This document shows positions 1 through 64,000 of a stretch of DNA of 64,000 nucleotides, piece after piece. A program made the translations under genes and the position numbers. Under the pieces are notes generated by a model, which saw only the letters and a list, made by a program, of their open reading frames with translations, had not been told where the DNA came from and searched no databases. Numbering within the stretch: the stretch's first letter is position 1; each line of letters starts with the position of its first letter. The stretch spans positions 124,001 through 188,000 of the forward strand of contig NZ_JAVHUY010000001.1 of the NCBI RefSeq assembly GCF_031085175.1, written 5' to 3'. Origin of the DNA: Phytohabitans maris (GTDB lineage: Bacteria > Actinomycetota > Actinomycetes > Mycobacteriales > Micromonosporaceae).

Positions 1-1
1 G

Positions 2-79
2 CCGGCGCTGGCCGGGGCCGGCGTCTGCCTCGGCGGCACCCTCTACCTGGCCGCCGCCGTCTCCGTCCTGGCCGCCTGA
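2..79 (+). CDS. C-terminal end of a membrane protein (partial)
   Basis: The window opens inside a reading frame that ends with TGA at 77-79. The 25 visible residues are almost all Gly, Ala, Leu and Val and end in LAAAVSVLAA, so this is the last transmembrane helix of an integral membrane protein. Nothing is left to tell the family; a multi-pass transporter is one possibility. It runs in the same direction as the FHA gene that follows about 110 bp later. Confidence 0.5.
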   Translation, partial: PALAGAGVCLGGTLYLAAAVSVLAA

Positions 80-179
80 CCCGGCCTTTCCCGCTGGGCG
101 GCGCGGCCCGGCCCGGCTGCGCGGCCGGCCTGGCGTGCCCGGGCGGAAATCGGGGCTGGGCGTGGTAGTGGGGAGCGTC

Positions 180-185
180 GATAAT
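180..185 (+). promoter_or_regulatory. -10 element of a leaderless promoter for the FHA gene
   Basis: GATAAT lies exactly 6 nt before the ATG at 192. That spacing puts the transcription start at or next to the start codon, as in leaderless actinobacterial genes, and it explains why no ribosome binding site is seen. No good -35 is visible. Confidence 0.45.
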
Positions 186-191
186 GGGGCG

Positions 192-707
192 ATGACGGCC
201 GACCCCGAACAGGCGCGCGTGTCCCACCGCGAGCGGCTGCGGGCTGTCCGCGCGCTGCGGGAGAGCGCCCGCGAGGGGCGGATGTCGGACGTCACGTTCC
301 TCCACCGGCTCCGCGTGGTGATCGACGCCCGGAGGCGCCGTGACCTGGACGCGGCCGTGGGTGACCTGCCGCCGGCCGGCCTCTGGGCGCGGGCCGAGGC
401 GGCAGTGCAGGGCTGGTGGGACCGCACGTTCGGGCAGCGGCAGGCGGCCCTGCTCGACCTGCGGCTGCCGCCCGCCCCGGGGCGCTACCTGATCGGCCGC
501 GACTACGAGTGTGACCTGCGGCTGACCCACGACTCGGTGTCCCGCCGGCACGCCATGCTCACCTCGGTCGACGGGCAGTGGATGGTGGTCGACCTCGGCT
601 CGACCAACGGCACCCGGATCAACGGCTGGCGGCTGCAGGTGCAGACCCCGCTGCGCCCCGGCGACATGCTCGACCTGGGTTTGCAGCGCCTCCGCGTCGT
701 CGCCTAG
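192..707 (+). CDS. DUF1707 and FHA domain protein
   Basis: A cytosolic protein of 171 residues. Residues about 8-62 (RVSHRERLRAVRALRESAREG and on) match the DUF1707 SHOCT-like pattern, a short helical module common in actinobacteria. After a linker, residues about 95-170 form a forkhead-associated domain with the three hallmark motifs: GR...CDLRL, SRRHA and STNGTRING, which bind phosphothreonine. The protein therefore probably reads Ser/Thr kinase signals. The frame is open from 135, but ATG 192 was chosen because DUF1707 starts shortly after it and a -10 lies 6 nt upstream. Its target is unknown; no kinase is nearby. Confidence 0.85.
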   Translation: MTADPEQARVSHRERLRAVRALRESAREGRMSDVTFLHRLRVVIDARRRRDLDAAVGDLPPAGLWARAEAAVQGWWDRTFGQRQAALLDLRLPPAPGRYLIGRDYECDLRLTHDSVSRRHAMLTSVDGQWMVVDLGSTNGTRINGWRLQVQTPLRPGDMLDLGLQRLRVVA

Positions 708-791
708 CGCCCGCGCTGCCGCCGCACCCGGACGAGATCCGGGCGTCCAGGCCCGCGACCGCGGGGTCGACCGGCAGAGACGCATGCATGC

Positions 792-819
792 GTGCGTGGA
801 GCTCTCGAGCTGCACGCAC
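792..819 (+). terminator. hairpin after the FHA gene
   Basis: Arms 792-803 and 808-819 pair over 12 bp with one mismatch around a 4-nt loop (CTCG). There is no U-tract, as is common in actinobacterial terminators. It sits 85 nt after the FHA stop. Confidence 0.5.
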
Positions 820-913
820 AAACGGGGCACAGCCCGGCCCCACGGCGGCGGCGCCGCGGTGGGGCGCGCCGCCCAGGGCGCGGCGATTCGCCGCGCGGTC
901 GATGCGGGGTGAT

Positions 914-986
914 CGTGGTATTCCAGTGCCCCTCTGGGGGCACCTATGTACCACGGTCTCGATGGCCGCCCTGGACGAGCGGCCAT
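914..986. other. nested stem-loops in the convergent intergenic gap
   Basis: The 350-nt gap between the FHA gene and the convergent phytase-like gene holds no convincing gene but is highly structured. CGTGGTA (914-920) pairs with TACCACG (949-955); inside it GTGCCCC (926-932) pairs with GGGGCAC (937-943); then ATGGCCGC (962-969) pairs with GCGGCCAT (979-986). These may act together as a bidirectional terminator or belong to an unannotated RNA. Confidence 0.4.
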
Positions 987-1015
987 GGAGGGTAGAAAGG
1001 GCGCCGGGAATGGGA

Positions 1016-1046
1016 ACGGCCCCGGCGTGGGACGCGCCGGGGCCGT
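1016..1046 (-). terminator. terminator of the phytase-like gene
   Basis: A perfect 12-bp stem (1016-1027 with 1035-1046) and a 7-nt loop begin 12 nt after the stop codon of the minus-strand gene. No U-tract follows. Confidence 0.7.
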
Positions 1047-1057
1047 CCATCGTGGAC

Positions 1058-3280
1058 CTACCGGAGGCCGGGTACGTCGAGGACGATCATCTCGGTGTCG
1101 TCGGCGCGGCCCGGGATCCGGCCGTCGTTGCCGGGAAAGTTGTTGTCGTTGGCGACCAGGACGCGGTCACCGCCGAGCGGCAGCACCGACTCGACCGACT
1201 GGAGCGGAAACGAGAAGAGCTTGCCCACGCCGTACTCGTTGGGGCGGGCCGGGGTGGAGACGCCACGCGGGTCCGCCACGCGCATCAGGTCGACCGCGGT
1301 ACGCCGGCCGAGGTAGCCGTCGGCGCCCACCTCGTCCAGGTCGGTGACCACGAGGCGCTTGACCACCGACTGCGGGCCCATCGCGTTGTCCCGCTCGATG
1401 AGCACGAGGCGCCGGCCGTCGAGTACGCCCGCGTCACCGACCACAAGGGACGGATCGGCGGCCCGGAACCACCAGGTACGGCCGGTGTAGCGGTTGGCGC
1501 GCACGTCGAACTCGTACACGATGCGGCGCCGCTGGTCCGCGTCGTCGGTCTTGGCGCCCTCCAGGATCGGGTACAGCCACTTGCCGTCCTGGCTCACCGC
1601 CATCGCCTCGAAGCCGCGGCTGGCCGGTACGGTCGGCGTCTCGCCCGGGGCGAGGTCGGGCGACTGCGGCGACTTGGCCCCGTCGGGAAGCGGGATCGGA
1701 GCCTGGAGCACCTTGCCGGTCTTGTCGGTGCGGACCAGGTACGGCCCGAACTCGTCGCCCAGCCACAGGTCGCCCCGGTAGTCCCGGGCCAGCGACTCGA
1801 TGTCGAAGTCGGCGCCGGTCAGCAGCCGCTCGCGGGTCGCGCCGTTGACGATCGGGAACGGCACCTTGTGCCCCGGGTCGCGGAAGCTGATGAAGCCCTT
1901 GACGTCCACCTCGTGACCGCGCCAGTCAGGCTCCACAGTGTACGCCCGCAGCAGGAAGTCGGCCGAGTTGTCCTTCGCGCCGAAACCGTTGTCCGGCATG
2001 GCGAGCAGGCGGTTGCCGGGGCCCTGGATCACCGCGGAGAAGCCCGGGATCGGCTGGCCCGGGAACGGTGGCGTGACGCCGTTGACCGGGGTCGGCGGGA
2101 GCTGGGTGCCGGAGACCGGACCCGGCTGGTACGCCGTCGCGGAGAGCAGCGCGCGGCTCCGGAGCGAGGGCGCGGGGCGCAGCTCGACCGAGAGCGCGTA
2201 CACCCGGGTGATCTGCGTGGCGCCGCCGTTGTCGTCGGAGAGCAGCCAGAGCAGCCGGCGGCCGTCGGGCAGCGCCTCGCCGAGCGCCATCGCCTCGATG
2301 TTGTCCAGCAGCGGGTTGGGCTGCGGCTGCTTGGCCACCGCGCCGGAGGGTGGGCAGTCGGCGATGTCGACGAGCAGTTCCTTGCCCAGCCACGCGCGCT
2401 GGTCGGTGAGCGTGGCGAGCGACGCGACGCCGGTGACGTCGGGCGCGCCGGTCGCGGTGACCCGGTACACCCGTACGGTGTTGCCGACGCCCGCCGTGAA
2501 GCCCCGCTCCAGCGCGAGCAGCTGGTCGTCGCCGAGCGCCACGAGCTCGACCAGGCCGAGGTTGGGGTCGGTCCGGTAGGCGAGCTGCGAGACCGGCGTG
2601 TACGAGGTGCCGTTCCAGCTTCCGTACTCGAGGATCCGCTGCAGGCCGCGTCCCTCGGCGTCGCGGCCGTCGCCGGAGAGCGGCCCCTCCATCCCGGCGT
2701 AGAGGGTGCGGTGGTCCGGGGTGGCGGTGAGCGACTCGAAGGTCTGGTTGACCGCGGCCTCGCCGGCCGGGGTGACCTGGAAGCGGGCCGGCACCGGCAG
2801 GCTGGCGAGCTCGCGCCCGTCGGAGAGGCGGAACCGCCGGATCGACGGCTCCCGCTCCGAGCTGGCCAGGACCGTCTTGCCGCCGCGCTCGGCGACCAGG
2901 CCCTCGCCGTCGAAGTCGCCGCCGTTGTACGGCGTGCCGTCCGGCCGGGTGAGCACGGTGACGCCGCGCACCTTGGCGGAGACGCCGCGCTTGCCGGCGT
3001 CCAGGGCCAGGTCGTAGACCCGGGCCGGCGTGGTGCCGATGTTGTCGACCAGCGCGAGCCCGCGCGACGACTGGGTCAGTGCGAGGGCGGAGAGGCCGGA
3101 CACCGGGGTGCCGGCGAAGGTGGTCTTGTCGAGCGCGTCGGAGAAGCCCAGCAGCGACGCGTCCGGGGAACAGCGCGAGCTGGGCCGCTCAGCCGACGCC
3201 GAGGACGCCGGGAGCGCCGGGAAGGTCGCGGCCGTGGCCACCGCCAGAGCGGCGGCCCGGACGCGTTTCGATGAGGTCAT
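1058..3280 (-). CDS. secreted esterase-like phytase-family protein
   Basis: An exported protein of 740 residues with an n-region MTSSKRVR, a hydrophobic core and an Ala-rich cleavage region (ASSASA). Two halves each resemble the 'esterase-like activity of phytase' beta-propeller family (PF13449). The N-terminal half has FDGEGLV, FESLTATPDHRTLYAGMEG; the C-terminal half, from about residue 390, has DNGFGAKDNSADFLLR, FDIESLARD, LWLGDEFGPYLV and GFEAMAVSQDGKWLYP. The family is believed to act on phosphoesters outside the cell; the true substrate is unknown. The frame is open to a GTG/ATG region at 3295, but ATG 3280 gives the cleaner signal peptide. A PHO-box-like triple repeat lies 31 nt upstream, so phosphate limitation is the likely inducer. 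It stands alone, between terminators. Confidence 0.85.
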   Translation of the reverse strand: MTSSKRVRAAALAVATAATFPALPASSASAERPSSRCSPDASLLGFSDALDKTTFAGTPVSGLSALALTQSSRGLALVDNIGTTPARVYDLALDAGKRGVSAKVRGVTVLTRPDGTPYNGGDFDGEGLVAERGGKTVLASSEREPSIRRFRLSDGRELASLPVPARFQVTPAGEAAVNQTFESLTATPDHRTLYAGMEGPLSGDGRDAEGRGLQRILEYGSWNGTSYTPVSQLAYRTDPNLGLVELVALGDDQLLALERGFTAGVGNTVRVYRVTATGAPDVTGVASLATLTDQRAWLGKELLVDIADCPPSGAVAKQPQPNPLLDNIEAMALGEALPDGRRLLWLLSDDNGGATQITRVYALSVELRPAPSLRSRALLSATAYQPGPVSGTQLPPTPVNGVTPPFPGQPIPGFSAVIQGPGNRLLAMPDNGFGAKDNSADFLLRAYTVEPDWRGHEVDVKGFISFRDPGHKVPFPIVNGATRERLLTGADFDIESLARDYRGDLWLGDEFGPYLVRTDKTGKVLQAPIPLPDGAKSPQSPDLAPGETPTVPASRGFEAMAVSQDGKWLYPILEGAKTDDADQRRRIVYEFDVRANRYTGRTWWFRAADPSLVVGDAGVLDGRRLVLIERDNAMGPQSVVKRLVVTDLDEVGADGYLGRRTAVDLMRVADPRGVSTPARPNEYGVGKLFSFPLQSVESVLPLGGDRVLVANDNNFPGNDGRIPGRADDTEMIVLDVPGLR

Positions 3281-3311
3281 CACGGGCTGATGCAAACCCC
3301 TGCCGGGCGCC

Positions 3312-3344
3312 GAGGTGGAACACCCGCCGGAACGTCGCGTGAAC
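3312..3344 (-). promoter_or_regulatory. PHO-box-like triple 11-nt direct repeat
   Basis: On the minus strand, three consecutive 11-nt units read GTTCACGCGAC, GTTCCGGCGGG and TGTTCCACCTC. This matches the layout of actinobacterial PhoP boxes, which are 11-nt direct repeats with GTTCACC-like heads. The site begins 2 nt past the stop of the upstream VWA gene and ends about 31 nt before the phytase-like ATG. Confidence 0.6.
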
Positions 3345-3345
3345 T

Positions 3346-4983
3346 TTACTGGTACCCGCGGATCTGCTTGAAGACACCGGCGAGCGAGCCGCCGCGGGCG
3401 TCGAACGTGCGTCCGCCGCTGATCCGGGCCAGCTCGGTCATCTCGGTGACGTTCCCCTCGCCGAAGAGGAGCGTGAAGATCGGCACCGTCTTGATCTTCG
3501 CGGGGAGCTTGGCGTGGTACGTCTTGAACGCCGGCAGCTTCGGCCCGACCGTGCGCTCGCCGTCGGTGAGCAGCACGATCGAGGTGAACCGGTTGGGGTC
3601 GGCGGCGTCGAGCTGCTTGGCCAGCTCGATCGCGCGGGTGAGCGCGTCGTAGATGGCGGTGTCACCGTTGGCGGCCAGCCCGCGCACGTACCCGCGGATC
3701 TGGTCGGTGACCGGCTGCCGGTTGTCGGCCGGCAGGTCGAAGCGGCGCGGGGTCTTCGGCGTGGTGCTGAACGGCAGCATGACGACCTGCTCGCGCCCGT
3801 TGAAGCGGGTCAGCTCGCCGGAGAGCGAACTGTCCGCGCCGGAGAGGCCGAGCAGCGCGGTCTGCAGGCCCTTGATGCGGGCGCCCTTCATCGAGCCCGA
3901 GACGTCGAGCACGTAGATGGTGCGGGCCGGCTTGCGCAGGCTGTCGCCGAAGCCGGTGACGAGCGCGGTCGCGTCGTCGTAGCGGGCCGGGAACGGCAGC
4001 TCGACGAGGCCGCCGCCGGCCGGGCCGAACGACTTGGCGAGCTCGACGCCGGGCACGGCCGGGCGCCGGAACGTGGTCTCCATGATCTTGCGCTGGGTGG
4101 AGGGGCGGCGCAGGTAGTCGGCGACCGCCGCGTAGTTGGTGCGGGCCTGCTCGGCGGCGCCGGACAGCAGCGTGAGCGGGTAGTCGGCGGTGACGACGCC
4201 GTCCGCCGGGTAGACGACGGTGAGCGGCTCCTTGAGCTTGCCGCCGGCGTTCAGCGACAGCAGCACCGACTCGTAGTTGACCAGACCGTCGACGGGCACA
4301 CCGCCGGCCTGCCGCCGCACGTACTCGTCGGCGAGCCAGCCGGACGACCCGGCGGTGAGCGACTGCCCGGCGAAGAACGACTGGAGTCGCGGCGTGAGCG
4401 AGGTGATCTCGGCGCTGGTCAGCGCCCGCCCGGTGCCGGCCAGCGCGGCGGCGACGCCGACCAGCGCGGAGTAGCCGGAGTTGGAGGCGGCGGGGTTCGT
4501 CATGCCGTACGTGAACCTGCCCGCGCCGGCCGCCTCGGCGATCTCGCTCCACGTTGGACGGTGCTGGTCCCAGCCGAGCTCCTTGGCCTTGCTGTCGCGG
4601 AGCGCGAGCACGACGGGGGAGTTGGCCACCTTGGTGCTGACGTCGATCCGGCCGGAGGCCTCGGGGTGGAGCTCCAGATAGCGGTTGTTGGAGAACCAGA
4701 TCGCGTCGTGGTCGCGTACGGCGGTGCCGGCGGCCACCTTTTCGATCCCGTCGAGGGTGCCGATCTCGGTGAGCTCGACGGTCACTCCGGTGGCGGCTTT
4801 GACGTCGTCGAGGATCGGCGCGAGGTCGTGCAGCTCGCTGCCGGCGAGCACGCGCAGGGTGCCGGAGCCCTTCTTGAACGGGCCTTCGGAGGCTTGTGGC
4901 GCCGCCGGGGTGTCACAGGCGGCGACCAGCGACAGAGCGGCGAGGGAAAGGGCCAGGATGCGTCGCACGGAAATCCTTGTCAT
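3346..4983 (-). CDS. lipoprotein with solute-binding and VWA domains
   Basis: A surface lipoprotein of 545 residues with signal peptide and lipobox LVAAC (Cys 23). Residues about 40-300 look like a type II periplasmic binding protein (VLAGSELHDLAPILDDV, then DAIWFSNNRYLEL). Residues about 350-540 form a von Willebrand factor A domain with a complete MIDAS: DVSGSMKG near residue 358, a central Thr region, and LLTDGERT. The pairing of a ligand-binding domain with a metal-dependent adhesion domain suggests that it senses or docks a ligand outside the membrane rather than feeding a transporter directly. It overlaps the preceding gene by 4 nt (ATGA), so the two are co-translated. Confidence 0.85.
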   Translation of the reverse strand: MTRISVRRILALSLAALSLVAACDTPAAPQASEGPFKKGSGTLRVLAGSELHDLAPILDDVKAATGVTVELTEIGTLDGIEKVAAGTAVRDHDAIWFSNNRYLELHPEASGRIDVSTKVANSPVVLALRDSKAKELGWDQHRPTWSEIAEAAGAGRFTYGMTNPAASNSGYSALVGVAAALAGTGRALTSAEITSLTPRLQSFFAGQSLTAGSSGWLADEYVRRQAGGVPVDGLVNYESVLLSLNAGGKLKEPLTVVYPADGVVTADYPLTLLSGAAEQARTNYAAVADYLRRPSTQRKIMETTFRRPAVPGVELAKSFGPAGGGLVELPFPARYDDATALVTGFGDSLRKPARTIYVLDVSGSMKGARIKGLQTALLGLSGADSSLSGELTRFNGREQVVMLPFSTTPKTPRRFDLPADNRQPVTDQIRGYVRGLAANGDTAIYDALTRAIELAKQLDAADPNRFTSIVLLTDGERTVGPKLPAFKTYHAKLPAKIKTVPIFTLLFGEGNVTEMTELARISGGRTFDARGGSLAGVFKQIRGYQ

Positions 4984-6032
4984 GGTCGGAGGCGCTGGTC
5001 GAGCGTCGTGAGGAGGGAGTCGACGACCTCGGGCGCGGGCGCCGGGACGATGTCGGCGAGCTTGGTCGGGAGCGCGGCGCCGCCGGCCGGCACCTGGGCC
5101 AGTACGGACGCGGTGGCGGCCTCGTCAGCGGTGCGGAAGCCGTGCTCGGCGGCGAGCCGCAGCAGCTCGGGGTCGTTGGCGATCAGGCGCCCGACCTCGT
5201 CGCCGGCGCCGTCGAAGGCGACCACCGTGTGCGCGCTGGGCGTGGTGGGCGACAGGTAGAGCAGCGTCGCGTTGGCGGGTAGCGTGCCGGCCCGTCCGGC
5301 GTCGACGTACTGGGCCTCGTAGACGAGCACGAGCGGCGTGTAGTTGAGGCCCTGGGCGAGGTACTTTTCGAACGGGTCCTCTGTGGAGCGTTCCAGCCCG
5401 CCCTGGTCGGTGAAGAGTTTGACCACCTCGTCGAGGGCGTTGGCGCCGCCGCCGAGCTGCTGCAGGGCCAGCCAGGCGTACACGCCGGCGGAGTTGGAGT
5501 CACCGGGGTGGGTGGTGGTGACCAGCACGTCGCGGCGGGCCGGGTAGGCCACGTTGCCCTTCAGCTGGTCCCAGCGCACATCCCGCTTGGCCAGGTCGAG
5601 GTACTTGCCGAGGTCGAGCACCCAGTGCCCCTCGGGCGCCCGGCGGGCCACCCCCTCGGCGGCGAGCAGGTCGGCGACCGGCGTGAACGTGGCGACGGCG
5701 AGCGGCGACCAGAACGGCGTGAACCTGCCGGTCGCCGCGCGGGCCTGCGCCACCCGCTGCGCGGCCTGCGCGCTACCGGGAAACGCGAAGTCATACCGGT
5801 CGAGCGGGACCGTCGTGGCCATTTCCCGCGAACCGCGCGAGTCGGTCTCGACCCGCAGCCCGTGGCTGGCGAACGCGTCTTTCACCCGCTGGTCGGCGAA
5901 GAAGGGCGCCTTCTCGGAACCGACCACCCCGCGCACCGTCTCCAGCCGGTCGACGCCGAGGTACCAGCCGATGCCGGCGCCGAGGGCGGCCAGCACGACC
6001 ACGGTCGTGACGATGATCCAAAGGCGTTTCAC
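4980..6032 (-). CDS. membrane-anchored solute-binding-like protein
   Basis: Starting at GTG 6032 the protein has 350 residues, with an uncleaved N-terminal anchor (KRLWIIVTTVVVLAALG) and an extracytoplasmic domain. Segments such as VVGSEKAPFFADQRVKDAF, YDFAFPGSAQAAQRV and THPGDSNSAGVYAWLALQQL are typical of extracellular binding proteins of the class that detects anions. The frame can start at GTG 6065, but the extra 11 residues are polar and neither start has a clear ribosome site. It is the first gene of a two-gene operon with the VWA lipoprotein, is divergent from the surface-protein gene at 6212 and may share the PHO box at 6140-6172. No precise function is recognised. Confidence 0.7.
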   Translation of the reverse strand: MKRLWIIVTTVVVLAALGAGIGWYLGVDRLETVRGVVGSEKAPFFADQRVKDAFASHGLRVETDSRGSREMATTVPLDRYDFAFPGSAQAAQRVAQARAATGRFTPFWSPLAVATFTPVADLLAAEGVARRAPEGHWVLDLGKYLDLAKRDVRWDQLKGNVAYPARRDVLVTTTHPGDSNSAGVYAWLALQQLGGGANALDEVVKLFTDQGGLERSTEDPFEKYLAQGLNYTPLVLVYEAQYVDAGRAGTLPANATLLYLSPTTPSAHTVVAFDGAGDEVGRLIANDPELLRLAAEHGFRTADEAATASVLAQVPAGGAALPTKLADIVPAPAPEVVDSLLTTLDQRLRP

Positions 6033-6139
6033 GGCCCGATGGTGGTCGGGGCGGGAAGCCCGCACGGTTGATGGACGGTGAATTCCCGGTGAATGGATGG
6101 GCGGGATACGCCGCGGGGACGGTGTTCGGCGCCGGTCCC

Positions 6140-6179
6140 GTTCACCTGTTGTGCGTCTGGCGCGCGTCTGGCATTGACA
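6140..6179 (+). promoter_or_regulatory. PHO-box-like repeat adjoining a TTGACA -35
   Basis: GTTCACCTGTT, GTGCGTCTGGC and GCGCGTCTGGC stand head to tail in 11-nt steps (6140-6172). One base later is a consensus -35, TTGACA (6174-6179), with an AATAGA -10 candidate 18 nt further on (6198-6203). This puts a probable PhoP site directly against the -35, an activating position. The start of transcription would fall at about the GTG at 6212. Confidence 0.65.
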
Positions 6180-6211
6180 TGGCCTTCGCGCGGGCTGAAT
6201 AGACCGTCCGT

Positions 6212-6943
6212 GTGATTCGAGTCCGAGCCACCCTCGCCACCTTGTCCGCCGTCGCCGTCACCGCCCTCACCGCGGTCGCGTTTCCGGCACCCGCCGCGGC
6301 GGCGCCGCTCGGCACCGTGCGGCTCTCGGCGGCCAAAGGCACCGTCGACCAGTCGCCGATCTTCGCCACCGCGTCCGCCTCGAAGCCCTGCCCGGACGGG
6401 TACGGCAGCGACGCGCAGGTGCGGATCGGACCGCCCGGCGGCCCGTACCAGAACGTCGCCACGCCGCTGCGCGATGGCGGGTACGACAAGAAGGCGGTCT
6501 CGGTCAAGCCCAACCGCTCCTTCAGCCGGGCCATCGGCGGCGCGCCGGCCGACGGCGAGTGGTGGGTCGTGGTGGAGTGCTACAGCCTGACGCGGGGCCA
6601 GCACCCCGACCGGTTCATCACCCCGCTCACCGTCGCCGGGCGGGAGTGGAAGGTGGGCCAGCCGGCCGGCGGCGCCTCCCTGGACTCACCGCCCCCGCCG
6701 GAGCCGACCGTACCGATCAACGCTCCCTCCGGCCCGGCCACGCCCACCGCCGGCGCGCCGGAGGCCGGTACGCCGGACCCGGCGACCACCGCGCCGGCGG
6801 TCCCCGACCCCGAGCTCGCGAGCAACGACCGGTCCGGCTCCGCCTCGCCGCTGGCGAGCGCGATGTGGGTCGGCGGGGTGGTAGTGGTGCTCGGAATCGT
6901 CGGCGCGGTCGCTTTGTTGACCCGTCGGCGCCGCGCGAACTGA
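6212..6943 (+). CDS. secreted and anchored protein with a repeated surface module
   Basis: A protein of 243 residues, GTG start, nearly leaderless. Signal peptide 1-31, then a module of about 110 residues (LGTVRLSAAKGTVDQSPIF to LTVAGREWKV) with two conserved Cys (KPCPDGYG and VVECYSLT) and the core GPPGGPYQN and PNRS. A Pro/Thr/Ala-rich stalk (about 155-210) leads to a C-terminal helix (VGGVVVVLGIVGAVALL) and RRRR tail. The end resembles a sorting signal, but LAxTG itself is missing (PLASAM), so it may simply be membrane-anchored. The same module opens the proteins at 15824 and 19695. It precedes the pst operon and is driven by the PHO-box promoter. Molecular role unknown. Confidence 0.75.
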   Translation: MIRVRATLATLSAVAVTALTAVAFPAPAAAAPLGTVRLSAAKGTVDQSPIFATASASKPCPDGYGSDAQVRIGPPGGPYQNVATPLRDGGYDKKAVSVKPNRSFSRAIGGAPADGEWWVVVECYSLTRGQHPDRFITPLTVAGREWKVGQPAGGASLDSPPPPEPTVPINAPSGPATPTAGAPEAGTPDPATTAPAVPDPELASNDRSGSASPLASAMWVGGVVVVLGIVGAVALLTRRRRAN

Positions 6944-7085
6944 CCGTTCGGACGGGGCCCGGCGACGAACGTCTACAAATATATAAGCGTCAATGAAAGA
7001 AATCGTCGAAATCATGACGAAGCAGTTCCTGGCCATGCATTCGTCCGGCCGCCCTATCCGAACGGTGGATACGCCCTTACCCGCT

Positions 7086-7118
7086 GTTCACCTCTTGCAT
7101 GTCCGGCGTGAGTCTACG
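7086..7118 (+). promoter_or_regulatory. PHO-box-like triple repeat upstream of the pst operon
   Basis: GTTCACCTCTT, GCATGTCCGGC and GTGAGTCTACG follow each other in 11-nt units. Units one and two closely match those at 6140 (GTTCACCTsTT, then GnnnGTCyGGC). The site lies about 105 nt before the start at 7224. The rest of the 280-nt gap (6944-7223) shows an AT-rich patch at 6975-7010 and no gene. Confidence 0.6.
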
Positions 7119-7223
7119 GCTGCGCGCGCGGACATCGTCCGTCACGAGGCTGATCCCACTGATCGAGCGCGTTGGGGAGCGCGGTCAGCCATGCGCACCA
7201 AAGTGCGCATTGCGGAAGGGACA

Positions 7224-7673
7224 ATGGTGCAGCATTCACGGTTCGTGTTTCTCGCCGCGCCGATGCCCGAGTCGAAGGACGGCGACGGGGCCGAAGGCAT
7301 TCTCTGGATGCTGGTTTCGCCGAACAACCGCCCGCTTGGTCGCGGCACCACCTACCACGAGACGTACGGCTCCTGCCGCCAGGCGGTCCTGGACCTCCAG
7401 GCCAACTGCGAGCGGGTCAAGCCGGTCGAGACGACGGTCGAACTGACCGGCCAGTGGTCGTGGCGGATCGAGCTGGACGGAGAGCCGGTGGCGGTGTCCA
7501 GCCGGTCGTACCTGCGGGCCCGGGAGTGTTCGTACAACCTCGAGCGCTTTCTGGAGGCGGTGCCGAAGGCCGAGGTCGTCGCCGGCACCCGGAGCGTCCG
7601 GCGCGGGCGGCGGCGGGCGGGCGTCGTCGACCCACCACCGCGACCCAACCGAGAGCTTCGGAACGCGGGCTGA
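7224..7673 (+). CDS. DUF1508-like small protein heading the pst operon
   Basis: A protein of 149 residues from ATG 7224, chosen because GGAAGGG lies 6 nt upstream; the frame is open from 6993. FVFLAAPMPE, WMLVSPNNRPLGRG and a second half WSWRIELDGEPVAVSSRSYLRARECSYNLERFLEAV form two copies of a beta-beta-alpha unit like the DUF1508/YegP fold. The C-terminus is basic (RRGRRRAG). No signal peptide is seen, so it is cytosolic. Its TGA overlaps the pstC ATG by one base, so it is co-translated with the transporter. Function unknown. Confidence 0.65.
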   Translation: MVQHSRFVFLAAPMPESKDGDGAEGILWMLVSPNNRPLGRGTTYHETYGSCRQAVLDLQANCERVKPVETTVELTGQWSWRIELDGEPVAVSSRSYLRARECSYNLERFLEAVPKAEVVAGTRSVRRGRRRAGVVDPPPRPNRELRNAG

Positions 7674-8731
7674 TGACCGTAACGTCGACCGACCCACCAG
7701 CCACGAACGTACCGTCCACACCGGAGGGTCCACCGGACCGCCCACGCCGGATCCGCGAGCGCCGGGCGCTGTCGGACCTGCTGTTCCGGGGCGTCGCGCG
7801 CGCCGGCGGTACGGCGGTCCTCGCGATCATGCTGCTGGTCGGGATCTTCCTGACCCGGGACGCGTTGCCCGCGTGGCGGGAGGCCGGCCTCGGCTTCCTC
7901 ACCACCCAGGCGTGGGACCCGCAGGGCGGCGACTTCGGCGTCGCGGGCGTCCTCGTCGGTACGGTGCTCATCGGCATGGTGGCGATCAGCGTCGCGGTCC
8001 CGCTCGCCTTCGGCGCCTCGCTCTACATCTCGGAGTACGCCCCGAACCGGCTCAAGCCGCTGCTCGTCAACCTGGTCGACCTGATGGCGGCGGTGCCGAG
8101 CGTGGTGTACGGCATCTGGGGCCTGTTCCTGCTCCAGCCGAAGATCCTCGTCGTGGGCGAGCAGGGCGACGGCCTGCCCCGGTGGCTGGCCACCTACTTC
8201 GGCTGGATCCCGCTCTTCCAGGTGGACGACTACGACCCGCGCGACCCGCTGGCGAGCCCGACGTCGCTGACCGCGTCGACGTTCGTCGCCGGCCTCGTCG
8301 TGGCGATGATGGTGACCCCGATCATCGCGTCGATCATGCGGGAGGTCTTCTCGCAGGCCCCGCTCGGCGAGCGCGAGGGGGCGTACGCGCTCGGCGCCAC
8401 CAAGTGGGGGATGATCCGCTCGGTCGTGCTGCCGTTCGGCCGGGGCGGCATGGTCGGCGGGACGATGCTCGGGCTGGGCCGGGCGCTCGGCGAGACGATC
8501 GGGGTCTACCTGGTCGTCTCCGTGGTCTTCGTGATCCAGCCACACATCCTGCAGAACGGCGGCGGCTCGATCTCCGCGCTGATCGCGCTCCGGTACGCGG
8601 AGGACCTCGGCGTCGGCTTCGCCGCGCTGATGGCCGCCGGCCTCGTGCTCTTCGGCGTCACGCTGATCGTCAACTTCGGCGCCGGCATCATCATCAACCG
8701 CAGCCGCTCGGGCGCGGCGAGCGAGGTGTAG
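7673..8731 (+). CDS. pstC: phosphate-type ABC transporter permease PstC
   Basis: An inner-membrane permease of 352 residues with a Pro-rich cytosolic N-terminus (about 1-45) and six predicted helices. The EAA loop that contacts the ATPase is clear: EGAYALGATKWGMIRSVVLP. AAVPSVVYGIWGLF and GETIGVYLVV are typical of PstC. Reading starts at ATG 7673, overlapping the upstream stop by one base, and the longer open frame upstream is not coding. It pairs with PstA directly downstream and with PstB at 18547. Confidence 0.95.
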   Translation: MTVTSTDPPATNVPSTPEGPPDRPRRIRERRALSDLLFRGVARAGGTAVLAIMLLVGIFLTRDALPAWREAGLGFLTTQAWDPQGGDFGVAGVLVGTVLIGMVAISVAVPLAFGASLYISEYAPNRLKPLLVNLVDLMAAVPSVVYGIWGLFLLQPKILVVGEQGDGLPRWLATYFGWIPLFQVDDYDPRDPLASPTSLTASTFVAGLVVAMMVTPIIASIMREVFSQAPLGEREGAYALGATKWGMIRSVVLPFGRGGMVGGTMLGLGRALGETIGVYLVVSVVFVIQPHILQNGGGSISALIALRYAEDLGVGFAALMAAGLVLFGVTLIVNFGAGIIINRSRSGAASEV

Positions 8732-8734
8732 GCG

Positions 8735-9994
8735 ATGACGACCGAGGTGCGGCCCGCGGTGACCACCGAGCCGGCCGAGACCACGCTGCCCCGGGCCACC
8801 GTCGAGCCGGCGGCCCCGGAGGCGCGGCGTACGACGGGCACCACCCGCCGGACCGACGTGTTCGCGCTCCTCGGCGCGGCGGCGTCCGCGGTCAGCCTGG
8901 CCGCGGTGCTCTTCACCCAGCTCACGCCCTTCGACGGCGTACTCGGCTTCGTCGTCGTGTCGTACGTGCTGTTTCTCGCCTTCTACGCGCTGCTGGTCTC
9001 GCTCGACGAGTCCGGGCCGGCGGTGCGCGACCGGCTGGCCGGGGTCGTGATCCACAGCCTCGCGTTCCTGATGCTGCTCGCCCTCGTGGTGGTCCTGGTC
9101 TTCACCTTCGTACGGGGGCGGGAGGCGCTGTCCCACCCCAACTTCTACTACGAAGACATGCAGGCCGCCGGGCCGTTGCAGCCCCTCGACGTCGGGGGCG
9201 TGCGGCACGCGATGATCGGCACGCTGGAGCAGATCGGCATCGCCTTGGCGATCACCCTGCCGCTCGGCGTGATCGGCGCGGTCTTCCTCAGCGAGCTTCC
9301 CGGGCCGTACAGCCGGTTTGTGCGGACGATCGTGGAGGCGATGACCGCGCTGCCGTCCATTGTGGCCGGTCTCTTCGTGTACGGCACGATCATCCTCGCC
9401 CTCGGCGTCCCCCTCTCCGGCCTGGCCGGCTCGATCGCGCTGAGCGTGATGATGCTGCCGATCATCATCCGCGCCGCGGACGTCGTGATCAGGCTGGTGC
9501 CGGGGTCGCTCCGCGAGGCGTCGCTGGCCCTCGGCGCCTCGCAGTGGCGCACGATCTGGCACGTCGTGCTGCCGACCGCGCGCTCCGGCATCACCACCGC
9601 GGTCATCCTGGGCACCGCGCGAGGCATCGGTGAGACCTCGCCCGTGCTGCTGACCGTCGGCGCCACCGCGGTCACCAACCTCAACCCGATCGACAACCCG
9701 CAGATGTCGTTGCCGCTGGTGACGTTCCAGCTGGTGCGCACGCCGTCCGACACGATGATCGCCCGCGGCTTCGGCGCGGCGGCCGTGCTGATGATCCTCG
9801 TGCTCTTCCTGTTCGTACTGGCCCGTCTCATCGGCGGTCGGATCCCGGGGCAGCTCAGCCGCGGCCAGCGGCGCCGCCGGGCACACGCCTCCCGCCGGGA
9901 CGCGCGGCGGTTCGCCGCCCGCGAGCGCGCCCGCCGGGCGTTGGCGACCCAGACCGATGGCATCGCAACGACCGACAGTAGGGAACTGAGCTGA
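8735..9994 (+). CDS. pstA: phosphate-type ABC transporter permease PstA
   Basis: A permease of 419 residues, longer than usual PstA (about 280-300). The extra length is an N-terminal part (about 1-100) with two added hydrophobic segments (VFALLGAAASAVSLAAVLF, VVSYVLFLAFYALLV) and a basic C-terminal tail. The canonical PstA core has PLGVIGAVFLSELPG, ALPSIVAGLFVYG and the EAA loop EASLALGASQWRTIWHVVLP. It starts 3 nt after pstC and overlaps pstS by one base. Confidence 0.95.
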   Translation: MTTEVRPAVTTEPAETTLPRATVEPAAPEARRTTGTTRRTDVFALLGAAASAVSLAAVLFTQLTPFDGVLGFVVVSYVLFLAFYALLVSLDESGPAVRDRLAGVVIHSLAFLMLLALVVVLVFTFVRGREALSHPNFYYEDMQAAGPLQPLDVGGVRHAMIGTLEQIGIALAITLPLGVIGAVFLSELPGPYSRFVRTIVEAMTALPSIVAGLFVYGTIILALGVPLSGLAGSIALSVMMLPIIIRAADVVIRLVPGSLREASLALGASQWRTIWHVVLPTARSGITTAVILGTARGIGETSPVLLTVGATAVTNLNPIDNPQMSLPLVTFQLVRTPSDTMIARGFGAAAVLMILVLFLFVLARLIGGRIPGQLSRGQRRRRAHASRRDARRFAARERARRALATQTDGIATTDSRELS

Positions 9995-11661
9995 TGACCA
10001 GAGAGTGGACCGGCGTGACCCACCGCCTGGCCCGCGCCGTCGCCGCTGTCCTCGCGGCGATGCTGGTGTTCCTCGCCGGGCCGCCCGCGCCGGCGTCAGC
10101 GGCGCCGAGAAAGGTACCGATCAACGGCGCGGGTTCGACCTGGAGTTCCAACGCGATCGAAAACTGGCGGCGCAACGTCGGGCGGAGCATCACGGTCAAC
10201 TACAACGCGAGCGGCTCGACCGACGGCCGTAACCGCTACAAGCAGGGGACCGTCGACTTCGGTGTGTCCGAGATCCCGTACGGCATGACGGACCGATTCG
10301 CCGGCACCGACCCGCCCCCCACGCGCACGTACGCGTACATGCCGATCGTGGCCGGCGGCACGGCCTTCATGTACAACCTGCGGATCGGCGGGCGCCGCGT
10401 CACCAACCTCCGGCTCTCCGGCGAGGTGGTCGCGAAGATCTTCACCGGCGTCATCAAGCGATGGAACGACCCGGCGATCGTGGCGGACAACCCGGGGCTC
10501 ACCATGCCGGCGCGCGCCATCGTGCCGGTCGTGCGCCAGGACGGCTCCGGCACCAGCGCGCAGTTCACGCTCTGGATGAGCAAGGAGCACGGGTCGATCT
10601 GGGACGCGTACTGCCGGAAGTTCAACAAACCCGCGCCGTGCGGCCTCACCTCGCAGTACCCGTACCGGCCGAACGAGGGCTTCATCGGCCAGACCGGCTC
10701 CAACGGCGTCTCCGGCTACGTCTCGCAGAGCAACGCCGAGGGCGCCATCACCTACGTCGAGTACTCGTACGCGCGGAACTCGCGCTTTCCGGTGGCGAAG
10801 GTGCTGAACCGGGCCGGGTACTACACCGAGCCGACCGCCTCCAACGTGGCGGTCGCGCTGACCAAGGCCCGGATCAACACCAACCAGCGCAGTGCGGGCT
10901 ACCTGACCCAGATCCTCGACGACGTGTACCGCTTCGACGACCCGCGGACGTACCCGCTGTCGTCGTACTCGTACATGATCATCCCGGTCGACCGGGTCGA
11001 CGTGGGCAGCATGACCCTCGACAAGGGATACACGCTGGGCCTGTTCGCCTACTACTTCCTCTGCGAGGGGCAGCAGCAGGCCGACGTCCTGGGCTACTCG
11101 CCACTGCCGAAGAACCTCGTGGAAGCCGGGTTGAACCAGGTGCGCCGGATCCCCGGCGCCGAGCAGCGAGACATCAACGTCGCGGGCTGCAACAACCCGA
11201 CGTTCCGGGGTGGTCGCAACGTCCTGCTCGAAAACGCCGCGCGCCCGCCGGCCTGCGACAAGAAGGGGTCGACGCAAAACCCGAAGGCCACCGGCGGCGC
11301 TCCCGAGGACACCCCGGTCAAGGCCTCGGCCAGGTGTGCGTCGAGCGGCGGCGGCAACAACACCGCCGACAACGGCGGGGCAAACACCAGCGGGCCCAGC
11401 GGCTCGCCCACGACCGGCCCGCCGGCCAGCGCCGCGCCGGTCGACCCGGACACCGGCCTGCCCGCGGGTGACGAGGGCGCGGGTGCCGGCGACGGCGAGC
11501 AGGTCGCGGCCGTACCCGTGTCGCTCGACGGCGAAGGCGGCTGGCGCTTGCGGCACACGATCATGGTGATCGCCGCGCTGCTCTTCCTCGGCCTGATCCT
11601 CGGTCCGCCGCTGCTCGCCAACGCGCTGCGCGGCCGCCGCGACCCCGGGGGGCAGGGATGA
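9994..11661 (+). CDS. pstS: PstS-like solute-binding protein, membrane-tethered
   Basis: A protein of 555 residues: signal peptide 1-37, type II binding domain about 38-400, a low-complexity Gly/Ser/Pro linker, then a C-terminal helix (TIMVIAALLFLGLILGPPLL) and basic tail. Ligand motifs are GAGSTW (45-50), NASGSTDGRN, DFGVSEIPYG and RQDGSGTSAQF (181-191). The PstS Asp that accepts the phosphate proton is normally in a 'SD' pair; here it is Glu 93 ('SE'). It is anchored by a C-terminal helix rather than a lipobox. The stop overlaps the next ATG (ATGA). The ligand is probably phosphate or another oxyanion. Confidence 0.88.
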   Translation: MTREWTGVTHRLARAVAAVLAAMLVFLAGPPAPASAAPRKVPINGAGSTWSSNAIENWRRNVGRSITVNYNASGSTDGRNRYKQGTVDFGVSEIPYGMTDRFAGTDPPPTRTYAYMPIVAGGTAFMYNLRIGGRRVTNLRLSGEVVAKIFTGVIKRWNDPAIVADNPGLTMPARAIVPVVRQDGSGTSAQFTLWMSKEHGSIWDAYCRKFNKPAPCGLTSQYPYRPNEGFIGQTGSNGVSGYVSQSNAEGAITYVEYSYARNSRFPVAKVLNRAGYYTEPTASNVAVALTKARINTNQRSAGYLTQILDDVYRFDDPRTYPLSSYSYMIIPVDRVDVGSMTLDKGYTLGLFAYYFLCEGQQQADVLGYSPLPKNLVEAGLNQVRRIPGAEQRDINVAGCNNPTFRGGRNVLLENAARPPACDKKGSTQNPKATGGAPEDTPVKASARCASSGGGNNTADNGGANTSGPSGSPTTGPPASAAPVDPDTGLPAGDEGAGAGDGEQVAAVPVSLDGEGGWRLRHTIMVIAALLFLGLILGPPLLANALRGRRDPGGQG

Positions 11662-14276
11662 GCCGCCGGACGGTCGCCGGGTTCCTGGTGGCGCTCACCG
11701 CCGCCAGCCTGCTCTTCGTCGTGGACCCGGGCGCCGATCCCGCGCGCGGTGCCGCCGAGGACGGCGGCGGGGGTGGCGGCAACGGCGGCTCGTCGGTGAC
11801 CGTGCACGGCACCAAGCAGGGGTTCGAGGACTTCACGGGGCTCGCGGTCACCGTGTCGAAGACGAGGAACCTGACGAACGAAGCGATCACCGTGACCTGG
11901 ACGGGAGCCCGGCCCTCGCCGCTCGGTTACCCCGGCACGGACTTCCTCTCGCTCATGCAGTGCTGGGGAAGCCCGGAGGCGAAGGACTTCCGCGAGACCT
12001 GCGCGTACGGGATGGATCTCGACGTGCCCGAGCGTCCCGGCGGCGCGGTGGCCATCGACGCCGGGCGGCGCCGCGTGGCCGACACGCCTTACGCGGCGGG
12101 CTACCCGGCTCCCGACCCGGACGAGAGCCCGGAGAAGACCGGGCTGGCGGCGGGCGCCAAGATGGTGCCGTTCAAGACGGTGACGGGCGAGCGCTCCCGG
12201 GACGGCAGCCCCGGCCAACCGTTCGGCACGAAGCCGAACCCGTCGGGCGGTCCTGACCTCGAAGAGACAGATGTCGACGTCATGACCCGGTATCTGGCCA
12301 AGGAGACCACCAACGAGTACCCGTACGCGTTGACCGCGGCCGACGGCACCGGCCGGGTCACCTTCGAGGTACAGAACGACCGGCTCGCCCCGCACCTCGG
12401 CTGTGGGGCGCCGTACCAGGCTCCGGACGGCCAGCAGAAGCCACGCCCGTGCTACCTGGTGATCGTCCCGAGGGGATACCACCACCCGTACACCGGCGTG
12501 GATGTCACCAACGACTCCAACCCGGCCGTGAGCGGCTCCCCGTTCAAGCCGGTCGTCTGGCAGCACCGGATGGTCGTACCGCTGGAGTTCGCGCCCGTGG
12601 AGGGGGGCTGCTCGCTCGACAAGGCGGAGCGGCGTACCGCGGGCGCCGAGGCCGTGGCCGAGGCGGTGACCTCCTGGCAGCCCGTGCTCTGCGCCAACGA
12701 CGGCCCGATCTACGGCTACTCCGCGATCAGTGACTTCGAGGCGGCCCAGCAGGTCGTCAGCGCTTCGGAAAGCGCGCCCGGCCTGGTCTACAGCGCGGAT
12801 CCGGTGGTCTCCAGCAACCCGCCGGTCGTGCACGCGCCGGTCACGCTGAGCAGCACCGTGATCGCCGTCAACATCGACTACAACATCATCCTCCCGAACC
12901 ACGTCAGCGGCCCGCCGACTCCGCCGGAGATCGAGCGGCTGCGCGGGCTGGCCCTGACCGATCTGAAGCTGACGCCGCGGCTGCTGGCCAAGGTGCTCAC
13001 CCAGAGCTACACCCGCGACGACATCACCGACAAGGAGCGCGACCAGACCGCCGGCAACCCGGAGAGCATCCGCTACGACGAGGAGTTCCTGACCCTCAAC
13101 CCGGTCTTCCGGCACTGGCCCCGGGAGCGGGCCGTGACGCTGGACGGCCTGATGGTCTCGGTCGGCAGTTCGGTGGCCGCACGTGAGGTCTGGCAGTGGA
13201 TCCTGGGCGACGCCGAGGCGAGGACGTGGATCCAGGGCAAGAACCCCGACGAGAACGGCATGTGGGTCAACCCCGTCTACAAAGACATGTTCAGCACCGC
13301 GCCGGACACGTTTCCGAAGGCCGATCCGGACTGCCACGAGGAGGAGCGCTTCGAACCCATCCAGGGGGCGAACGTCACGTTTCCCCTTTGCACGCTCGAC
13401 AAATGGCCGTACATGGGCTCGATGAACGAGGCGGCGCTACAGACCCTACGGGCCCAGACGAAGGGCAAGGACCTGCCGCTTCGCCCGGTACCGAACACCA
13501 CCGACAACACCCCGTGCTGCCGCTACTCCGACCTGCCCCGGAAGTTTCCGGGCTCCCGGTTCGTCATGTCGGTCACCGACTCGGCGTCGGCCGCCCGGTA
13601 CGGGCTCTTCACCGCCCAGCTCTGCAAGCCCAAACGCGACTCGCTCGGCAAGCTGGTGATGCCGGACGACTGCCGGACGCCGACCGACGAGGCGGTGAAC
13701 GCCGCCGCCGCGACCGCGGTCGGCAGCCAGGTGGAAGGCGTGAAGGTCGTCGATCCGGTCAAGGCGTGGGCGACGCAAGGGGCGTACCCGTTGACGACCG
13801 TGTCGTACGCGATCGCCGACACCAGCGAGCCGGTCGAGGCCCGGCGCGAGTACGCGAAGCTGCTGCGGTACGCCGCCGGCTCGGGCCAGGACCCGGGTGA
13901 GGCGTGGGGCCAGCTGCCGGAGGGCTACGTCCCGCTGCCGGCCGCGCTGCGGGAGCAGACGATGATCGCCGCCAGCCAGCTGGAAAACTGGGTGACGCCC
14001 ACATCGCCACCGGCGGACAACTCCGGCGGACCCGACCCCGGTGCGGCGCCGGCGCCCACCGACGGAGTACCCAGCGGCGGTGCCACCCCGTCGGCCGGTA
14101 CCCCGGCGCCCGGCCCCCCGCCGTCGGCCGCTCCCGCCGCGCAGTCGCAGTCGACGCTCGGCAGTCCACTAGGGATCATCCGGTTCATTCTGATCGCCGC
14201 CTTGGTCATGGGATTGCTCGGCGGCATCGCCGGTCCGATCATGCAGCGATTCGCGATCCGGTCCGGCAGAAAATGA
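11658..14276 (+). CDS. giant solute-binding-like protein with C-terminal anchor
   Basis: An exported protein of 872 residues: N-terminal signal segment (VAGFLVALTAASLLFVV), a large extracellular region, a Pro/Ala/Ser stalk about 775-835 and a C-terminal helix (IIRFILIAALVMGLLGGIAG). Pieces such as GLVYSADPVVSSNPPVVHAP, TVIAVNIDYN and PLTTVSYAIA recall PstS-type binding proteins, but the protein is about twice the usual size. It carries many Cys (for example LMQCWGSP, ADPDCHEEE, TPCCRYSD), suggesting disulfides. It is translationally coupled to pstS, so it should work with the transporter. I recognise no named family; binding-protein fold is an inference. Confidence 0.7.
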   Translation: MSRRTVAGFLVALTAASLLFVVDPGADPARGAAEDGGGGGGNGGSSVTVHGTKQGFEDFTGLAVTVSKTRNLTNEAITVTWTGARPSPLGYPGTDFLSLMQCWGSPEAKDFRETCAYGMDLDVPERPGGAVAIDAGRRRVADTPYAAGYPAPDPDESPEKTGLAAGAKMVPFKTVTGERSRDGSPGQPFGTKPNPSGGPDLEETDVDVMTRYLAKETTNEYPYALTAADGTGRVTFEVQNDRLAPHLGCGAPYQAPDGQQKPRPCYLVIVPRGYHHPYTGVDVTNDSNPAVSGSPFKPVVWQHRMVVPLEFAPVEGGCSLDKAERRTAGAEAVAEAVTSWQPVLCANDGPIYGYSAISDFEAAQQVVSASESAPGLVYSADPVVSSNPPVVHAPVTLSSTVIAVNIDYNIILPNHVSGPPTPPEIERLRGLALTDLKLTPRLLAKVLTQSYTRDDITDKERDQTAGNPESIRYDEEFLTLNPVFRHWPRERAVTLDGLMVSVGSSVAAREVWQWILGDAEARTWIQGKNPDENGMWVNPVYKDMFSTAPDTFPKADPDCHEEERFEPIQGANVTFPLCTLDKWPYMGSMNEAALQTLRAQTKGKDLPLRPVPNTTDNTPCCRYSDLPRKFPGSRFVMSVTDSASAARYGLFTAQLCKPKRDSLGKLVMPDDCRTPTDEAVNAAAATAVGSQVEGVKVVDPVKAWATQGAYPLTTVSYAIADTSEPVEARREYAKLLRYAAGSGQDPGEAWGQLPEGYVPLPAALREQTMIAASQLENWVTPTSPPADNSGGPDPGAAPAPTDGVPSGGATPSAGTPAPGPPPSAAPAAQSQSTLGSPLGIIRFILIAALVMGLLGGIAGPIMQRFAIRSGRK

Positions 14277-14310
14277 CCATCGCAGCGGAAGGGTCATTTC
14301 GCCAGACCCT

Positions 14311-14386
14311 GTTCATCCGGCCTACGTGTTGGCGAGAGACACACGCGCGAAACGTTTGTCTGGCATCGGTTTCGGCGGTCAATCCG
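14311..14386 (+). promoter_or_regulatory. possible weak PHO-box region
   Basis: The 235-nt gap before the gene at 14512 contains GTTCATCCGGC (14311-14321) and GTTTGTCTGGC (14354-14364), both like units of the stronger sites at 6140 and 7086; GCTCGTCTGGC follows at 14407. The repeats are less regular, so this is only a candidate internal promoter. Confidence 0.3.
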
Positions 14387-14511
14387 GCGACGCGACGATT
14401 GCTCCGGCTCGTCTGGCATGGAGGCGAGTCGGAGCGTCTTGCCCGGAGGGCCTGGGTCGAATGGCTCAGCCCGCGAGCCAGGCCTCTGAGTCCCGCAGAA
14501 AGGGAGCACGC

Positions 14512-15720
14512 ATGAAGGTCAAGACCATCGGCAGAGCGGCGGTGATGGGCATCGGCACCATCGTCGCGCTGGCTGTGGCGGCCACCCCGGCCGTCGCAGA
14601 CCCGGACCCGGCCACCGAGTTCCGCCAGCTGGCCGGTGTCGGCTCGGACACCACCCAGGACCTCGGCAACGGTCTCGGCGAAGCGCTCGGCGCCGGTGAC
14701 GTCGTCGCCTCGTGGGACGCCCGTCCGCCGGCCGGCGCGACCACCACCATCAAGACGAAGGCGAGCGGCTGCTCGTTCCAGCGGCCCAACGGCTCCGGCC
14801 AGGGTCGCCAGGCGCTGCGCGCGTCCGAGGGCGAGGACCTCGACGGTGCCGGCCCCGGCACCGCCGGCCAGTTCCCGGCCGCCACCGGTGTGAACATCCA
14901 GGGCTGCGTCGACTTCGCCCGCTCGTCGAGCTACGGCGGCGGCAGCACCCCGTCGGCCAGCGGCCCGTACACCTACATCCCGGCGGGCGTGGACGCGGTG
15001 ACGCTGGCCGTCCACGAGAACGGCGACCTGCCGTTCCAGTGGTCGTTCGCGCAGATCCAGCGGGTCTACAAGTGCTTCGACACCGCGGTCGCGGGCAACG
15101 CGGTCGTGCCGCGGATGATCCAGACCGGCTCGGGCACCTGGGAGTTCTGGATCCAGCCGGCTCGCATGGCGATCACCGAGAACGAGATCAACGCGGGCGA
15201 CTACCCCTGCCTGGCGGTGGACAACGACAACAACATCACCACCCCCGCCATCCCGGTGCACGCCCGGGTGCAGGAGCACGACGGTACGGTCCTGAACGGC
15301 AACCCGACCCACGTCATCCCGTTCTCGGCCGGGCAGTACGTCGCCCAGAGCAACCACGAGGTGATCGAGGACGTGCTGGCGCCGGTGACCGTCGCCGACC
15401 GTCGCGGCTTCGCCCACCCGGTCGCGGTCAGCACCACCACCGTTCCCAACACGGAGCCGGTCGTCGGCGGCGTGCTGAACGTCAACTTCCCGGCTCCCTT
15501 CCGCCGGGACGTCTACAACGTGGTGCCCACGGCTGACCTGTCGAACCCGACCATCGCCAGCACGTTCGTCGGTACCGGCTCCGCGGTGTGCAGCGACACG
15601 GTGACGGTCAACGGCCAGCAGCGGCGGGTCATCGAGCTGTTCGGCTTCGGCTACCGCGGCACGTTCTCCAGCCCGCTGGAGGCGAACTGCGGCTACACCA
15701 GCCTCCGGTTCACCAGCTGA
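14512..15720 (+). CDS. secreted PstS-family solute-binding protein
   Basis: A protein of 402 residues with a clean signal peptide (MKVKTIGRAAVMGIGTIVAL to TPAVA). Motifs of the PstS-like binding fold are VGSDTTQDLGNGL, GSGQGRQAL, CVDFARSSSY, YIPAGVDAVTLAV, QIQRVYKC and GSGTWEFW. There is no lipobox and no C-terminal helix, so it is soluble outside the membrane or held by a partner. ATG 14512 was chosen because GAAAGGGAG lies at the right distance; the open frame upstream (from 14326) is non-coding in character. It is the third binding-protein-like gene in the operon region. Confidence 0.8.
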   Translation: MKVKTIGRAAVMGIGTIVALAVAATPAVADPDPATEFRQLAGVGSDTTQDLGNGLGEALGAGDVVASWDARPPAGATTTIKTKASGCSFQRPNGSGQGRQALRASEGEDLDGAGPGTAGQFPAATGVNIQGCVDFARSSSYGGGSTPSASGPYTYIPAGVDAVTLAVHENGDLPFQWSFAQIQRVYKCFDTAVAGNAVVPRMIQTGSGTWEFWIQPARMAITENEINAGDYPCLAVDNDNNITTPAIPVHARVQEHDGTVLNGNPTHVIPFSAGQYVAQSNHEVIEDVLAPVTVADRRGFAHPVAVSTTTVPNTEPVVGGVLNVNFPAPFRRDVYNVVPTADLSNPTIASTFVGTGSAVCSDTVTVNGQQRRVIELFGFGYRGTFSSPLEANCGYTSLRFTS

Positions 15721-15738
15721 GCACGTACCCGATTTGAG

Positions 15739-15767
15739 GTCCGGGCGGCCCACCAGGCCGTCCGGAC
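15739..15767 (+). terminator. hairpin after the secreted binding protein
   Basis: Arms 15739-15750 and 15756-15767 pair over 12 bp with one G-U, around loop CACCA, starting 18 nt after the stop. It probably attenuates read-through into the surface-protein gene. Confidence 0.65.
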
Positions 15768-15823
15768 CGTACGGCGTCCCGGCCCCCACCCCTGGAAGAC
15801 GACCCGACCGGAGGAAGTGAGCG

Positions 15824-17515
15824 ATGAGTAGGCAACGGCGTCGCAGCTGGTTCGCGCTGGCGTTGGCGGCTCTGCTGTCCAGCGGTGTGTTGGCGACCGG
15901 TGTCGTCCTGGCGTTCGCCGCTCCGGCACAGGCGGCCTCGCTCGGCGCTGTCACGATCACGCCGACCAACGGCACGGTCGACGCCAGCCCGATGTTTACG
16001 TCGGCGACGTCGTCGGCGGCGTGCCCGAGTACGTTCGGGGAGAACGCGGGTCTGCGGGTGGGTCCGGTTGGTGGTCCGTATCAGAACTTGGGCCGTCCGT
16101 TGGGCGGGGGCGGGTATGACCAGGCTCCGGTGACGATTGCGCCGAACCGGTCGTTGGCGCAGGCGTTGGGTGTTACGACGGTTACGCCGGGCAGCTACCT
16201 GATCATCATCGAGTGTTTCAGCCTGACCGCGGGCCGGCACGCCGACGAGTTCCAGCTCCCCATCGTGGTCTGCGACGGCGCGACCTGGACGACGGAAGCG
16301 GCCTGTGGGGGCGCCGCGGCGACGACCACGACCCTCACCGCCGATCCCTCCGACGATGTGCCGGTGGGCACGCCCGTCACCTTGACCGCCACCGTCAGCC
16401 CGGCGTCGGCCGCCGGCACCGTCCAGTTCCGGCGGAAGGTCAAGGACACGACGGATTCGGTGAACATCGGCGAGCCGGTGACCGTGGACGCCAACGGCAA
16501 GGCGACGCTGCCGGACGCCGATCTCCCCCTGCCCAGCGGCAACAAGGTGCAGTACCTGGTCTCCGCCGCCTTCGCTCCCACCGACGCGAACGCGTTCCTG
16601 GCTTCGACATCCGGCGAGGTTGAGGTCACCATCTTCCGCGGGGGCACACCAACGGAGACCGAACTGACCGTCACGCCGGAGAGCCCGGCGCCGTCCGGCG
16701 CCAAAATCGTGCTGTCCGCCGCGGTGCTCAGCAACACCGAGGAGCAGCTCGCCGGCTCGGTGAAGTTCGCCTGGCGCCCGGAGACCGCGGGCTCGGCCGA
16801 GACGGCCATCGGTACGGTGCCACTCACCGCGGGGTCGGCGCAGGCCGAGGTCTCCGGACTCGCCGACGGCCGGTACATATTCACGGCCAGCTTCGTCCCG
16901 ACGGACCCGGTCGCGATCGCTGGATCGGACGACCTCACCGAGGTGTACGTGATCGGCGAGGCACCGGCCGGGGCGGCCGACACGACGACGACGCTGGTGC
17001 CGAACCCGACCTCGCCGCAGGCGCAAGGTACGGACGTGACGCTGACCGCCACGGTCGCTCCGAACACCGCCGCCGGCACCGTGCGGTTCATGGACGGTGC
17101 CACGCAGATCGGCACCGACCAGGCGGTCGCGAACGGCGTCGCCAGCGTGAGCACGAGCGCCCTGTCGGTCGGCAGCCATACGCTGACCGCCGTCTTCACA
17201 CCGACCGACGCCAACGCCTTCAAGGCGTCGACCTCCACCGCCCTGACGTACCAGATCACCGGTGACGGTGATGGAGATGGTGACGGGGATGGTGACGGGG
17301 ATGGCGACGGGGACGGCGATGGAGATGGCGACGGCGACGGAGATGGTGACGGGGACGGCGGCGGTGGGGGATCGCTGGCCAGCACCGGTACGCCGCTCAT
17401 CGCGATCGGCGCCTCGGGCCTCGCGCTGATCGGCGTGGGCACGGGCGCGATGCTCCTGACCCGCCGCCGGCGCCCCGAGCCGCAGCCGGTGAGCTGGCCG
17501 GACGAGACCGAATGA
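15824..17515 (+). CDS. LAxTG-anchored Ig-like surface protein
   Basis: A protein of 563 residues. Signal peptide 1-37; the repeated module of about 110 residues (about 38-148, with AACPSTFGENAGLRVGP and IIECFSLTAGRH); three Ig-like repeats (about 160-265, 275-385 and 390-478; typical ends FAPTDANAFLAST and FTPTDANAFKAST); a (Gly-Asp)16 stalk 480-511; then a full cell-wall sorting signal: LASTG (518-522), hydrophobic helix and RRRR. LAxTG is the motif of class E sortases. The next gene is a sortase homologue and overlaps by 4 nt. The protein should project from the wall. The module DNA at 16118-16260 is almost identical to that in the gene at 19695. Confidence 0.88.
   Translation: MSRQRRRSWFALALAALLSSGVLATGVVLAFAAPAQAASLGAVTITPTNGTVDASPMFTSATSSAACPSTFGENAGLRVGPVGGPYQNLGRPLGGGGYDQAPVTIAPNRSLAQALGVTTVTPGSYLIIIECFSLTAGRHADEFQLPIVVCDGATWTTEAACGGAAATTTTLTADPSDDVPVGTPVTLTATVSPASAAGTVQFRRKVKDTTDSVNIGEPVTVDANGKATLPDADLPLPSGNKVQYLVSAAFAPTDANAFLASTSGEVEVTIFRGGTPTETELTVTPESPAPSGAKIVLSAAVLSNTEEQLAGSVKFAWRPETAGSAETAIGTVPLTAGSAQAEVSGLADGRYIFTASFVPTDPVAIAGSDDLTEVYVIGEAPAGAADTTTTLVPNPTSPQAQGTDVTLTATVAPNTAAGTVRFMDGATQIGTDQAVANGVASVSTSALSVGSHTLTAVFTPTDANAFKASTSTALTYQITGDGDGDGDGDGDGDGDGDGDGDGDGDGDGDGDGGGGGSLASTGTPLIAIGASGLALIGVGTGAMLLTRRRRPEPQPVSWPDETE
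16118..16260 (+). repeat. near-identical module segment (copy 1 of 2; copy 2 at 19974-20116)
   Basis: Over 143 nt the genes at 15824 and 19695 differ by one silent base at 16199, while flanking module sequence differs at many third positions. Both copies use T- and G-ending codons (GTT, GGT, TTG) that are uncommon nearby. This indicates recent gene conversion or duplication. Confidence 0.8.
17261..17356 (+). repeat. imperfect hexanucleotide repeat coding (Gly-Asp)16
   Basis: Sixteen copies of GGN-GAY encode the stalk just before the LASTG signal. Third positions vary between copies. The run could gain or lose units by slippage without shifting frame. Alternating Gly-Asp could bind calcium or act as a flexible acidic spacer through the wall. 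Confidence 0.9.
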
Positions 17516-18522
17516 CCGTCACGATGGACCAGCCGCCGGCCGCGAGCCCGCCTCGCGAGCCGGCGGCGCCGGTCCCGCCGCCTTCCGCGCCCGCCCCGTC
17601 ACCCCAGCCGGCGCCGGCGCCACCACCGCGGCCCGGGTCCGCCCCGATCCGGTTGGCGCTCCAGGTGCCGGGCATCGCGCTGAGCATCCTCGCCGCGGTG
17701 GCACTCGGCTTCGTCGTGCACCTGACGCTGCTGTCCCAGGTGCAGTACGAGCGCAACCAGCAGACCGCGTACGCGGACTTCCGGGCCGAGCTCGCCCGGG
17801 GCACGGCGCCGGTGGGGCAGACCCGGGTGGAGTTCGCGGACGGCGCCGAGGAGGGCACCGAGCGCCTCGTCGAGCCCGGGTCGGCCGTGGCCGTGCTCCG
17901 GATCCCGGCGATCGGCCTGCGCACCGTCGTCTTCGAAGGGACCAGCGGCGAGGTGCTCCAGCAGGGCCCGGGGCACCGCCGGGACAGCGTGCTGCCCGGG
18001 CAGGCCGGCACCGCCGTCGTGATGGGGCGGCGGGCGTCGTACGGCGGGCCGTTTCGCGACCTGGACCTGCTGCTGCCCGGCGACCGGATCACCGTGACGA
18101 CCGGCCAGGGCGAGCACGAGTACCGGGTGCTCGGGCTCCGCTACCCCGGCGAGCCCGCCCCGGCACCGCTGGCCGAGGGGAAGGGGCGGATGACGCTGGT
18201 CACCGCCGACGGCGATCCGTTCGTGCCACGGGACATCCTGCGCGTCGACGCCGAGCTGACCAGCCCGACGCAGCTGGCACCGGCGCGCAAGTTCACCGCC
18301 GCGTCGCTGCCGCCCGCCGAGGCCGCGCTGGCCACCGACCCGGCCGCCTGGACGCCGCTCATGCTCTGGAGCCAGGGGTTGCTGCTCGCCACGCTCGCGA
18401 TCACCTACCTGCGGGCCCGCTGGGGCGGCTGGCAGGCGTGGATCGTCGGCGCGCCGGTCCTGCTCGCTTTCGGGCTGGCCATCGCCGACCAGGCCGCGCG
18501 GCTGCTGCCCAACCTCCTATAG
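17512..18522 (+). CDS. class E sortase homologue lacking catalytic Cys and His
   Basis: A membrane protein of 336 residues: Pro/Ala-rich cytosolic N-terminus 1-45, helix about 48-74, sortase-fold domain about 120-250, then two C-terminal helices (about 283-300 and 308-326). The class E signature is unmistakable: GPGH (153-156), LPGQAGTAVVMGRR, YGGPFRDLDLLLPGD. But the catalytic His of the usual GHR triplet is Arg 173 (GRR), and the catalytic Cys of the usual TLTTC is Ala 232 (TLVTA). Only a candidate Arg remains (Arg 240). It should be unable to transpeptidate and may be a pseudoenzyme that holds or presents surface proteins. It is coupled to the LASTG protein (ATGA overlap) and followed by pstB. 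Confidence 0.85.
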   Translation: MTVTMDQPPAASPPREPAAPVPPPSAPAPSPQPAPAPPPRPGSAPIRLALQVPGIALSILAAVALGFVVHLTLLSQVQYERNQQTAYADFRAELARGTAPVGQTRVEFADGAEEGTERLVEPGSAVAVLRIPAIGLRTVVFEGTSGEVLQQGPGHRRDSVLPGQAGTAVVMGRRASYGGPFRDLDLLLPGDRITVTTGQGEHEYRVLGLRYPGEPAPAPLAEGKGRMTLVTADGDPFVPRDILRVDAELTSPTQLAPARKFTAASLPPAEAALATDPAAWTPLMLWSQGLLLATLAITYLRARWGGWQAWIVGAPVLLAFGLAIADQAARLLPNLL

Positions 18523-18546
18523 GGATAGTCCAGAAAGGATAGTGCC

Positions 18547-19407
18547 GTGACCAAGCTCGACGACGCGACCATGGTCGACCTCGGCCCGCCGGTCGCCGGT
18601 ACGGCGCCGGTGCCCCGGCCCGCGGCCCACGGCCTGGCCAGCCTGGATGCGCGGTCGATCTCCGCTTGGTTCGGCGACCACAAGGTGCTCGACCGGGTCT
18701 CGCTGACCATGCCGGCGGGCAAGGTGACCGCGCTGATCGGACCCTCCGGCTGTGGCAAGTCGACGTTCCTGCGGATCCTCAACCGGATGCACGAGCTCGT
18801 ACCCAGCGCGTCGCTCGCCGGTGAGGTACTGCTCGACGGGCGCGACCTCTACTCGGCCGAGCGGCGCATCACGGACGCCCGCCGCCAGGTCGGCATGGTG
18901 TTTCAGAAGCCGAACCCGTTTCCGGCGATGTCCATCTACGACAACGTCGTGGCCGGGCTCAAGCTCACCGGTGTCAAGGTGTCCCGGAGCGGGCGGGACG
19001 ACCTGGTGGAGGAGACGCTGACCAAGGCCGGGCTCTGGAAAGAGGTCCGGGATCGGCTGCGCCAGCCCGGCGGCGCGCTCTCCGGCGGGCAGCAGCAGCG
19101 GCTCTGCATCGCGCGCTCGCTCGCGGTACGCCCCCGCGTGCTGCTGATGGACGAGCCGTGTTCGGCGCTCGACCCGACCTCCACGCGGCGCATCGAAGAG
19201 ACCATCGCCGAGCTTGTCCACGAGGTCACCATCGTCATCGTCACGCACAACATGCAGCAGGCCGCCCGCGTCTCGCACCTGTGCGCGTTCTTCCTCGCCT
19301 CGCAGGGAACGCCCGGCGTGATCGTGGAGCACGGCGCGACCTCGGCGATGTTCGACCATCCACAAGACCCTCGCACTGCCGACTATGTCCATGGCCGGTT
19401 CGGCTGA
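18547..19407 (+). CDS. pstB: phosphate-type ABC transporter ATPase PstB
   Basis: A protein of 286 residues from GTG 18547, with AGAAAGGA just upstream. Walker A GPSGCGKST (65-73), Q-loop VFQKPNPFPAMSIYDNV, signature LSGGQQQRL, Walker B VLLMDEP and switch His in VTHNMQQAARVS are all intact. FQKPNPFPMSIYDNV-like sequence is diagnostic of PstB. The first 30 residues are an extra Pro/Ala-rich tail. It is separated from pstCA by four surface-protein or binding-protein genes, an unusual order, and no phoU follows. Confidence 0.95.
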   Translation: MTKLDDATMVDLGPPVAGTAPVPRPAAHGLASLDARSISAWFGDHKVLDRVSLTMPAGKVTALIGPSGCGKSTFLRILNRMHELVPSASLAGEVLLDGRDLYSAERRITDARRQVGMVFQKPNPFPAMSIYDNVVAGLKLTGVKVSRSGRDDLVEETLTKAGLWKEVRDRLRQPGGALSGGQQQRLCIARSLAVRPRVLLMDEPCSALDPTSTRRIEETIAELVHEVTIVIVTHNMQQAARVSHLCAFFLASQGTPGVIVEHGATSAMFDHPQDPRTADYVHGRFG

Positions 19408-19420
19408 GAAGACCCGCCTG

Positions 19421-19472
19421 TGATCAAAGCTCCCCTCACGTCGCTAGAACGACCTGAGGGGAGCTTTGATCA
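19421..19472. terminator. perfect 18-bp inverted repeat, bidirectional terminator
   Basis: TGATCAAAGCTCCCCTCA (19421-19438) pairs perfectly with 19455-19472; the 16-nt loop itself holds GTCG/CGAC. It begins 14 nt after the pstB stop. The stem has A/T-rich outer ends, so it works as a terminator on either strand. The remainder of the 287-nt gap to 19694 holds a single PHO-like half unit (TTCACCTGATG, 19542-19552) and a GAGAGGAAG ribosome site. Confidence 0.75.
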
Positions 19473-19694
19473 CCCTGACGCCGTAAAGCCGGCCGCCTTC
19501 GGCCCATGCGCGGCCATCCGAATGGTCTTTTGCTCACGCCCTTCACCTGATGAAGGCGCACCGAGAATTCGCCTTCCGCACGTTCGGCGGTGACGTTGGC
19601 CTGCCTACCGGGTCACGGCTGCTGGAGAGCCTGATTGCCGGTCGGGTCACCAGGACCTGGCCTGGGCATCATCCTCAGCGAGAGGAAGTGATTC

Positions 19695-20903
19695 ATGAGC
19701 AAGCGCATGTTCGCTCGTGCGGGCGCGCTGCTTGGTGCCGCCGTCATGTCGGCGGGCGTACTCGTGGCGGTCGCGTCGCCCGCGCAGGCGGCGTCGCTGG
19801 GCGGGATCGACATCACGCCGGCGAACGGCACCGTGGACGCCAGCCCGATGTTCACGTCGGCGACGTCGTCGGCCCCGTGCCCGAGCACGTTCGGGGAGAA
19901 CGCGGGTCTGCGGGTCGGTCCGGTCGGTGGTCCGTACCAGAACCTGGGCCGTCCGCTGGGCGGGGGCGGGTACGACCAGGCTCCGGTGACGATTGCGCCG
20001 AACCGGTCGTTGGCGCAGGCGTTGGGTGTTACGACGGTTACGCCGGGCAGCTACTTGATCATCATCGAGTGTTTCAGCCTGACCGCGGGCCGGCACGCCG
20101 ACGAGTTCCAGCTCCCGATCGTCGTCGAGGGCACCAACTGGCGGGTCGACAGCGGGCCGGTGGCCGAGGACACCACCACCACGCTCGCCGTCTCCCCGGC
20201 GACCGTCGAGTCGGGCGCCGAGGTCACGCTGACCGCGACCGTCGCTCCGTCCACCGCTGAGGGCACCGTGCAGTTCCGCCGGGGCGCCAGCACCGTGATC
20301 GGCACCGCGCCGGTCGCCAGCGGTACCGCCACGCTGACCACCACGTCGCTGCCGATCGGGACCCACTCGATCACGGCGGTCTTCACGCCGGCCAACGCGT
20401 CGGCGTTCAACCCCTCCACCTCCTCGCCGCAGTCCGTCACGGTCGAGCTCGGCGACGGCCCGGCGGCGGCGCAGGAGATCGTCGCGGACATCACGCCGGG
20501 CGCGTTCAGCCTGGCGGTGGCCGGCAACAGCGCCGTCCTCGAGGGCGGCACCGTCGGTGGCACCGCGACCGGTGACCTGCAGACGGCCACGGTGACCGAC
20601 CTGCGCGGCAGCAACGCGGGCTGGGACCTGACCGGCCAGCTGGAGGACTTCAACACCACCCCGGCCACGACCGCGATCGGGGCCGCCAACCTGACCTGGG
20701 CGCCGACCGCGAGCAAGACCAGCGGTTCGGGTTCGGTCACGGCGGGTGCCGGTGCCGACCTCGGCGCCACCCGCACCCTCTGCACGGCCGCCGAGTCGAG
20801 CAGCGCCGGTGTGTTCGACTGCGGCGCCGGCCTGACGCTGTCGGTGCCGGACACCGCCGCGCCGGGCGGGTACGCCGCCACCCTGACCCTGACGCTGGCC
20901 TGA
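19695..20903 (+). CDS. secreted WxL-type surface protein
   Basis: A protein of 402 residues. Signal peptide 1-32; the repeated module about 33-145 (same Cys pair, PSTFGENAGLRVGP, IIIECFSLTAGRH); one Ig-like domain about 150-250 (TITLTATV-type strands, FTPANASAFNPST); and a C-terminal domain about 255-402. That last domain has TVTDLRGSNAGWDLTG and ends YAATLTLTLA, the pattern of WxL domains (first WxL as W-D-L; final strand normally TWTL). WxL domains bind peptidoglycan non-covalently, which fits the absence of a sorting signal or anchor. The next gene encodes a WxL-interacting DUF916 protein, as in known WxL operons of Firmicutes. Confidence 0.75.
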   Translation: MSKRMFARAGALLGAAVMSAGVLVAVASPAQAASLGGIDITPANGTVDASPMFTSATSSAPCPSTFGENAGLRVGPVGGPYQNLGRPLGGGGYDQAPVTIAPNRSLAQALGVTTVTPGSYLIIIECFSLTAGRHADEFQLPIVVEGTNWRVDSGPVAEDTTTTLAVSPATVESGAEVTLTATVAPSTAEGTVQFRRGASTVIGTAPVASGTATLTTTSLPIGTHSITAVFTPANASAFNPSTSSPQSVTVELGDGPAAAQEIVADITPGAFSLAVAGNSAVLEGGTVGGTATGDLQTATVTDLRGSNAGWDLTGQLEDFNTTPATTAIGAANLTWAPTASKTSGSGSVTAGAGADLGATRTLCTAAESSSAGVFDCGAGLTLSVPDTAAPGGYAATLTLTLA

Positions 20904-20937
20904 TCACCTCGATCGAGCCCAGCCACGGGTTGACCTA

Positions 20938-20977
20938 GGCGGAGGTGTCGTGGGCGATAGCCCGCGGCACCTCCGCC
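20938..20977 (+). terminator. terminator of the WxL-type gene
   Basis: An 18-bp stem (20938-20955 with 20960-20977), two G-U pairs, tetraloop GATA, 34 nt after the stop. Confidence 0.75.
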
Positions 20978-21014
20978 GCATGCCTGTTTCCGGACCCCAC
21001 GAGGAGCCCGAGCC

Positions 21015-22490
21015 ATGACACCCGCCCGACCCGTCCGATCCCGGCTCGCCGCGCGCGCCGGGCTTCTGTTCGCTCTGCTGGCCGTGCTCCTCGCGGCGCA
21101 GCCGCCCGCCGCCGCGAGCGCCGCCCCCGCTGCTCCGGCGAAGGCGCCGACCGCGCCGGCCAAGGCGCCCGGGGACGACTTCAAGTGGAGCGTCGTACCG
21201 TCCAGCCCGACCGGCCCGACGGTGCGCAGCCGGTTCGAGTACGGGCTCAAACCGGGCGAGGAGGTGTCCGACTGGGTCGCCGTGAGCAACCTCGGCAAGA
21301 AGCCGCTGAAGGTGTCGGTGTACGGCACGGACGCGTTCAACGCCCCGGACGGTGGCTTCGCCCTGCTCCCCGCGAGCGAGCAGCCGAAGGACGTCGGGTC
21401 GTGGATCACGCTGCCCCGCAAGGACTACACGGTGCCGGTGGGCAAGCGGGTGGACATCCCGTTCAAGGTGAAGCTCCCCGCCAACGCCGAACCCGGCGAC
21501 CACATCGGCGGCCTGATCGCGTCGGCCACCGAGAGCACCACCAACGAGCAGGGTCAGCAGGTGAACGTCGAGCGCCGGATCGCGGCCCGCGTCTACCTCC
21601 GGGTCGACGGACCGGTCCAGCCGGCCGCGGAGATCACCCGAGTCGACGTCCAGTACGACAACCCGGCGGTCCCGTTCGGCGGCGGTGACATGACCGTCAC
21701 GTACCAGGTCGCGAACACCGGCAACGTGCGTTTCGGCGGCAAGGCGCGGATCGAGGTACGCGGACCGCTCGGCATCCGGGTCGCCAACAGCGAGGTGATC
21801 GACATCCCGGAGCTGCTGCCCGACTCGGAGATCCGGATCACCCGCAAGCTGGCGGGGGTCTTCCCGGCCGGGTGGCTCGACGCCCAGGTCACCGTCAACC
21901 CGCAGGTCGAAAACACGGCGCTCTCGCTGACCGAGTCCCGCTCGATGTGGGCGGTACCGTGGCTCCTCGTCGCGGTGCTCCTGCTCGTCGTGGGGCTGCT
22001 GCTGTTCTGGCTGCTCTGGCGGCGGCGTGCCCGGCGGTTGGCCGCGGCGGCCGGGCTGGACGGCTCCGCCGAGGCGGTGACGTTGGCCACGACGCCGCGC
22101 AGCCGTGCCGTGCTTCTGGTCGCGGCGGCGTTCGCGCTGCTCGGCGCGCCGGGCGCCGCGCCGGCCGGGGCGCCGGAAGGCATCGAACCCACCGCGAACG
22201 TGGAGATCGAGGTGTCGATCGCGCCAGCCTCCCCGACGGCCTCGCCGTCCCCGACGGCCTCGCCAAGCGCGTCGCCGACCGCGTCGCCGACCGCCTCGCC
22301 GAGCGAATCACCGAGCGAGTCGTCCAGCCCGTCGCCGAGCCCGACCGACGGGCCCAGCGGCGGCGGCGACGGCCTGGCCCGCACCGGGCTGGCGATCGGC
22401 GCGTTCGTCGCCGCCGGTGCCGCGCTCGTCGGCGGCGGAGCGGGCCTGCGCGTCCTCGGCCGGCGCCGGGGCGCCCCGAACGACCGGTGA
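21015..22490 (+). CDS. DUF916 (WxL-interacting type) protein with LARTG signal
   Basis: A protein of 491 residues. Signal peptide 1-40; DUF916-type domain about 55-200 (FEYGLKPGEEVSDWVAVSN, GDHIGGLIAS); a second beta-rich domain about 205-305 (DNPAVPFGGGDMTVTYQVANT); helix 312-335 and RRRARR. In known WxL-interacting proteins the chain ends here. This one continues with a second hydrophobic stretch that looks like a signal peptide (364-386), an Ala/Ser/Pro stalk 405-450, LARTG (454-458), another helix and RRR. It therefore looks like a fusion of a DUF916 protein with a small LAxTG-anchored protein. Its neighbour at 19695 is the likely WxL partner. Confidence 0.8.
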   Translation: MTPARPVRSRLAARAGLLFALLAVLLAAQPPAAASAAPAAPAKAPTAPAKAPGDDFKWSVVPSSPTGPTVRSRFEYGLKPGEEVSDWVAVSNLGKKPLKVSVYGTDAFNAPDGGFALLPASEQPKDVGSWITLPRKDYTVPVGKRVDIPFKVKLPANAEPGDHIGGLIASATESTTNEQGQQVNVERRIAARVYLRVDGPVQPAAEITRVDVQYDNPAVPFGGGDMTVTYQVANTGNVRFGGKARIEVRGPLGIRVANSEVIDIPELLPDSEIRITRKLAGVFPAGWLDAQVTVNPQVENTALSLTESRSMWAVPWLLVAVLLLVVGLLLFWLLWRRRARRLAAAAGLDGSAEAVTLATTPRSRAVLLVAAAFALLGAPGAAPAGAPEGIEPTANVEIEVSIAPASPTASPSPTASPSASPTASPTASPSESPSESSSPSPSPTDGPSGGGDGLARTGLAIGAFVAAGAALVGGGAGLRVLGRRRGAPNDR

Positions 22491-22540
22491 CCCCAGGGAG
22501 GTGCCGCGGCGCCCGTGACGGGTGAGGCAGGATGTAGGTC

Positions 22541-24391
22541 ATGGCTGGCCGCATCCGAGACGAGGACATCGCGCTGGTCCGTGATCGGACGGCGATCGCC
22601 GACGTGATCTCCGAGCACGTCACGCTCAAGGCGGCCGGTGGCGGCAACCTCAAGGGGCTCTGTCCCTTCCACGACGAGAAGACCGCCTCGTTCACCGTCG
22701 CCCCGGGCCGAAACGTGTACTTCTGCCACGGGTGCGGGGTCGGCGGCGACGCCATCAAGTTCCTCATGGACATCGACCACCTCTCGTTCGTCGAGGCGGT
22801 CGAGCGGCTGGCCGGGCGGGCCGGCATCCAGCTGCGCTACGTCGAGGCCGGGCCGGCGCCGGTGCGCCAGGGCCAGGGGCAGCGGCAGCGCCTGGTCGCC
22901 GCGCACGCGGCCGCCGCCGAGTTCTACGCCGACCAGCTCGGCACGGCACCCGCGCACAAGGCCCGCGAGTTCCTCGCCGAGCGCGGCTTCGACCGCGACA
23001 CCGCCCAGCGGTACGGCTGCGGCTTCGCCCCGGACGCCTGGGACCACCTCGCCAAGCACCTGCGGCAAAAGGGGTACACGCCACAGGAGCTGATCACCGC
23101 TGGGCTGGCCCGGGAGGCGCGCTCGGGCTCGCTGATCGACCGCTTCCGGGCCCGGCTGCTCTGGCCGATCCGCGACCTCACCGGCGACGTGATCGGCTTC
23201 GGCGCGCGCAAGCTCTTCGACCAGGACGACGGCCCCAAGTACCTCAACACTCCCGAGACGCCCATCTACAAGAAGTCACACGTGCTCTACGGCGTCGACC
23301 GGGCCAAGCGGGAGATCGCCAAGCAGGGGCGGGTGGTGATCGTCGAGGGGTACACCGACGTGATGGCCTGCCACCTCGCCGACGTGCCCACGGCGGTGGC
23401 GACCTGCGGCACGTCGTTCGGCAGCGACCACATCGGCGTGCTGCGGCGGCTGCTGATGGACACCGACGGCTTCACCGGCGAGATCATCTTCACTTTCGAC
23501 GGCGACGCGGCCGGGCAGAAGGCGGCGCTGCGCGCGTTCGAGGAAGACCAGAAGTTCGTCGGCCGCACGTTCATCGCGGTCTCCCCGGACAGCATGGACC
23601 CGTGCGAGCTGCGGCTGGCCAAGGGCGACATGGCCGTCCGCGACCTGATCGCCCGCCGCGAGCCGCTGGTCGACTTCGCGCTGCGGCAGGTGCTCTCCCG
23701 CCACGACCTGGACACCGTCGAGGGCCGGGTCGACGCGATGCGCCGGGCCGCGCCGCTGGTCGCGAAGATCAAAGACCGGGAAAAGCGGCCGGAGTACGTC
23801 CGGAAACTCGCCGGCGACCTCGGCATGGAGATCGAGCCGGTGCAGCGTGCCGTGGCCGCCGCCGCGGGCCGCGCCGAGCCGGCACCGGGCCGCCCCGCGC
23901 CGGTGGAGTCCGCTGTGGACAGTCCACTGGCGATGGTGGAGCGCGAGTGCCTCAAGCTGGCGCTGCAGATGCCGGCGCTGGCCGGGCCGATGTTCGACGC
24001 GCTGGGCGCCGACGTCTACCGCCACCCGGTACACGTGGCGGTCCGGGAAGCCATCGCCGCCGCGGGCGGTGCGGCCTCCGCGGCGGCCGGGGCCGTCTGG
24101 ATCGAGGGGGTACGCGACGCGGGCGCCGACCTGGCCGCGAAGGCCCTCGTGGGCGAGCTCGCCGTCGAGCCGCTGCGCCTGGACACCGAGCCCGACCCCC
24201 GCTACGTCTCGGTGACGCTGGCCCGCCTCCAGCTCGGCTCGGTGGCGGCCCGGATCCGCGAGCTGAAGTCGAAGGTGCAGCGCGTCAACCCGGTGACCAG
24301 CAAAGACGAGTACCTGGCGCTCGCCGGGGAACTCTTCTCCCTGGAGCAGCACGCGCGGGCACTGCGCGAGCAGGCGGTCGGGGGTCTGTAG
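22541..24391 (+). CDS. dnaG: DNA primase
   Basis: A protein of 616 residues that makes RNA primers at the replication fork. N-terminal zinc-binding domain with CPFHDEKTASF and YFCHGCGVGGD (residues about 42-70); TOPRIM domain with VIVEGYTDVMA and the acidic FTFDGDAAGQKA and DPCELRLAKG motifs; C-terminal helicase-interacting region from about 450. Length and order are normal for actinobacterial DnaG. The start has no ribosome site; CAGGAT 7 nt upstream may be the -10 of a leaderless transcript. Usual housekeeping neighbour set; nothing links it to the envelope island upstream. Confidence 0.97.
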   Translation: MAGRIRDEDIALVRDRTAIADVISEHVTLKAAGGGNLKGLCPFHDEKTASFTVAPGRNVYFCHGCGVGGDAIKFLMDIDHLSFVEAVERLAGRAGIQLRYVEAGPAPVRQGQGQRQRLVAAHAAAAEFYADQLGTAPAHKAREFLAERGFDRDTAQRYGCGFAPDAWDHLAKHLRQKGYTPQELITAGLAREARSGSLIDRFRARLLWPIRDLTGDVIGFGARKLFDQDDGPKYLNTPETPIYKKSHVLYGVDRAKREIAKQGRVVIVEGYTDVMACHLADVPTAVATCGTSFGSDHIGVLRRLLMDTDGFTGEIIFTFDGDAAGQKAALRAFEEDQKFVGRTFIAVSPDSMDPCELRLAKGDMAVRDLIARREPLVDFALRQVLSRHDLDTVEGRVDAMRRAAPLVAKIKDREKRPEYVRKLAGDLGMEIEPVQRAVAAAAGRAEPAPGRPAPVESAVDSPLAMVERECLKLALQMPALAGPMFDALGADVYRHPVHVAVREAIAAAGGAASAAAGAVWIEGVRDAGADLAAKALVGELAVEPLRLDTEPDPRYVSVTLARLQLGSVAARIRELKSKVQRVNPVTSKDEYLALAGELFSLEQHARALREQAVGGL

Positions 24392-24395
24392 GCGG

Positions 24396-24905
24396 ATGGC
24401 GTTGTTCAGGCGCAAGCCCAAGCTGCCGGCCGACCAGCGCCCGGCCCTGGAGCCGGACGAGCGCATCCTCGCCTGGGCTCCCACGAGCGACGCCGGCGTG
24501 GTGGTCGCGACCAACCGCGGCCTGTGGCTGCCCGGCCTGCACCGCATGGGCTGGCACGAGGTCCACAAGGCCGTCTGGTCGGGGCGCGAGCTGGTGGTGA
24601 CCCCCGCGGCGGTGGTCGGCGAGGGCGCCGGCTACACCGTGGTCGCCGACCAGCCGATCCTCTCCACGCTCCTGCTGGACCCCGGCGACGTACCCGACCA
24701 GGTGCGCGCCCGGGTGACCCGCTCGGTCGCGTACACGGAGCACCACCCCCTTCCCGAGGGCGGCGGCGTCCGCGTGGTGGCACGGCGGGTGAGCGGCGTG
24801 GACGGCCTGACCTGGACGGTCCGCTACGACCCCGGCACCCCCAAGGACGAGGCCACGGTCGACGACCTGGTAGCCGCCGCCCGCGCCACCACCACCCCCG
24901 CGTGA
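24396..24905 (+). CDS. conserved hypothetical protein (PH-like)
   Basis: A cytosolic protein of 169 residues, starting 4 nt after dnaG and probably co-transcribed. PDERILAWAPTSDAGVVVATNRGLWLPG followed by GWHEVHKAVWSGRELVV resembles the strand pattern of bacterial PH-like domains found beside replication genes in actinobacteria. No catalytic residues are evident. Function unknown. Confidence 0.75.
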   Translation: MALFRRKPKLPADQRPALEPDERILAWAPTSDAGVVVATNRGLWLPGLHRMGWHEVHKAVWSGRELVVTPAAVVGEGAGYTVVADQPILSTLLLDPGDVPDQVRARVTRSVAYTEHHPLPEGGGVRVVARRVSGVDGLTWTVRYDPGTPKDEATVDDLVAAARATTTPA

Positions 24906-24917
24906 CGCCGGAGCGCT

Positions 24918-24935
24918 GGTACCATATTCGGTACG
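24918..24935 (+). promoter_or_regulatory. YefM/YoeB operator over the -10
   Basis: Two GGTAC-centred half sites, GGTACC (24918-24923) and GGTACG (24930-24935), lie 12 bp apart centre to centre, the spacing known for YefM-YoeB operators built from TGTACA-type palindromes. CATATT, a -10 candidate, lies between them, so binding would block the promoter. AGGAG precedes the ATG at 24953. Confidence 0.6.
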
Positions 24936-24952
24936 AGTCGTGAGGAGAGATC

Positions 24953-25210
24953 ATGACGGCGGCAATCAGCGCGAGCGAGGCTCGCAAGACCCTTTTCCCA
25001 CTCATCGAGCGGGTCAACGAAGACCACACCCCCATCGAGATCGTCTCCAAGCGGGGCAATGCCGTGCTGGTCAGCAAGGAAGACTGGGACTCGATCATGG
25101 AGACCAACTACCTGCTCAGGTCTCCCGCCAACGCGCGGCGTCTGATGGAGAGTGTCGAGCAGTGGCGTGCCGGGCGTGCGACTGAGCGCGAGCCGGATGC
25201 CGGCGAGTGA
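24953..25210 (+). CDS. yefM: antitoxin of the YefM (Phd/YefM) family
   Basis: A protein of 85 residues with the family opening [19 protein letters not shown], then [24 protein letters not shown], which forms the dimeric DNA-binding fold. The C-terminal half ([17 protein letters not shown]) is the toxin-neutralising tail. It overlaps the toxin start by 4 nt, giving coupled translation, and it should repress its own promoter through the operator upstream. Confidence 0.93.
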
Positions 25211-25467
25211 AGCTGAGCTGGACCGATCACGCCTGGGACGACTACCTCTACTGGCAGACCCAGGACCGTAAGACCCTCAAGCGAATCAATACGCTGATCT
25301 CCGATATCAGACGAGACCCGGACGGGCCGGGCATCGGTAAACCCGAGATCCTCCGTAACAATCTCGCCGGCCTGCGCTCACGTCGCATCGACGATGAGCA
25401 CCGTCTGGTTTACGCGGTCGGGCCGGATGAAATCACGATCATCTCCTGCCGGTACCACTACGAGTGA
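25207..25467 (+). CDS. yoeB: YoeB-family mRNA interferase toxin
   Basis: A protein of 86 residues from GTG 25207. It cleaves mRNA in the ribosomal A site when free of YefM. The catalytic set known from E. coli YoeB is conserved: Glu 47, Arg 66 and His 84 in the ending CRYHYE. W-x4-DDYLYWQ at the N-terminus is also typical. The gene ends only 3 nt before the convergent ROK gene. Confidence 0.94.
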
Positions 25468-25470
25468 CTC

Positions 25471-26682
25471 TCAGGCCGGGCGGGCCGCGTGGCTGGCGCC
25501 CTGGTCGTGGCAGATGTGGTCGCTGATCATGCGGGCGGCGCCGACCAGCCCGGCCTCGTCGCCCATCTCGGACAGGGCGATCGGCATGTCGCCGGTGGCC
25601 AGCGGCAGTGACGAGCGGTAGACGACCGAGCGGATCTCCGCGAGCAGCGCGTGGCCGATACCGGCGACGCCGCCGCCGATCACGATCAGGCCCGGGTTGA
25701 AGAAGCTGACCAGGCCGGCGAGCACCTGCCCGACCCGGCGGGCGCCGTCGCGGACCATGCCCATCGCGAACGGGTCGCCGTCGGCGGCCGCCACCGAGAC
25801 GTCGACCGGGGTGACGGCGCCGGTCTCACGCAGCCGGTCGGCGAGGTGGGGGGAGCGGCCGGAGCGGGCGGCGGCCAGCGCGTCGCGGGTCAGGGCGGCA
25901 CCACCGAAGAACGCCTCCAGGCAGCCGCTGTTGCCGCAGACGCAGACCGGCCCGTGCGGGTCCACCGACGTGTGGCCGATGTCGCCGGCGCTGCCGGTGG
26001 CGCCCCGGTAGACCTCGCCGGCGGCCACGATGCCGCAGCCGATGCCGGCACCGATCTTCACGAACAGGAAGTCCTCGAACGAGCGGGCGATCCCGGAGTG
26101 CATCTCGCCGAGCGCCATGATGTTGACGTCGTTGTCCACGAGCACCGGGCAGCTCAGCTCGGCGGCCAGCGTCTCCCGTACCGGAAACCGGTGCCACCCC
26201 GGCATGAACGGCGGCGACACCGGCATCCCCTCGCGAAAGCTCACCGGGCCGGGGATGCCCACGCCGGCGCCGGTGAACCGCGTCGTGGCGGTCTCCACGC
26301 GCAGCTTGTTGACCATCTCGAGCGCCTGGCCGATCACCGCGGTCGGGCCTTTGCGCAGGTCGGTGCGCTCGGTGACCCGGCCGAGGATGCGCATCTCGCC
26401 GTCCGTGACCGCCAGGTCGAGCGTGGTGGCGCCGATGTCGATACCCAGGAAGCGGGTGGACGCCGCGATCCGGACCACCGACGAACGCCGGCCGCCCCGA
26501 GAGGCGGCCGGTCCGGCGGTGTCGACGAGACCTCGGTCGATGAGGCGGTCGATCTCGACCGCGAGCTTCGACCGGGACAGTCCCACCGCGTCGACGAGCT
26601 CGGCGCGGGAGCGGGGCCCGCCGTCGCGCAGGAGGCGGAGGACCGCCGCCTGGTGCCGATTGTCGGGCCACACTCCAACCAT
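25471..26682 (-). CDS. ROK-family transcriptional regulator
   Basis: A protein of 403 residues. N-terminal winged helix-turn-helix (AAVLRLLRDGGPRSRAELVDA, LSRSKLAVEIDRLIDRG); then the ROK sugar-kinase-like fold with DIGATTLDLAV, GIPGPVSF, VDNDVN, and the zinc motif CVCGNSGCLEAFFGG. ROK repressors respond to sugars or sugar phosphates. The frame extends to 26814, but that would overlap the divergent gene, and homologous ROK proteins begin near the HTH, so ATG 26682 is preferred. Its targets may be the divergent exporter and the sugar locus downstream, whose promoters share similar A/T-rich motifs. Confidence 0.88.
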   Translation of the reverse strand: MVGVWPDNRHQAAVLRLLRDGGPRSRAELVDAVGLSRSKLAVEIDRLIDRGLVDTAGPAASRGGRRSSVVRIAASTRFLGIDIGATTLDLAVTDGEMRILGRVTERTDLRKGPTAVIGQALEMVNKLRVETATTRFTGAGVGIPGPVSFREGMPVSPPFMPGWHRFPVRETLAAELSCPVLVDNDVNIMALGEMHSGIARSFEDFLFVKIGAGIGCGIVAAGEVYRGATGSAGDIGHTSVDPHGPVCVCGNSGCLEAFFGGAALTRDALAAARSGRSPHLADRLRETGAVTPVDVSVAAADGDPFAMGMVRDGARRVGQVLAGLVSFFNPGLIVIGGGVAGIGHALLAEIRSVVYRSSLPLATGDMPIALSEMGDEAGLVGAARMISDHICHDQGASHAARPA

Positions 26683-26783
26683 TCGGCCAAGATAGCGCAA
26701 AGTTTGGTCGATACGGAGGGAACTTTCTCCAGAGACATCAAAAGTCCTCGAAAAGTGGCTGGGACCTTGTCGTACCGCGGGGC

Positions 26784-26789
26784 TAGTGT
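26784..26789 (+). promoter_or_regulatory. -10 of a leaderless promoter
   Basis: TAGTGT ends exactly 6 nt before GTG 26796, so the mRNA should begin at the start codon. The same CTAGTGTG context occurs at 30773-30780. The 113-nt divergent gap also has AAAGTT (from 26699) and AACTTT (26729-26734) facing each other, a possible ROK operator. Confidence 0.5.
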
Positions 26790-26795
26790 GCCCGG

Positions 26796-27728
26796 GTGGC
26801 CAACACCCAACCACTCATCCAAGCGCGGGGGCTGGTGAAGCGGTTCGGCGACTTCACGGCCGTCGATGGCATCGACGTCGACGTGCGGCCGGGGGAGGCG
26901 TTCGGCTTTCTGGGTCCCAACGGCGCGGGCAAGAGCTCGACCATGCGCATGATCGGCTGCGTCTCCCCGCCCACCGGCGGCACGCTGCGGATCCTCGGCA
27001 AGGACCCGACCCGTGACGGCCCCGCCATCCGCGCCCGCCTCGGCGTCTGTCCCCAGCTCGACAACCTCGACCCCGAGCTGACCGTCCAGGAAAACCTGAC
27101 GACGTACGCGCGGTATTTCGGCATCCCGCGCCGGGTCGCTCGCGAGCGGGCGGCCGAGCTGCTCGACTTCGTGCAGCTCGCCGAGCGGGCCGGCAGCAAG
27201 GTCGAGCCCCTCTCCGGCGGCATGAAGCGGCGGCTCACGATCGCCCGCGCCCTGGTCAACGAGCCCGACATCGTGCTGCTCGACGAGCCCACCACGGGCC
27301 TCGACCCGCAGGCCCGCCACCTGGTGTGGGAGCGGCTGTTCCGGCTCAAGCAGCAGGGCGTGACGCTGGTGCTGACCACCCATTACATGGACGAGGCCGA
27401 GCAGCTCTGCGACCGGCTGGTGGTGATGGACGGCGGCCGCATCGTCGCCGAAGGCTCACCCCGTGAGCTGATCGAGCGCCACTCCACCCGCGAGGTGGTC
27501 GAGCTGCGCTTCGTCGCCGAGTCGCAGGAAGACTTCGCCGGCAAGCTGGGCGGCCTCGGCGAGCGGCTGGAGGTGCTGCCCGACCGCATCCTGCTGTACG
27601 TCGGCGCCGGCGACACCGCGGTCGCCGACGTGCACGCCCGCGGGCTCGCACCGGCCAGCGTGCTCGTGCGCCGCAGCTCCCTGGAGGACGTCTTCCTCCA
27701 CCTGACCGGCCGGACGCTGGTGGACTGA
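26796..27728 (+). CDS. DrrA-type ABC exporter ATPase
   Basis: A protein of 310 residues. Walker A GPNGAGKSS, Q-loop CPQLDNLDPELTV, signature LSGGMKRRLTIARAL, Walker B IVLLDEPTTGLDPQ and H-loop TTHYMDEAEQL match the DrrA/NodI group. The C-terminal 80 residues form the small regulatory domain of that group. GTG 26796 follows a -10 by 6 nt, indicating a leaderless mRNA. It forms an operon with two permease genes. Substrate unknown: a lipid, polysaccharide or natural product are usual for this group. Confidence 0.92.
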   Translation: MANTQPLIQARGLVKRFGDFTAVDGIDVDVRPGEAFGFLGPNGAGKSSTMRMIGCVSPPTGGTLRILGKDPTRDGPAIRARLGVCPQLDNLDPELTVQENLTTYARYFGIPRRVARERAAELLDFVQLAERAGSKVEPLSGGMKRRLTIARALVNEPDIVLLDEPTTGLDPQARHLVWERLFRLKQQGVTLVLTTHYMDEAEQLCDRLVVMDGGRIVAEGSPRELIERHSTREVVELRFVAESQEDFAGKLGGLGERLEVLPDRILLYVGAGDTAVADVHARGLAPASVLVRRSSLEDVFLHLTGRTLVD

Positions 27729-27729
27729 C

Positions 27730-28479
27730 ATGACGGCCGTATTCGAGTTCTGGCTGGTCACGTACAAGCGAGTGTGGCGGGGCAGCGCGCTCTCCACGTT
27801 CGTGCTGCCGCTGCTCACCGTGCTCGGCTTCGGGCTCGGCGTGGGAGACTACGTCGACGGCGGCGTGGGCGGTGTGCCGTACCTCGACTGGATCGTCCCG
27901 GGCCTGATCGCCTCGACGGTCATGCAGGTGGCCATGTTCGAGTCGACCTGGCCGGTGCTGAGCAATTTCAACTGGGTCCGCACCTACGAGGGGCAGGCCG
28001 CGACGCCGGTACGCCTCGACGACATCCTCGGCGGCAACCTGGCCTACGTGGTCTTTCGGGCGCTCACCGGCGCCGTGGCGTTCCTGCTGGTGGCGCTGCC
28101 GTTCGGGGCGCTGCACTCGTGGTGGGCGCTGACCGTGCTGCCGGTGTCGCTGCTGCTCGCGTTCGCCTTCGCGGCGCCCGTGTTCGCCTACAGTTCGTCG
28201 GTCACCAGCGACAGCTACCTCGCGCTGCTGTTCCGGTTCGCGGTGATCCCGATGTCGCTGTTCGCCGGCGTCTTCTTCCCGGTCGAGTCGCTGCCGGTCG
28301 GCCTGCGCTGGCTGGCGTACGCGTCGCCGCTGTGGCACGGCGTCGACCTGTCCCGCGCCGCCACGCTCGGCGCCCCGCCCGAGTGGTCGATCCCCGGGCA
28401 CCTGCTCTACCTGGCCCTCTGGGCGGCCGGCGGCTACGCGATCGCCCGCGTCCGGTTCAAGAAGCGGTTGGTGATCTAG
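27730..28479 (+). CDS. ABC-2 type permease (first subunit)
   Basis: An integral membrane protein of 249 residues with six predicted helices. LDWIVPGLIASTVMQVAMFES and MSLFAGVFFPVESLPVGLRWLAYASPLWHGVDL are typical of the ABC-2/NodJ family. It starts one base after the ATPase gene and its TAG overlaps the GTG of the next permease by one base. Confidence 0.9.
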   Translation: MTAVFEFWLVTYKRVWRGSALSTFVLPLLTVLGFGLGVGDYVDGGVGGVPYLDWIVPGLIASTVMQVAMFESTWPVLSNFNWVRTYEGQAATPVRLDDILGGNLAYVVFRALTGAVAFLLVALPFGALHSWWALTVLPVSLLLAFAFAAPVFAYSSSVTSDSYLALLFRFAVIPMSLFAGVFFPVESLPVGLRWLAYASPLWHGVDLSRAATLGAPPEWSIPGHLLYLALWAAGGYAIARVRFKKRLVI

Positions 28480-29288
28480 TGGTCGCGCTGGTCCTTCCCC
28501 GGCTGGTCAGCTTCGAGGGCGCCGGGCGCCGCTCGGCCTCGGTCGCCGAGCGCAACGTCGCCGCGCTCAAGTCGGCGTACTGGATCGTCCTGATCTCCGG
28601 CTTCTTCGAGCCGCTGCTCTACCTGCTGTCGATCGGCGTCGGGGTGGGCGGCCTGGTCGGCGATCTCACGCTCCCCAGTGGACAGGTCGTCGAGTACGCG
28701 GCGTTCGTCGCACCCGCGATGCTCGCCTCGGCCGCGATGTCCGGCGCGCTGTCGGAGACCACCTTCAACTTCTTCGGGAAGATGAAGTTCATGAAGCTGT
28801 ACGACGGGGTGCTCGCCACTCCCGTGCAGCCGTTCGAGATCGCGCTCGGCGAGCTCGCCTGGGCGATGGTGCGCGGCTCGCTCTATTCGGCCGCGTTCCT
28901 CGTGGTCATGTTCGCGCTCGACCTCACCACCGGTCCGCGGGCACTGGTCGCGTTTCCGGCGGCGGTGCTGGTCGGTTTCGCGTTCGGCGCGCTGGGCATG
29001 GCGCTTTCCACGTTCATGCGCGGCTGGCAGGACTTCGACCTGGTCGGTTCGGCGCAGTTCGCGCTGTTTCTCTTCTCCGGCACATTCGTCCCGGCCGAGT
29101 CGTACCCGTCGGTGCTGCGCTGGGTCATCGAGGTGACCCCGCTCTACCGCGCGGTCGACCTGTTGCGCGGCATCAGCACCGGCACGCTCGGCGCGTCCGG
29201 CTGGCTCGACGTGGCGTACCTGCTGGCGGCGGTGGCGATCGGCCTCATGATCGCTTCGCGGCGGATGGCGAAGTTGTTGTGCAAGTGA
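28479..29288 (+). CDS. ABC-2 type permease (second subunit)
   Basis: A membrane protein of 269 residues starting at GTG 28479, sharing one base with the upstream stop. It is homologous to the first permease: AAFVAPAMLASAAMSGALSE, LFLFSGTFVPAESYPSVLRW and TPLYRAVDLLRGIS. The transporter is thus a heterodimer of permeases with one ATPase gene. The C-terminus is basic (RRMAKLLCK). Operon ends here. Confidence 0.9.
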   Translation: MVALVLPRLVSFEGAGRRSASVAERNVAALKSAYWIVLISGFFEPLLYLLSIGVGVGGLVGDLTLPSGQVVEYAAFVAPAMLASAAMSGALSETTFNFFGKMKFMKLYDGVLATPVQPFEIALGELAWAMVRGSLYSAAFLVVMFALDLTTGPRALVAFPAAVLVGFAFGALGMALSTFMRGWQDFDLVGSAQFALFLFSGTFVPAESYPSVLRWVIEVTPLYRAVDLLRGISTGTLGASGWLDVAYLLAAVAIGLMIASRRMAKLLCK

Positions 29289-29314
29289 TGAGCTAGAGAG
29301 CGCTTTCTCCCGCC

Positions 29315-29352
29315 ACAGGCAAATCTTTCGTCCGTACAGGCAAAAGTTTGTT
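29315..29352 (+). promoter_or_regulatory. direct repeat, candidate ROK operator
   Basis: ACAGGCAAATCTTTCGT (29315-29331) recurs as ACAGGCAAAAGTTTGTT (29336-29352), 21 bp apart, two helical turns. It sits about 220 nt before the isomerase-like gene, near a GCTAGCGT -10 candidate (29383-29390). The rest of the 284-nt gap shows no gene. Confidence 0.45.
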
Positions 29353-29572
29353 GGTTCGGGCACTATCTTTCGGCGACCTTGGGGGCTAGCGTCTCCACAG
29401 ACGTAACACGTGAGACACAAACGGTTCCCAGTCCCCCTATTCACGCAGGTCCGGCGCGTCGGCGGCGCTGGGCTGGGTCGTCCGCACCCGCTCTCCGTTC
29501 ACACGTCCCACCACACCTCTGCTCTCGTCGTCGACGGCGGTCCCGGCCGCCGAAGAAAGGTGGAGAAGCTAC

Positions 29573-30658
29573 ATGTCCGAGCCACAGTCCAAGAAAGCGC
29601 TGACCCGCCGCCGCCTGCTCCAGGCCTCGGCTGGCACGGCCGCGGCGATCGGCGCCGCCGGCCTGCCGGTGCTCCAGACCAGCACTCCGGCCCTCGGTGA
29701 CAAGAAGATCACCGTGGAGCCGCTGATCCCCAGCCAGAACCGCGGCATCATCCTCTACAGCGTGCGCGACCGGATCACCGCGGCACCGGACGACAGTGGA
29801 GTCCCGTACGGCTTCGAGCGGGTCCTCGCCCGCCTCGCCGAGATCGGATACAAAGAGGTCGAGTTCGCCGGGTACACCCAGAACACCTCGATCCTGGGCC
29901 GCCAGATCACGCCGACCGAGATCCGCAAGATCCTCGATGACAACGGCCTGGTCGCCAACGGCACGCACACCTCCATCAACGCGGCGACCTTCCAGCAGCA
30001 GCTGGACATCGCCGAGGAGCTGGGCATGGCGCACATCGGCACCGGCTCCGACCCGACCAACAGCTCGTACCAGTCGGACTGGGACGCCGCCGCGGACCTC
30101 TGGAACGAGCTCGGCCGGCAGGCCAAGGAGCGCAAGATGAAGCTGTACACGCACAACCACGACGTGGCGTACAGCTTCCTGCTCGACTCCGGCCCGCTGG
30201 ACGCCAACGGCCGCCCCACGCGCTCGTCGGGCGTGCGCCGCCTGGAGTACTTCTTCGCCAAGACCGACCCGAAGTACGTCTTCTTCGAGTTCGACATCTA
30301 CTGGGGCTACGTGGCCCGGTTCAAGCACCAGACCTACACGAACTCGCGTGGACAGGTCAGGACGGACATCTTCGACCCGATCATCAACGTGGCGAACCGG
30401 ACCAAGCGCTTCCCGCTCTTCCACGCGAAGGACGGCGACAAGGCGCCGGAGCAGACCAACGGGTACGTGATGACACCGCTGGGCGAGGGCGACATCAACT
30501 TCCAGCAGTTCTTCGAGGTCATCGGCGAGCAGGACATCCACCACGCCAACTGGGAGCAGGACACCGCTCCCGGCGGCACGGCCAACCCCGGCCAGTCCCT
30601 CTCGTTCGCCGACATCAGCTACAAGAACATGTCGGACTTGACCATCTACAAGCGGTAA
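29573..30658 (+). CDS. exported sugar phosphate isomerase/epimerase-like TIM-barrel protein
   Basis: A protein of 361 residues with a twin-arginine-type leader (TRRRLLQASAGTAAAIGAAG), so it is exported folded. The mature part is an AP-endonuclease-2/xylose-isomerase-like TIM barrel: GFERVLARLAEIGYKEVEFAGY, NGTHTSIN, KLYTHNHD, YVFFEFDIYWG, FPLFHAKDGD and GEGDINFQQFF. The His, Glu and Asp ligands of the metal site are in place. Such proteins accompany Gfo/Idh/MocA dehydrogenases in polyol and sugar degradation. A good GAAAGGTGG site precedes the ATG. Exact reaction unknown. Confidence 0.85.
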   Translation: MSEPQSKKALTRRRLLQASAGTAAAIGAAGLPVLQTSTPALGDKKITVEPLIPSQNRGIILYSVRDRITAAPDDSGVPYGFERVLARLAEIGYKEVEFAGYTQNTSILGRQITPTEIRKILDDNGLVANGTHTSINAATFQQQLDIAEELGMAHIGTGSDPTNSSYQSDWDAAADLWNELGRQAKERKMKLYTHNHDVAYSFLLDSGPLDANGRPTRSSGVRRLEYFFAKTDPKYVFFEFDIYWGYVARFKHQTYTNSRGQVRTDIFDPIINVANRTKRFPLFHAKDGDKAPEQTNGYVMTPLGEGDINFQQFFEVIGEQDIHHANWEQDTAPGGTANPGQSLSFADISYKNMSDLTIYKR

Positions 30659-30665
30659 TGAGGCG

Positions 30666-30700
30666 GTGATCAGGGCGCTCCAACGGGGCGCCCCGATCAC
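30666..30700 (+). terminator. terminator of the isomerase-like gene
   Basis: A 13-bp stem (30666-30678 with 30688-30700) with one mismatch, starting 8 nt after the stop. It contains GATCA-rich outer ends like the hairpin at 19421. Confidence 0.65.
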
Positions 30701-30773
30701 AACTTCTGCTGACTTTGAAAAAAGTTGTGTCTCAGTACGAGTAAAGGTCTGGACATCGGGAGCGGAAGGCTCC

Positions 30774-30779
30774 TAGTGT
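30774..30779 (+). promoter_or_regulatory. -10 candidate for the second ROK operon
   Basis: TAGTGT in the context CCTAGTGTGTC, as at 26784. Transcription would start about 50 nt before GTG 30837. ACTTT/AAAGT (from 30713) lie just upstream as a possible operator. Confidence 0.4.
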
Positions 30780-30836
30780 GTCGGACACGACACGCCGACG
30801 TTGCGTCGATGTGAACCACTTCCGAGGGAGGGTTCC

Positions 30837-32015
30837 GTGCGTATGGCCGAACCACTGCACCTGCGGCTTCTCCGCCTGTTGCGTGACCACGGCACGATCT
30901 CCCGCGCCGAGCTCGCCGACCGGCTCGAAATCCCGCGCCCGCGGCTGCTGGGCGAGCTGGACCGGCTGGTCGCGCTCGGCTACGTGGCCGAGGCCGGCAT
31001 GGCCGCCTCCCGCGGCGGTCGGCGGTCCACTCTGGTCGAGCTCAACCCGGGGCTGCGCTTCGCCGCCGTCGACCTCGGCGCCAGCTCGGTCGACGTCGAG
31101 GTGACCAACGGCCGGCTCGAGCCGATCGCCGCTTACAACGAAAGCGCCGACATCCGCTCCGGCCCCAAGGTGATCCTGCAGCGGGTCAACGAGCTGCTCG
31201 CCAAGGCCAAAGTGGACGGTGCGTACGAGAAGCTGGACGCCGTTGGCATCGGGGTCCCCGGGCCGGTGAGCTTCCGCGACGGCGTGCCGGTCTCCCCGCC
31301 GATCATGCCGGGCTGGGACCGCTTCCCCGTGCGCGAGCTGCTCACCCGCGAGCACGGCTGCCCGGCCGTGGTGGACAACGACGTCAACATCATGGCGATC
31401 GGCGAGCGGCACGGCGGCGTGGCCCACTCGGTCGACGACTTCCTCTTCGTCAAGATCGGCACCGGTATCGGCTGCGGCATCTACCTCGGCGGCGACGTCT
31501 ACCGCGGCACCGATGGGTGCGCCGGCGACATCGGCCACATCCAGGTCGACTCGCACGGTCCCATGTGTACCTGTGGGAACGTCGGTTGCCTGGAGGCGCT
31601 CTTCAGCGGCGCCGCGCTCGCCAAGGACGCCACGCTCGCCGCGCGCAACGGCACGTCGCCCGCGCTCGCCGACCGGCTCGCCGCCAACGGCACGGTCACT
31701 GCCCGCGACGTCGCCGAGGCCGCCAGCGAAGGCGACGTCACCTGCATCCGCCTCATCCGTGACGGGGGGAGGCGGGTCGGCGGCGTGCTGGCCGGGCTGG
31801 TGAGCTTCGCCAACCCCTCGATGATCGTGATCGGCGGCGGCCTCGCCCACCTCGGGCACATCCTCCTCGCCGAGATCCGCAGCGTCGTCTACCGCCGCTC
31901 GCTCCCGCTGGCGACCGGCAACCTTCCTGTCGTCCTCTCCGAGCTGGGACCCCGGGCCGGCGTCACCGGCGCCGGCGTGCTCGCCAGCGACGTGGCATTC
32001 GAGCAGGCGTCATGA
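30837..32015 (+). CDS. ROK-family transcriptional regulator (second)
   Basis: A protein of 392 residues from GTG 30837, which has GAGGGAGG at the proper distance; ATG 30843 is a possible alternative. HTH: LRLLRDHGTISRAELADRLE, PRPRLLGELDRLVALGYV. ROK fold: VDLGASSVDVEVTNG, GIGVPGPVSF, VVDNDVNIMAIG, and zinc motif CTCGNVGCLEALFSG. It is a close paralogue of the regulator at 25471. It overlaps the ABC importer ATPase gene by 4 nt, so it is the first gene of the importer operon and probably its repressor. Confidence 0.9.
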   Translation: MRMAEPLHLRLLRLLRDHGTISRAELADRLEIPRPRLLGELDRLVALGYVAEAGMAASRGGRRSTLVELNPGLRFAAVDLGASSVDVEVTNGRLEPIAAYNESADIRSGPKVILQRVNELLAKAKVDGAYEKLDAVGIGVPGPVSFRDGVPVSPPIMPGWDRFPVRELLTREHGCPAVVDNDVNIMAIGERHGGVAHSVDDFLFVKIGTGIGCGIYLGGDVYRGTDGCAGDIGHIQVDSHGPMCTCGNVGCLEALFSGAALAKDATLAARNGTSPALADRLAANGTVTARDVAEAASEGDVTCIRLIRDGGRRVGGVLAGLVSFANPSMIVIGGGLAHLGHILLAEIRSVVYRRSLPLATGNLPVVLSELGPRAGVTGAGVLASDVAFEQAS

Positions 32016-33559
32016 CCGAGACCACCGAAGACCAGAGCGCCGAGGTCGTCCTCCGCCTCACCGACGTCGTCAAGACGTTCCCGGGCGTGCGTGCCCTCGA
32101 CGGCGTGCAACTCGAGGTGCGCGCCGGCGAGGTGCACTGCCTGCTGGGGCAGAACGGCGCCGGCAAGTCCACCCTCATCAAGGTGCTCGCCGGCGTGCAC
32201 CGCCCCGACGAGGGGCAGATCGAGTGGCTCGGCCAGGAGTTCGCGCCGGCCAACCCGCAGGCCGCGATGCGGGCCGGCATCGCCACCATCTACCAGGAGC
32301 TCGACCTCGTCGAAGACCTCTCCGTCGCGGAAAACGCGTTTCTCGGCCACGAGCCGCGGGTCTTCGGCTTCGTGCGGCGCGGCTACATGGCCCGCCACAC
32401 CCGCGAGATCCTGGGCAAGCTGGGGCACGCCGAGATCCCGCCGCGTCGCCTGGTGCGCTCGCTGCCGGCGGCCGGCAAGCAGGTGGTCAGCATGGCCCGG
32501 GCGCTCTCCCACGACGCCCGCCTGATCATCATGGACGAGCCGAGCGCCGTGCTCGCCCACGACGAGGTGGCCAACCTCTTCCGGATCATCCGGGGGCTCA
32601 CCGCGCACGGCATCGCGGTCATCTACATCTCGCACCGGCTGGAGGAGATTCGCGAGATCGGCGACCGGGTGACGGTGCTCAAGGACGGCCGCACCACCGC
32701 GGCCAACCTGCCGGCCCGCACCACGCCGACCCGCGACCTGGTCAGCCGGATGACCGGCCGCACCATCGAGTACGTCTTCCCGGAGCCCGCGCCCGAGGTC
32801 AGCGGCGCCGAGGAGCTGCTGCGGGTGGAGGGGCTGACCCGCTCCGGCGAGTTCGCCGACATCTCCCTCACCGTCCACAGCGGTGAGATCGTGGGCATCG
32901 CCGGCCTGGTCGGCTCCGGCCGCTCCGAGCTGCTGGAGACCATCTTCGGCGCCCGCCGGTCCGAGGCGGGCTCGGTGCGGATGGCCGGCAAGCACCTGCG
33001 GCCGGGCAGCGTGAGCGCGGCGGTCCGGGCCGGGCTGGGCATGGCCCCCGAAGAGCGCAAGAGCCAGGCGCTGCTGCTCGGCGAGCCGATCTACCGAAAC
33101 GTGACACTCTCCACGTTCAGCGAGTACTCGCGGGTCGGCTTCACCAACGTCGGGCGCGAGGTCCAGGAGGCCAACCGCATCGCCGACCGCCTCGATCTGC
33201 GCCCGCGCGACGTGCGGCGGGCCGTGCGCACGCTCTCCGGCGGCAACCAGCAGAAGGTGGTCGTGGGCCGCTGGCTGCTCGGCGACACCAAGCTGCTGCT
33301 GCTCGACGAGCCGACCCGCGGCGTCGACGTGGGCGCCCGGGCCGAGCTCTACCGCGTGATCCGTGACCTCGCCGCCCAGGGCGTGGGCGTCCTCCTGGTC
33401 TCCAGCGAGGTGCCCGAGGTGTTGGGCCTGGCCGACCGCGTGCTCGTCATGCGGGAAGGCCGGGTCGTCCGCGAGGCGCCGGCCGGCGAGCTCGACGAAG
33501 AGACCGTGCTTGACCTCGTGATGGCGGGTTCGTTGCAAGTTGAGGAGGTCACCATATGA
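32012..33559 (+). CDS. ribose-type sugar ABC importer ATPase (two ATPase domains)
   Basis: A protein of 515 residues of the RbsA/MglA/XylG family. First ATPase domain (about 10-250) has Walker A GQNGAGKST, LVRSLPAAGKQVVSMARAL in place of the usual signature, Walker B LIIMDEP and H-loop YISHRLEE. Second domain (about 265-510) has the degenerate GLVGSGRSELLETIFG, signature LSGGNQQKVVVGRWL and LLLLDEPTRGVDVGA. This asymmetry is normal in the family. Overlaps the permease gene by 4 nt. Confidence 0.94.
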   Translation: MTETTEDQSAEVVLRLTDVVKTFPGVRALDGVQLEVRAGEVHCLLGQNGAGKSTLIKVLAGVHRPDEGQIEWLGQEFAPANPQAAMRAGIATIYQELDLVEDLSVAENAFLGHEPRVFGFVRRGYMARHTREILGKLGHAEIPPRRLVRSLPAAGKQVVSMARALSHDARLIIMDEPSAVLAHDEVANLFRIIRGLTAHGIAVIYISHRLEEIREIGDRVTVLKDGRTTAANLPARTTPTRDLVSRMTGRTIEYVFPEPAPEVSGAEELLRVEGLTRSGEFADISLTVHSGEIVGIAGLVGSGRSELLETIFGARRSEAGSVRMAGKHLRPGSVSAAVRAGLGMAPEERKSQALLLGEPIYRNVTLSTFSEYSRVGFTNVGREVQEANRIADRLDLRPRDVRRAVRTLSGGNQQKVVVGRWLLGDTKLLLLDEPTRGVDVGARAELYRVIRDLAAQGVGVLLVSSEVPEVLGLADRVLVMREGRVVREAPAGELDEETVLDLVMAGSLQVEEVTI

Positions 33560-34623
33560 CAGCGCAGACCGCGGCCGCGCCGGTGAAGAAAGACCCGGAG
33601 AAGCCGGCTGCCGGGGAACGGCGCTGGTGGCAGCTCGACTCAACCGAGGGGCTCTGGCGCAACCTCGCCCTCGTCGCCGTGCTCGCCATCCTGATCATCA
33701 CGGGCATCATCACCAAGCCCGAACTCTACAGTGACGGCACCTGGGTGCGCAACAACATCTTCACGATCCTGGAGCTGGCCTCCGTCATCGGCGTGGTCAC
33801 GGTCGGCATGACCTTCGTGATCATCGGCGGCGGCATCGACCTCTCGGTCGGCGCGATCATCGCCCTCGCCGGCGTGTGGAGCACCACGCTCGCCACCCAG
33901 GACTACGGCGCCGGCGGCATGATCTTCTGCGCGCTCGCGGTCGGCATCGGGGTCGGCGTCGTCAACGGCATCCTCATCTCGTACGGGCGGCTGGTCGCCT
34001 TCATCGCCACCCTCGCCATGCTCGTCGCGGCCCGCGGCCTGGCGGCACAGATCTCCGGCAAGCAGACCCAGGTGTCGACCAGCGACTTCATCAACGGCAT
34101 CGCCGCCAATGACTTCCTCGGCGTACCGGTGCTGGTCTACATCCTCGCCGCGGTCGTCGCCGCCGGCTGGGTCCTGCTCAACCGCACCACCTTCGGGCGG
34201 CGCACGGTCGCGGTCGGCGGCAACGTGGAGGCGGCCCGGCTGGCCGGCATCAACGTCAAGCGGCACACCCTGCTGCTGTACGCGCTGTCCGGCCTCTGCT
34301 GCGGCATCGCCGCCGTAATGCTCACCTCGCAGGCCAACTCCGCCCAGGCGGCCATGGCCAACCTGTACGAACTCGACGCGATCGCCGCGGCGATCATCGG
34401 CGGCACCCTGCTCAGCGGCGGCCGCGGCACGATCATCGGCTCGCTCCTGGGCGTGCTGGTGTTCTCCACCATCACCAACCTGTTCGCGATCAACAACCTC
34501 TCCACCGAGGTCCAGAACATGGTCAAGGGCGGCATCATCGTCCTCGCCGTTCTGATCCAGCAGATCCAGTTCAAGGCAGTCACGCAGTTCTTCGCCAAGA
34601 ACAGCAAGATCACCACCAGCTAG
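33556..34623 (+). CDS. ribose-type sugar ABC importer permease
   Basis: A membrane protein of 355 residues, RbsC family. GMTFVIIGGGIDLSVGAIIAL is the family hallmark; GGNVEAARLAGINVKR and GGTLLSGGRGTIIGSLLGVLV are also typical. The N-terminal 35 residues are cytosolic. It is co-translated with the ATPase and followed by the binding-protein gene. Confidence 0.94.
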   Translation: MTAQTAAAPVKKDPEKPAAGERRWWQLDSTEGLWRNLALVAVLAILIITGIITKPELYSDGTWVRNNIFTILELASVIGVVTVGMTFVIIGGGIDLSVGAIIALAGVWSTTLATQDYGAGGMIFCALAVGIGVGVVNGILISYGRLVAFIATLAMLVAARGLAAQISGKQTQVSTSDFINGIAANDFLGVPVLVYILAAVVAAGWVLLNRTTFGRRTVAVGGNVEAARLAGINVKRHTLLLYALSGLCCGIAAVMLTSQANSAQAAMANLYELDAIAAAIIGGTLLSGGRGTIIGSLLGVLVFSTITNLFAINNLSTEVQNMVKGGIIVLAVLIQQIQFKAVTQFFAKNSKITTS

Positions 34624-34699
34624 TTACCCATACCCCTTGGTGACCGTCCGATCCCGGGACGGCCGCCGGATCCCTTGCACCCCAATACCGGAGGTCGTC

Positions 34700-35755
34700 A
34701 TGAAACACGCGTCCGACCTGTCCCGTCGCCGGCTGCTGCTCGGTGGGGCCGCGCTCGGCGCGGGAGCCCTGCTCACCGCGTGCACCAGCAACGAGGAGGA
34801 CGAGCCGAGCGGTGGCGCGCAGACGGCCGCCGCCGGCAACAACCAGAACGCCGCGCCCGGCGAGAAGGTGACCATCGGCTTCTCCGCGCCGGCGGCCGAC
34901 CACGGCTGGATCGCCGCGATTACCAACAACGCCAAGGCGCAGGCCGCCGCGTACTCGGACGTCGAATTCAAGACGGTCGAGGCCGGTGCCGACGCCGCCG
35001 CCCAGCGCGCCGCGCTCCAGACGCTCGTCGCGCAGAAGCCGAGCATCATCGTGCTGCTGCCGCACGACGGCAAGGAGCTCAACGCGTTCGGCCTGGAGGC
35101 GATGAAGGCCGGCATCCCGGTGGTCAACCTCGACCGCGCCTTCCCCGACCCGCTCGCCTACCGCCTGCAGATCAAGGGCGACAACTACGGCATGGGCGTC
35201 TCCGCCGCGCACTACATCATCGACCAGATGAAGGCGAAGAACGTCGCCAGCCCGGTGATCGGCGAGATCGCCGGCATCGACTCGCTGGAGCTGACCCAGG
35301 AGCGGTCGAAGGGCTTCGCCGACACGCTGGCCCAGGCCGGCTTCAAGGTGGGCAACCGCCGGGCGGCCGAGTTCACCGCCGACTCCGGCCAGCGCGAGGC
35401 GGCCAGCCTGCTCCAGGCACTGCCCAAGATGGACGCTCTGTGGAACCACGACGACGACCAGGGCATCGGCGTCCTGGCCGCGATCCAGCAGGCCAACCGC
35501 AGCGAGTTCCTCATGGTCGGCGGCGCCGGCTCCAAGGCCGCGATCGAAGCGATCCAGGCCGACAACAGCGTCCTCAAGGCAACGGTCACGTACAGCCCCT
35601 CGATGGCCTCGTCGGCGATCTCGCTCGCCCGGCTCATCGCCCAGAACAAGGGCATGTCCGACCTGGTCGAGCTGCAGGTCCCGAAGGAGATCATCCTCGC
35701 CTCCGAGACCATCACCAAGGAGAACGCGAGCAACTACCTCAAGCTCGGGTTCTGA
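34700..35755 (+). CDS. sugar ABC importer solute-binding lipoprotein
   Basis: A protein of 351 residues from ATG 34700 (GGAGG upstream). The leader combines a twin-arginine-like RRRLLLGGAALGAGALL with a lipobox LLTAC. The mature part is an RbsB-type periplasmic binding protein: GFSAPAADHGWIAAITNNAK, IIVLLPHDGKELN, GIPVVNLDRAFPD, IAGIDSLELTQERSKGF and ALWNHDDDQGIGVLAAI. It delivers the ligand to the permease encoded just upstream. Ligand unknown; a sugar or inositol-like polyol is likely. Confidence 0.92.
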   Translation: MKHASDLSRRRLLLGGAALGAGALLTACTSNEEDEPSGGAQTAAAGNNQNAAPGEKVTIGFSAPAADHGWIAAITNNAKAQAAAYSDVEFKTVEAGADAAAQRAALQTLVAQKPSIIVLLPHDGKELNAFGLEAMKAGIPVVNLDRAFPDPLAYRLQIKGDNYGMGVSAAHYIIDQMKAKNVASPVIGEIAGIDSLELTQERSKGFADTLAQAGFKVGNRRAAEFTADSGQREAASLLQALPKMDALWNHDDDQGIGVLAAIQQANRSEFLMVGGAGSKAAIEAIQADNSVLKATVTYSPSMASSAISLARLIAQNKGMSDLVELQVPKEIILASETITKENASNYLKLGF

Positions 35756-35776
35756 CGTAACGGGGGGAGACCCACC

Positions 35777-37006
35777 TTGTCCACCATGGATAAAGAGCTG
35801 CGGGTCGGCATGGTCGGCTACGCGTTCATGGGCGCCGCGCACTCGCAGGCGTGGCGCACCGTGAACCGCGTGTACGACCTTCCGGCACGCGCCCGCATGT
35901 CCGTCATCTGCGGCCGTGACGAGTCGAAGGTGGCCGAGGCCGCCACGCGACTCGGCTGGGAGGCGTATACGACCGACTGGCGTGAGCTGATCACCCGCGA
36001 CGACATCGACGTGGTCGACGTCTGCACGCCGGGCGACAGCCATGCCGAGATCGCGATCGCCGCGCTGGAGGCGGGCAAGCACGTCCTGTGCGAGAAACCA
36101 CTCGCCAACTCCGTCGAGGAGGCACGGGCCATGGTCGCCGCGGCGGTCCAGGCCCAGGCGGCCGGCGTACGGTCCATGTGCGGGTTCAACTACCGCCGCG
36201 TACCGGCCGTGGCCATCATGCGCCACCTCGTCGAGAGTGGACGGTTGGGTGTCGTACGGCACGTCCGCGCGGCGTACCTGCAGGACTGGATCGTGGATCC
36301 GCAGTTTCCGCTCGTCTGGCGGTTGCAGCGGGACAAGGCGGGCTCCGGTGCCCTCGGCGACATCGGCGCGCACATCATCGACCTGACCCAGTTCGTGACC
36401 GGGCAGCGGATCACCGGCGTCAGCGGGCTCAGCGAGACCTTCGTCAAGGAGCGCCCGCTGCCGTCGGCGGCCGCCGGCCTCGCTCCTTTGGGCGGAGCCC
36501 AAGCAGATGGCTCTGTGGCGGACGGGTCGGCGACCGGTGAGGTCACAGTGGACGACGCCGCGCTCTTCCTGGCCCGGCTGGACGGCGGTGCGGTGGGCAC
36601 GTACGAGGCCACCCGCTTCGCCACCGGCCGCAAGAACGCCCTGCGCGTGGAGATCAACGGCTCGCTCGGCTCGGTCGCGTTCGACTTCGAGCGGATGAAC
36701 GAGCTGGAGTTCTACGACGCCACCGCGCCCGGCACGGAGCAGGGCTTCACCCGGATCCTGGTGACCGAGTCCGACCACCCGTACCTGTCGGCCTGGTGGC
36801 CGCCGGGGCACATCATCGGGTACGAGCACACGTTCACCCACGAGATGCGCGACTTCCTGGAGGCTGTCGGCACCGGAGCGGACCCCACACCCTCCTTTGT
36901 CGACGCTCTCCAGGTTCAGCTCGTGATGGACGCCGTGATCCGCTCGGCGGAGCAGGGTTCGGCGTGGACCGAGGTGGCGCCGGCACTCGCCGGAGTCGCC
37001 GCCTGA
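35777..37006 (+). CDS. Gfo/Idh/MocA-family dehydrogenase
   Basis: A protein of 409 residues. Rossmann domain GMVGYAFMGAAHSQAW, VDVCTPGDSHAEIAIAALEAG, then EKPLANSVEEA, with the catalytic-Lys motif CEKP. Second domain: GDIGAHIIDLTQFVTG and GTYEATRFATGRKNALRVEI. NAD(P)-dependent oxidation of a sugar or polyol is expected. TTG 35777 has GGGGGGAG about 9 nt upstream, whereas ATG 35786 is 18 nt away, so TTG is preferred. It closes the importer operon and should oxidise the imported substrate. Confidence 0.9.
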   Translation: MSTMDKELRVGMVGYAFMGAAHSQAWRTVNRVYDLPARARMSVICGRDESKVAEAATRLGWEAYTTDWRELITRDDIDVVDVCTPGDSHAEIAIAALEAGKHVLCEKPLANSVEEARAMVAAAVQAQAAGVRSMCGFNYRRVPAVAIMRHLVESGRLGVVRHVRAAYLQDWIVDPQFPLVWRLQRDKAGSGALGDIGAHIIDLTQFVTGQRITGVSGLSETFVKERPLPSAAAGLAPLGGAQADGSVADGSATGEVTVDDAALFLARLDGGAVGTYEATRFATGRKNALRVEINGSLGSVAFDFERMNELEFYDATAPGTEQGFTRILVTESDHPYLSAWWPPGHIIGYEHTFTHEMRDFLEAVGTGADPTPSFVDALQVQLVMDAVIRSAEQGSAWTEVAPALAGVAA

Positions 37007-37069
37007 CCTCACCCAACGTGGGCGCGGTGGCGCGTGCCCACCTCGACACCTCGGGCCCGCCCGCGAGGG

Positions 37070-37158
37070 TCCGGACGCGGTTGCGCCCCGCGTCCGGATG
37101 GACGGGCTCCGGGGCGGCCGTACGGCGCGGTTGAACCCAGACTCAGCCGCGCCGTACG
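37070..37158 (+). terminator. double hairpin after the dehydrogenase
   Basis: First stem 37070-37080 with 37088-37098 (11 bp, perfect); second 37119-37134 with 37143-37158 (16 bp, one G-U). They fill most of the 242-nt gap to 37249. Confidence 0.7.
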
Positions 37159-37248
37159 ACCAGCACCAAACGCGCGCTCGCACGACCTTGGCGGGCAATG
37201 GCACCGCGCCAGGGGTAGGGAACCCACACCCAGACCCCGGAGGGTTAC

Positions 37249-40200
37249 ATGGTTTCACCCGCAAGAGCACCCCACGAAAACGTGGAGCTACGAAGAACGT
37301 TTTCGCGGGGGCCCCGCTCACGGTGGCTGTCCGTGGCCGCCGCTACCGCGCTGTCCATCCCGCTGATGGCCGCCGCCCCAGCGACCGCCGCACCGACACC
37401 TACACCTGAGCCGCTCATCGCGCAAGAGAACGGTCCCGAGGCCCTGCGCTCCGACGCCCGCGCCCCCGAGTCCTACAAGGTGCTCGTCTTCACCAAGACC
37501 GACGGCGCCCGCCGCGCGTCCATCCAGGACGGTGTGCGGGTGATCCGGGCGCTGGGTGCGGACAACGGCTTCACCGTCACCGTCACCCAGGACGGTGGCG
37601 CCTTCACCGCGGAAAACCTGGCCAACTACCGCGCGGTGGTCTTCCTCAACACCACCGGCAACGTGCTCAACCCCACTCAGGAAGCCGCGTTCGAGGCGTA
37701 CTTCCGGGCCGGCGGCGGCTACGTCGGCGTACACGCGGCGGCCGAGACCGAGCAGGACTGGACATTCTACCGCAACGTGCTCGGCACCGGCGTCTCCGGC
37801 GCGTCCGGAGTGGACGGTGCGACCGTGAAGGTCGCCGACCGGGCGCACCCGTCCACCGAGACGGTGCCGCGGGAGCTGTCGCTGAACGAGGAGTGGTACA
37901 ACTACACCACCAACGTCCGCGGCGTGTCGCACGTGCTGGCCACTGTGGACGAAAAGGGCTACAGCGGCGGCACGATGGGCTACGACCACCCGGTCGCCTG
38001 GTGCAAGGACTACCAGGGCGGCCGCTCGTGGTACACCGGGCTCGGCCACTCCATCGAGACCTACCGCAACGGCAGCTTCAAGAAGCACCTGCTGGGCGGC
38101 ATCCAGTGGTCGGCCGGCGTGGTCGAGGGCGACTGCGGCGCGACCGTGCTCGCCAACTACGAGAAGGTCACGCTCAACGACGAGCCGGGTGAGCCGATGT
38201 CGCTGTCGGTGCTCCCCGACGGCCGGGTGCTGCACAACACCCGGGGCGGCGAGATCCGGCTGTACGACCCGGAGACCGGCGCCAGCCCGGTCATCAACAC
38301 CATCCCGGTCTACAGCCACGACGAGGACGGCCTGCAGACGGTCACGATCGACCCCGACTTCGCCAGCAACAAGTGGGTCTACGTCTACTACGCGCCGCGG
38401 CTCGACACCCCGATGGACGACCCGGCCACGCCCAGCGTCAACGAGGGCGACGCGCCGGCGACGAGCAACGACCCCACGGTCTGGGACAAGTTCAAGGGGT
38501 ACAACCAGCTGTCCCGGTTCAAGTTCGTGGAGTCACCGACCCCGCACCTCGACCTCTCCAGCGAGCAGCAGATCATCCGGGTGAACACCGACCGCGGCAT
38601 CTGCTGCCACGTCGCCGGCAAGGTGAAGTTCGACGGCAAGGGCAACCTCTTCCTCATCACCGGTGACGACACCAACGCCGGCGGTTCGGACAGCTTCACG
38701 CCGATCAACGAGTCGCCCACCCAGGGCCCCGGCTACGACGCGCAGCGCTCCGCCGGCAACACCAACGACCTGCGCGGCAAGGTGCTCCGGATCAAGGTGA
38801 AGGCGAACGGGACGTACACCGTGCCGAACGGCAACCTCTTCCCGGAGACCCAGGACTACGACAACAAGACCCGTCCGGAGATCTTCCTGATGGGCCTGCG
38901 CAACCCGTTCCGCTTCGACGTCGACGCCAGCGGCATGGTGTACGTCGGTGACTACTCGCCGGACTCGCGGGTGCCGAGCGCGACCCGTGGCCCGGAGGGC
39001 GTCGGTCGCTGGTTCGCCACGAAGACGGCGGGCAACTACGGCTGGCCGTACTGCTTCTCGCCAAGCCTGCCGTACATCGACTTCGACTTCGTGACCCGCA
39101 CCTCGGGCCAGCCGTTCAACTGCGGCGCACCGGTCAACAACTCGCCGCGCAACACCGGCCGGACCGTGCTGCCAGCCGTGCAGCAGCCGCAGTTCTGGTA
39201 CACGTACAACGCCCTCACCCCGTGCGCGGGCGCCTACCTGTCCACCCCGCCGACCGCGTGCGACTTCAAGTGGCCGGTGATCGGCACCGGTGGCGTCGGC
39301 CCGCACGGCGGCCCGATCTACAAGTACGACGCCAACCTGGACTCGGAGACGAAGCTGCCGGAGTACTACAACAACGCGGTCTTCTTCGGTGAGTTCACCC
39401 GGGACAAGATGTTCGTGATGCAGACCGACGGCAAGGGCAACCTGACCGGCGTCGAGCAGTTCCTGCCCGGCTTCGTCTTCGACAACCTGATGGAGATGGA
39501 GATCGGTCCGGAGGGCAACATCTACTTCCTGGAGTACGGCGACGGCTTCTTCCGGGCCAACCCGGACGCGCAGCTCGCCATGATCCGGTACGTGAAGGGC
39601 ACCCGCGCCCCGGTGGCCAAGCTGGCCGCCACCCCCACCTCCGGGCAGACCCCGCTGACCGTCTCGTTCAGCAGTGAGGGCACGTACGACCCGGACCCGG
39701 GCGAGTCCATCTCGTACGCCTGGGACTTCACCAGCGACGGCACGGTCGACTCGGCCGACCCGAACCCGTCGTTCACCTACACCACCAACGGCGTCTTCAA
39801 CGCCAAGCTGACCGTGACCGACTCCACCGGCAAGACGGCTGTGCTCACCCGTGAGATCGTCGTCGGCAACACGGCACCGACGGTGACGGTGACCGCTCCG
39901 GTTTCCGGCACGTTCTTCAACTGGGGCGACACGATCCCGTACACGGTGACCGTCACCGACCCCGAAGACGGCACCATCGACTGCAGCCGGGTACGGGTGT
40001 CGTTCGTCCTCGGACACGACACGCACGGCCACGAGATGACCGCCACCACCGGGTGCACGGGCACGCTGCCCAGCCCGCCCGACGGCGCCGACCACGCGGG
40101 CGGCTACCTGTACGGCGGGATCAGCGCCTCCTACACCGACCTGGGCGGCAACGGCCAGCCGGCGCTGACCACGGTCGGCCAGGCGGTCATCCAGGTGCGC

Positions 40201-40623
40201 CAGCAGCAGGCCGAGTTCGCCCAGGTGCAGCAGGGCGTGACGCTGGCCAACACGAACGACACGGGCGGCGGCCAGCACGTGACCGGCATCGACGCGGGTG
40301 ACCACATCGCGTTCGACCCGGTCAACCTGGGTGGCGTCAGCTCGGTCACCTTCCGCTACGCCAGCGGTGGTACCGCCACCGCCGGCACGCCGCGGGCAAC
40401 GGTCGAGCTGCGGGCGGGTTCGCCCACCGGCCCGGTCGTCGCCACGGCCACGCTCAACGCGACCAGCGGCACCAACTCCTGGGCGAGCCAGAGCGTCCCG
40501 GTCAGCTACGCGGCCGGCACGCAACGGCTCTACCTGGTATTCGGTGCGGTGTCGGGCGGCCCGACCACCGGGCTGGTCAACCTCAACTGGGTCGAGTTCT
40601 CCAGTACCTCCGGGGCCGCATAG
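37249..40623 (+). CDS. secreted ThuA / glucose-dehydrogenase-like / PKD / carbohydrate-binding protein
   Basis: A protein of 1124 residues with a long signal peptide (core VAAATALSIPLMAAAPATAA). Domains in order: ThuA-like trehalose-utilisation fold about 75-290 (YKVLVFTKTDGARRASI, GGGYVGVHAAAETEQDW, PVAWCKDYQGGRSWYTGLGH); soluble-glucose-dehydrogenase-like beta-propeller about 300-780 (LSVLPDGRVLHNTRGGEIRL, FLMGLRNPFRFDVD, GPHGGPIYKYD); PKD about 787-885; an Ig-like domain about 890-985; and a CBM6-like domain about 988-1120 (GGQHVTGIDAGDHIAFDPVN). It probably binds and oxidises extracellular carbohydrate. GGAGGG precedes the ATG. It follows the importer operon and may be the extracellular arm of the same pathway. 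Confidence 0.9.
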   Translation: MVSPARAPHENVELRRTFSRGPRSRWLSVAAATALSIPLMAAAPATAAPTPTPEPLIAQENGPEALRSDARAPESYKVLVFTKTDGARRASIQDGVRVIRALGADNGFTVTVTQDGGAFTAENLANYRAVVFLNTTGNVLNPTQEAAFEAYFRAGGGYVGVHAAAETEQDWTFYRNVLGTGVSGASGVDGATVKVADRAHPSTETVPRELSLNEEWYNYTTNVRGVSHVLATVDEKGYSGGTMGYDHPVAWCKDYQGGRSWYTGLGHSIETYRNGSFKKHLLGGIQWSAGVVEGDCGATVLANYEKVTLNDEPGEPMSLSVLPDGRVLHNTRGGEIRLYDPETGASPVINTIPVYSHDEDGLQTVTIDPDFASNKWVYVYYAPRLDTPMDDPATPSVNEGDAPATSNDPTVWDKFKGYNQLSRFKFVESPTPHLDLSSEQQIIRVNTDRGICCHVAGKVKFDGKGNLFLITGDDTNAGGSDSFTPINESPTQGPGYDAQRSAGNTNDLRGKVLRIKVKANGTYTVPNGNLFPETQDYDNKTRPEIFLMGLRNPFRFDVDASGMVYVGDYSPDSRVPSATRGPEGVGRWFATKTAGNYGWPYCFSPSLPYIDFDFVTRTSGQPFNCGAPVNNSPRNTGRTVLPAVQQPQFWYTYNALTPCAGAYLSTPPTACDFKWPVIGTGGVGPHGGPIYKYDANLDSETKLPEYYNNAVFFGEFTRDKMFVMQTDGKGNLTGVEQFLPGFVFDNLMEMEIGPEGNIYFLEYGDGFFRANPDAQLAMIRYVKGTRAPVAKLAATPTSGQTPLTVSFSSEGTYDPDPGESISYAWDFTSDGTVDSADPNPSFTYTTNGVFNAKLTVTDSTGKTAVLTREIVVGNTAPTVTVTAPVSGTFFNWGDTIPYTVTVTDPEDGTIDCSRVRVSFVLGHDTHGHEMTATTGCTGTLPSPPDGADHAGGYLYGGISASYTDLGGNGQPALTTVGQAVIQVRQQQAEFAQVQQGVTLANTNDTGGGQHVTGIDAGDHIAFDPVNLGGVSSVTFRYASGGTATAGTPRATVELRAGSPTGPVVATATLNATSGTNSWASQSVPVSYAAGTQRLYLVFGAVSGGPTTGLVNLNWVEFSSTSGAA

Positions 40624-40779
40624 CGCCGGAGCCTAGACGTGGAGGGCGGGAACGGACGCCGACCGGTCCCGCTCACCACAGCCCCGTCCGCCCTGCCCGC
40701 CGGGCCGGGACAGCGTCGTTGCCGCCGACTCCGGCGCCGTTTCGGTGGTGCCATCCGGCAGGCGGGTGGGCGGGGCCCA

Positions 40780-40810
40780 ACCAGCGATCGAAACATCGTT
40801 GGTATCTAAT
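40780..40810 (+). promoter_or_regulatory. operator and -10 of the ebo-type operon
   Basis: ACCAGCGAT (40780-40788) and ATCGTTGGT (40795-40803) form an 8-of-9 inverted repeat with a 6-nt centre. It abuts a -10 candidate TATCTA/TCTAAT (40803-40810), so a dimeric regulator bound here would cover the promoter. GGGAGG precedes the ATG at 40828. Confidence 0.5.
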
Positions 40811-40827
40811 CGAGGTGGGAGGTCACC

Positions 40828-41967
40828 ATGGCGACAGGTGTATGGCTCGCTGGCGGGCGCGGTTCAGTCGCCGTGACCAGCATTGTCGGTGCGACCGCGA
40901 TCCGGGCCGGGCTGGCCGACCCCACCGGCTGCGTCACCGAGCTGGAGCAGTTACGCAGCCCCGCGCTGCCGGCCCTCGGCGACCTGGTCTTCGGCGGCCA
41001 CGACCCGGCGTCCACCCGGTTGTGCAAGAAGGCCGAGGCCCTCGCCGCGGCCGGCGTGGTGCCGGCCCGCCTGGTCGCCGCGCTCACCGAGGAGCTGGCC
41101 ACCGTCGAGGCGGAGATCCGGCCAGTGCCGGCGGCCGCCACGCAGCTCGAGACCGCCGCGCTCATCGCCGAAGACATCGCCGCGTTCCGCTTCCGGCACA
41201 GCCTGGAACGCGTGGTCGTGGTCAACGTCTCCTCCACCGAGCCGGCTCCCGCCCCGCATCCCGCGCACGGCGACGCGGACGCGCTGCGGCAGGCGCTCGG
41301 CGTGCCCGGCGCGGTGCTGCCGCCCAGCTCGCTCTACGCGTACGCGGCGTTCACCGCCGGTTGCTCCTATGTGGACTTCACGCCGTCGACCGGCGCCCGG
41401 CTGCCCGCCCTCGACGCGCTCGCGCACCGGCACGCCGTGCCGTACGCGGGGCACGACGGCAAGACCGGCGAGACGCTGGTCAAGTCGGTGCTGGCGCCGA
41501 TGTTCGCGATGCGCCACCTGCGCGTGCGCACCTGGTCCGGCACCAACCTGCTGGGCGGCGGCGACGGCGCCAACCTGGCCGACCCGGGGGCCAACGCGGC
41601 CAAGGCGACCAGCAAGCAGCGCGTGCTCGGCGAGACGCTCGGCTACGAGCCGCAGGGCAACACCCGCATCGAGTACGTGGACGACATCGGCGACTTCAAG
41701 ACCGCCTGGGACCTCATCACGTTCAGCGGCTTCCTCGGCACCTCGATGCGGATGGAGTTCACCTGGCACGGCTGCGACTCCGCACTGGCCGCGCCGCTCG
41801 TGCTCGACCTGGCCCGGCTCACCGCCGCCGCGCACAAGTCCGGCCGCAGCGGGCCGCTGACCGAGCTCGCCTTCTTCTTCAAGGATCCACTGGGGACGGT
41901 GCCGCACGCGCTCGCCGAGCAGTGGGCGCTGCTCGCGTCGTTCGTCCGCGGGTTCGCCGATGCCTAG
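40828..41967 (+). CDS. inositol-3-phosphate synthase family protein
   Basis: A protein of 379 residues. NAD-binding WLAGGRGSVAVTSIVGATA at the N-terminus and the family core TWSGTNLLGGGDGANLADPG, QRVLGETLG, RIEYVDDIGDFKTAWDLITF match myo-inositol-1-phosphate synthases, which cyclise glucose 6-phosphate. It is first in an eight-gene run of overlapping genes. In ebo clusters of cyanobacteria and pseudomonads the cyclising enzyme is a dehydroquinate-synthase relative (EboD); here an inositol-phosphate synthase fills the place, as in the SCO3242-type actinobacterial loci. Confidence 0.9.
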   Translation: MATGVWLAGGRGSVAVTSIVGATAIRAGLADPTGCVTELEQLRSPALPALGDLVFGGHDPASTRLCKKAEALAAAGVVPARLVAALTEELATVEAEIRPVPAAATQLETAALIAEDIAAFRFRHSLERVVVVNVSSTEPAPAPHPAHGDADALRQALGVPGAVLPPSSLYAYAAFTAGCSYVDFTPSTGARLPALDALAHRHAVPYAGHDGKTGETLVKSVLAPMFAMRHLRVRTWSGTNLLGGGDGANLADPGANAAKATSKQRVLGETLGYEPQGNTRIEYVDDIGDFKTAWDLITFSGFLGTSMRMEFTWHGCDSALAAPLVLDLARLTAAAHKSGRSGPLTELAFFFKDPLGTVPHALAEQWALLASFVRGFADA

Positions 41968-42823
41968 CCTGCGCGCCCTGGTCGAGCTGGTCCGGGCGCC
42001 CGCCGCACTCTCCGTACCCGGGGATGTCGTCGCCGGCGCGGCCGCGGGTGGCGCGTTCCGGCCGCGCACGGCGGGCCTCGCCGCCGCGTCGGTCTGCCTC
42101 TACTGGTCCGGCATGGCCGCCAACGACTGGGCCGACCGTGAGCTCGACGCGGTGGAGCGCCCCGAACGCCCCATCCCGTCCGGCCGCGTCACACCGTCGC
42201 AGGCCCTCGGCGTGGCGGCCGGCCTGACCGTCGCGGGCGTCGCGCTCGCCGCGCTGGCCGGCGGCCGCCGCGCGCTGGCCGTGGCGCTCCCGCTCGCCGG
42301 GACCGTGTGGGCGTACGACCTGCGGGCCAAGAACACCCCCGCCGGTCCCGCCGTCATGGCCGCCTGCCGCGGGCTGGACGTGCTGCTCGGCGCCGCACCC
42401 GGCCGGGTGGTCCGGGCGCTGCCGGCGGCGCTGACGGTCGCCGCGCACACGTACACGGTGACCGCCCTGTCCCGCCGCGAGGTCTCCGGCGCCGACCGCG
42501 CGCTGCCCGCCGCGACGCTGGCCGGCACGGCCGCCGTCGCCCTCTCCGCCGGCCTGCCCGCGGCCCGCAACGGCCGCGGGGCGGCCGCGGTGCCGGGTGC
42601 GCTCGCCGCGTGGTACGCGGCCGGCTACGGCGCGGCACAGGCCCGGGTCGCCGCCGACCCCTCCGCGGCCCGGGTGCGGGCCGCCGTGGGCGCCGGCATC
42701 ACCGGCCTCCCGCCGCTGCAGGGCGCGCTCGCCGCCAGCGCCGGCGCGCCCGCCACGGGCGTCGTGGTCGCGGCCTTCGCGCCGCTCGCCCGCCGGCTCG
42801 CCCGGAAGGTCTCACCGACATGA
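41960..42823 (+). CDS. eboC: UbiA-family prenyltransferase (EboC/SCO3242 type)
   Basis: An integral membrane protein of 287 residues with about eight helices. The first Asp-rich prenyl-diphosphate motif is NDWADRELD, followed by PERPIPSGR, both typical of UbiA enzymes. The second site is atypical: YDLRAKNTPAG then RGLDVLLGA. It should attach a prenyl group to a polar acceptor, plausibly the inositol phosphate made by the previous enzyme, with a prenyl chain from the synthase at 47578. It overlaps both neighbours. Confidence 0.9.
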   Translation: MPSLRALVELVRAPAALSVPGDVVAGAAAGGAFRPRTAGLAAASVCLYWSGMAANDWADRELDAVERPERPIPSGRVTPSQALGVAAGLTVAGVALAALAGGRRALAVALPLAGTVWAYDLRAKNTPAGPAVMAACRGLDVLLGAAPGRVVRALPAALTVAAHTYTVTALSRREVSGADRALPAATLAGTAAVALSAGLPAARNGRGAAAVPGALAAWYAAGYGAAQARVAADPSAARVRAAVGAGITGLPPLQGALAASAGAPATGVVVAAFAPLARRLARKVSPT

Positions 42824-43674
42824 CGATCCGGTTCGGGTACGGGACCAACGGTTTCGCCAACCACCGCCTCACCGATGCGCTGGCCGTCATCGCCGACCTC
42901 GGGTACGACGGCGTGGCGCTCACGCTCGACCACGACCACCTCGACCCGTTCGCGCCCGATCTGGCCCGCCGCACGGACGCGGTGGCGTCCACACTGGACC
43001 GGCTCGGCCTGTCGGTGGTCATCGAGACCGGCGCCCGGTACCTGCTCGACCCGTGGCACAAGCACGCGCCGACGCTGCTGCACGACGACCCGGCCAAGCG
43101 CTTGGAGTTCCTGCGCCGCGCCGTGCGGATCGGCGCCGACCTGGGCGCCGAGGCGGTCTCGTTCTGGTCCGGCGTCACCCCGGCCGGCGTTGCCGACCCG
43201 TGGGACCGCCTGGTCCGCGGCTGCGCCGAGATCGTCGAGTTCGCGGCGGCGGTGCGGGTGACGCTCGGCTTCGAGCCCGAGCCCGGCATGCTGGTGGACG
43301 ACATCGCCGCCTGGCGCCGGCTCCACGCCGACCTGGGCGCCCCGCCCGGCTTCGGCATCACCCTCGACATCGGACACTGCCGCTGCCTGGAGCCGCTGCC
43401 CGTACCGGAGTGCGTGCTCGCGGTCGCCGACCACCTGGTCAACGTCCAGATCGACGACATGCGCCGCGGCGTGCACGAGCATCTGGAGTTCGGCACCGGC
43501 GAGATCGACTTCCCGCCGGTGCTCCGCGCGCTGTCGGACGCCGGCTACACCGGCCTGGTCGCCGTCGAGCTGCCCCGCCACTCGCACGCCGCCCCGACGG
43601 TCGCCGCCCAGTCCGTCGAGTTCCTCCGCAAGGCCGAGCGGGATGGGGAGGCTGTGTATGACAACGTTGAATGA
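42820..43674 (+). CDS. sugar phosphate isomerase/epimerase-like TIM-barrel enzyme
   Basis: A cytosolic protein of 284 residues, ATG 42820 within the ATGA overlap. FGYGTNGFANHRLTDALAVI, LGFEPEPGMLVDD, ITLDIGHCRCLE, VNVQIDDMRRGVHEHLEFGTGEIDF and GLVAVELPRHSH carry the Glu, Asp and His metal ligands of the AP-endonuclease-2/xylose-isomerase fold. It has no leader, unlike the relative at 29573. It probably isomerises or epimerises the cluster intermediate. Confidence 0.88.
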   Translation: MTIRFGYGTNGFANHRLTDALAVIADLGYDGVALTLDHDHLDPFAPDLARRTDAVASTLDRLGLSVVIETGARYLLDPWHKHAPTLLHDDPAKRLEFLRRAVRIGADLGAEAVSFWSGVTPAGVADPWDRLVRGCAEIVEFAAAVRVTLGFEPEPGMLVDDIAAWRRLHADLGAPPGFGITLDIGHCRCLEPLPVPECVLAVADHLVNVQIDDMRRGVHEHLEFGTGEIDFPPVLRALSDAGYTGLVAVELPRHSHAAPTVAAQSVEFLRKAERDGEAVYDNVE

Positions 43675-44248
43675 GCTGCGGGCGGCCGTACCCGCGCAGG
43701 GGTGGCTGGGCGAGGCGCTGGAGCGCGTCGCGGGCGATCCGGGCGCGATCGGGCGGCTCTTCCCAGCGGCCGGGCGGCGGGTCGGGCGGGACGCGCTCGC
43801 GGACGTACCGGGCTGGAGTGCCGACGAGGCGGCGCGGGTGCAGTTGCTCGCGGCGCTGCCGGCGGACCGGGTCGCGGCCGAGGCGGAAGGGCTCTACCGG
43901 TACGGCGACGCGGCCGAGAAGCGGGCCGTGCTCAAGGCCCTGCCGCTGCTGCCGATCGCGGACGAGGGCGTGCCGCTGCTGCAGGACGCGATCCGCACCA
44001 ACGACACCCGGCTGGTGGCCGCCGCCCTCGGGCCGTACGCCCGGCACCTGGACGACGCGGCCTGGCGGCAGGCGGTGCTCAAGTGCGTCTTCATGGGGCT
44101 GCCGCTCTCCAGTGTGGACAGTCTCGACGAGCGGGCCGACGCCGAGCTCGCCACCATGCTCCGCGGGCTGGTCGAGGAGCGCCAGGCGGCCGGCCGCGAC
44201 ATGGCCCCCGACGCGCTCGCCCTGCTCGACCGGTTGAAGGGACTCTGA
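43658..44248 (+). CDS. eboA: EboA-domain protein
   Basis: A protein of 196 residues starting at ATG 43658, 17 nt inside the preceding gene, with GGGGAG upstream. It is all-helical and repeat-like (ALPADRVAAEAEGLYRYGD, EKRAVLKALPLLPIADEG, LVAAALGPYARHLDDAAWRQ, VLKCVFMGLPLSSVDSLDER), the pattern of EboA proteins. The role of EboA is not biochemically settled. Identification rests on this pattern and on its place directly before the EboB-like gene. Confidence 0.82.
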   Translation: MTTLNELRAAVPAQGWLGEALERVAGDPGAIGRLFPAAGRRVGRDALADVPGWSADEAARVQLLAALPADRVAAEAEGLYRYGDAAEKRAVLKALPLLPIADEGVPLLQDAIRTNDTRLVAAALGPYARHLDDAAWRQAVLKCVFMGLPLSSVDSLDERADAELATMLRGLVEERQAAGRDMAPDALALLDRLKGL

Positions 44249-45096
44249 TGCGCATCTTCGACCCGCACATCCACATGACCTCCCGGACCACCGACGACTA
44301 CGAGCGGATGGCCGCCGCCGGCATCACCGCCATCGTGGAACCGGCGTTCTGGCTGGGGCAGCCGCGTACGAGCGTCGGCTCGTTCACCGACTACTTCGAC
44401 TCGCTCGTCGGGTGGGAGCCGTTCCGGGCCAGCCAGTTCGGCGTACGGCACCACGCCACGATCGCGCTCAACCCCAAGGAGGCCAACGACCCCCGCTGCC
44501 GCGAGGTGCTCGACCTGCTCCCGCGCTACCTGGAGAAGGACGGTGTGGTCGCGGTCGGCGAGGTCGGGTACGACTCGATGACCCCCGAAGAGGACGAGGT
44601 CTTCGCCGCCCAGCTCGCCCTCGCGGTGGAGCACGAGCTGCCCGCGCTGGTCCACACGCCGCACCGGGACAAGGCCCGCGGCACCGAGCGGACCCTCGCG
44701 GTCGTCGCCGAGTCGGGCATCGAGCCGGGGCACGTCGTCGTCGACCACCTCAACGAGGTGACCGTCGGGCTGGTCCGCGACTCCGGCTGCTGGCTCGCCT
44801 TCTCCATCTACCCGGACACCAAGATGTCGCCGCCGCGCATGGTGAATATCCTGCGGGAGTACGGGCTGGAGCGGATGCTCGTCAACTCGGCCGCCGACTG
44901 GGGACGCTCGGATCCGCTGCTGACCCGTACGACGGCCGACGCGATGCTGGCGGCCGGTTTCAGCGAAGACGACGTCGACCGCGTGCTGTGGCGCAACCCG
45001 GTGGACTTCTACGGGCAGTCCGGCCGCCTCGATCTGTCCGATGTGGAGAAGGAAGCCACCTTCGCCGGCAACTCGATCCTGCGCGGGGGCAGCTGA
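44248..45096 (+). CDS. eboB: TatD-family metal-dependent hydrolase (EboB)
   Basis: A protein of 282 residues with the amidohydrolase metal ligands in order: DPHIHM (residues 5-10), GEVGYDS, LVHTPHRDK, VVDHLNEV and NSAADWGRSDP. EboB proteins are TatD-like hydrolases that prepare the cluster metabolite. Starts in a TGATG overlap with eboA and ends the same way with eboE. Confidence 0.9.
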   Translation: MRIFDPHIHMTSRTTDDYERMAAAGITAIVEPAFWLGQPRTSVGSFTDYFDSLVGWEPFRASQFGVRHHATIALNPKEANDPRCREVLDLLPRYLEKDGVVAVGEVGYDSMTPEEDEVFAAQLALAVEHELPALVHTPHRDKARGTERTLAVVAESGIEPGHVVVDHLNEVTVGLVRDSGCWLAFSIYPDTKMSPPRMVNILREYGLERMLVNSAADWGRSDPLLTRTTADAMLAAGFSEDDVDRVLWRNPVDFYGQSGRLDLSDVEKEATFAGNSILRGGS

Positions 45097-46202
45097 TGCA
45101 CCTGAGCTACTGCACCAACGTGCACCCGGCCGAAGACTTCGACGGGATCGTGCGGCAGTTCGACACGTACGCCGTGGCGATCCGCCGGCACCTCGACGCC
45201 GACGTGCTCGGGCTGGGGCTGTGGCTGGCCGCCCCGCTCGCCGCCGAGCTGGCCGCCGATGCCGCGCTGCGCCAGCGGCTCCGCCGCGAGCTGGACGCGC
45301 GCGGGCTGGAGGTGGTGACCCTCAACGGCTTTCCGTACGAGGCGTTTCAGGCCCCGGTGGTGAAGCTCGGCGTCTACCACCCGGACTGGACCGACCGGCG
45401 CCGCCTGGACTACACATTGGACCTCGCCCGCGTCCTGGTCGACCTGCTGCCCGACCACGCGGCCCGCGGCTCCATCTCCACGCTGCCGCTGGCCTGGCGC
45501 GAGCCGTGGGACGCCGGCCGGGCGGGCGCCGCCGCGCGGATGCTGGACGAGCTGGCCGCCGGGCTGGCCGGGATCGCCGAGCGCGCGGGCCGGCCGGTGC
45601 GGGTGGCGTTCGAGCCGGAGCCGGGCTGCGTCGTGGAGACCACCGCCCAAGCCGTCACCGCGCTGTCCGGTGTGGACACCGAGTGGCTCGGTGTCTGCCT
45701 CGACCTGGCCCACCTCGCCTGCGCCTGGGAGGAGCCGGCCGAGGCGCTGGCCCGCCTCCGGGCGGCCGGCCTGCCGGTGGTCAAGGTGCAGGTCTCCGCC
45801 GCGCTGGAGGCCGCCGACCCGGTCGCCGCGGCCGAGGTGCTCCAGGGGTACGTCGAGCCGCGCTTCCTGCACCAGACCCGCTCGGCGTACGGGGACGCCG
45901 CCGACGACCTGGACGAGGCGCTGGAACGGGAGCTGAAAGGCCCGTGGCGGGTGCATTACCACGTGCCGCTGCACGCCGAGCCGGCCGCGCCGCTCGCCTC
46001 CACCGTGCCGGTGCTCCGCGCCGCCATGCGCGAGCTGCTGGCCACTCCCGAGCCGGCGTGCGACCACTTCGACGTGGAGACGTACACGTGGGGTGTGCTC
46101 CCGCAGGAGCAGCGCCCCCGCACTGACGCCGAGGTGGCCGCGGGGATCGCGGCCGAGCTCGCCTTTGCCCGTGCCCTGATGAGCGAGGAGGCAACAGCAT
46201 GA
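45096..46202 (+). CDS. eboE: EboE metabolite-traffic TIM-barrel protein
   Basis: A protein of 368 residues. The opening LSYCTNVHPAEDFDGIVRQF is characteristic of EboE; VTLNGFPYEAFQAPVVKLGVY, VAFEPEPGCVVETT, GVCLDLAHLACAWEEP and HYHVPLHAEP follow the xylose-isomerase-like barrel. EboE is known from scytonemin and Pseudomonas ebo clusters as required for moving or processing the product. Coupled to its neighbours by ATGA overlaps. Confidence 0.92.
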   Translation: MHLSYCTNVHPAEDFDGIVRQFDTYAVAIRRHLDADVLGLGLWLAAPLAAELAADAALRQRLRRELDARGLEVVTLNGFPYEAFQAPVVKLGVYHPDWTDRRRLDYTLDLARVLVDLLPDHAARGSISTLPLAWREPWDAGRAGAAARMLDELAAGLAGIAERAGRPVRVAFEPEPGCVVETTAQAVTALSGVDTEWLGVCLDLAHLACAWEEPAEALARLRAAGLPVVKVQVSAALEAADPVAAAEVLQGYVEPRFLHQTRSAYGDAADDLDEALERELKGPWRVHYHVPLHAEPAAPLASTVPVLRAAMRELLATPEPACDHFDVETYTWGVLPQEQRPRTDAEVAAGIAAELAFARALMSEEATA

Positions 46203-47581
46203 CGCCGCTGGTCGTCATCGACGTGGTCGGGTTGACGCCCCGGCTGCTGGCGCACATGCCGCGGCTGAGGGCCGTGGCCGACGCCGGCTTCCACGCCTCG
46301 CTCGGCACCGTGCTGCCGGCGGTCACCTGCACCGTGCAGTCGACGTTCCTGACCGGGGAGACACCCGCCGGGCACGGGATCGTGGGCAACGGCTGGTACT
46401 TCCGGGACGTCGGCGACGTGCTGCTGTGGCGCCAGCACAACGCGCTCGTCGGCGGCGAGAAGCTGTGGCACGCGGCCCGCAAGGCCCAGCCCGGCTACAC
46501 GGTGGCCAACGTCTGCTGGTGGTACGCGATGGGCGCCGACGTCAACTGGACGGTCACGCCGCGCCCCATCTACTACGCGGACGGGCGCAAGGAACCGGAC
46601 TGCTACACCGATCCGCCGGAGCTGCACGACGACCTCGTCGGCGCGCTGGGCGGCTTCCCGCTCTTCACGTACTGGGGTCCGGGCGCCGCAATGCCCTCCT
46701 CGGCCTGGATCTGCAAGGCGGCCGAGAAGATCATGGCAGACCACAACCCCGACCTCACCCTCGTGTACGTGCCCCACCTCGACTACGACCTGCAACGCTT
46801 CGGCCCCTCCTCGCCGCAGGCGGTCGCCGCCGCGACGGCGCTCGACCGGGTGCTCGGCCCGCTGCTCGACGCGGCCAAGGCACGGGAGGCGACGGTGGTG
46901 GCGCTCTCCGAGTACGGCATCACCGACGCGAGCCGCCCGGTCGACGTCAACCGGATGCTGCGCCGCGAGGGCCTGCTCCGGGTGTACACACAGGACGGTA
47001 TGGAGTACCTGGATCCGTGGACGTCCCGGGCGTTCGCGGTCGCCGACCACCAGATCGCCCACGTGTACGTGAAGGATCCGGCCGACATCCCCGCGGTCGC
47101 CAAGCTCTGCTCCACTCTGGACGGCGTCGCCGAGGTGCTGGACGAGGCGGGCAAGGCGGCGCACGGCCTGGACCACGAGCGCTCCGGCGAGCTGGTGCTG
47201 GTGGCCGAGCCGGACGCCTGGTTCACGTACTACTACTGGCTCGACGACGCCCGCGCCCCCGACTTCGCCCGGCTCGTCGAGATCCACCGCAAGCCCGGGT
47301 ACGACCCGGCCGAGCTCTTCTTCGATCCGGCCGCGCCGGCGGCGGCGAAGCGGCGGGCGGCCACCGCGCTGGCCCGCAAGAAGCTCGGCATGCGCTACAT
47401 GATGAGCGTCGTCGGCCTGGACGCCGGCGCGAAAGCGGTGCGCGGCAGCCACGGCCGGCTCCCGGCGCACCCCAACGACGCCCCCGTGCTCATCTGCTCG
47501 GACCGCTCGGCGGCCCGCCCGCACCTCGCCGCGACGGAGGTCAAGCGCTTCCTGCTCAGCCTGGCCGGGCTGACGTCATGA
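46199..47581 (+). CDS. eboF: alkaline-phosphatase-superfamily phosphodiesterase (EboF-like)
   Basis: A protein of 460 residues of the nucleotide-pyrophosphatase/phosphodiesterase type. VVIDVVGLTPRLL carries the first metal ligand; PAVTCTVQSTFLTGETPAGHG carries the Thr nucleophile and the conserved HGI; YVPHLDYDLQRFGP, ALSEYGITD and VADHQIAHVY give further metal ligands. It lacks a signal peptide, so it acts in the cytosol. It may remove a phosphate or nucleotide group from the cluster intermediate. Confidence 0.88.
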   Translation: MTPLVVIDVVGLTPRLLAHMPRLRAVADAGFHASLGTVLPAVTCTVQSTFLTGETPAGHGIVGNGWYFRDVGDVLLWRQHNALVGGEKLWHAARKAQPGYTVANVCWWYAMGADVNWTVTPRPIYYADGRKEPDCYTDPPELHDDLVGALGGFPLFTYWGPGAAMPSSAWICKAAEKIMADHNPDLTLVYVPHLDYDLQRFGPSSPQAVAAATALDRVLGPLLDAAKAREATVVALSEYGITDASRPVDVNRMLRREGLLRVYTQDGMEYLDPWTSRAFAVADHQIAHVYVKDPADIPAVAKLCSTLDGVAEVLDEAGKAAHGLDHERSGELVLVAEPDAWFTYYYWLDDARAPDFARLVEIHRKPGYDPAELFFDPAAPAAAKRRAATALARKKLGMRYMMSVVGLDAGAKAVRGSHGRLPAHPNDAPVLICSDRSAARPHLAATEVKRFLLSLAGLTS

Positions 47582-48648
47582 CCGCTGTCGTCGCCCAGGG
47601 GTCCGAACTGGACGACCTGCGCGGACGCTTCGACGCCGAGCTCGCGGCGTTCATCGACCGGCAGGACCCGGACTGGCCGGACGGCGCGCCGCGGGGCGTG
47701 CTGGCGACGCTGCGCCGCTTCGTGCTCGCGGGCGGCAAGCGGCTGCGGCCGATGTTCTGCTACTGGGGCTGGCGTGGCGCCGGCGGCCTGGACCGCCAGG
47801 AGGTGGTCGTCGCGGCCGCCGCGCTGGAGCTGTTCCACGCGTTCGCGCTCATCCACGACGACATCATGGACGGCAGTGACCGGCGCCGCGGCGAGCCGTC
47901 GGTGCACAAGGTCTTCGCCGAGCTGCACACCAAGTCGATGTGGCGCGGCGACCCGGCCTCGTTCGGGCGCAACACCGCGCTGCTCTGCGGCGACCTCTGC
48001 GCGGCCTGGGCCGACCAGATGTTTCACGAGTGCGGGCTGCCGCCCGGGCAGATCCACCGCGGGTACGGCGTCTTCGCGCACATGCGCACCGAGGTCATCG
48101 CCGGCCAGTACCTCGACCTGGTCTCCGGCGTCGGCGACGGCTCGGTGGCGAGCGCGCTCACGGTGATCCGGATGAAGGCGGCCCGCTACACGGTGACCCG
48201 GCCGCTGCAGATCGGCGCCGGGCTGGCCGGGGGAGGGGCGGAGCTGCACTCCGCGTACGCCGCGTTCGGCGACCCGCTCGGCGACGCGTTCCAGCTCCGC
48301 GACGACGTGCTCGGCGTCTTCGGCGACCCCGCGCTCACCGGAAAGTCCATCCTGGACGATCTGCGCGAGGGGAAGCCGACCGTGATGATGGCGCTGGCCC
48401 GCAGCGGCGCCGACCGGGCACAGGCCGCCCGGCTGCGGGACCTGTTCGGAAACCCGGACCTCGACGCCGGCGGCGCCGAGGAGCTGCGCGCGATCATCGT
48501 CGACACCGGCGCGCTCGACCGCATCGAGCAGATGATCCGGGTACGCGCGGACGCGGCCGTCGCCGCCCTCGCCGGTGCCCCGATCTCCGCCGACGCGCGC
48601 GACGCGCTGGTGGCCCTGGCCGGCTCGGCGATCGACCGGCAGCGCTGA
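47578..48648 (+). CDS. polyprenyl diphosphate synthase
   Basis: A protein of 356 residues that chains isopentenyl units. First Asp-rich motif DDIMDGSDRRRGEP, with AGGKRLRPMF and FALIH before it; second region QLRDDVLGVFGDPALTGKSILDDLREGKPT, where DDVLG replaces DDxxD, as is common in actinobacterial members. It ends the ebo-type operon and overlaps the phosphodiesterase gene by 4 nt, so it probably supplies the prenyl donor for the UbiA enzyme. GGCGGTAAAGGTGAACCGCC-like hairpins follow the stop. Confidence 0.92.
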   Translation: MTAVVAQGSELDDLRGRFDAELAAFIDRQDPDWPDGAPRGVLATLRRFVLAGGKRLRPMFCYWGWRGAGGLDRQEVVVAAAALELFHAFALIHDDIMDGSDRRRGEPSVHKVFAELHTKSMWRGDPASFGRNTALLCGDLCAAWADQMFHECGLPPGQIHRGYGVFAHMRTEVIAGQYLDLVSGVGDGSVASALTVIRMKAARYTVTRPLQIGAGLAGGGAELHSAYAAFGDPLGDAFQLRDDVLGVFGDPALTGKSILDDLREGKPTVMMALARSGADRAQAARLRDLFGNPDLDAGGAEELRAIIVDTGALDRIEQMIRVRADAAVAALAGAPISADARDALVALAGSAIDRQR

Positions 48649-48710
48649 GGCGGGCCCGCCGGCGGGGGGCGGTAAAGGTGAACCGCCCTCGCGAAGTGGC
48701 GGCACGCGGT

Positions 48711-48721
48711 TGTGGCAGACT
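48711..48721 (+). promoter_or_regulatory. promoter-like motif TGTGGCAGACT
   Basis: It begins 48 nt before ATG 48759. Close copies begin 49 nt before the start at 51876 and 50 nt before the start at 62084. Probably a -10 region for this class of promoter. Confidence 0.5.
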
Positions 48722-48758
48722 CTGAGCCGTCCGTGACGGGACCGCTCGGGAGGTGACC

Positions 48759-48797
48759 ATGGCGCTACGGGTGGTAGCGGCGTGGCCGGCGTCATGA
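48759..48797 (+). CDS. 12-codon leader ORF coupled to the sulfotransferase
   Basis: An excellent GGGAGGTGACC site precedes ATG 48759, which encodes MALRVVAAWPAS and stops at 48795-48797. The stop overlaps the sulfotransferase ATG (48794) as ATGA, so ribosomes ending here would restart on the main gene, which has no ribosome site of its own. There are no Cys codons, so it is unlike known cysteine attenuators; it includes a rare CTA Leu codon. Confidence 0.55.
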   Translation: MALRVVAAWPAS

Positions 48798-49627
48798 ACC
48801 GCCGTCCCGCGGTCGACACGGTGCGCCGGGCCGTGCGCAGCACCCGCGCCTGGGCTCGCGCGGTGGCTCCGGGCGCGCTGCCCGACTTCCTCGTGATCGG
48901 CGGCCAGCGGTGCGGCACCACCTCGCTGCACCGGTACCTCGCCGAGCACCCGCAGGTGCGCGCCGCGGCCGGCAAGGAGATCCAGTTCTTCAGCATCCAC
49001 TATGGACGCGGGGAGCGCTGGTACCGGGGGCACTTCCCGGCGCCGATGGCCGGGCGGTTGAGCTTCGAGGCGAGCCCGTACTACCTGTTTCACCCGCGCG
49101 CTGCCGAGCGGGCGGCGGCGACGCTGCCGAACGGGCGCTTCATCGCGCTGCTGCGCGACCCGGTCGAGCGGGCCTACTCGCACTACCTGCAAACCCGGTC
49201 GTACGGCGTGGAGCCGCTCACCTTCGCCGAGGCGATCGCCGCCGAGCACGACCGGCTCGCCTGGGCGCTGCGCGCCGGGCCGGACAGCCGGGCCGCCCAC
49301 GCGGTGCTACGCCGGTACTCGTACGCGGCCCGCGGGCGGTACGCGGAGCAGCTGGAGCGGTGGCTCCGGCACGTGCCGCGCGAGCGCCTCATGGTCGTGC
49401 GGAGCGAGGACTTCTACGCCGACCCCGCCTCGACGTACGCGGAGCTGCTGGAGTTTCTCGACCTGGAGCCGTTTCTGCCGCCCCGGTTTGCCCAGCACAC
49501 CCGGCGGGTGGAGCGGGGTGGGCCGCCGGCGGAGGTGGCCCGGTCGCTGCGCGACTACTTCGTGCCGTACAACGCGCGGCTCGCGGAGCTGCTGCGCTGG
49601 CGCGACCCCTGGCCCGGCTCCGACTGA
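48794..49627 (+). CDS. sulfotransferase
   Basis: A cytosolic protein of 277 residues of the PAPS-dependent Sulfotransfer family. The 5'-phosphosulfate loop is LVIGGQRCGTTSLHRYL and the 3'-phosphate site IALLRDPVERAYSHYLQTR; RLMVVRSEDFYADPASTY is the third conserved block. It is related to heparan and lipid sulfotransferases and could modify a sugar or lipid. GTG 48782 is an alternative start, but ATG 48794 is coupled to the leader ORF. It follows the ebo-type operon after a terminator and may be independent of it. Confidence 0.92.
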   Translation: MNRRPAVDTVRRAVRSTRAWARAVAPGALPDFLVIGGQRCGTTSLHRYLAEHPQVRAAAGKEIQFFSIHYGRGERWYRGHFPAPMAGRLSFEASPYYLFHPRAAERAAATLPNGRFIALLRDPVERAYSHYLQTRSYGVEPLTFAEAIAAEHDRLAWALRAGPDSRAAHAVLRRYSYAARGRYAEQLERWLRHVPRERLMVVRSEDFYADPASTYAELLEFLDLEPFLPPRFAQHTRRVERGGPPAEVARSLRDYFVPYNARLAELLRWRDPWPGSD

Positions 49628-49638
49628 CCCGGGTAGGC

Positions 49639-49684
49639 CCGGCGGGTCTCCGTGGGTCCGCCGACATCCACCGAGACCCGCCGG
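49639..49684. terminator. bidirectional terminator
   Basis: CCGGCGGGTCTC (49639-49650) pairs perfectly with 49673-49684, and GTGG/CCAC extend the stem inward. It fills the 64-nt gap between two convergent genes. Confidence 0.75.
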
Positions 49685-49691
49685 AAGCTCC

Positions 49692-50567
49692 CTATCCGTC
49701 GAGCAGGTCGGCGCAGTCCTTCTCGTCCGGCAGCAGCGGGCGGACGATGACCGTCCACTTGCGACCCTCGGAGGTCCACGGCGTCGCCGCGTTGGCCTTG
49801 TCCGCGGCGGACAGCACCTTGCCCGTGTCAGCGCCGGTGACCGTCACGCATCCGGTGTCCAGCCCGTTGCCGATCGACGTGCCGGGCAGCGCCGGACCCG
49901 GCCAGGCGACCTCGGGCTGCTTCAAACCGGCGGCGGGCTCGGGCGTCACGTACGGCGAGGCGATGGCGGCCAGCGTGACCGCCTGGTACGGCTGCTCCGA
50001 CCCGGACGCGACGCCGAGCGTGCCGTGCAGGTCGCTGACCGCAGTGACCAGGTCGCGCAGCTTGGCGCGGGCCGCGACCTGGTCGGCGGTGAGGCCGGTG
50101 CCGGTGTCGGCGGTCTCGTTCAGCGCGTACACCTCCGTGGTCGCCGGCCCGCCCGTGGTGTCGACCGTGAACCGCGTCGACGGTGCGTCGGCGACCGGCG
50201 GCCGCCCCAGGTCTCCGGCGGTGCCGACGCCGGCGTCGGTGGCCCGCTCGACGAGCTTGTCGACGTCCGCGCTGGAGATCTTGATCACCTGGAGGTTGGG
50301 CAGCGCCGGGCCCGGGTAGATCGCCGGCTGCGGGCCCTGGACGATGGCGCGTCCGTCGCCGTAGATCGTCACGATCGGTAACCGGGCCACGCTGTCGCCG
50401 GGGGTGGTGAAGCCGCCGGTGTAGGCGATCCGCAACGCCACGGCGTCCGCGTCGCGCGGGACCGGCGTGTCGCCCGATGGCGCGCTGTCACCGCCATCTT
50501 GCGCGCACGCGACCAGCAGAAACAGGGAGGCGGCAGCGGCCGCGCGAAAGCCGGGTGCGATCGTCAT
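49692..50567 (-). CDS. secreted lipoprotein, unknown function
   Basis: A protein of 291 residues with signal peptide and lipobox LLVAC (Cys 21). The mature part is mostly beta-strand and turn: ALRIAYTGGFTTPGDSVARLP, TIYGDGRAIVQGPQPAIYPGPALP, then VIKISSADVDKLVERATDAGV. This opening is common in actinobacterial lipoproteins of unknown role. ATG 50567 was chosen at the signal peptide; the frame runs open far upstream only because of GC bias. Divergent from 50623. Confidence 0.8.
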   Translation of the reverse strand: MTIAPGFRAAAAASLFLLVACAQDGGDSAPSGDTPVPRDADAVALRIAYTGGFTTPGDSVARLPIVTIYGDGRAIVQGPQPAIYPGPALPNLQVIKISSADVDKLVERATDAGVGTAGDLGRPPVADAPSTRFTVDTTGGPATTEVYALNETADTGTGLTADQVAARAKLRDLVTAVSDLHGTLGVASGSEQPYQAVTLAAIASPYVTPEPAAGLKQPEVAWPGPALPGTSIGNGLDTGCVTVTGADTGKVLSAADKANAATPWTSEGRKWTVIVRPLLPDEKDCADLLDG

Positions 50568-50610
50568 CTCGTTTTGACGGCGCTCGGGCGTGTCCGGTTC
50601 CCGACTGCGA

Positions 50611-50616
50611 TAACGT
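50611..50616 (+). promoter_or_regulatory. -10 of a leaderless promoter
   Basis: TAACGT ends 6 nt before ATG 50623, so transcription should start at the start codon. No ribosome site is present. Confidence 0.5.
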
Positions 50617-50622
50617 ATATGG

Positions 50623-50952
50623 ATGTCCGTCGCCGCGCCTGCCCGCCGCGAGCGGGGTCGCCTGCGCGGACGTCTTGTCGTCGGCCTCGCCTTCCTGGCC
50701 GTGCTGGCCGCCCCCGGGTCCGCCCACGCGGCGCCCCCACCCGAGGTCACGACGCCGGTGAGCGTCTGTGTCGAGGCGGGAGTCTCCACAGAGATCGACG
50801 CGGCGGCCGTGGCCGAGGCCCCCGCCGCGCCCGTGCCCGGGGCCGTCGAGCCGCGGGCCGCCCAGGCGCCGGTGCCCGCCGAGCGGGTCACCGTCGAAAG
50901 CGCCGACCGGTCGGCGACGGGCGAGCGCGCTCCGCCCCGGCCGGCTCGCTGA
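50623..50952 (+). CDS. small secreted Ala/Pro-rich protein
   Basis: A protein of 109 residues with a convincing signal peptide (RGRLVVGLAFLAVLAAPGSAHA). The mature 75 residues are Ala, Pro, Val and Glu rich with a single Cys (VSVCVEAG), and no recognisable fold. Leaderless start. Function unknown. Confidence 0.55.
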   Translation: MSVAAPARRERGRLRGRLVVGLAFLAVLAAPGSAHAAPPPEVTTPVSVCVEAGVSTEIDAAAVAEAPAAPVPGAVEPRAAQAPVPAERVTVESADRSATGERAPPRPAR

Positions 50953-51006
50953 TCCCGGCACAACCTCCCTCCCGTACCCCTCGATTCCGTGGGTGAGGTG
51001 TATCCC

Positions 51007-51801
51007 GTGAAGATCGATTTCCATGGTTTCCTGCTGGACGTCCGCGGCGCCGCCATGATCTGGCTGGCGCTCGTCGCCGTGGGCGCGGCACCGTTCGTGG
51101 CGATGGCCATCTCCGCCCAGCGCCGCTGGCGCCGGAGCCGGCCGCGGCCTGAGCGACGGGTCAGGTCGCGGCGCGAGTCGCCCGCCGCCCGCCAGGCCGA
51201 GCTGCGCCGGTACGCGGAGGAGGTGGCGGTGGCGGCGAGCCATGCCGCGGTCACGGCGGAGCGGCGGCGCGCCGAGTGGGCCGCGGTTTCCCGCACCCAG
51301 CAGGCGGCCTGGCGCGCCTACGACGAGGCGGCCGAGGCGGCATTGCGGACCATCCAGGCGGAGGCTTTCGGCACCCCGAAAACACCATCTACAGTGGATG
51401 ATGTATCTGCGCGCCGCCGCTATCTGGAGCGGGCGGCGGCCGCCGCGTACCGCCGCGGAGACCTTACCGCCGACCAGTTCGGTGACGTGATTTCCGGCCG
51501 AAACGGCTGGGATCCACGCCGCCATCCGTTCGAGCAGGAGACCCGGCTGCGCGTCGCCCGCCGCGACCGCCTGCGCCGCGCGTGCGAAACACTGTCCGAA
51601 GTGGAACGCGCGGCGTGGCAGGCGGCCGAGGTGGCGGTGGCCGCCAAGCGGAGCCTCGACACCGAGGCGATCTCGGCCGCGCTCCGCGTGCGCCAGGCGG
51701 CCAGCCGCACCCGCCCGGCCCGCCGCCCGGTCCGCAGCACCCGCCCGATGCCGTCCTGGAACGCCGACACGGCTCCCATCCCGCGCGTCGTCCTCACCTG
51801 A
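51007..51801 (+). CDS. membrane protein with long helical cytosolic region
   Basis: A protein of 264 residues. One N-terminal helix (AAMIWLALVAVGAAPFVAMAI) and then a highly charged, Ala/Arg-rich region of about 220 residues that is probably coiled-coil (RQAELRRYAEEVAVAASHAAV and similar). GTG 51007 is preferred because GGTGAGG lies 8 nt upstream; GTG 50989 is also possible. No known family recognised. Confidence 0.65.
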   Translation: MKIDFHGFLLDVRGAAMIWLALVAVGAAPFVAMAISAQRRWRRSRPRPERRVRSRRESPAARQAELRRYAEEVAVAASHAAVTAERRRAEWAAVSRTQQAAWRAYDEAAEAALRTIQAEAFGTPKTPSTVDDVSARRRYLERAAAAAYRRGDLTADQFGDVISGRNGWDPRRHPFEQETRLRVARRDRLRRACETLSEVERAAWQAAEVAVAAKRSLDTEAISAALRVRQAASRTRPARRPVRSTRPMPSWNADTAPIPRVVLT

Positions 51802-51826
51802 AAGGCACCACCGCCGCCAGCGGTGC

Positions 51827-51837
51827 TGTGGCAGGCT
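51827..51837 (+). promoter_or_regulatory. promoter-like motif TGTGGCAGGCT
   Basis: It begins 49 nt before GTG 51876 and matches the motifs at 48711 and 62034. Confidence 0.5.
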
Positions 51838-51875
51838 GGGTGGGTCCGGGCTTCTTGACCGCCGAGGAGGTCACG

Positions 51876-52496
51876 GTGGGCGAGCGGATCGACTTCGACG
51901 CGGTCTACCAGGAGACCGCCGGCCTGGGCGGGCCACCCTGGGAGATCGGCGGTCCGCAGCCGGCGCTCGCGGCCGTGCTGGACCAGGGCGTGAAAGGGCC
52001 GAAGGTGCTCGACGCCGGGTGCGGCACGGGCGACCTCGCGCTCGCCCTCGCCCGTCGCGGCTACGACGTGACCGCGGTCGACATCTCACCCGTCGCGATC
52101 GAGATGGCCCGGGCCAAGGCCGCCGCCGAGGGGCTCGCGGTGCGCTTCGAGGTCCAGGACGCGACCCGCCTGTCGCTGCCGCCGGCGCCGTTCGACTCGG
52201 TGTTCGACTCCGGACTGCTGCACAGCCTCCAGCGGCGCGGCGACGACGAGGCGGATGCGTACCTCGCGCTGCTGCCTGGCCTCGCCGCGCCGGGCGCCAC
52301 CGTCTTCGTGCTGGCGGTGTCGCTGCGAGCGGGGGAGGGCTGGGGGCTGACCGAGGAGTACCTGCGGTCGCCCTTCGCCGCGCCCGCGTGGGTCGGCACC
52401 GAGGTCGAGGAGATCGGCGTGGCCGCCGACTGGGACGGCCGCGACCTCACCCTGAGCGGCTTCCTGCTCCGCACGATTCGGGCCCCCGAAACCTGA
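51876..52496 (+). CDS. class I SAM-dependent methyltransferase
   Basis: A protein of 206 residues. SAM-binding motif I VLDAGCGTGDLALALARRG, motif II VTAVDISPVAIEMARAKA, then FEVQDATRLSLPPAPFDSVF and GLLHSLQ. GTG 51876 has GAGGAGG at 5 nt. WEIGGPQPALAAV before motif I is usual in this small methyltransferase family. Substrate unknown. Confidence 0.88.
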   Translation: MGERIDFDAVYQETAGLGGPPWEIGGPQPALAAVLDQGVKGPKVLDAGCGTGDLALALARRGYDVTAVDISPVAIEMARAKAAAEGLAVRFEVQDATRLSLPPAPFDSVFDSGLLHSLQRRGDDEADAYLALLPGLAAPGATVFVLAVSLRAGEGWGLTEEYLRSPFAAPAWVGTEVEEIGVAADWDGRDLTLSGFLLRTIRAPET

Positions 52497-52626
52497 CCGG
52501 CCGCCGGGTGCGCCGGCCGGCGGGCGCAGATCGTGGTACGCAACCGCCCCTCGGGAGCCGTTCGCGCAATTGGCGGTGCGCTCTTCGTCAACTCCGCCGG
52601 CTCGGTCGTTGCGACCGGACCAAGTA

Positions 52627-52673
52627 GATCTAGAACATCTAGGGATGATATAGCGCCCTAAGTGTTCTAGATC
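52627..52673. promoter_or_regulatory. AT-rich inverted repeat upstream of the Wadjet operon
   Basis: Arms 52627-52644 and 52656-52673 match over 16 of 18 bases around an 11-nt AT-rich centre. Each arm contains a 13-mer of type CTAGA-ACA-TCTAG, itself a dyad, so it resembles two operator sites. The block of about 80 bp (52620-52700) is far lower in GC than its surroundings. The rest of the 441-nt gap (52497-52937) shows no gene; TAGGGT at 52922-52927 is a -10 candidate for jetA. Confidence 0.45.
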
Positions 52674-52937
52674 CACATTCATACCAAATACCACGATTTA
52701 CTCAGAGCCATCCGGCGTCGACGTCCCGGCCCCGGCGCGGGCCGCGCACGCGGCCGGCGGTAGAAGGGGTGACCGCGACCAGGCGCGAAGGGCGAGGCCG
52801 CGGGAGCGACGGTCTGGACCACCGCGGACGTCGCGGCAGCTCACATCTCTTTCATGAGTGTCGGCCGCCTGGTCGTGGCCGTTCACCCGGGCGGGTGCGG
52901 CGGCTTGTCGGGCCCGCTCGGTAGGGTGGGCGGCGCG

Positions 52938-54509
52938 ATGGAGGAGAAGCGGGCAAGCCGGACCGCGTTCGGGCTCGACGTCTTCGGGCTCGACGATCGG
53001 ATGCGGCTGTTCGGATACGTGACGGCCGACAACCGGCTGGCGTACCTGTGGGTGCTGCGCGCCTTCGACGCGGCCCGTGCCAATTACCACGTGCTCCTGC
53101 ACACCTCCGACGTCGCGGCGGCGCTCGCCGGCCTGCACGGCGCGCACGAGGACTGCCCGGACCCGGACGACCTGGAGCTGCCCCGGCTGCTCGACGCGCT
53201 GGTCGATTGGGGCGTGCTCGACCGCGGCCAGGACGGCACCCGCGCCACCACGCTCGCGGAGTACCGCAACCGGCACTCGGTGTACCAGTTCACCGAGGCC
53301 GGCTTCCGGGCGCACCGGGCGGTCGAGAGCGTGCTCACCGCGACGATGGACGACACGACACTGTCCCGCCTGGTCTTCGCCGACCTGCTGGCCGACCTCG
53401 CGGCGCTCGCCTCGGCCAACGCGGCGGGCGACGCGGAGGAGGTCTACCGCAAGCTCAACCGGCTCGACCGGGCGCTGGCCGACATCGCCGAGCGGGCCGC
53501 GCGGTTCTACCACATGCTCGGTGACCTGAGCCGCACCAACGACGCCCGTCCGGAGACGTTCCTGGCGCACAAGGACGCCCTGCTGGCCCATTTGCGCGAC
53601 TTCCACGACGAGCTCCAGCGATACACGCCCCGGCTGCGCGAAGCCGTGTACGCGGTCGAGGAGACCGGGCTGGAGCGCATGATCGAGGCGGCGGCCGAGG
53701 TGGACGAGCGGATCTTCCGCACCCCGGCGGAGCGCCTGGCCGACTGGCGGCGCCGCTGGGACGGGCTGCGGTCCTGGCTGGCGCCGCCCGGCAGCGACCA
53801 GCTCAGCGAGGCAGACCGGCTTGCCGACGCGACTATCTCCGCCATCGGCGACGTGCTGGCGCTGCTGCGCCGGGTGACCGAGGCGCGCCGGGGCGGCGTG
53901 AGCCGGGAGTCGCAGCTGCGGCACCTGGCCGCCTGGTTCACCGCGGCGGGCAGCCAGGAGGCGGCGCACGCGCTCTTCGACGCGGCGTTCGGGCTGGGCG
54001 GTCCGCGGCACGTCGGCGTGGCGCACAGCGATCCGGAGGCGATCCCGACCCGCCACTCGTGGTGGGAGGCGCCCGCGGTGGAGCTGTCCCGCACGCTTGT
54101 CGAGGCTGGCCGCGCGCCCGGCCAGGGCAACGGCCGCCCGGCGCGGGTGGAGCGGGCACCCGAGTCGCGGGCCCGGCTGCGCGAGGCACAGCTCGCGCAG
54201 GAGCGGCGTTCGGCGCAGGCGGCCGCCGGGCTGGTGGAGCTGGCGCTGGGCGCGGAGCCGCTCGATGAGCCGCAGACCGCGGTGCTGCTCAGGATGCTCG
54301 ACATCGCCCTGGCGGCGCGAGTCCCCGGGCGCGCCGGGGTCGCGCTGGCCGCCGCCGCGTACGGCATCCGGCTCACCCTCACCCCGGCCGCCGGCCGGTA
54401 TACCGCGGTGCCGACCGCCGGCGGGACGCTGTACCTCGACGGCTTCACCCTCTCGGTCGACCCCGCCGGCCACACCGCCGCCCGGCAGCGGGAGCTGGTC
54501 GCGGTATGA
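52938..54509 (+). CDS. jetA: Wadjet type III component JetA (DUF2397, TIGR02677)
   Basis: A protein of 523 residues, kleisin-like subunit of the SMC-type Wadjet complex. FGYVTADNRLAYLWVLRAFD at the N-terminus, LVDWGVLDRGQDGTRATTLAEY (winged helix) and the basic mid-part LADWRRRWDGLRSWL fit the TIGR02677 family in length and layout. ATG 52938 was preferred to 52854 because family members begin close to this point and a -10 lies just upstream. Overlaps jetB by 4 nt. Confidence 0.9.
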   Translation: MEEKRASRTAFGLDVFGLDDRMRLFGYVTADNRLAYLWVLRAFDAARANYHVLLHTSDVAAALAGLHGAHEDCPDPDDLELPRLLDALVDWGVLDRGQDGTRATTLAEYRNRHSVYQFTEAGFRAHRAVESVLTATMDDTTLSRLVFADLLADLAALASANAAGDAEEVYRKLNRLDRALADIAERAARFYHMLGDLSRTNDARPETFLAHKDALLAHLRDFHDELQRYTPRLREAVYAVEETGLERMIEAAAEVDERIFRTPAERLADWRRRWDGLRSWLAPPGSDQLSEADRLADATISAIGDVLALLRRVTEARRGGVSRESQLRHLAAWFTAAGSQEAAHALFDAAFGLGGPRHVGVAHSDPEAIPTRHSWWEAPAVELSRTLVEAGRAPGQGNGRPARVERAPESRARLREAQLAQERRSAQAAAGLVELALGAEPLDEPQTAVLLRMLDIALAARVPGRAGVALAAAAYGIRLTLTPAAGRYTAVPTAGGTLYLDGFTLSVDPAGHTAARQRELVAV

Positions 54510-55843
54510 GCGAGGGCCGGTTCGCCCGGGACATCTCCGACCTGGAGCTCGGCGACTACCAGCGCGCCGTGCGCCTCGTCCTGCGCCACCCGCTGATCAC
54601 CGCGACCTGGCCCGACGAGAAGGCCCTTTCCCGGGTACGCCGGTTCGGCGCCACGCTCCGGCAGGACCTCGCCGACGCGTTCGGGTACCGGCTGGAGCTG
54701 CACGGCTCGACGGCCCGGCTGGTGCGCGCCAAGGACCAGCTCGACGCCACCCAGCCCGCGGTCTCCCGCACCGACCGCCCGTTCGACCGCCAGCGGTACG
54801 CCTATCTCGCGCTCTGCCTGGCCGTGCTCGGCCGGGCCGGCGTGCAGATCGCGCTGAGCGAGCTGGCCGAGTCGGTCGCCGCCGACGCCGGCCGGATCGC
54901 CGGGCTGGGCCTGGACCCGGACCGGGGCGCTGACCGGCGAGCGTTCGTCGACGCGGTCGGCTGGCTGGAGGACCGGGGCGCGCTCCGCCTCGCCGACGGC
55001 TCCACCGCCGCGTGGGCCAGCGATCCGGGAGCCGGCGAGGCGTTGTACGACGTTTCGCGGGACGTGGTGTTCGCGCTCTTCCGGCCGAGCCGCGTGCTGC
55101 AGCACCTCGACTCGGTCTCCGCGCTGCTGTCCCGCTCGATCGCCAACAGCGGAAACGCCGAGCGCCGCGCCGCCGCGCAGGCCGCCCGCCGCGCCGTGGT
55201 GGAGCGCCCCGTCGTCTATTACTCCGATGTGGACGATGCGGCCGCCAACCACCTGCGCGGCTCGGTGCTCGCCGCCGACCTGCAGCGCCTGACCGGGCTC
55301 AGGGTGGAGCGGCGCGCCGAGGGGGTACTGCTCGTCGACACCGCCAACCTCTCCACCGAGCGGTTTCCCGGCACCGGCTCGGTGGCCCAGGCGGCCGTGC
55401 TGCTCGCGACCGAGATGGCCGACCGGGTGGCCGACCCGGACGGCCGCCGGGTCAAGCGGATGACCCCGCCGGACCCGCGCGACCGGCACCAGGCGGTGAT
55501 CGCCGAGATCGACGCGGGACTGCCGACCGCCACGCTCGTCGCGATCGAAGAGAGCCGGCCGCCGGCCGTGGCGGAGCCGGACGAGGGCGACGGCGACCCG
55601 GTCAAGCTGCCGTTCGTCACCGACAGCTTCCTGCGTACCGCCGTCGAGGAGCTCCTGCGCCGGTACGCCTCCGCGTTCGGTGCGCAGTGGCACGCCGACC
55701 CGGAGCGGCTGCGCGTCGAGGCGGTCGCGCTGCTGGCCCGCTTCGGCGCGGTGATCGTGGTGCCGGGTGGCGTCCTGGTCCGCCCCCTGGTCGGGCGTTA
55801 CCGCAACACCGTGGCGACGGTTCGAAAACGGACGCTCGTTTGA
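54506..55843 (+). CDS. jetB: Wadjet type III component JetB (DUF2398, TIGR02678)
   Basis: A protein of 445 residues, the winged-helix (MukE-like) partner. DISDLELGDYQRAVRLVLRHPLIT and VRRFGATLRQDLADAFGYRLEL are typical of TIGR02678; YLALCLAVLGRAGVQIALSEL and VVYYSDVDDAAANHLRGS follow. It bridges the kleisin and the ATPase heads. It ends 11 nt before jetC. Confidence 0.9.
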   Translation: MSEGRFARDISDLELGDYQRAVRLVLRHPLITATWPDEKALSRVRRFGATLRQDLADAFGYRLELHGSTARLVRAKDQLDATQPAVSRTDRPFDRQRYAYLALCLAVLGRAGVQIALSELAESVAADAGRIAGLGLDPDRGADRRAFVDAVGWLEDRGALRLADGSTAAWASDPGAGEALYDVSRDVVFALFRPSRVLQHLDSVSALLSRSIANSGNAERRAAAQAARRAVVERPVVYYSDVDDAAANHLRGSVLAADLQRLTGLRVERRAEGVLLVDTANLSTERFPGTGSVAQAAVLLATEMADRVADPDGRRVKRMTPPDPRDRHQAVIAEIDAGLPTATLVAIEESRPPAVAEPDEGDGDPVKLPFVTDSFLRTAVEELLRRYASAFGAQWHADPERLRVEAVALLARFGAVIVVPGGVLVRPLVGRYRNTVATVRKRTLV

Positions 55844-55854
55844 CTGAGGAGCCC

Positions 55855-58800
55855 ATGCCTGACGGACGCTTCGCGCCCACCCGCGCCGGCATCATCAACC
55901 TCTGGGACTACCGCGACGAGGAGTTCCTCTTCGCCGGCGGCTGGCTGGTGCTGCGCGGGCCGAACGGCTCCGGAAAGACCAAGGCGCTGGAAGTCCTGTT
56001 CCCGTTCCTGCTCGACGGGCGGATCGAGCCGCGCCGGCTCAACCCGTTCGCCAGCGAAGACCGCACGATGAAGTCCAACCTGCTCTACCGCGGCCAGGAC
56101 GTCGCCCACTCGTACGTCTGGATGGAGTTCGGCCGTGCCGGCCAGTACGTCACGATCGGCATCGGCCTGCGCGCGCACCGGCACGTCGACCGGGTCACCC
56201 GCTGGCACTTCGTCACCGAGGGGCGGGTCGGCGAAGACTTCTCCCTGCTCGACGCGGACGACCGGCCGCTGAGCCGGCGAGACCTGATCGCCCAGCTCGG
56301 CGCCGACGCGGTGCGCGACTCGCCCGAGGAGTACCGCCACCTGGTCGACGCCCGGCTCTTCGGACTCGGGCCGGCCCGGTACGAGCAGATGCTCGACCTC
56401 GTGCTGACGCTGCGCAAACCCCAGCTCGCCAAGGACCTCAACCCGGTCGAGCTCTCCCGTACGCTGCAGCGCGGCCTCCGGCCGGTCGACGACCACCTGC
56501 TGGTGGAGGCGGCCGCCTCCTTCGACGACATGGAGGCGGTGGCGCGCACCCTGGAAGGGCTCGTCGCCGCCGACGCCGCGACCGCCGCGTTCCTCGCGGT
56601 CTACTCGACGTACCTGCGGACGCACGCGCGAGCGGCCGCGGACGCGCTGAGCACGAGGCGCGCCACGGCGGACGAGCGCCGCGCGGCCTTGGCAGCCGCC
56701 CGGGAGGCGCTCGCCGGAGCCACCACCGCCGAGGAGGCGGCCACCAACCGGCTCCACTTCGTCGACGGTGCGCCCGGCCGGCTCCGCGCCCACCTGGACA
56801 GCCTGAAGAGCTCGGCCGCGTACCGGTCGCACGAGCAGCTCGCCGACCTCGAGCGGCACGTCCACGACCTCTCCGCCGCAGTGGAGCGTTCGACCGCGGT
56901 CACGCGGACCGAGCGGACCGCGGTCGCACGGCGGCGCGACGAGTGGGACCGCGCCGCGGCGGCCGCCCGCGACGCCCGGGCGGCGGTCGAACGGCTCGCC
57001 GCCGACCTGCTGCTGGACGCCGAGGCGGCCGGCATTCCCTGGTCCGCCGAAGACGCTCGCGGCGACGGCCTCGCCACCCGGATCAGCGCCCGGGTCACCG
57101 CCCGGCGCGACGACGTACGGGCGGTGCGCGAGCACGCGGCCCGGCTCGCCCAGGCCGAGCGCGAGCACGTGCGCGCCGCCCAGGACGCGGCCGCCGCCGC
57201 GGCCGCGGCCGAGGAGGCCGAGCGGGCCGAGCGGCGTGCCGAAGCCGCCGCCGGCGAGGCCCGCCGCCAGGTCGGCGCCGATCTGGACCGGTGGGAACGG
57301 CGGCACGCCGACCTGCTGGCCGCGATCGCCCTGCCCGAGCTGGCGCCGGCGTTGCGCGCCGCCGTCGACCAGGCCGGCGAGGCCGGTGCCCAGACCCTCA
57401 AGGAGGGGTACGCCGAGGCGACCACGCCGGCCGTCGCCACCCGGCGCGACACGCTCGCCACGCTGCGGTCGCGCCGCTCGTCGCTGCGGGATCGGCGGGC
57501 CGAGGTCGCGGCGGAACGCGCCCGGATCGCCGCCGAGCACGACGACGCCCCGCCCGCCGCGCTCACCCGGCCGGCGTCGCGTGACGGCCGGGCCGGGGCC
57601 CCGCTGTGGCGGCTGGTCCGGTTCGCCGAGGAGGTGAACGACCCGGAGGCGGCCGCGATCGAGGCGGCGTTGCAGGCCGCCGGGCTGCTGGACGCCTGGG
57701 TACACCCCACGACGCCGGCCACCGCGACCGCCCTGGCCGCCGGCGAGCAGGACGGCTACCTCGTCGCGCTGCCGGAGAGCCGCCGACCCGCGGGGCCGAT
57801 CCTCGCCGACGTGCTGCTGCCCGAGGAGCAGGACGGGGTACCGGCCGGACAGATCCGCGCGGTGCTGGCATCGATCGCGCTGGCCGACACGGTCACACCG
57901 GACGCGCCGGCACCCACGACGATCGGCCGCTCCGGCCAGTACGCCCAGGACGTCACGCTCGGCGCGTACGGCAAGGCGGCACCGGAGTACATCGGCGCGA
58001 CCGCGCGGGCCGCCCGCCGCGCCGTCCGGATCGCCGAGTGCGACCGCACACTGTCCACACTCGACGCCGAAATCGCCGGAGTGGAGCGGGAGCGCGCGGC
58101 GATCGAAGAGGTGCTGGCCGCGGTCGAGGCAGCCGCCGCTGACCTGCCGTCTCTGGCCCCGATCCACACCGCGCTGCGCGAGCTGGACCGGGCCGCCGTG
58201 ACCCTGCGCACCCACCAGCAGGCCGCGGCCGCCGCCGCCCAACGCCTCGACCAGGCGCTCGCCGAGCAGGCCGCCGCCGGCGCCGCGCTGCGTCGGGTCA
58301 CCGCCGACCGCTCGCTCCCGGCCGACCGGGTCGACGAGGTCGCCGACGCCACGGCCCGGTTTGAAAACCAGGGCGTACGCCTCGACACCGCCGGTCCGGC
58401 CGCGACCCGGGCCGCGGACGCCGCGCGGGAGGCGGAGGGGCGGCACGCCGAGGCGCACGACCGGCTGGTCGAGGCGCAGGCCGCACAGCACGAGGCGACC
58501 CTCCGGTACGAGGAGAAGGACCAGGCGTACCAGACGTTGCGCGCCGCCATCGGGGCCGAGGCCGAGCAGGTCCTGGCCGACGTGGCACGGGTGGAGGGGG
58601 AGGTTACCGCGGCCGAGACGGCGCTGGCCGACGCGCGCGAGGAGGTAGCCGCCGCCCGGGAGCGGTGCGCCGGCGCCCGTGCCCGGGTCGAGCTGAGCGA
58701 GCAGTCGCTGGCCGACGCCGGGAAGGAGGCGCACCACGAGGCGCTGCGGCTGCGCCCGTTCTCCCACGCCGACCTGCTGGGCCTGCTGCGCTGCCCGACC

Positions 58801-60003
58801 GACCTGCGCTGGCCGGGGCACGGCGACGCGACCGACGCCGCCCTCGACCCGCAGGTGGTGGCGCTGCACGACGCGATCCTCGCCGCCACCCGGGAGCTGA
58901 GCCCGACGGAGACCTCGCTCAAGCAGAGCGCGACCCGGCTGACCTCCGCGCTCACCGAGCTACAGGCGCAGCTGCCCGCGTCCGGCCTCGACCACCGGCC
59001 GGAGTGGGACACCGACGACGGCGTGATCGTCGTACGGGTCGCCGACGAGCAAGGGCTCAGTCCGGTCGCCCGGTTTGCCGAGCGGATCGCTCGCGAGCGG
59101 GCCGACCAGGAACAGCTGCTCACCGACGCCGAGCAGCGGATCCTCGAGGACGCGCTGCTGGGCCAGCTCGCCCGGCAGATCCACCGCCGTACCATCGAGG
59201 CCCGCGACCTGGTCGAGAGCATGGACGCGCAGATGCGGGCCCGGCGCATGTCGTCCGGAATGACGGTCGGCGTGGGCTGGCGGCTCTCCGACGACCTCGA
59301 CCCGGAGCAGCGCGAGGTCTGCAAGCTGCTGGAGCGCGATCCGGCCCGCCTGGGGCCCGCCCAGCTCACCACCCTCCGCCGGCACTTCGCCACCCGGATC
59401 AAGGCGGCCCGCGCGACCGCGCCCGAGCAGCCGTACCGGGACCTGCTGGCCGACGTCCTCGACTACCGGCGGTGGCGGGTATTCGCGTTCACGCTGCACC
59501 GCCCCGGCGGCGGCACCGAGGCACTCACCCGCGCCCGGCACAGCCAGCTCTCCGGCGGCGAGCAGTCGGTCTCCCTGCACCTGCCGCTCTTCGCGGCCGC
59601 GAACGCCCTGTTCGGCTCCGCCCGCCCGGACGCGCCCCGGCTGCTCGGGCTGGACGAGGCGTTCGCCGGCGTCGACGACAACGGGCGCGGCGAGCTGATG
59701 TCGCTGGCCAGGCAGTTCGACCTGGACCTGTTCATGACCGGGTACGACCTCTGGGCCGCCCACCCGGCGGTGCGCGCTGCCGCCCACTACGACCTGTCAC
59801 ACTCCGCGGTCGAGCACACGGTCTCCACCGTCCTGCTGGTCTGGGACGGCTCCGCGAACGTGGCCGACTTCGACGGAAGCCTCGCCCGCGCCCTCGGCTC
59901 GCCCGAGACCCGTCGCGCACCCGCCGTTTCCGTCGTTTCCGGACCCGGGGCCGTTGATGGGGGCGCGCCCGCACAGCTTGCCCTCGACGGCATGGACGAA
60001 TGA
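55855..60003 (+). CDS. jetC: Wadjet type III SMC-like ATPase JetC (TIGR02680)
   Basis: A protein of 1382 residues. Walker A GPNGSGKT (35-42) in LVLRGPNGSGKTKALEVLFP; long Ala/Arg/Glu-rich coiled coil about 230-1170, broken by a hinge region around residues 560-720; signature QLSGGEQSVSLHLPLF near 1230; Walker B RLLGLDEAFAGVDDNGRGE near 1262. ATG 55855 has TGAGGAG upstream, while the long upstream open frame overlaps jetB. In Wadjet systems this motor extrudes loops of DNA and identifies small circular plasmids for cleavage by JetD. Confidence 0.93.
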   Translation: MPDGRFAPTRAGIINLWDYRDEEFLFAGGWLVLRGPNGSGKTKALEVLFPFLLDGRIEPRRLNPFASEDRTMKSNLLYRGQDVAHSYVWMEFGRAGQYVTIGIGLRAHRHVDRVTRWHFVTEGRVGEDFSLLDADDRPLSRRDLIAQLGADAVRDSPEEYRHLVDARLFGLGPARYEQMLDLVLTLRKPQLAKDLNPVELSRTLQRGLRPVDDHLLVEAAASFDDMEAVARTLEGLVAADAATAAFLAVYSTYLRTHARAAADALSTRRATADERRAALAAAREALAGATTAEEAATNRLHFVDGAPGRLRAHLDSLKSSAAYRSHEQLADLERHVHDLSAAVERSTAVTRTERTAVARRRDEWDRAAAAARDARAAVERLAADLLLDAEAAGIPWSAEDARGDGLATRISARVTARRDDVRAVREHAARLAQAEREHVRAAQDAAAAAAAAEEAERAERRAEAAAGEARRQVGADLDRWERRHADLLAAIALPELAPALRAAVDQAGEAGAQTLKEGYAEATTPAVATRRDTLATLRSRRSSLRDRRAEVAAERARIAAEHDDAPPAALTRPASRDGRAGAPLWRLVRFAEEVNDPEAAAIEAALQAAGLLDAWVHPTTPATATALAAGEQDGYLVALPESRRPAGPILADVLLPEEQDGVPAGQIRAVLASIALADTVTPDAPAPTTIGRSGQYAQDVTLGAYGKAAPEYIGATARAARRAVRIAECDRTLSTLDAEIAGVERERAAIEEVLAAVEAAAADLPSLAPIHTALRELDRAAVTLRTHQQAAAAAAQRLDQALAEQAAAGAALRRVTADRSLPADRVDEVADATARFENQGVRLDTAGPAATRAADAAREAEGRHAEAHDRLVEAQAAQHEATLRYEEKDQAYQTLRAAIGAEAEQVLADVARVEGEVTAAETALADAREEVAAARERCAGARARVELSEQSLADAGKEAHHEALRLRPFSHADLLGLLRCPTDLRWPGHGDATDAALDPQVVALHDAILAATRELSPTETSLKQSATRLTSALTELQAQLPASGLDHRPEWDTDDGVIVVRVADEQGLSPVARFAERIARERADQEQLLTDAEQRILEDALLGQLARQIHRRTIEARDLVESMDAQMRARRMSSGMTVGVGWRLSDDLDPEQREVCKLLERDPARLGPAQLTTLRRHFATRIKAARATAPEQPYRDLLADVLDYRRWRVFAFTLHRPGGGTEALTRARHSQLSGGEQSVSLHLPLFAAANALFGSARPDAPRLLGLDEAFAGVDDNGRGELMSLARQFDLDLFMTGYDLWAAHPAVRAAAHYDLSHSAVEHTVSTVLLVWDGSANVADFDGSLARALGSPETRRAPAVSVVSGPGAVDGGAPAQLALDGMDE

Positions 60004-61196
60004 GCGGGCCGCCTGAGGACCCCGGGTGGGTGCGGCTGCTCGCGGCGGCCCGGCGCAGCCTGGAACGCAGCGGCGGCTCGCTCGACGGCAGCATCTCCGT
60101 GACCGCGCCCACCGAAGCCGAGCGCCTGGTGGTCATCGGTGTCACCGGCGCGCACCGGTCGGCGACCGCGCAGCGGCTGACCGTCTCTTTGGCGGAGCTC
60201 GACGCCTTCCTCCGGGCCGCACACGGCGCCAGCCTCGCCGACGTCCTCTCCGTGACCAAGCCCTTGCGCAACCGGCCGGGCGAGCTCAAACAGGAGGCCG
60301 TCGCCCGGGACGCGCTGCTCTCCATCGCCCGCGAGGGGCGCCACGGCACCGCCGGCTGGTACGAGGAGTGGCTGGAGGGGATGCGCCGCGACGGCACGCT
60401 GACCCGCGTGATCCGCACCGGACTCCCGTTCACGGAGGTCGTCAGGGTCTTGGACGCGCTGCCGGCGGCCGACGAGCCGATGCCCGTCTTCGCCGAACGG
60501 GTCCTCGACGACACGAAGGCCCTTGCCGACGGCGCGGTGCGCGGCCTCGTACTGCGCGCGCTGGCCGCCTGGCAGGAGGTCGCCGCGCCGGCCAACACCG
60601 AACAGGAGCGGGCGCTCTGGGAGTCGGTGGGCGTGGTGCCGGACGACCTCGCCAGCCAGGTCCTCGTGCTCAACCTGCCCGCCTCGGGTGGCCTGGTGGG
60701 CAGCTGGCTCGGCCAGGCAAGGCAGGCCGGCGTACCCATGCGCCTCACCCTCCACCAGCTCCGCCTCGGGCCCCTGCGGCTGGAGTGCGACGAGATCTTC
60801 GTCTGCGAAAACCCGGCGGTGCTGCGCGCCGCCGCCGCGCGGTTCGGCCCGGGGGCGAGGCCGCTGGCCTGCACCGAGGGCACGCCTTCGGCCGCCGCGC
60901 ACCAGCTCCTGCGGTATGCGGCGGACGCGACGATCAGGTGGCGCAACGACTTCGACTGGGTCGGCCTCCGCCTGACCGCCGCCGCGCTGGCCCGCTACCC
61001 GAACGCCGTGCCGTGGCGCATGACCGGCGACGACTACCTGCGGGCCGCCGGATCTGGGCCGGCGTTGCTCGGCACCCGGGCGGAGAGCCCATGGGACCCG
61101 ACGCTCGCGGACGCGCTGAGCCGCGTTGGGCGCGCCGTGATGGAGGAACGCCTGCTCGACGACCTCCTGAGCGATCTCGCACGCCCCCGCCCGTAA
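60000..61196 (+). CDS. jetD: Wadjet type III nuclease JetD (DUF2399/DUF3323, TIGR02679)
   Basis: A protein of 398 residues with a TOPRIM-like nuclease domain at the C-terminus. The metal-binding Glu is in EIFVCENPAVLRAAA (Glu 270) and the DxD pair in RNDFDWVGLRL (about 316-319). The N-terminal part (SVTAPTEAERLVVIGVTG to EVVRVLDALPA) is the TIGR02679 domain. It cleaves the plasmid DNA captured by JetABC. All catalytic residues look intact. Coupled to jetC by an ATGA overlap. Confidence 0.92.
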   Translation: MSGPPEDPGWVRLLAAARRSLERSGGSLDGSISVTAPTEAERLVVIGVTGAHRSATAQRLTVSLAELDAFLRAAHGASLADVLSVTKPLRNRPGELKQEAVARDALLSIAREGRHGTAGWYEEWLEGMRRDGTLTRVIRTGLPFTEVVRVLDALPAADEPMPVFAERVLDDTKALADGAVRGLVLRALAAWQEVAAPANTEQERALWESVGVVPDDLASQVLVLNLPASGGLVGSWLGQARQAGVPMRLTLHQLRLGPLRLECDEIFVCENPAVLRAAAARFGPGARPLACTEGTPSAAAHQLLRYAADATIRWRNDFDWVGLRLTAAALARYPNAVPWRMTGDDYLRAAGSGPALLGTRAESPWDPTLADALSRVGRAVMEERLLDDLLSDLARPRP

Positions 61197-61217
61197 AGCC
61201 GTGCCCCCATCCGTCAT

Positions 61218-61418
61218 GTGTCGGTCGCACAGACTCACCGCCAGGACATGCTGGACCGGCAGCTGCTACGCGACCTGCTCCGCCGTACGTCCGCGGTCCC
61301 GACGCTCGCCGGCGACGGCGTGCTGCCCGCACCGGAGCTGGCCGCCGGGGACCAGTCCGTCGAACCTCGGGTTCGTCCGCGGGCCCCGTCGCGACCGGCT
61401 GAGCGCCGCACCGGGTAG
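61218..61418 (+). CDS. short ORF after jetD, doubtful
   Basis: A frame of 66 codons from GTG 61218 (QTHRQDMLDRQLLRDLLRRTS, then GDGVLPAPELAAGD). The first 45 residues look protein-like; the last 20 are Arg/Pro-rich as in non-coding GC-rich DNA. It may be the truncated start of a lost gene. No ribosome site is seen. Confidence 0.25.
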   Translation: MSVAQTHRQDMLDRQLLRDLLRRTSAVPTLAGDGVLPAPELAAGDQSVEPRVRPRAPSRPAERRTG

Positions 61419-61428
61419 CCTGCCGGCG

Positions 61429-61784
61429 ATGCAGCCCCGCTTCGAAGCTGGAGCGTCGGGTGGTGACCGCCGCCGAGCAGGCGCTGACGCGCCAGCGTTA
61501 CGTGAGTTGGCCGAGCAGATCGGCCGGCTGCTCCCGGGCCGCCCACCGCAGCGGGCGGCGGCGATCAGCCGACACACCGGTACCCGCGGCAGCGGCCGGG
61601 TGGGGCGCAGCGCCGCCGGTCGGGCGCTCGACCCAGACGCCGTGACCCCGGGCTGTGATCGCCTCGGTGCGGCATGAGGACCGCGTTGCCGATGGCCGGC
61701 GTGCCGCGGGAGCGGGCCCGGGAGCGGGCCCGCAACGACATCGACCGGATCCTCGAACGGTGGCGGCGGCCGCTGCTCACCTGA
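61429..61784 (+). pseudogene. decayed DUF2293 gene
   Basis: Pieces of one protein lie in different frames. ATG 61429 opens the gene; LERRVVTAAEQALTRQRYVS is in a second frame; ALRELAEQIGRLLPGRPPQR, then GRVGRSAAGRALDPDAVT, is back in the first; VIASVRHEDRVADG and RARNDIDRILERW are in others, ending at TGA 61782. Order and content follow DUF2293 proteins, whose middle (about 100 or more residues) is missing here. At least two frameshifts and one internal deletion are needed. Confidence 0.65.
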
Positions 61785-61847
61785 TCGCGACGCCCTGCTC
61801 GCCGATGACGATCCAGCGTGAGCAGCCGCCGGCGAGCTCGCTGGCGG

Positions 61848-61941
61848 CTGGTGCGGTGGCCACTAACCTTTGACGGCCCGGGTGACCATGGGGCCGAAGG
61901 TCGCCGGTCACCCCGGTGAACGTTAGTGGCCATCGCACCAG
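61848..61941. repeat. 94-bp element with 20-bp inverted repeats
   Basis: Ends 61848-61867 and 61922-61941 are inverted copies with 19 of 20 matches. The 54-nt centre contains GGTGACC (61881-61887) facing GGTCACC (61906-61912), so the whole element can fold into one long hairpin. It begins 64 nt after the DUF2293 remnant. Confidence 0.7.
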
Positions 61942-62003
61942 GTAGAGGAGTAGGCGCGGCTCGATAGGAAATCGTGGCCCCCGCCCGAACCCGAACGCGC
62001 GTC

Positions 62004-62044
62004 TTGGCCGCGCCCGCGAGGCGCAGGTTACGCTGTGGCAGGCG
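62004..62044 (+). promoter_or_regulatory. promoter of the small basic protein gene
   Basis: TTGGCC (62004-62009) and TACGCT (62029-62034) are separated by 19 nt; the shared motif TGTGGCAGGCG covers 62034-62044, 50 nt before the ATG. Confidence 0.45.
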
Positions 62045-62083
62045 TCGTCCACGCCACCGCGCCGGTCACTTCGGGAGGCTTCG

Positions 62084-62317
62084 ATGCCGGACAATACGAC
62101 GCCTATGGGCGAGCCCGACGAGACGTCGGATGATCGATCTGCGCCCGCTGACGACGCCGCACCGGACGTTCCCGTCTTCGCCAATCGAGCCGAGCGGCGC
62201 GCCAAGGGTAAGGGCAAGTCGTCGGCACAGTCGCAGCCGCACGGCAAGGGCCAGTACCCGGGCGGTCGTGGCCCGGTCCAGAGCCAGCGCCAATGGAGCA
62301 ACCGCCGCACCGGCTGA
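62084..62317 (+). CDS. small conserved actinobacterial basic protein
   Basis: A protein of 77 residues: an acidic half (MPDNTTPMGEPDETSDDRS) then a basic half containing VFANRAERRAKGKGKS and QWSNRRTG. The NRAERRAKGK pattern is familiar from small hypothetical proteins of Micromonosporaceae-type genomes. GGGAGG precedes the ATG. It is probably disordered and may bind nucleic acid. Function unknown. Confidence 0.7.
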   Translation: MPDNTTPMGEPDETSDDRSAPADDAAPDVPVFANRAERRAKGKGKSSAQSQPHGKGQYPGGRGPVQSQRQWSNRRTG

Positions 62318-62437
62318 TGCCCGTTCGCAGGTCGGTCCCGCCCCGGCTGTCGCCGCAGCCTGGACCGCCCGGAGACAGCGCCAGGCCCGTGTCGATGGCG
62401 GGCCGGCCCGCACTCGGGCGCGCCTGGCACGCGTCGG

Positions 62438-62572
62438 GTGGACCTCTTGGAGTCTTACTCGAACCTGCCCGACCTCCGGCGAGAGCTGGAACATGTCCGT
62501 CTGGCACTAGGTCTTGACGGCTCGGAGGGTACGGGTCTCGACGGCCAGGTCACCAAGCTGCCCCCGGCATGA
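62438..62572 (+). CDS. short ORF or C-terminal remnant
   Basis: A frame of 44 residues, VDLLESYSNLPDLRRELEHV then RLALGLDGSEG, helical and protein-like, ending at TGA 62570. A terminator follows 10 nt later. The DNA just upstream reads as a similar helical stretch in another frame (ARTRARLARV), so this may be the end of a frameshifted gene. The start codon is uncertain. The 62318-62437 stretch otherwise shows nothing firm. Confidence 0.4.
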   Translation: MDLLESYSNLPDLRRELEHVRLALGLDGSEGTGLDGQVTKLPPA

Positions 62573-62581
62573 ACGGCGTTC

Positions 62582-62613
62582 AGGCGGAGTTGTCCCTCAG
62601 GGCAGCTCCGCCT
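62582..62613 (+). terminator. terminator after the short ORF
   Basis: An 11-bp stem (62582-62592 with 62603-62613) with one G-U, 10 nt after the TGA. Confidence 0.6.
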
Positions 62614-62659
62614 CGCCATACCCGGCTACGGCCAGCACCTAAGCAAGGAACAAGTACAT

Positions 62660-63127
62660 ATGGAACAGATCAACCAACCGAGAGGAGCCGCGAGGGACAT
62701 CACCACGCATGACGAGCCGGTCATCTACGAGCGCGAAGCCGAGACACCTGTGCCCCTGACCTGCGCCGAGGCCGAGCAGCACAACCCGTACACGCTGCTG
62801 ACCGAACTGCGCGACCACGCGTTGACCGTTACTACCGACGGCGAGCGACCCCAAGATTCCAGCCACCACCTGGCCGAGCTGGCGCTGTCCTCGGCCGTTG
62901 TCGCCTGGTGGTCTCGCTGGCAGCCGCTCTCCATGCACCGGGCCTTCGCAGCCGGTGCATCTCTCGCCGAGGTAGCTGCTGCCGCAGGCACTACTGAAGC
63001 CGAGGCGTACGACCGTTGGGAGCGTTGGGCCGAAAGGCAATCCAAGGTACGGATTGGCGGCAGGCTCAGCGTCGAGCCATCGGAGGTGGCGGCGATTCGG
63101 CGACGGCTGGCCTTCCCGCACCGTTAA
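62660..63127 (+). CDS. hypothetical protein with a helix-turn-helix-like segment
   Basis: A protein of 155 residues; AAGGAA lies upstream of ATG 62660. The N-terminal 50 residues are polar. Residues about 93-125 (MHRAFAAGASLAEVAAAAGT, then EAEAYDRWERWAE) look like a helix-turn-helix, and the end (GRLSVEPSEVAAIRRRL) is basic. Its base composition is lower in GC than the core of the window, suggesting accessory DNA. Its stop overlaps the convergent gene by 4 nt. Confidence 0.65.
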   Translation: MEQINQPRGAARDITTHDEPVIYEREAETPVPLTCAEAEQHNPYTLLTELRDHALTVTTDGERPQDSSHHLAELALSSAVVAWWSRWQPLSMHRAFAAGASLAEVAAAAGTTEAEAYDRWERWAERQSKVRIGGRLSVEPSEVAAIRRRLAFPHR

Positions 63128-63699
63128 GGCACCGGTTCGGCCTGCTTATCAGCGTCCGGTGACAGCTCGGCAATCACGAGCAGGTAATCCATCAGGAGAT
63201 ACGAGCCAGACTTGATGCCCTCATAGTCTACTTCTTTGCCGTCCCACTCCGCGCTTGTGTCCACCTCAATCGAACCCCAAAAGACACCGAGCTTCCGGAC
63301 GATTTCCACGGCTGCGACCAACAAATCGGCACGCACGTCGAACGTGGGATCTATCAGAAGCTTCGGCAGTTCGTGGGCTATCTCCTGCCGGTGCTCCTGT
63401 ATCTGCTCAAGCGTGGCCACCTGCTCCGCGGTGAGCGCACCCATCTCGACCAGCCAGGCACACGACGCACGGTACTTGCTCTTTGGACTGCGGAACAGCA
63501 CGGTCTGCCGGTACCGCTCCTCGTCGTACACATGCTGCCCATCCTGGAAGCCTCGCCAGAAGAACTGATGCACCTTCTCGACAACTTCGGACTTAATCAA
63601 CTCGTAGGCGGACAGGAAGCATCCGGCGCGCGTCAGCGTCAGCGTGACCGCCTCCGGGGATAGTTTGGCACGCAGCAGATCTTCAAACTCCTTTTCCAC
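63124..63699 (-). CDS. hypothetical protein, possibly HEPN-like
   Basis: A protein of 191 residues, mostly helical, without signal or membrane segment. EQIQEHRQEIAHELPKLL contains an R-x4-H motif preceded by a helix, the layout of HEPN domains, many of which are RNases in defence or toxin systems. The rest (LIKSEVVEKVHQFFWRGFQDG, VRADLLVAAVEIVRKLGVFWG) is helical too. This is only a motif-level suggestion. Low-GC codon use for this window indicates acquired DNA. The gap to 63864 holds no gene. Confidence 0.65.
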   Translation of the reverse strand: MEKEFEDLLRAKLSPEAVTLTLTRAGCFLSAYELIKSEVVEKVHQFFWRGFQDGQHVYDEERYRQTVLFRSPKSKYRASCAWLVEMGALTAEQVATLEQIQEHRQEIAHELPKLLIDPTFDVRADLLVAAVEIVRKLGVFWGSIEVDTSAEWDGKEVDYEGIKSGSYLLMDYLLVIAELSPDADKQAEPVP

Positions 63700-63864
63700 G
63701 CGCTCACTGTGACACAGGCAGCCAAACGTGTCCAGCCAGTATTCATTTCACCCAAAGAGAAAAGGTGCCTCCATGTGCCAATAAGGCCCATTGGAAACAC
63801 CTCTCAAGACTCCACCTCGGAGCCTTCATCTATTCAATCACAACTAAATAGGAGAACCAAATGA

Positions 63865-64000
63865 ATGGAACAACACAAGTCACACATCGGAGACTTATTA
63901 CCGATGCGGGCCACCGCTCGCCCCGGCGAGCCGCAGTTCGTTCTCGTGCCACGACCGGCGGGAAGCCTGGCCTGCGGCGACCTGGCGCGGGAACCCGTGC
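63865..64000 (+). CDS. start of an unidentified gene running off the window
   Basis: ATG 63865 follows AGGAGA (63850-63855) and opens a frame that is still open at the end: MEQHKSHIGDLLPMRATARP, then GEPQFVLVPRPAGSLACGDL. Codons 11 and 12 are both TTA (63895-63900), a rare Leu codon in high-GC actinobacteria. An out-of-frame ATG lies 4 nt earlier. Family not recognisable. Confidence 0.45.
   Translation, partial: MEQHKSHIGDLLPMRATARPGEPQFVLVPRPAGSLACGDLAREPV

Follow-up and report, generated by a model that had tools for sequence, protein, structure and literature searches.

The window considered here, i.e. the whole 64-kb stretch of DNA that was analysed and to which all positions refer, codes on its forward strand for the components of a Pst-type ABC importer, for several secreted or membrane-anchored proteins and for a protein with the fold of a sortase, named PSRT (pseudo-sortase) in what follows. 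The genes of interest and two short motifs are listed in order, TM standing for a transmembrane segment:

6212..6943, + strand: 243-aa secreted protein, with an N-terminus resembling, by eye, those of the products of the genes starting at 15824 and 19695
6993..7673, + strand: 226-aa protein directly before pstC, homologues of which recur near other copies
7673..8731, + strand: PstC-type permease (PF00528; linkage)
8735..9994, + strand: PstA-type permease (PF00528; linkage)
9994..11661, + strand: SBP1, PstS-type phosphate-binding protein with a linker and a C-terminal TM (PF12849, 9.6e-33; solved PstS, 1.6e-31)
11443..11457, + strand: DPDTG motif in the SBP1 linker (motif scan)
11658..14276, + strand: SBP2, with an N-terminal beta-rich region, a PstS-fold half and a C-terminal TM
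14512..15720, + strand: SBP3, secreted, weakly PstS-like (hhalign, 78.6%)
15824..17515, + strand: Big_3_5 surface protein with a LASTG sorting signal, a lineage-specific neighbour overlapping PSRT by 4 nt
17375..17389, + strand: LASTG sorting motif
17512..18522, + strand: PSRT, an open reading frame of 336 aa (Pfam sortase match, alignment, hydrophobicity, model)
18547..19407, + strand: PstB-type ATPase of the linked transporter (TIGR00972; linkage)
19695..20903, + strand: Big_3_5 and WxL-like secreted protein (PF16640; PF13731 at 23.7 bits, below the cut-off of 25)
21015..22490, + strand: WxL-interacting-type protein with a C-terminal TM and LARTG (PF06030, 32 bits, over 27.3)

Both BPD_transp_1 permeases that characterize a Pst system are present in the window, and its PstB reaches 333.6 bits on TIGR00972, just below the cut-off of 343.2. 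As a side remark, a homologue of the 226-aa protein displays a sub-threshold similarity to DUF1508.

Sortases are known as transpeptidases. PSRT has their beta-barrel fold (PF04203 superfamily), matching the Pfam Sortase family PF04203 at 2.6e-15 and 56.7 bits for a gathering score of 26.6. NCBIfam places it with class E sortases, though under curated cut-offs: it obtains 81.2-81.7 bits on the class E model NF033747 (cut-off 160) and 38.4 bits on the general sortase model (cut-off 39.35). The class E model matches all 20 members of a reference alignment, A1, none of which scores above the window PSRT, and five proteins with catalytic His and Cys reach 166-248 bits. From its N-terminus, which is rich in proline, the protein runs through a first TM and a long helix into the sortase-fold domain, then into a pair of TMs and a short tail, with the following landmarks:

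17674..17730, + strand: TM1, residues 55-73 (hydrophobicity)
18028..18030, + strand: codon of Arg 173, at the catalytic His position (alignment with His/Cys sortases)
18205..18207, + strand: codon of Ala 232, at the catalytic Cys position (alignment with His/Cys sortases; solved SrtE; one-column register doubt)
18235..18237, + strand: codon of Ile 242, at the catalytic Arg position (alignment)
18346..18498, + strand: C-terminal TM pair, approximately residues 279-297 and 311-329 (hydrophobicity, model)
18502..18519, + strand: C-terminal tail LLPNLL (alignment), the PN of which is invariant in all 20 rows of A1 and missing from some more distant members

The first-pass annotation had read this gene as a catalytically dead class E sortase, and its description holds: the coordinates are exact, the blocks GPGH (152-155), LPGQAG (161-166) and YGGPFRDLD (177-185) are intact, the 4-nt overlap with the LASTG-signal gene is there, and hydrophobicity and a model agree on the two extra C-terminal helices. 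When aligned with sortases that retain His and Cys, R173 takes the place of the catalytic His and A232 that of the catalytic Cys, with a one-column doubt about the latter, the Cys being placed on Asp 233 in one alignment that has no gap there; the solved Thermobifida SrtE backs A232, its C222A mutant reading TLTTA at that motif. All 38 His/Cys rows have Arg in the column of the catalytic Arg, where the window has Ile 242, so that the whole triad of a sortase transpeptidase is replaced. Laboratory mutants of T. fusca SrtE (C222A; 9j0t, 9m2g) carry the same Cys-to-Ala change in the same motif; these, unlike PSRT, were engineered, and in an otherwise active enzyme. An alternative active-site Cys or His in PSRT was considered and rejected on the alignment: the protein has no Cys at all and its only His are at 70, 155 and 202, H155 being the His of GPGH, which His/Cys sortases possess too.

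Compared with the class E sortases SrtE1 of Streptomyces coelicolor and SrtE of T. fusca, PSRT lacks not only His, Cys and Arg but also the class E Tyr, in addition to having two supplementary C-terminal TMs, a Pst partner and a score below the cut-off. The Tyr that follows GPG-x is R156 in the window; the position is R in 32, L in 13 and V in 6 of 64 pseudo-sortase rows, whereas 30 of the 38 His/Cys rows have Y there. We take Tyr128 of T. fusca SrtE, in the beta3/beta4 loop, to be the equivalent of Tyr229 of SrtE1. Pseudo-sortases are also shorter over the beta6/beta7 loop, where the median length is 24 residues vs 33 in the His/Cys forms. At the Cys position, the 64 rows display Ala in 41 cases, the window included, and Ser in 19. 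As the second commonest residue there, Ser might be the nucleophile of a cryptic enzyme, which the prevalence of Ala, together with the disappearance of both the catalytic His and the catalytic Arg, makes very improbable.

Homologues were gathered with the window PSRT or a pseudo-sortase profile: 41 relatives were searched with the protein, and 121 genomes of the order, 148 of the class and 149 of the phylum with a 20-row profile (459 genome searches in all, overlapping). PSRT members, a few of them fragments, were found in 60 sampled genomes from 22 families. After alignment with MAFFT, 103 of 106 distinct rows could be scored at the His and Cys positions, three with a gap at a scored position being dropped. 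Sixty-five have R or K with a residue other than Cys (A/S/V/G/T), 38 have H with C, and none is mixed, it being understood that rows from one genus are not independent and that, as the order search retained the best 30 matches only, mixed forms are possible among the weaker ones. In a tree of 102 rows (64 pseudo-sortases and 38 His/Cys forms, leaving out L105), built without columns 173, 232 and 240, the catalytic state changes once in 98% of the bootstraps; the SH-aLRT value of the branch separating the two groups is only 60, and one pseudo-sortase row (L137) attaches beside the His/Cys side. Loss of the whole His-Cys-Arg triad is best explained by a single event.

Selection has maintained the outcome of this loss. 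Against five relatives, dN/dS ranges from 0.16 to 0.46 for PSRT, comparable ranges being 0.19-0.39 for SBP1 and 0.17-0.42 for PstA, which demonstrates, at the level of sequence, long-term retention under purifying selection. To be sure, the gene is broken over several frames in one related genome (L105), as would be expected of a decaying, functionless copy. As a general account this view is refuted and has practically no chance of being correct, since one old loss is kept in 22 families, under the dN/dS values just given and with recurrent partners. The first-pass annotation had opposed conservation of the R/A pair in orthologues to a recent, private decay: loss at both positions is what the 65 rows display, and the latter is ruled out by the homologue counts, the one-change tree and dN/dS. 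As for mobile elements, PSRT has no PHROG match that would point to a phage origin, and the search for plasmid copies returned one weak match only (48% over 26% of the query).

Three His/Cys sortases, L144, L141 and L145, have the same TM layout as PSRT, with two C-terminal TMs according to hydrophobicity. In the tree they branch off, without resolution, at the root of the His/Cys side, and both of the two tested pass the class E cut-off. The TM pair is therefore probably older than the loss of catalysis. Unlike PSRT, these proteins have His, Cys and Arg intact, and their loci (L166, L167, L169) are devoid of pstC, pstA and SBP1.

The LASTG protein, which overlaps PSRT in the window, was designated by the first-pass annotation as its expected substrate, with the idea that a pseudo-sortase could hold sorting signals without cleaving them and so tether surface proteins to the transporter. 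This neighbour is not general. Among 57 distinct PSRT loci longer than 5 kb (several sharing one genus or one genome, and leaving out the duplicate L009, the broken L105 and the control L176), only 12 have an L[PA]xTG-signal gene immediately upstream, overlapping or abutting PSRT, and 10 of these belong to the window's family; the link is thus a lineage-level association, not a rule. An automatic scan gave more, with L[PA]xTG signals in 19 of 57 pseudo-sortase loci but in a single one of the 25 His/Cys loci; no fewer than two of the 19 are spurious (L050 and L155, opposite-strand frames), and one match, in L048, is SBP1 itself. That PSRT is a trap binding LASTG/LPxTG signals and keeping surface proteins at the transporter would fit these counts. 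Yet no such gene was found beside PSRT in 45 of the 57 loci (for L057 and L149 no frame was obtained upstream), neither the class E Tyr nor the catalytic Arg survives, and the window genome has other sortases, three of which, those with an aligned active site, retain His and Cys and could act on LASTG themselves, all of which makes the trap unlikely. What stands of the earlier proposal is the pseudo-sortase and a strong link to the transporter; holding of LASTG proteins does not stand as a general rule.

The recurrent partner of PSRT is a Pst-type transporter with an anchored binding protein, not the LASTG protein. A PstB of the linked type (at least 395 bits) accompanies PSRT in 51 of the 57 loci, and at least one of PstB, PstC and PstA in 54. 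When loci flanked by at least 8 kb on both sides are considered (n=39), PstB is found in 38, SBP1 in 37, SBP2 in 32, PstA in 31, PstC in 27, relatives of the window PF06030 protein in 24 and SBP3 in 19. By contrast, 25 control loci, in each of which the sortase keeps His, Cys and Arg, contain no pstC, pstA or SBP1, and their ATPases are generic ABC proteins (at most 81 bits). Exceptions exist: six loci have no linked PstB, three of these (L057, L148, L149) having no PstB, PstC or PstA, and in six cases (L101-L104, L163, L165) PSRT and the pst genes point away from each other, so that they do not form a single operon there.

Joint occurrence extends beyond the neighbourhood. In 148 genomes of the class, matches to an SBP1 profile are bimodal, with SBP1-type proteins at 313 bits or more and other PstS-like proteins at 238 or less, the cut-off having been chosen after this gap was seen; the former mostly pass position 470 of 547, while the latter mostly stop near 380-390. 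With a partial match in G271 (178 bits over positions 230-544; its contig also carries part of a PSRT) counted as SBP1-type, and with PSRT not counted in G161, G162 and G173, where the match stops before the C-terminus, 28 genomes have both PSRT and an SBP1-type protein, one has PSRT only, three have the SBP1-type protein only and 116 have neither. All four singletons involve contig breaks, three contigs beginning at the gene and that of G206 ending about 2.3 kb after SBP2. These breaks would account for the four cases, without proof, since PSRT is found nowhere else in the three SBP1-only genomes, and, two of these being 94% and 98% complete, true absence of PSRT is possible. Among the 41 relatives, PSRT is present in 15 and the SBP1-type protein in 14, the sole differing genome being 69% complete. 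Some families (e.g. f28, f32, f33, f41, f43) comprise genomes with both genes and genomes with neither, so that the pair was probably gained or lost jointly more than once.

The window genome possesses two PSRT-Pst systems and one housekeeping pst set. The other PSRT-linked PstB is 82% identical to that of the window and the housekeeping PstB 54%; judged by sequence, the PSRT-linked transporter is a paralogue of the housekeeping phosphate transporter. Its likeness to PstSCAB lies in PstB, PstC, PstA and a PstS-type protein with most phosphate ligands; unlike PstSCAB, it includes binding proteins anchored by a C-terminal TM, an extra PstS-fold protein and a pseudo-sortase. With the WxL clusters of Firmicutes the window shares the PF06030 protein, but its WxL domain is sub-threshold and one PF06030-like relative that was tested is also below the cut-off; those clusters are not known to include a transporter or pseudo-sortase. 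As regards control of expression, the window was scanned with the PHO box consensus. A GTTCACC-like direct repeat, with two mismatches, lies at 6077-6094 on the minus strand. Matches number 8 over the window vs 5.6 expected, and 4 vs 1.6 in the housekeeping pst stretch; a PHO box upstream of the cluster is a weak lead.

The phosphate ligands of PstS correspond in the window SBP1 to T49, S75, D88, R181, S185, G186 and T187. Most are kept in its relatives, R181 being His in 13 of 47. A specific feature of this protein is found in its linker, where the motif [DN]PxTG occurs in 25 of 48 SBP1s vs 1.2 expected from shuffles, an expectation that ignores shared descent, and in none of 39 SBP2 linkers; PxTG alone occurs in 33 of the SBP1 linkers vs 10.1 expected. 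Rows without a detected C-terminal TM (one SBP1, three SBP2) and identical linkers were left out of these counts. In all but one of the 25 cases the motif stands 27-59 residues ahead of the TM; it begins with Asp or Asn where known sorting signals have Leu, and is surrounded by linker that aligns poorly.

Taken together with the linkage, which fits a subunit, a regulator or an assembly factor alike, these features lead us to propose that PSRT probably serves a dedicated ABC importer of the Pst type as an accessory subunit devoid of catalysis, which would dock anchored phosphate-binding proteins. Loss of the triad would have turned a sortase into a non-enzymatic extracytoplasmic subunit with three TMs, the sortase-fold domain of which would dock or tether anchored SBP1, and probably SBP2, at the permease without cutting. 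The most speculative step concerns the contact, which may be the membrane-proximal [DN]PxTG of the SBP1 linker, resembling a sorting motif placed too far from the membrane, beyond cleavage. Tentatively, the PSRT domain could thus grip an xPxTG-like linker that it cannot cut, so that what was once a sorting enzyme would now tether a nutrient receptor; tethering via this motif is attractive but unproven. In SrtE1, Tyr229 and Arg329 read the sorting signal, according to PMC5148588. Both have lost their equivalents in PSRT, where the beta6/beta7 segment is also shortened, so that the former groove may be unable to bind an xPxTG peptide.

This loss of groove determinants would suit a protein acting as a scaffold only, in which the sortase fold and three TMs stabilize or assemble PstC, PstA and the binding proteins via surfaces other than the groove, the PxTG-like motif being unrelated. 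Positions conserved specifically in pseudo-sortases (157, 168-169, 196, 198-200, 210, 213, 226, 234, 239, 246) are spread across the whole domain, the TM pair and the C-terminal tail are kept, and the strict motif is missing from 23 of the 48 SBP1 linkers. However, a mere scaffold leaves without reason both the excess of the motif in SBP1 and the retained GPGH/LPGQ/YGGPF framework, and we see it as possible while doubting it. Still another use of the former active site would be as a putative anion (phosphate) site, where conserved R157, R173, R210 and R226 might pass the ligand to the permease: R or K occupies the His position in every scored row without the catalytic His, R210 is found in 54 and R226 in 55 of the 64 pseudo-sortase rows, and the partner transporter is of the phosphate type. 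The PstS ligands are, however, already present in SBP1, and such a relay appears decidedly unlikely.

That a sortase lineage apparently lost its catalytic centre in one ancient step and then stayed, in many actinobacteria, the regular companion of a second, membrane-anchored phosphate-type transporter points to recruitment of an enzyme fold as part of a transporter. A pseudoenzyme branch maintained in 22 families, of single origin on the simplest reading, and tied to a paralogous Pst transporter would illustrate such a recruitment clearly. Genes that automatic annotation may well label sortase would thereby acquire a function. The same loci also bring to light, in many actinobacteria, a further uptake system of the phosphate type, the PstS proteins of which are anchored at their C-terminus; surveys that equate PF04203 genes with active sortases would overcount in genomes carrying PSRT. 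In the open-licence full-text literature, as far as it was accessible, we found neither a sortase pseudoenzyme family nor a sortase-Pst link, and prior mention is possible. The words 'inactive sortase' do occur in PMC3516528 and PMC4806873; inactive and pseudo are absent from PMC5148588, and sortase from PMC7866108.

SBP1-like proteins also exist away from the system. L201, a third paralogue in one genome, ends with a genuine LAATG signal, a TM and a basic tail, and the 20 kb around it contain no PSRT or pst gene; PSRT is absent too from the vicinity of the paralogues L203 and L204. L201 seems to use the wall route where the other SBP1 types have a pseudo-sortase.

Two surface-protein genes of the window share a direct repeat of 300 nt, 88% identical between its copies at 15891-16190 and 19747-20046, which encodes the N-terminal region common to their products and looks like the outcome of either a duplication or gene conversion. 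By eye, the product of the gene at 6212 also has an N-terminus resembling those of these two repeat-bearing proteins.

Another pseudo-sortase/Pst system is found in the window's own genome, at locus L041 (contig C69), where PstB is 82% identical to its counterpart in the window, as against 54% for the housekeeping PstB. Relatives of individual components also occur in loci sampled from genomes, handled here as L201 and L105:

L201:9661-11364, minus strand: orphan phosphate-binding protein similar to SBP1, whose LAATG sorting signal is genuine
L105, about 8826-9954: pseudo-sortase relative split across several frames, adjoining pst genes

Neither pst nor pseudo-sortase genes are present in the 20 kb that contain the L201 orphan. 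As for the broken L105 relative, its state may reflect decay or sequencing error.

The pst cluster of the window comprises or borders further elements:

6993-7673: protein of 226 aa, immediately 5' of pstC, recurring in other copies of the cluster
6077-6094, minus strand: direct repeat resembling GTTCACC, with 2 mismatches, lying between divergently oriented genes upstream of the cluster

A homologue of the 226-aa protein displays weak similarity to DUF1508. Read against the PHO box consensus, the GTTCACC-like repeat is a possible PHO box; across the window, matches to this consensus are not more frequent than expected by chance. In SBP2, some 290 beta-rich residues (11751-12617) precede the PstS-fold half, and a fold search barely covered them.

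Other genes of the window are:

1058-3295, minus strand: phytase-like esterase (PF13449)
3346-4983, minus strand: protein with VWA and solute-binding matches
24953-25467: toxin-antitoxin pair of the Phd/YefM-YoeB type

Both the esterase and the VWA/solute-binding protein are encoded close to the phosphate-type transporter.
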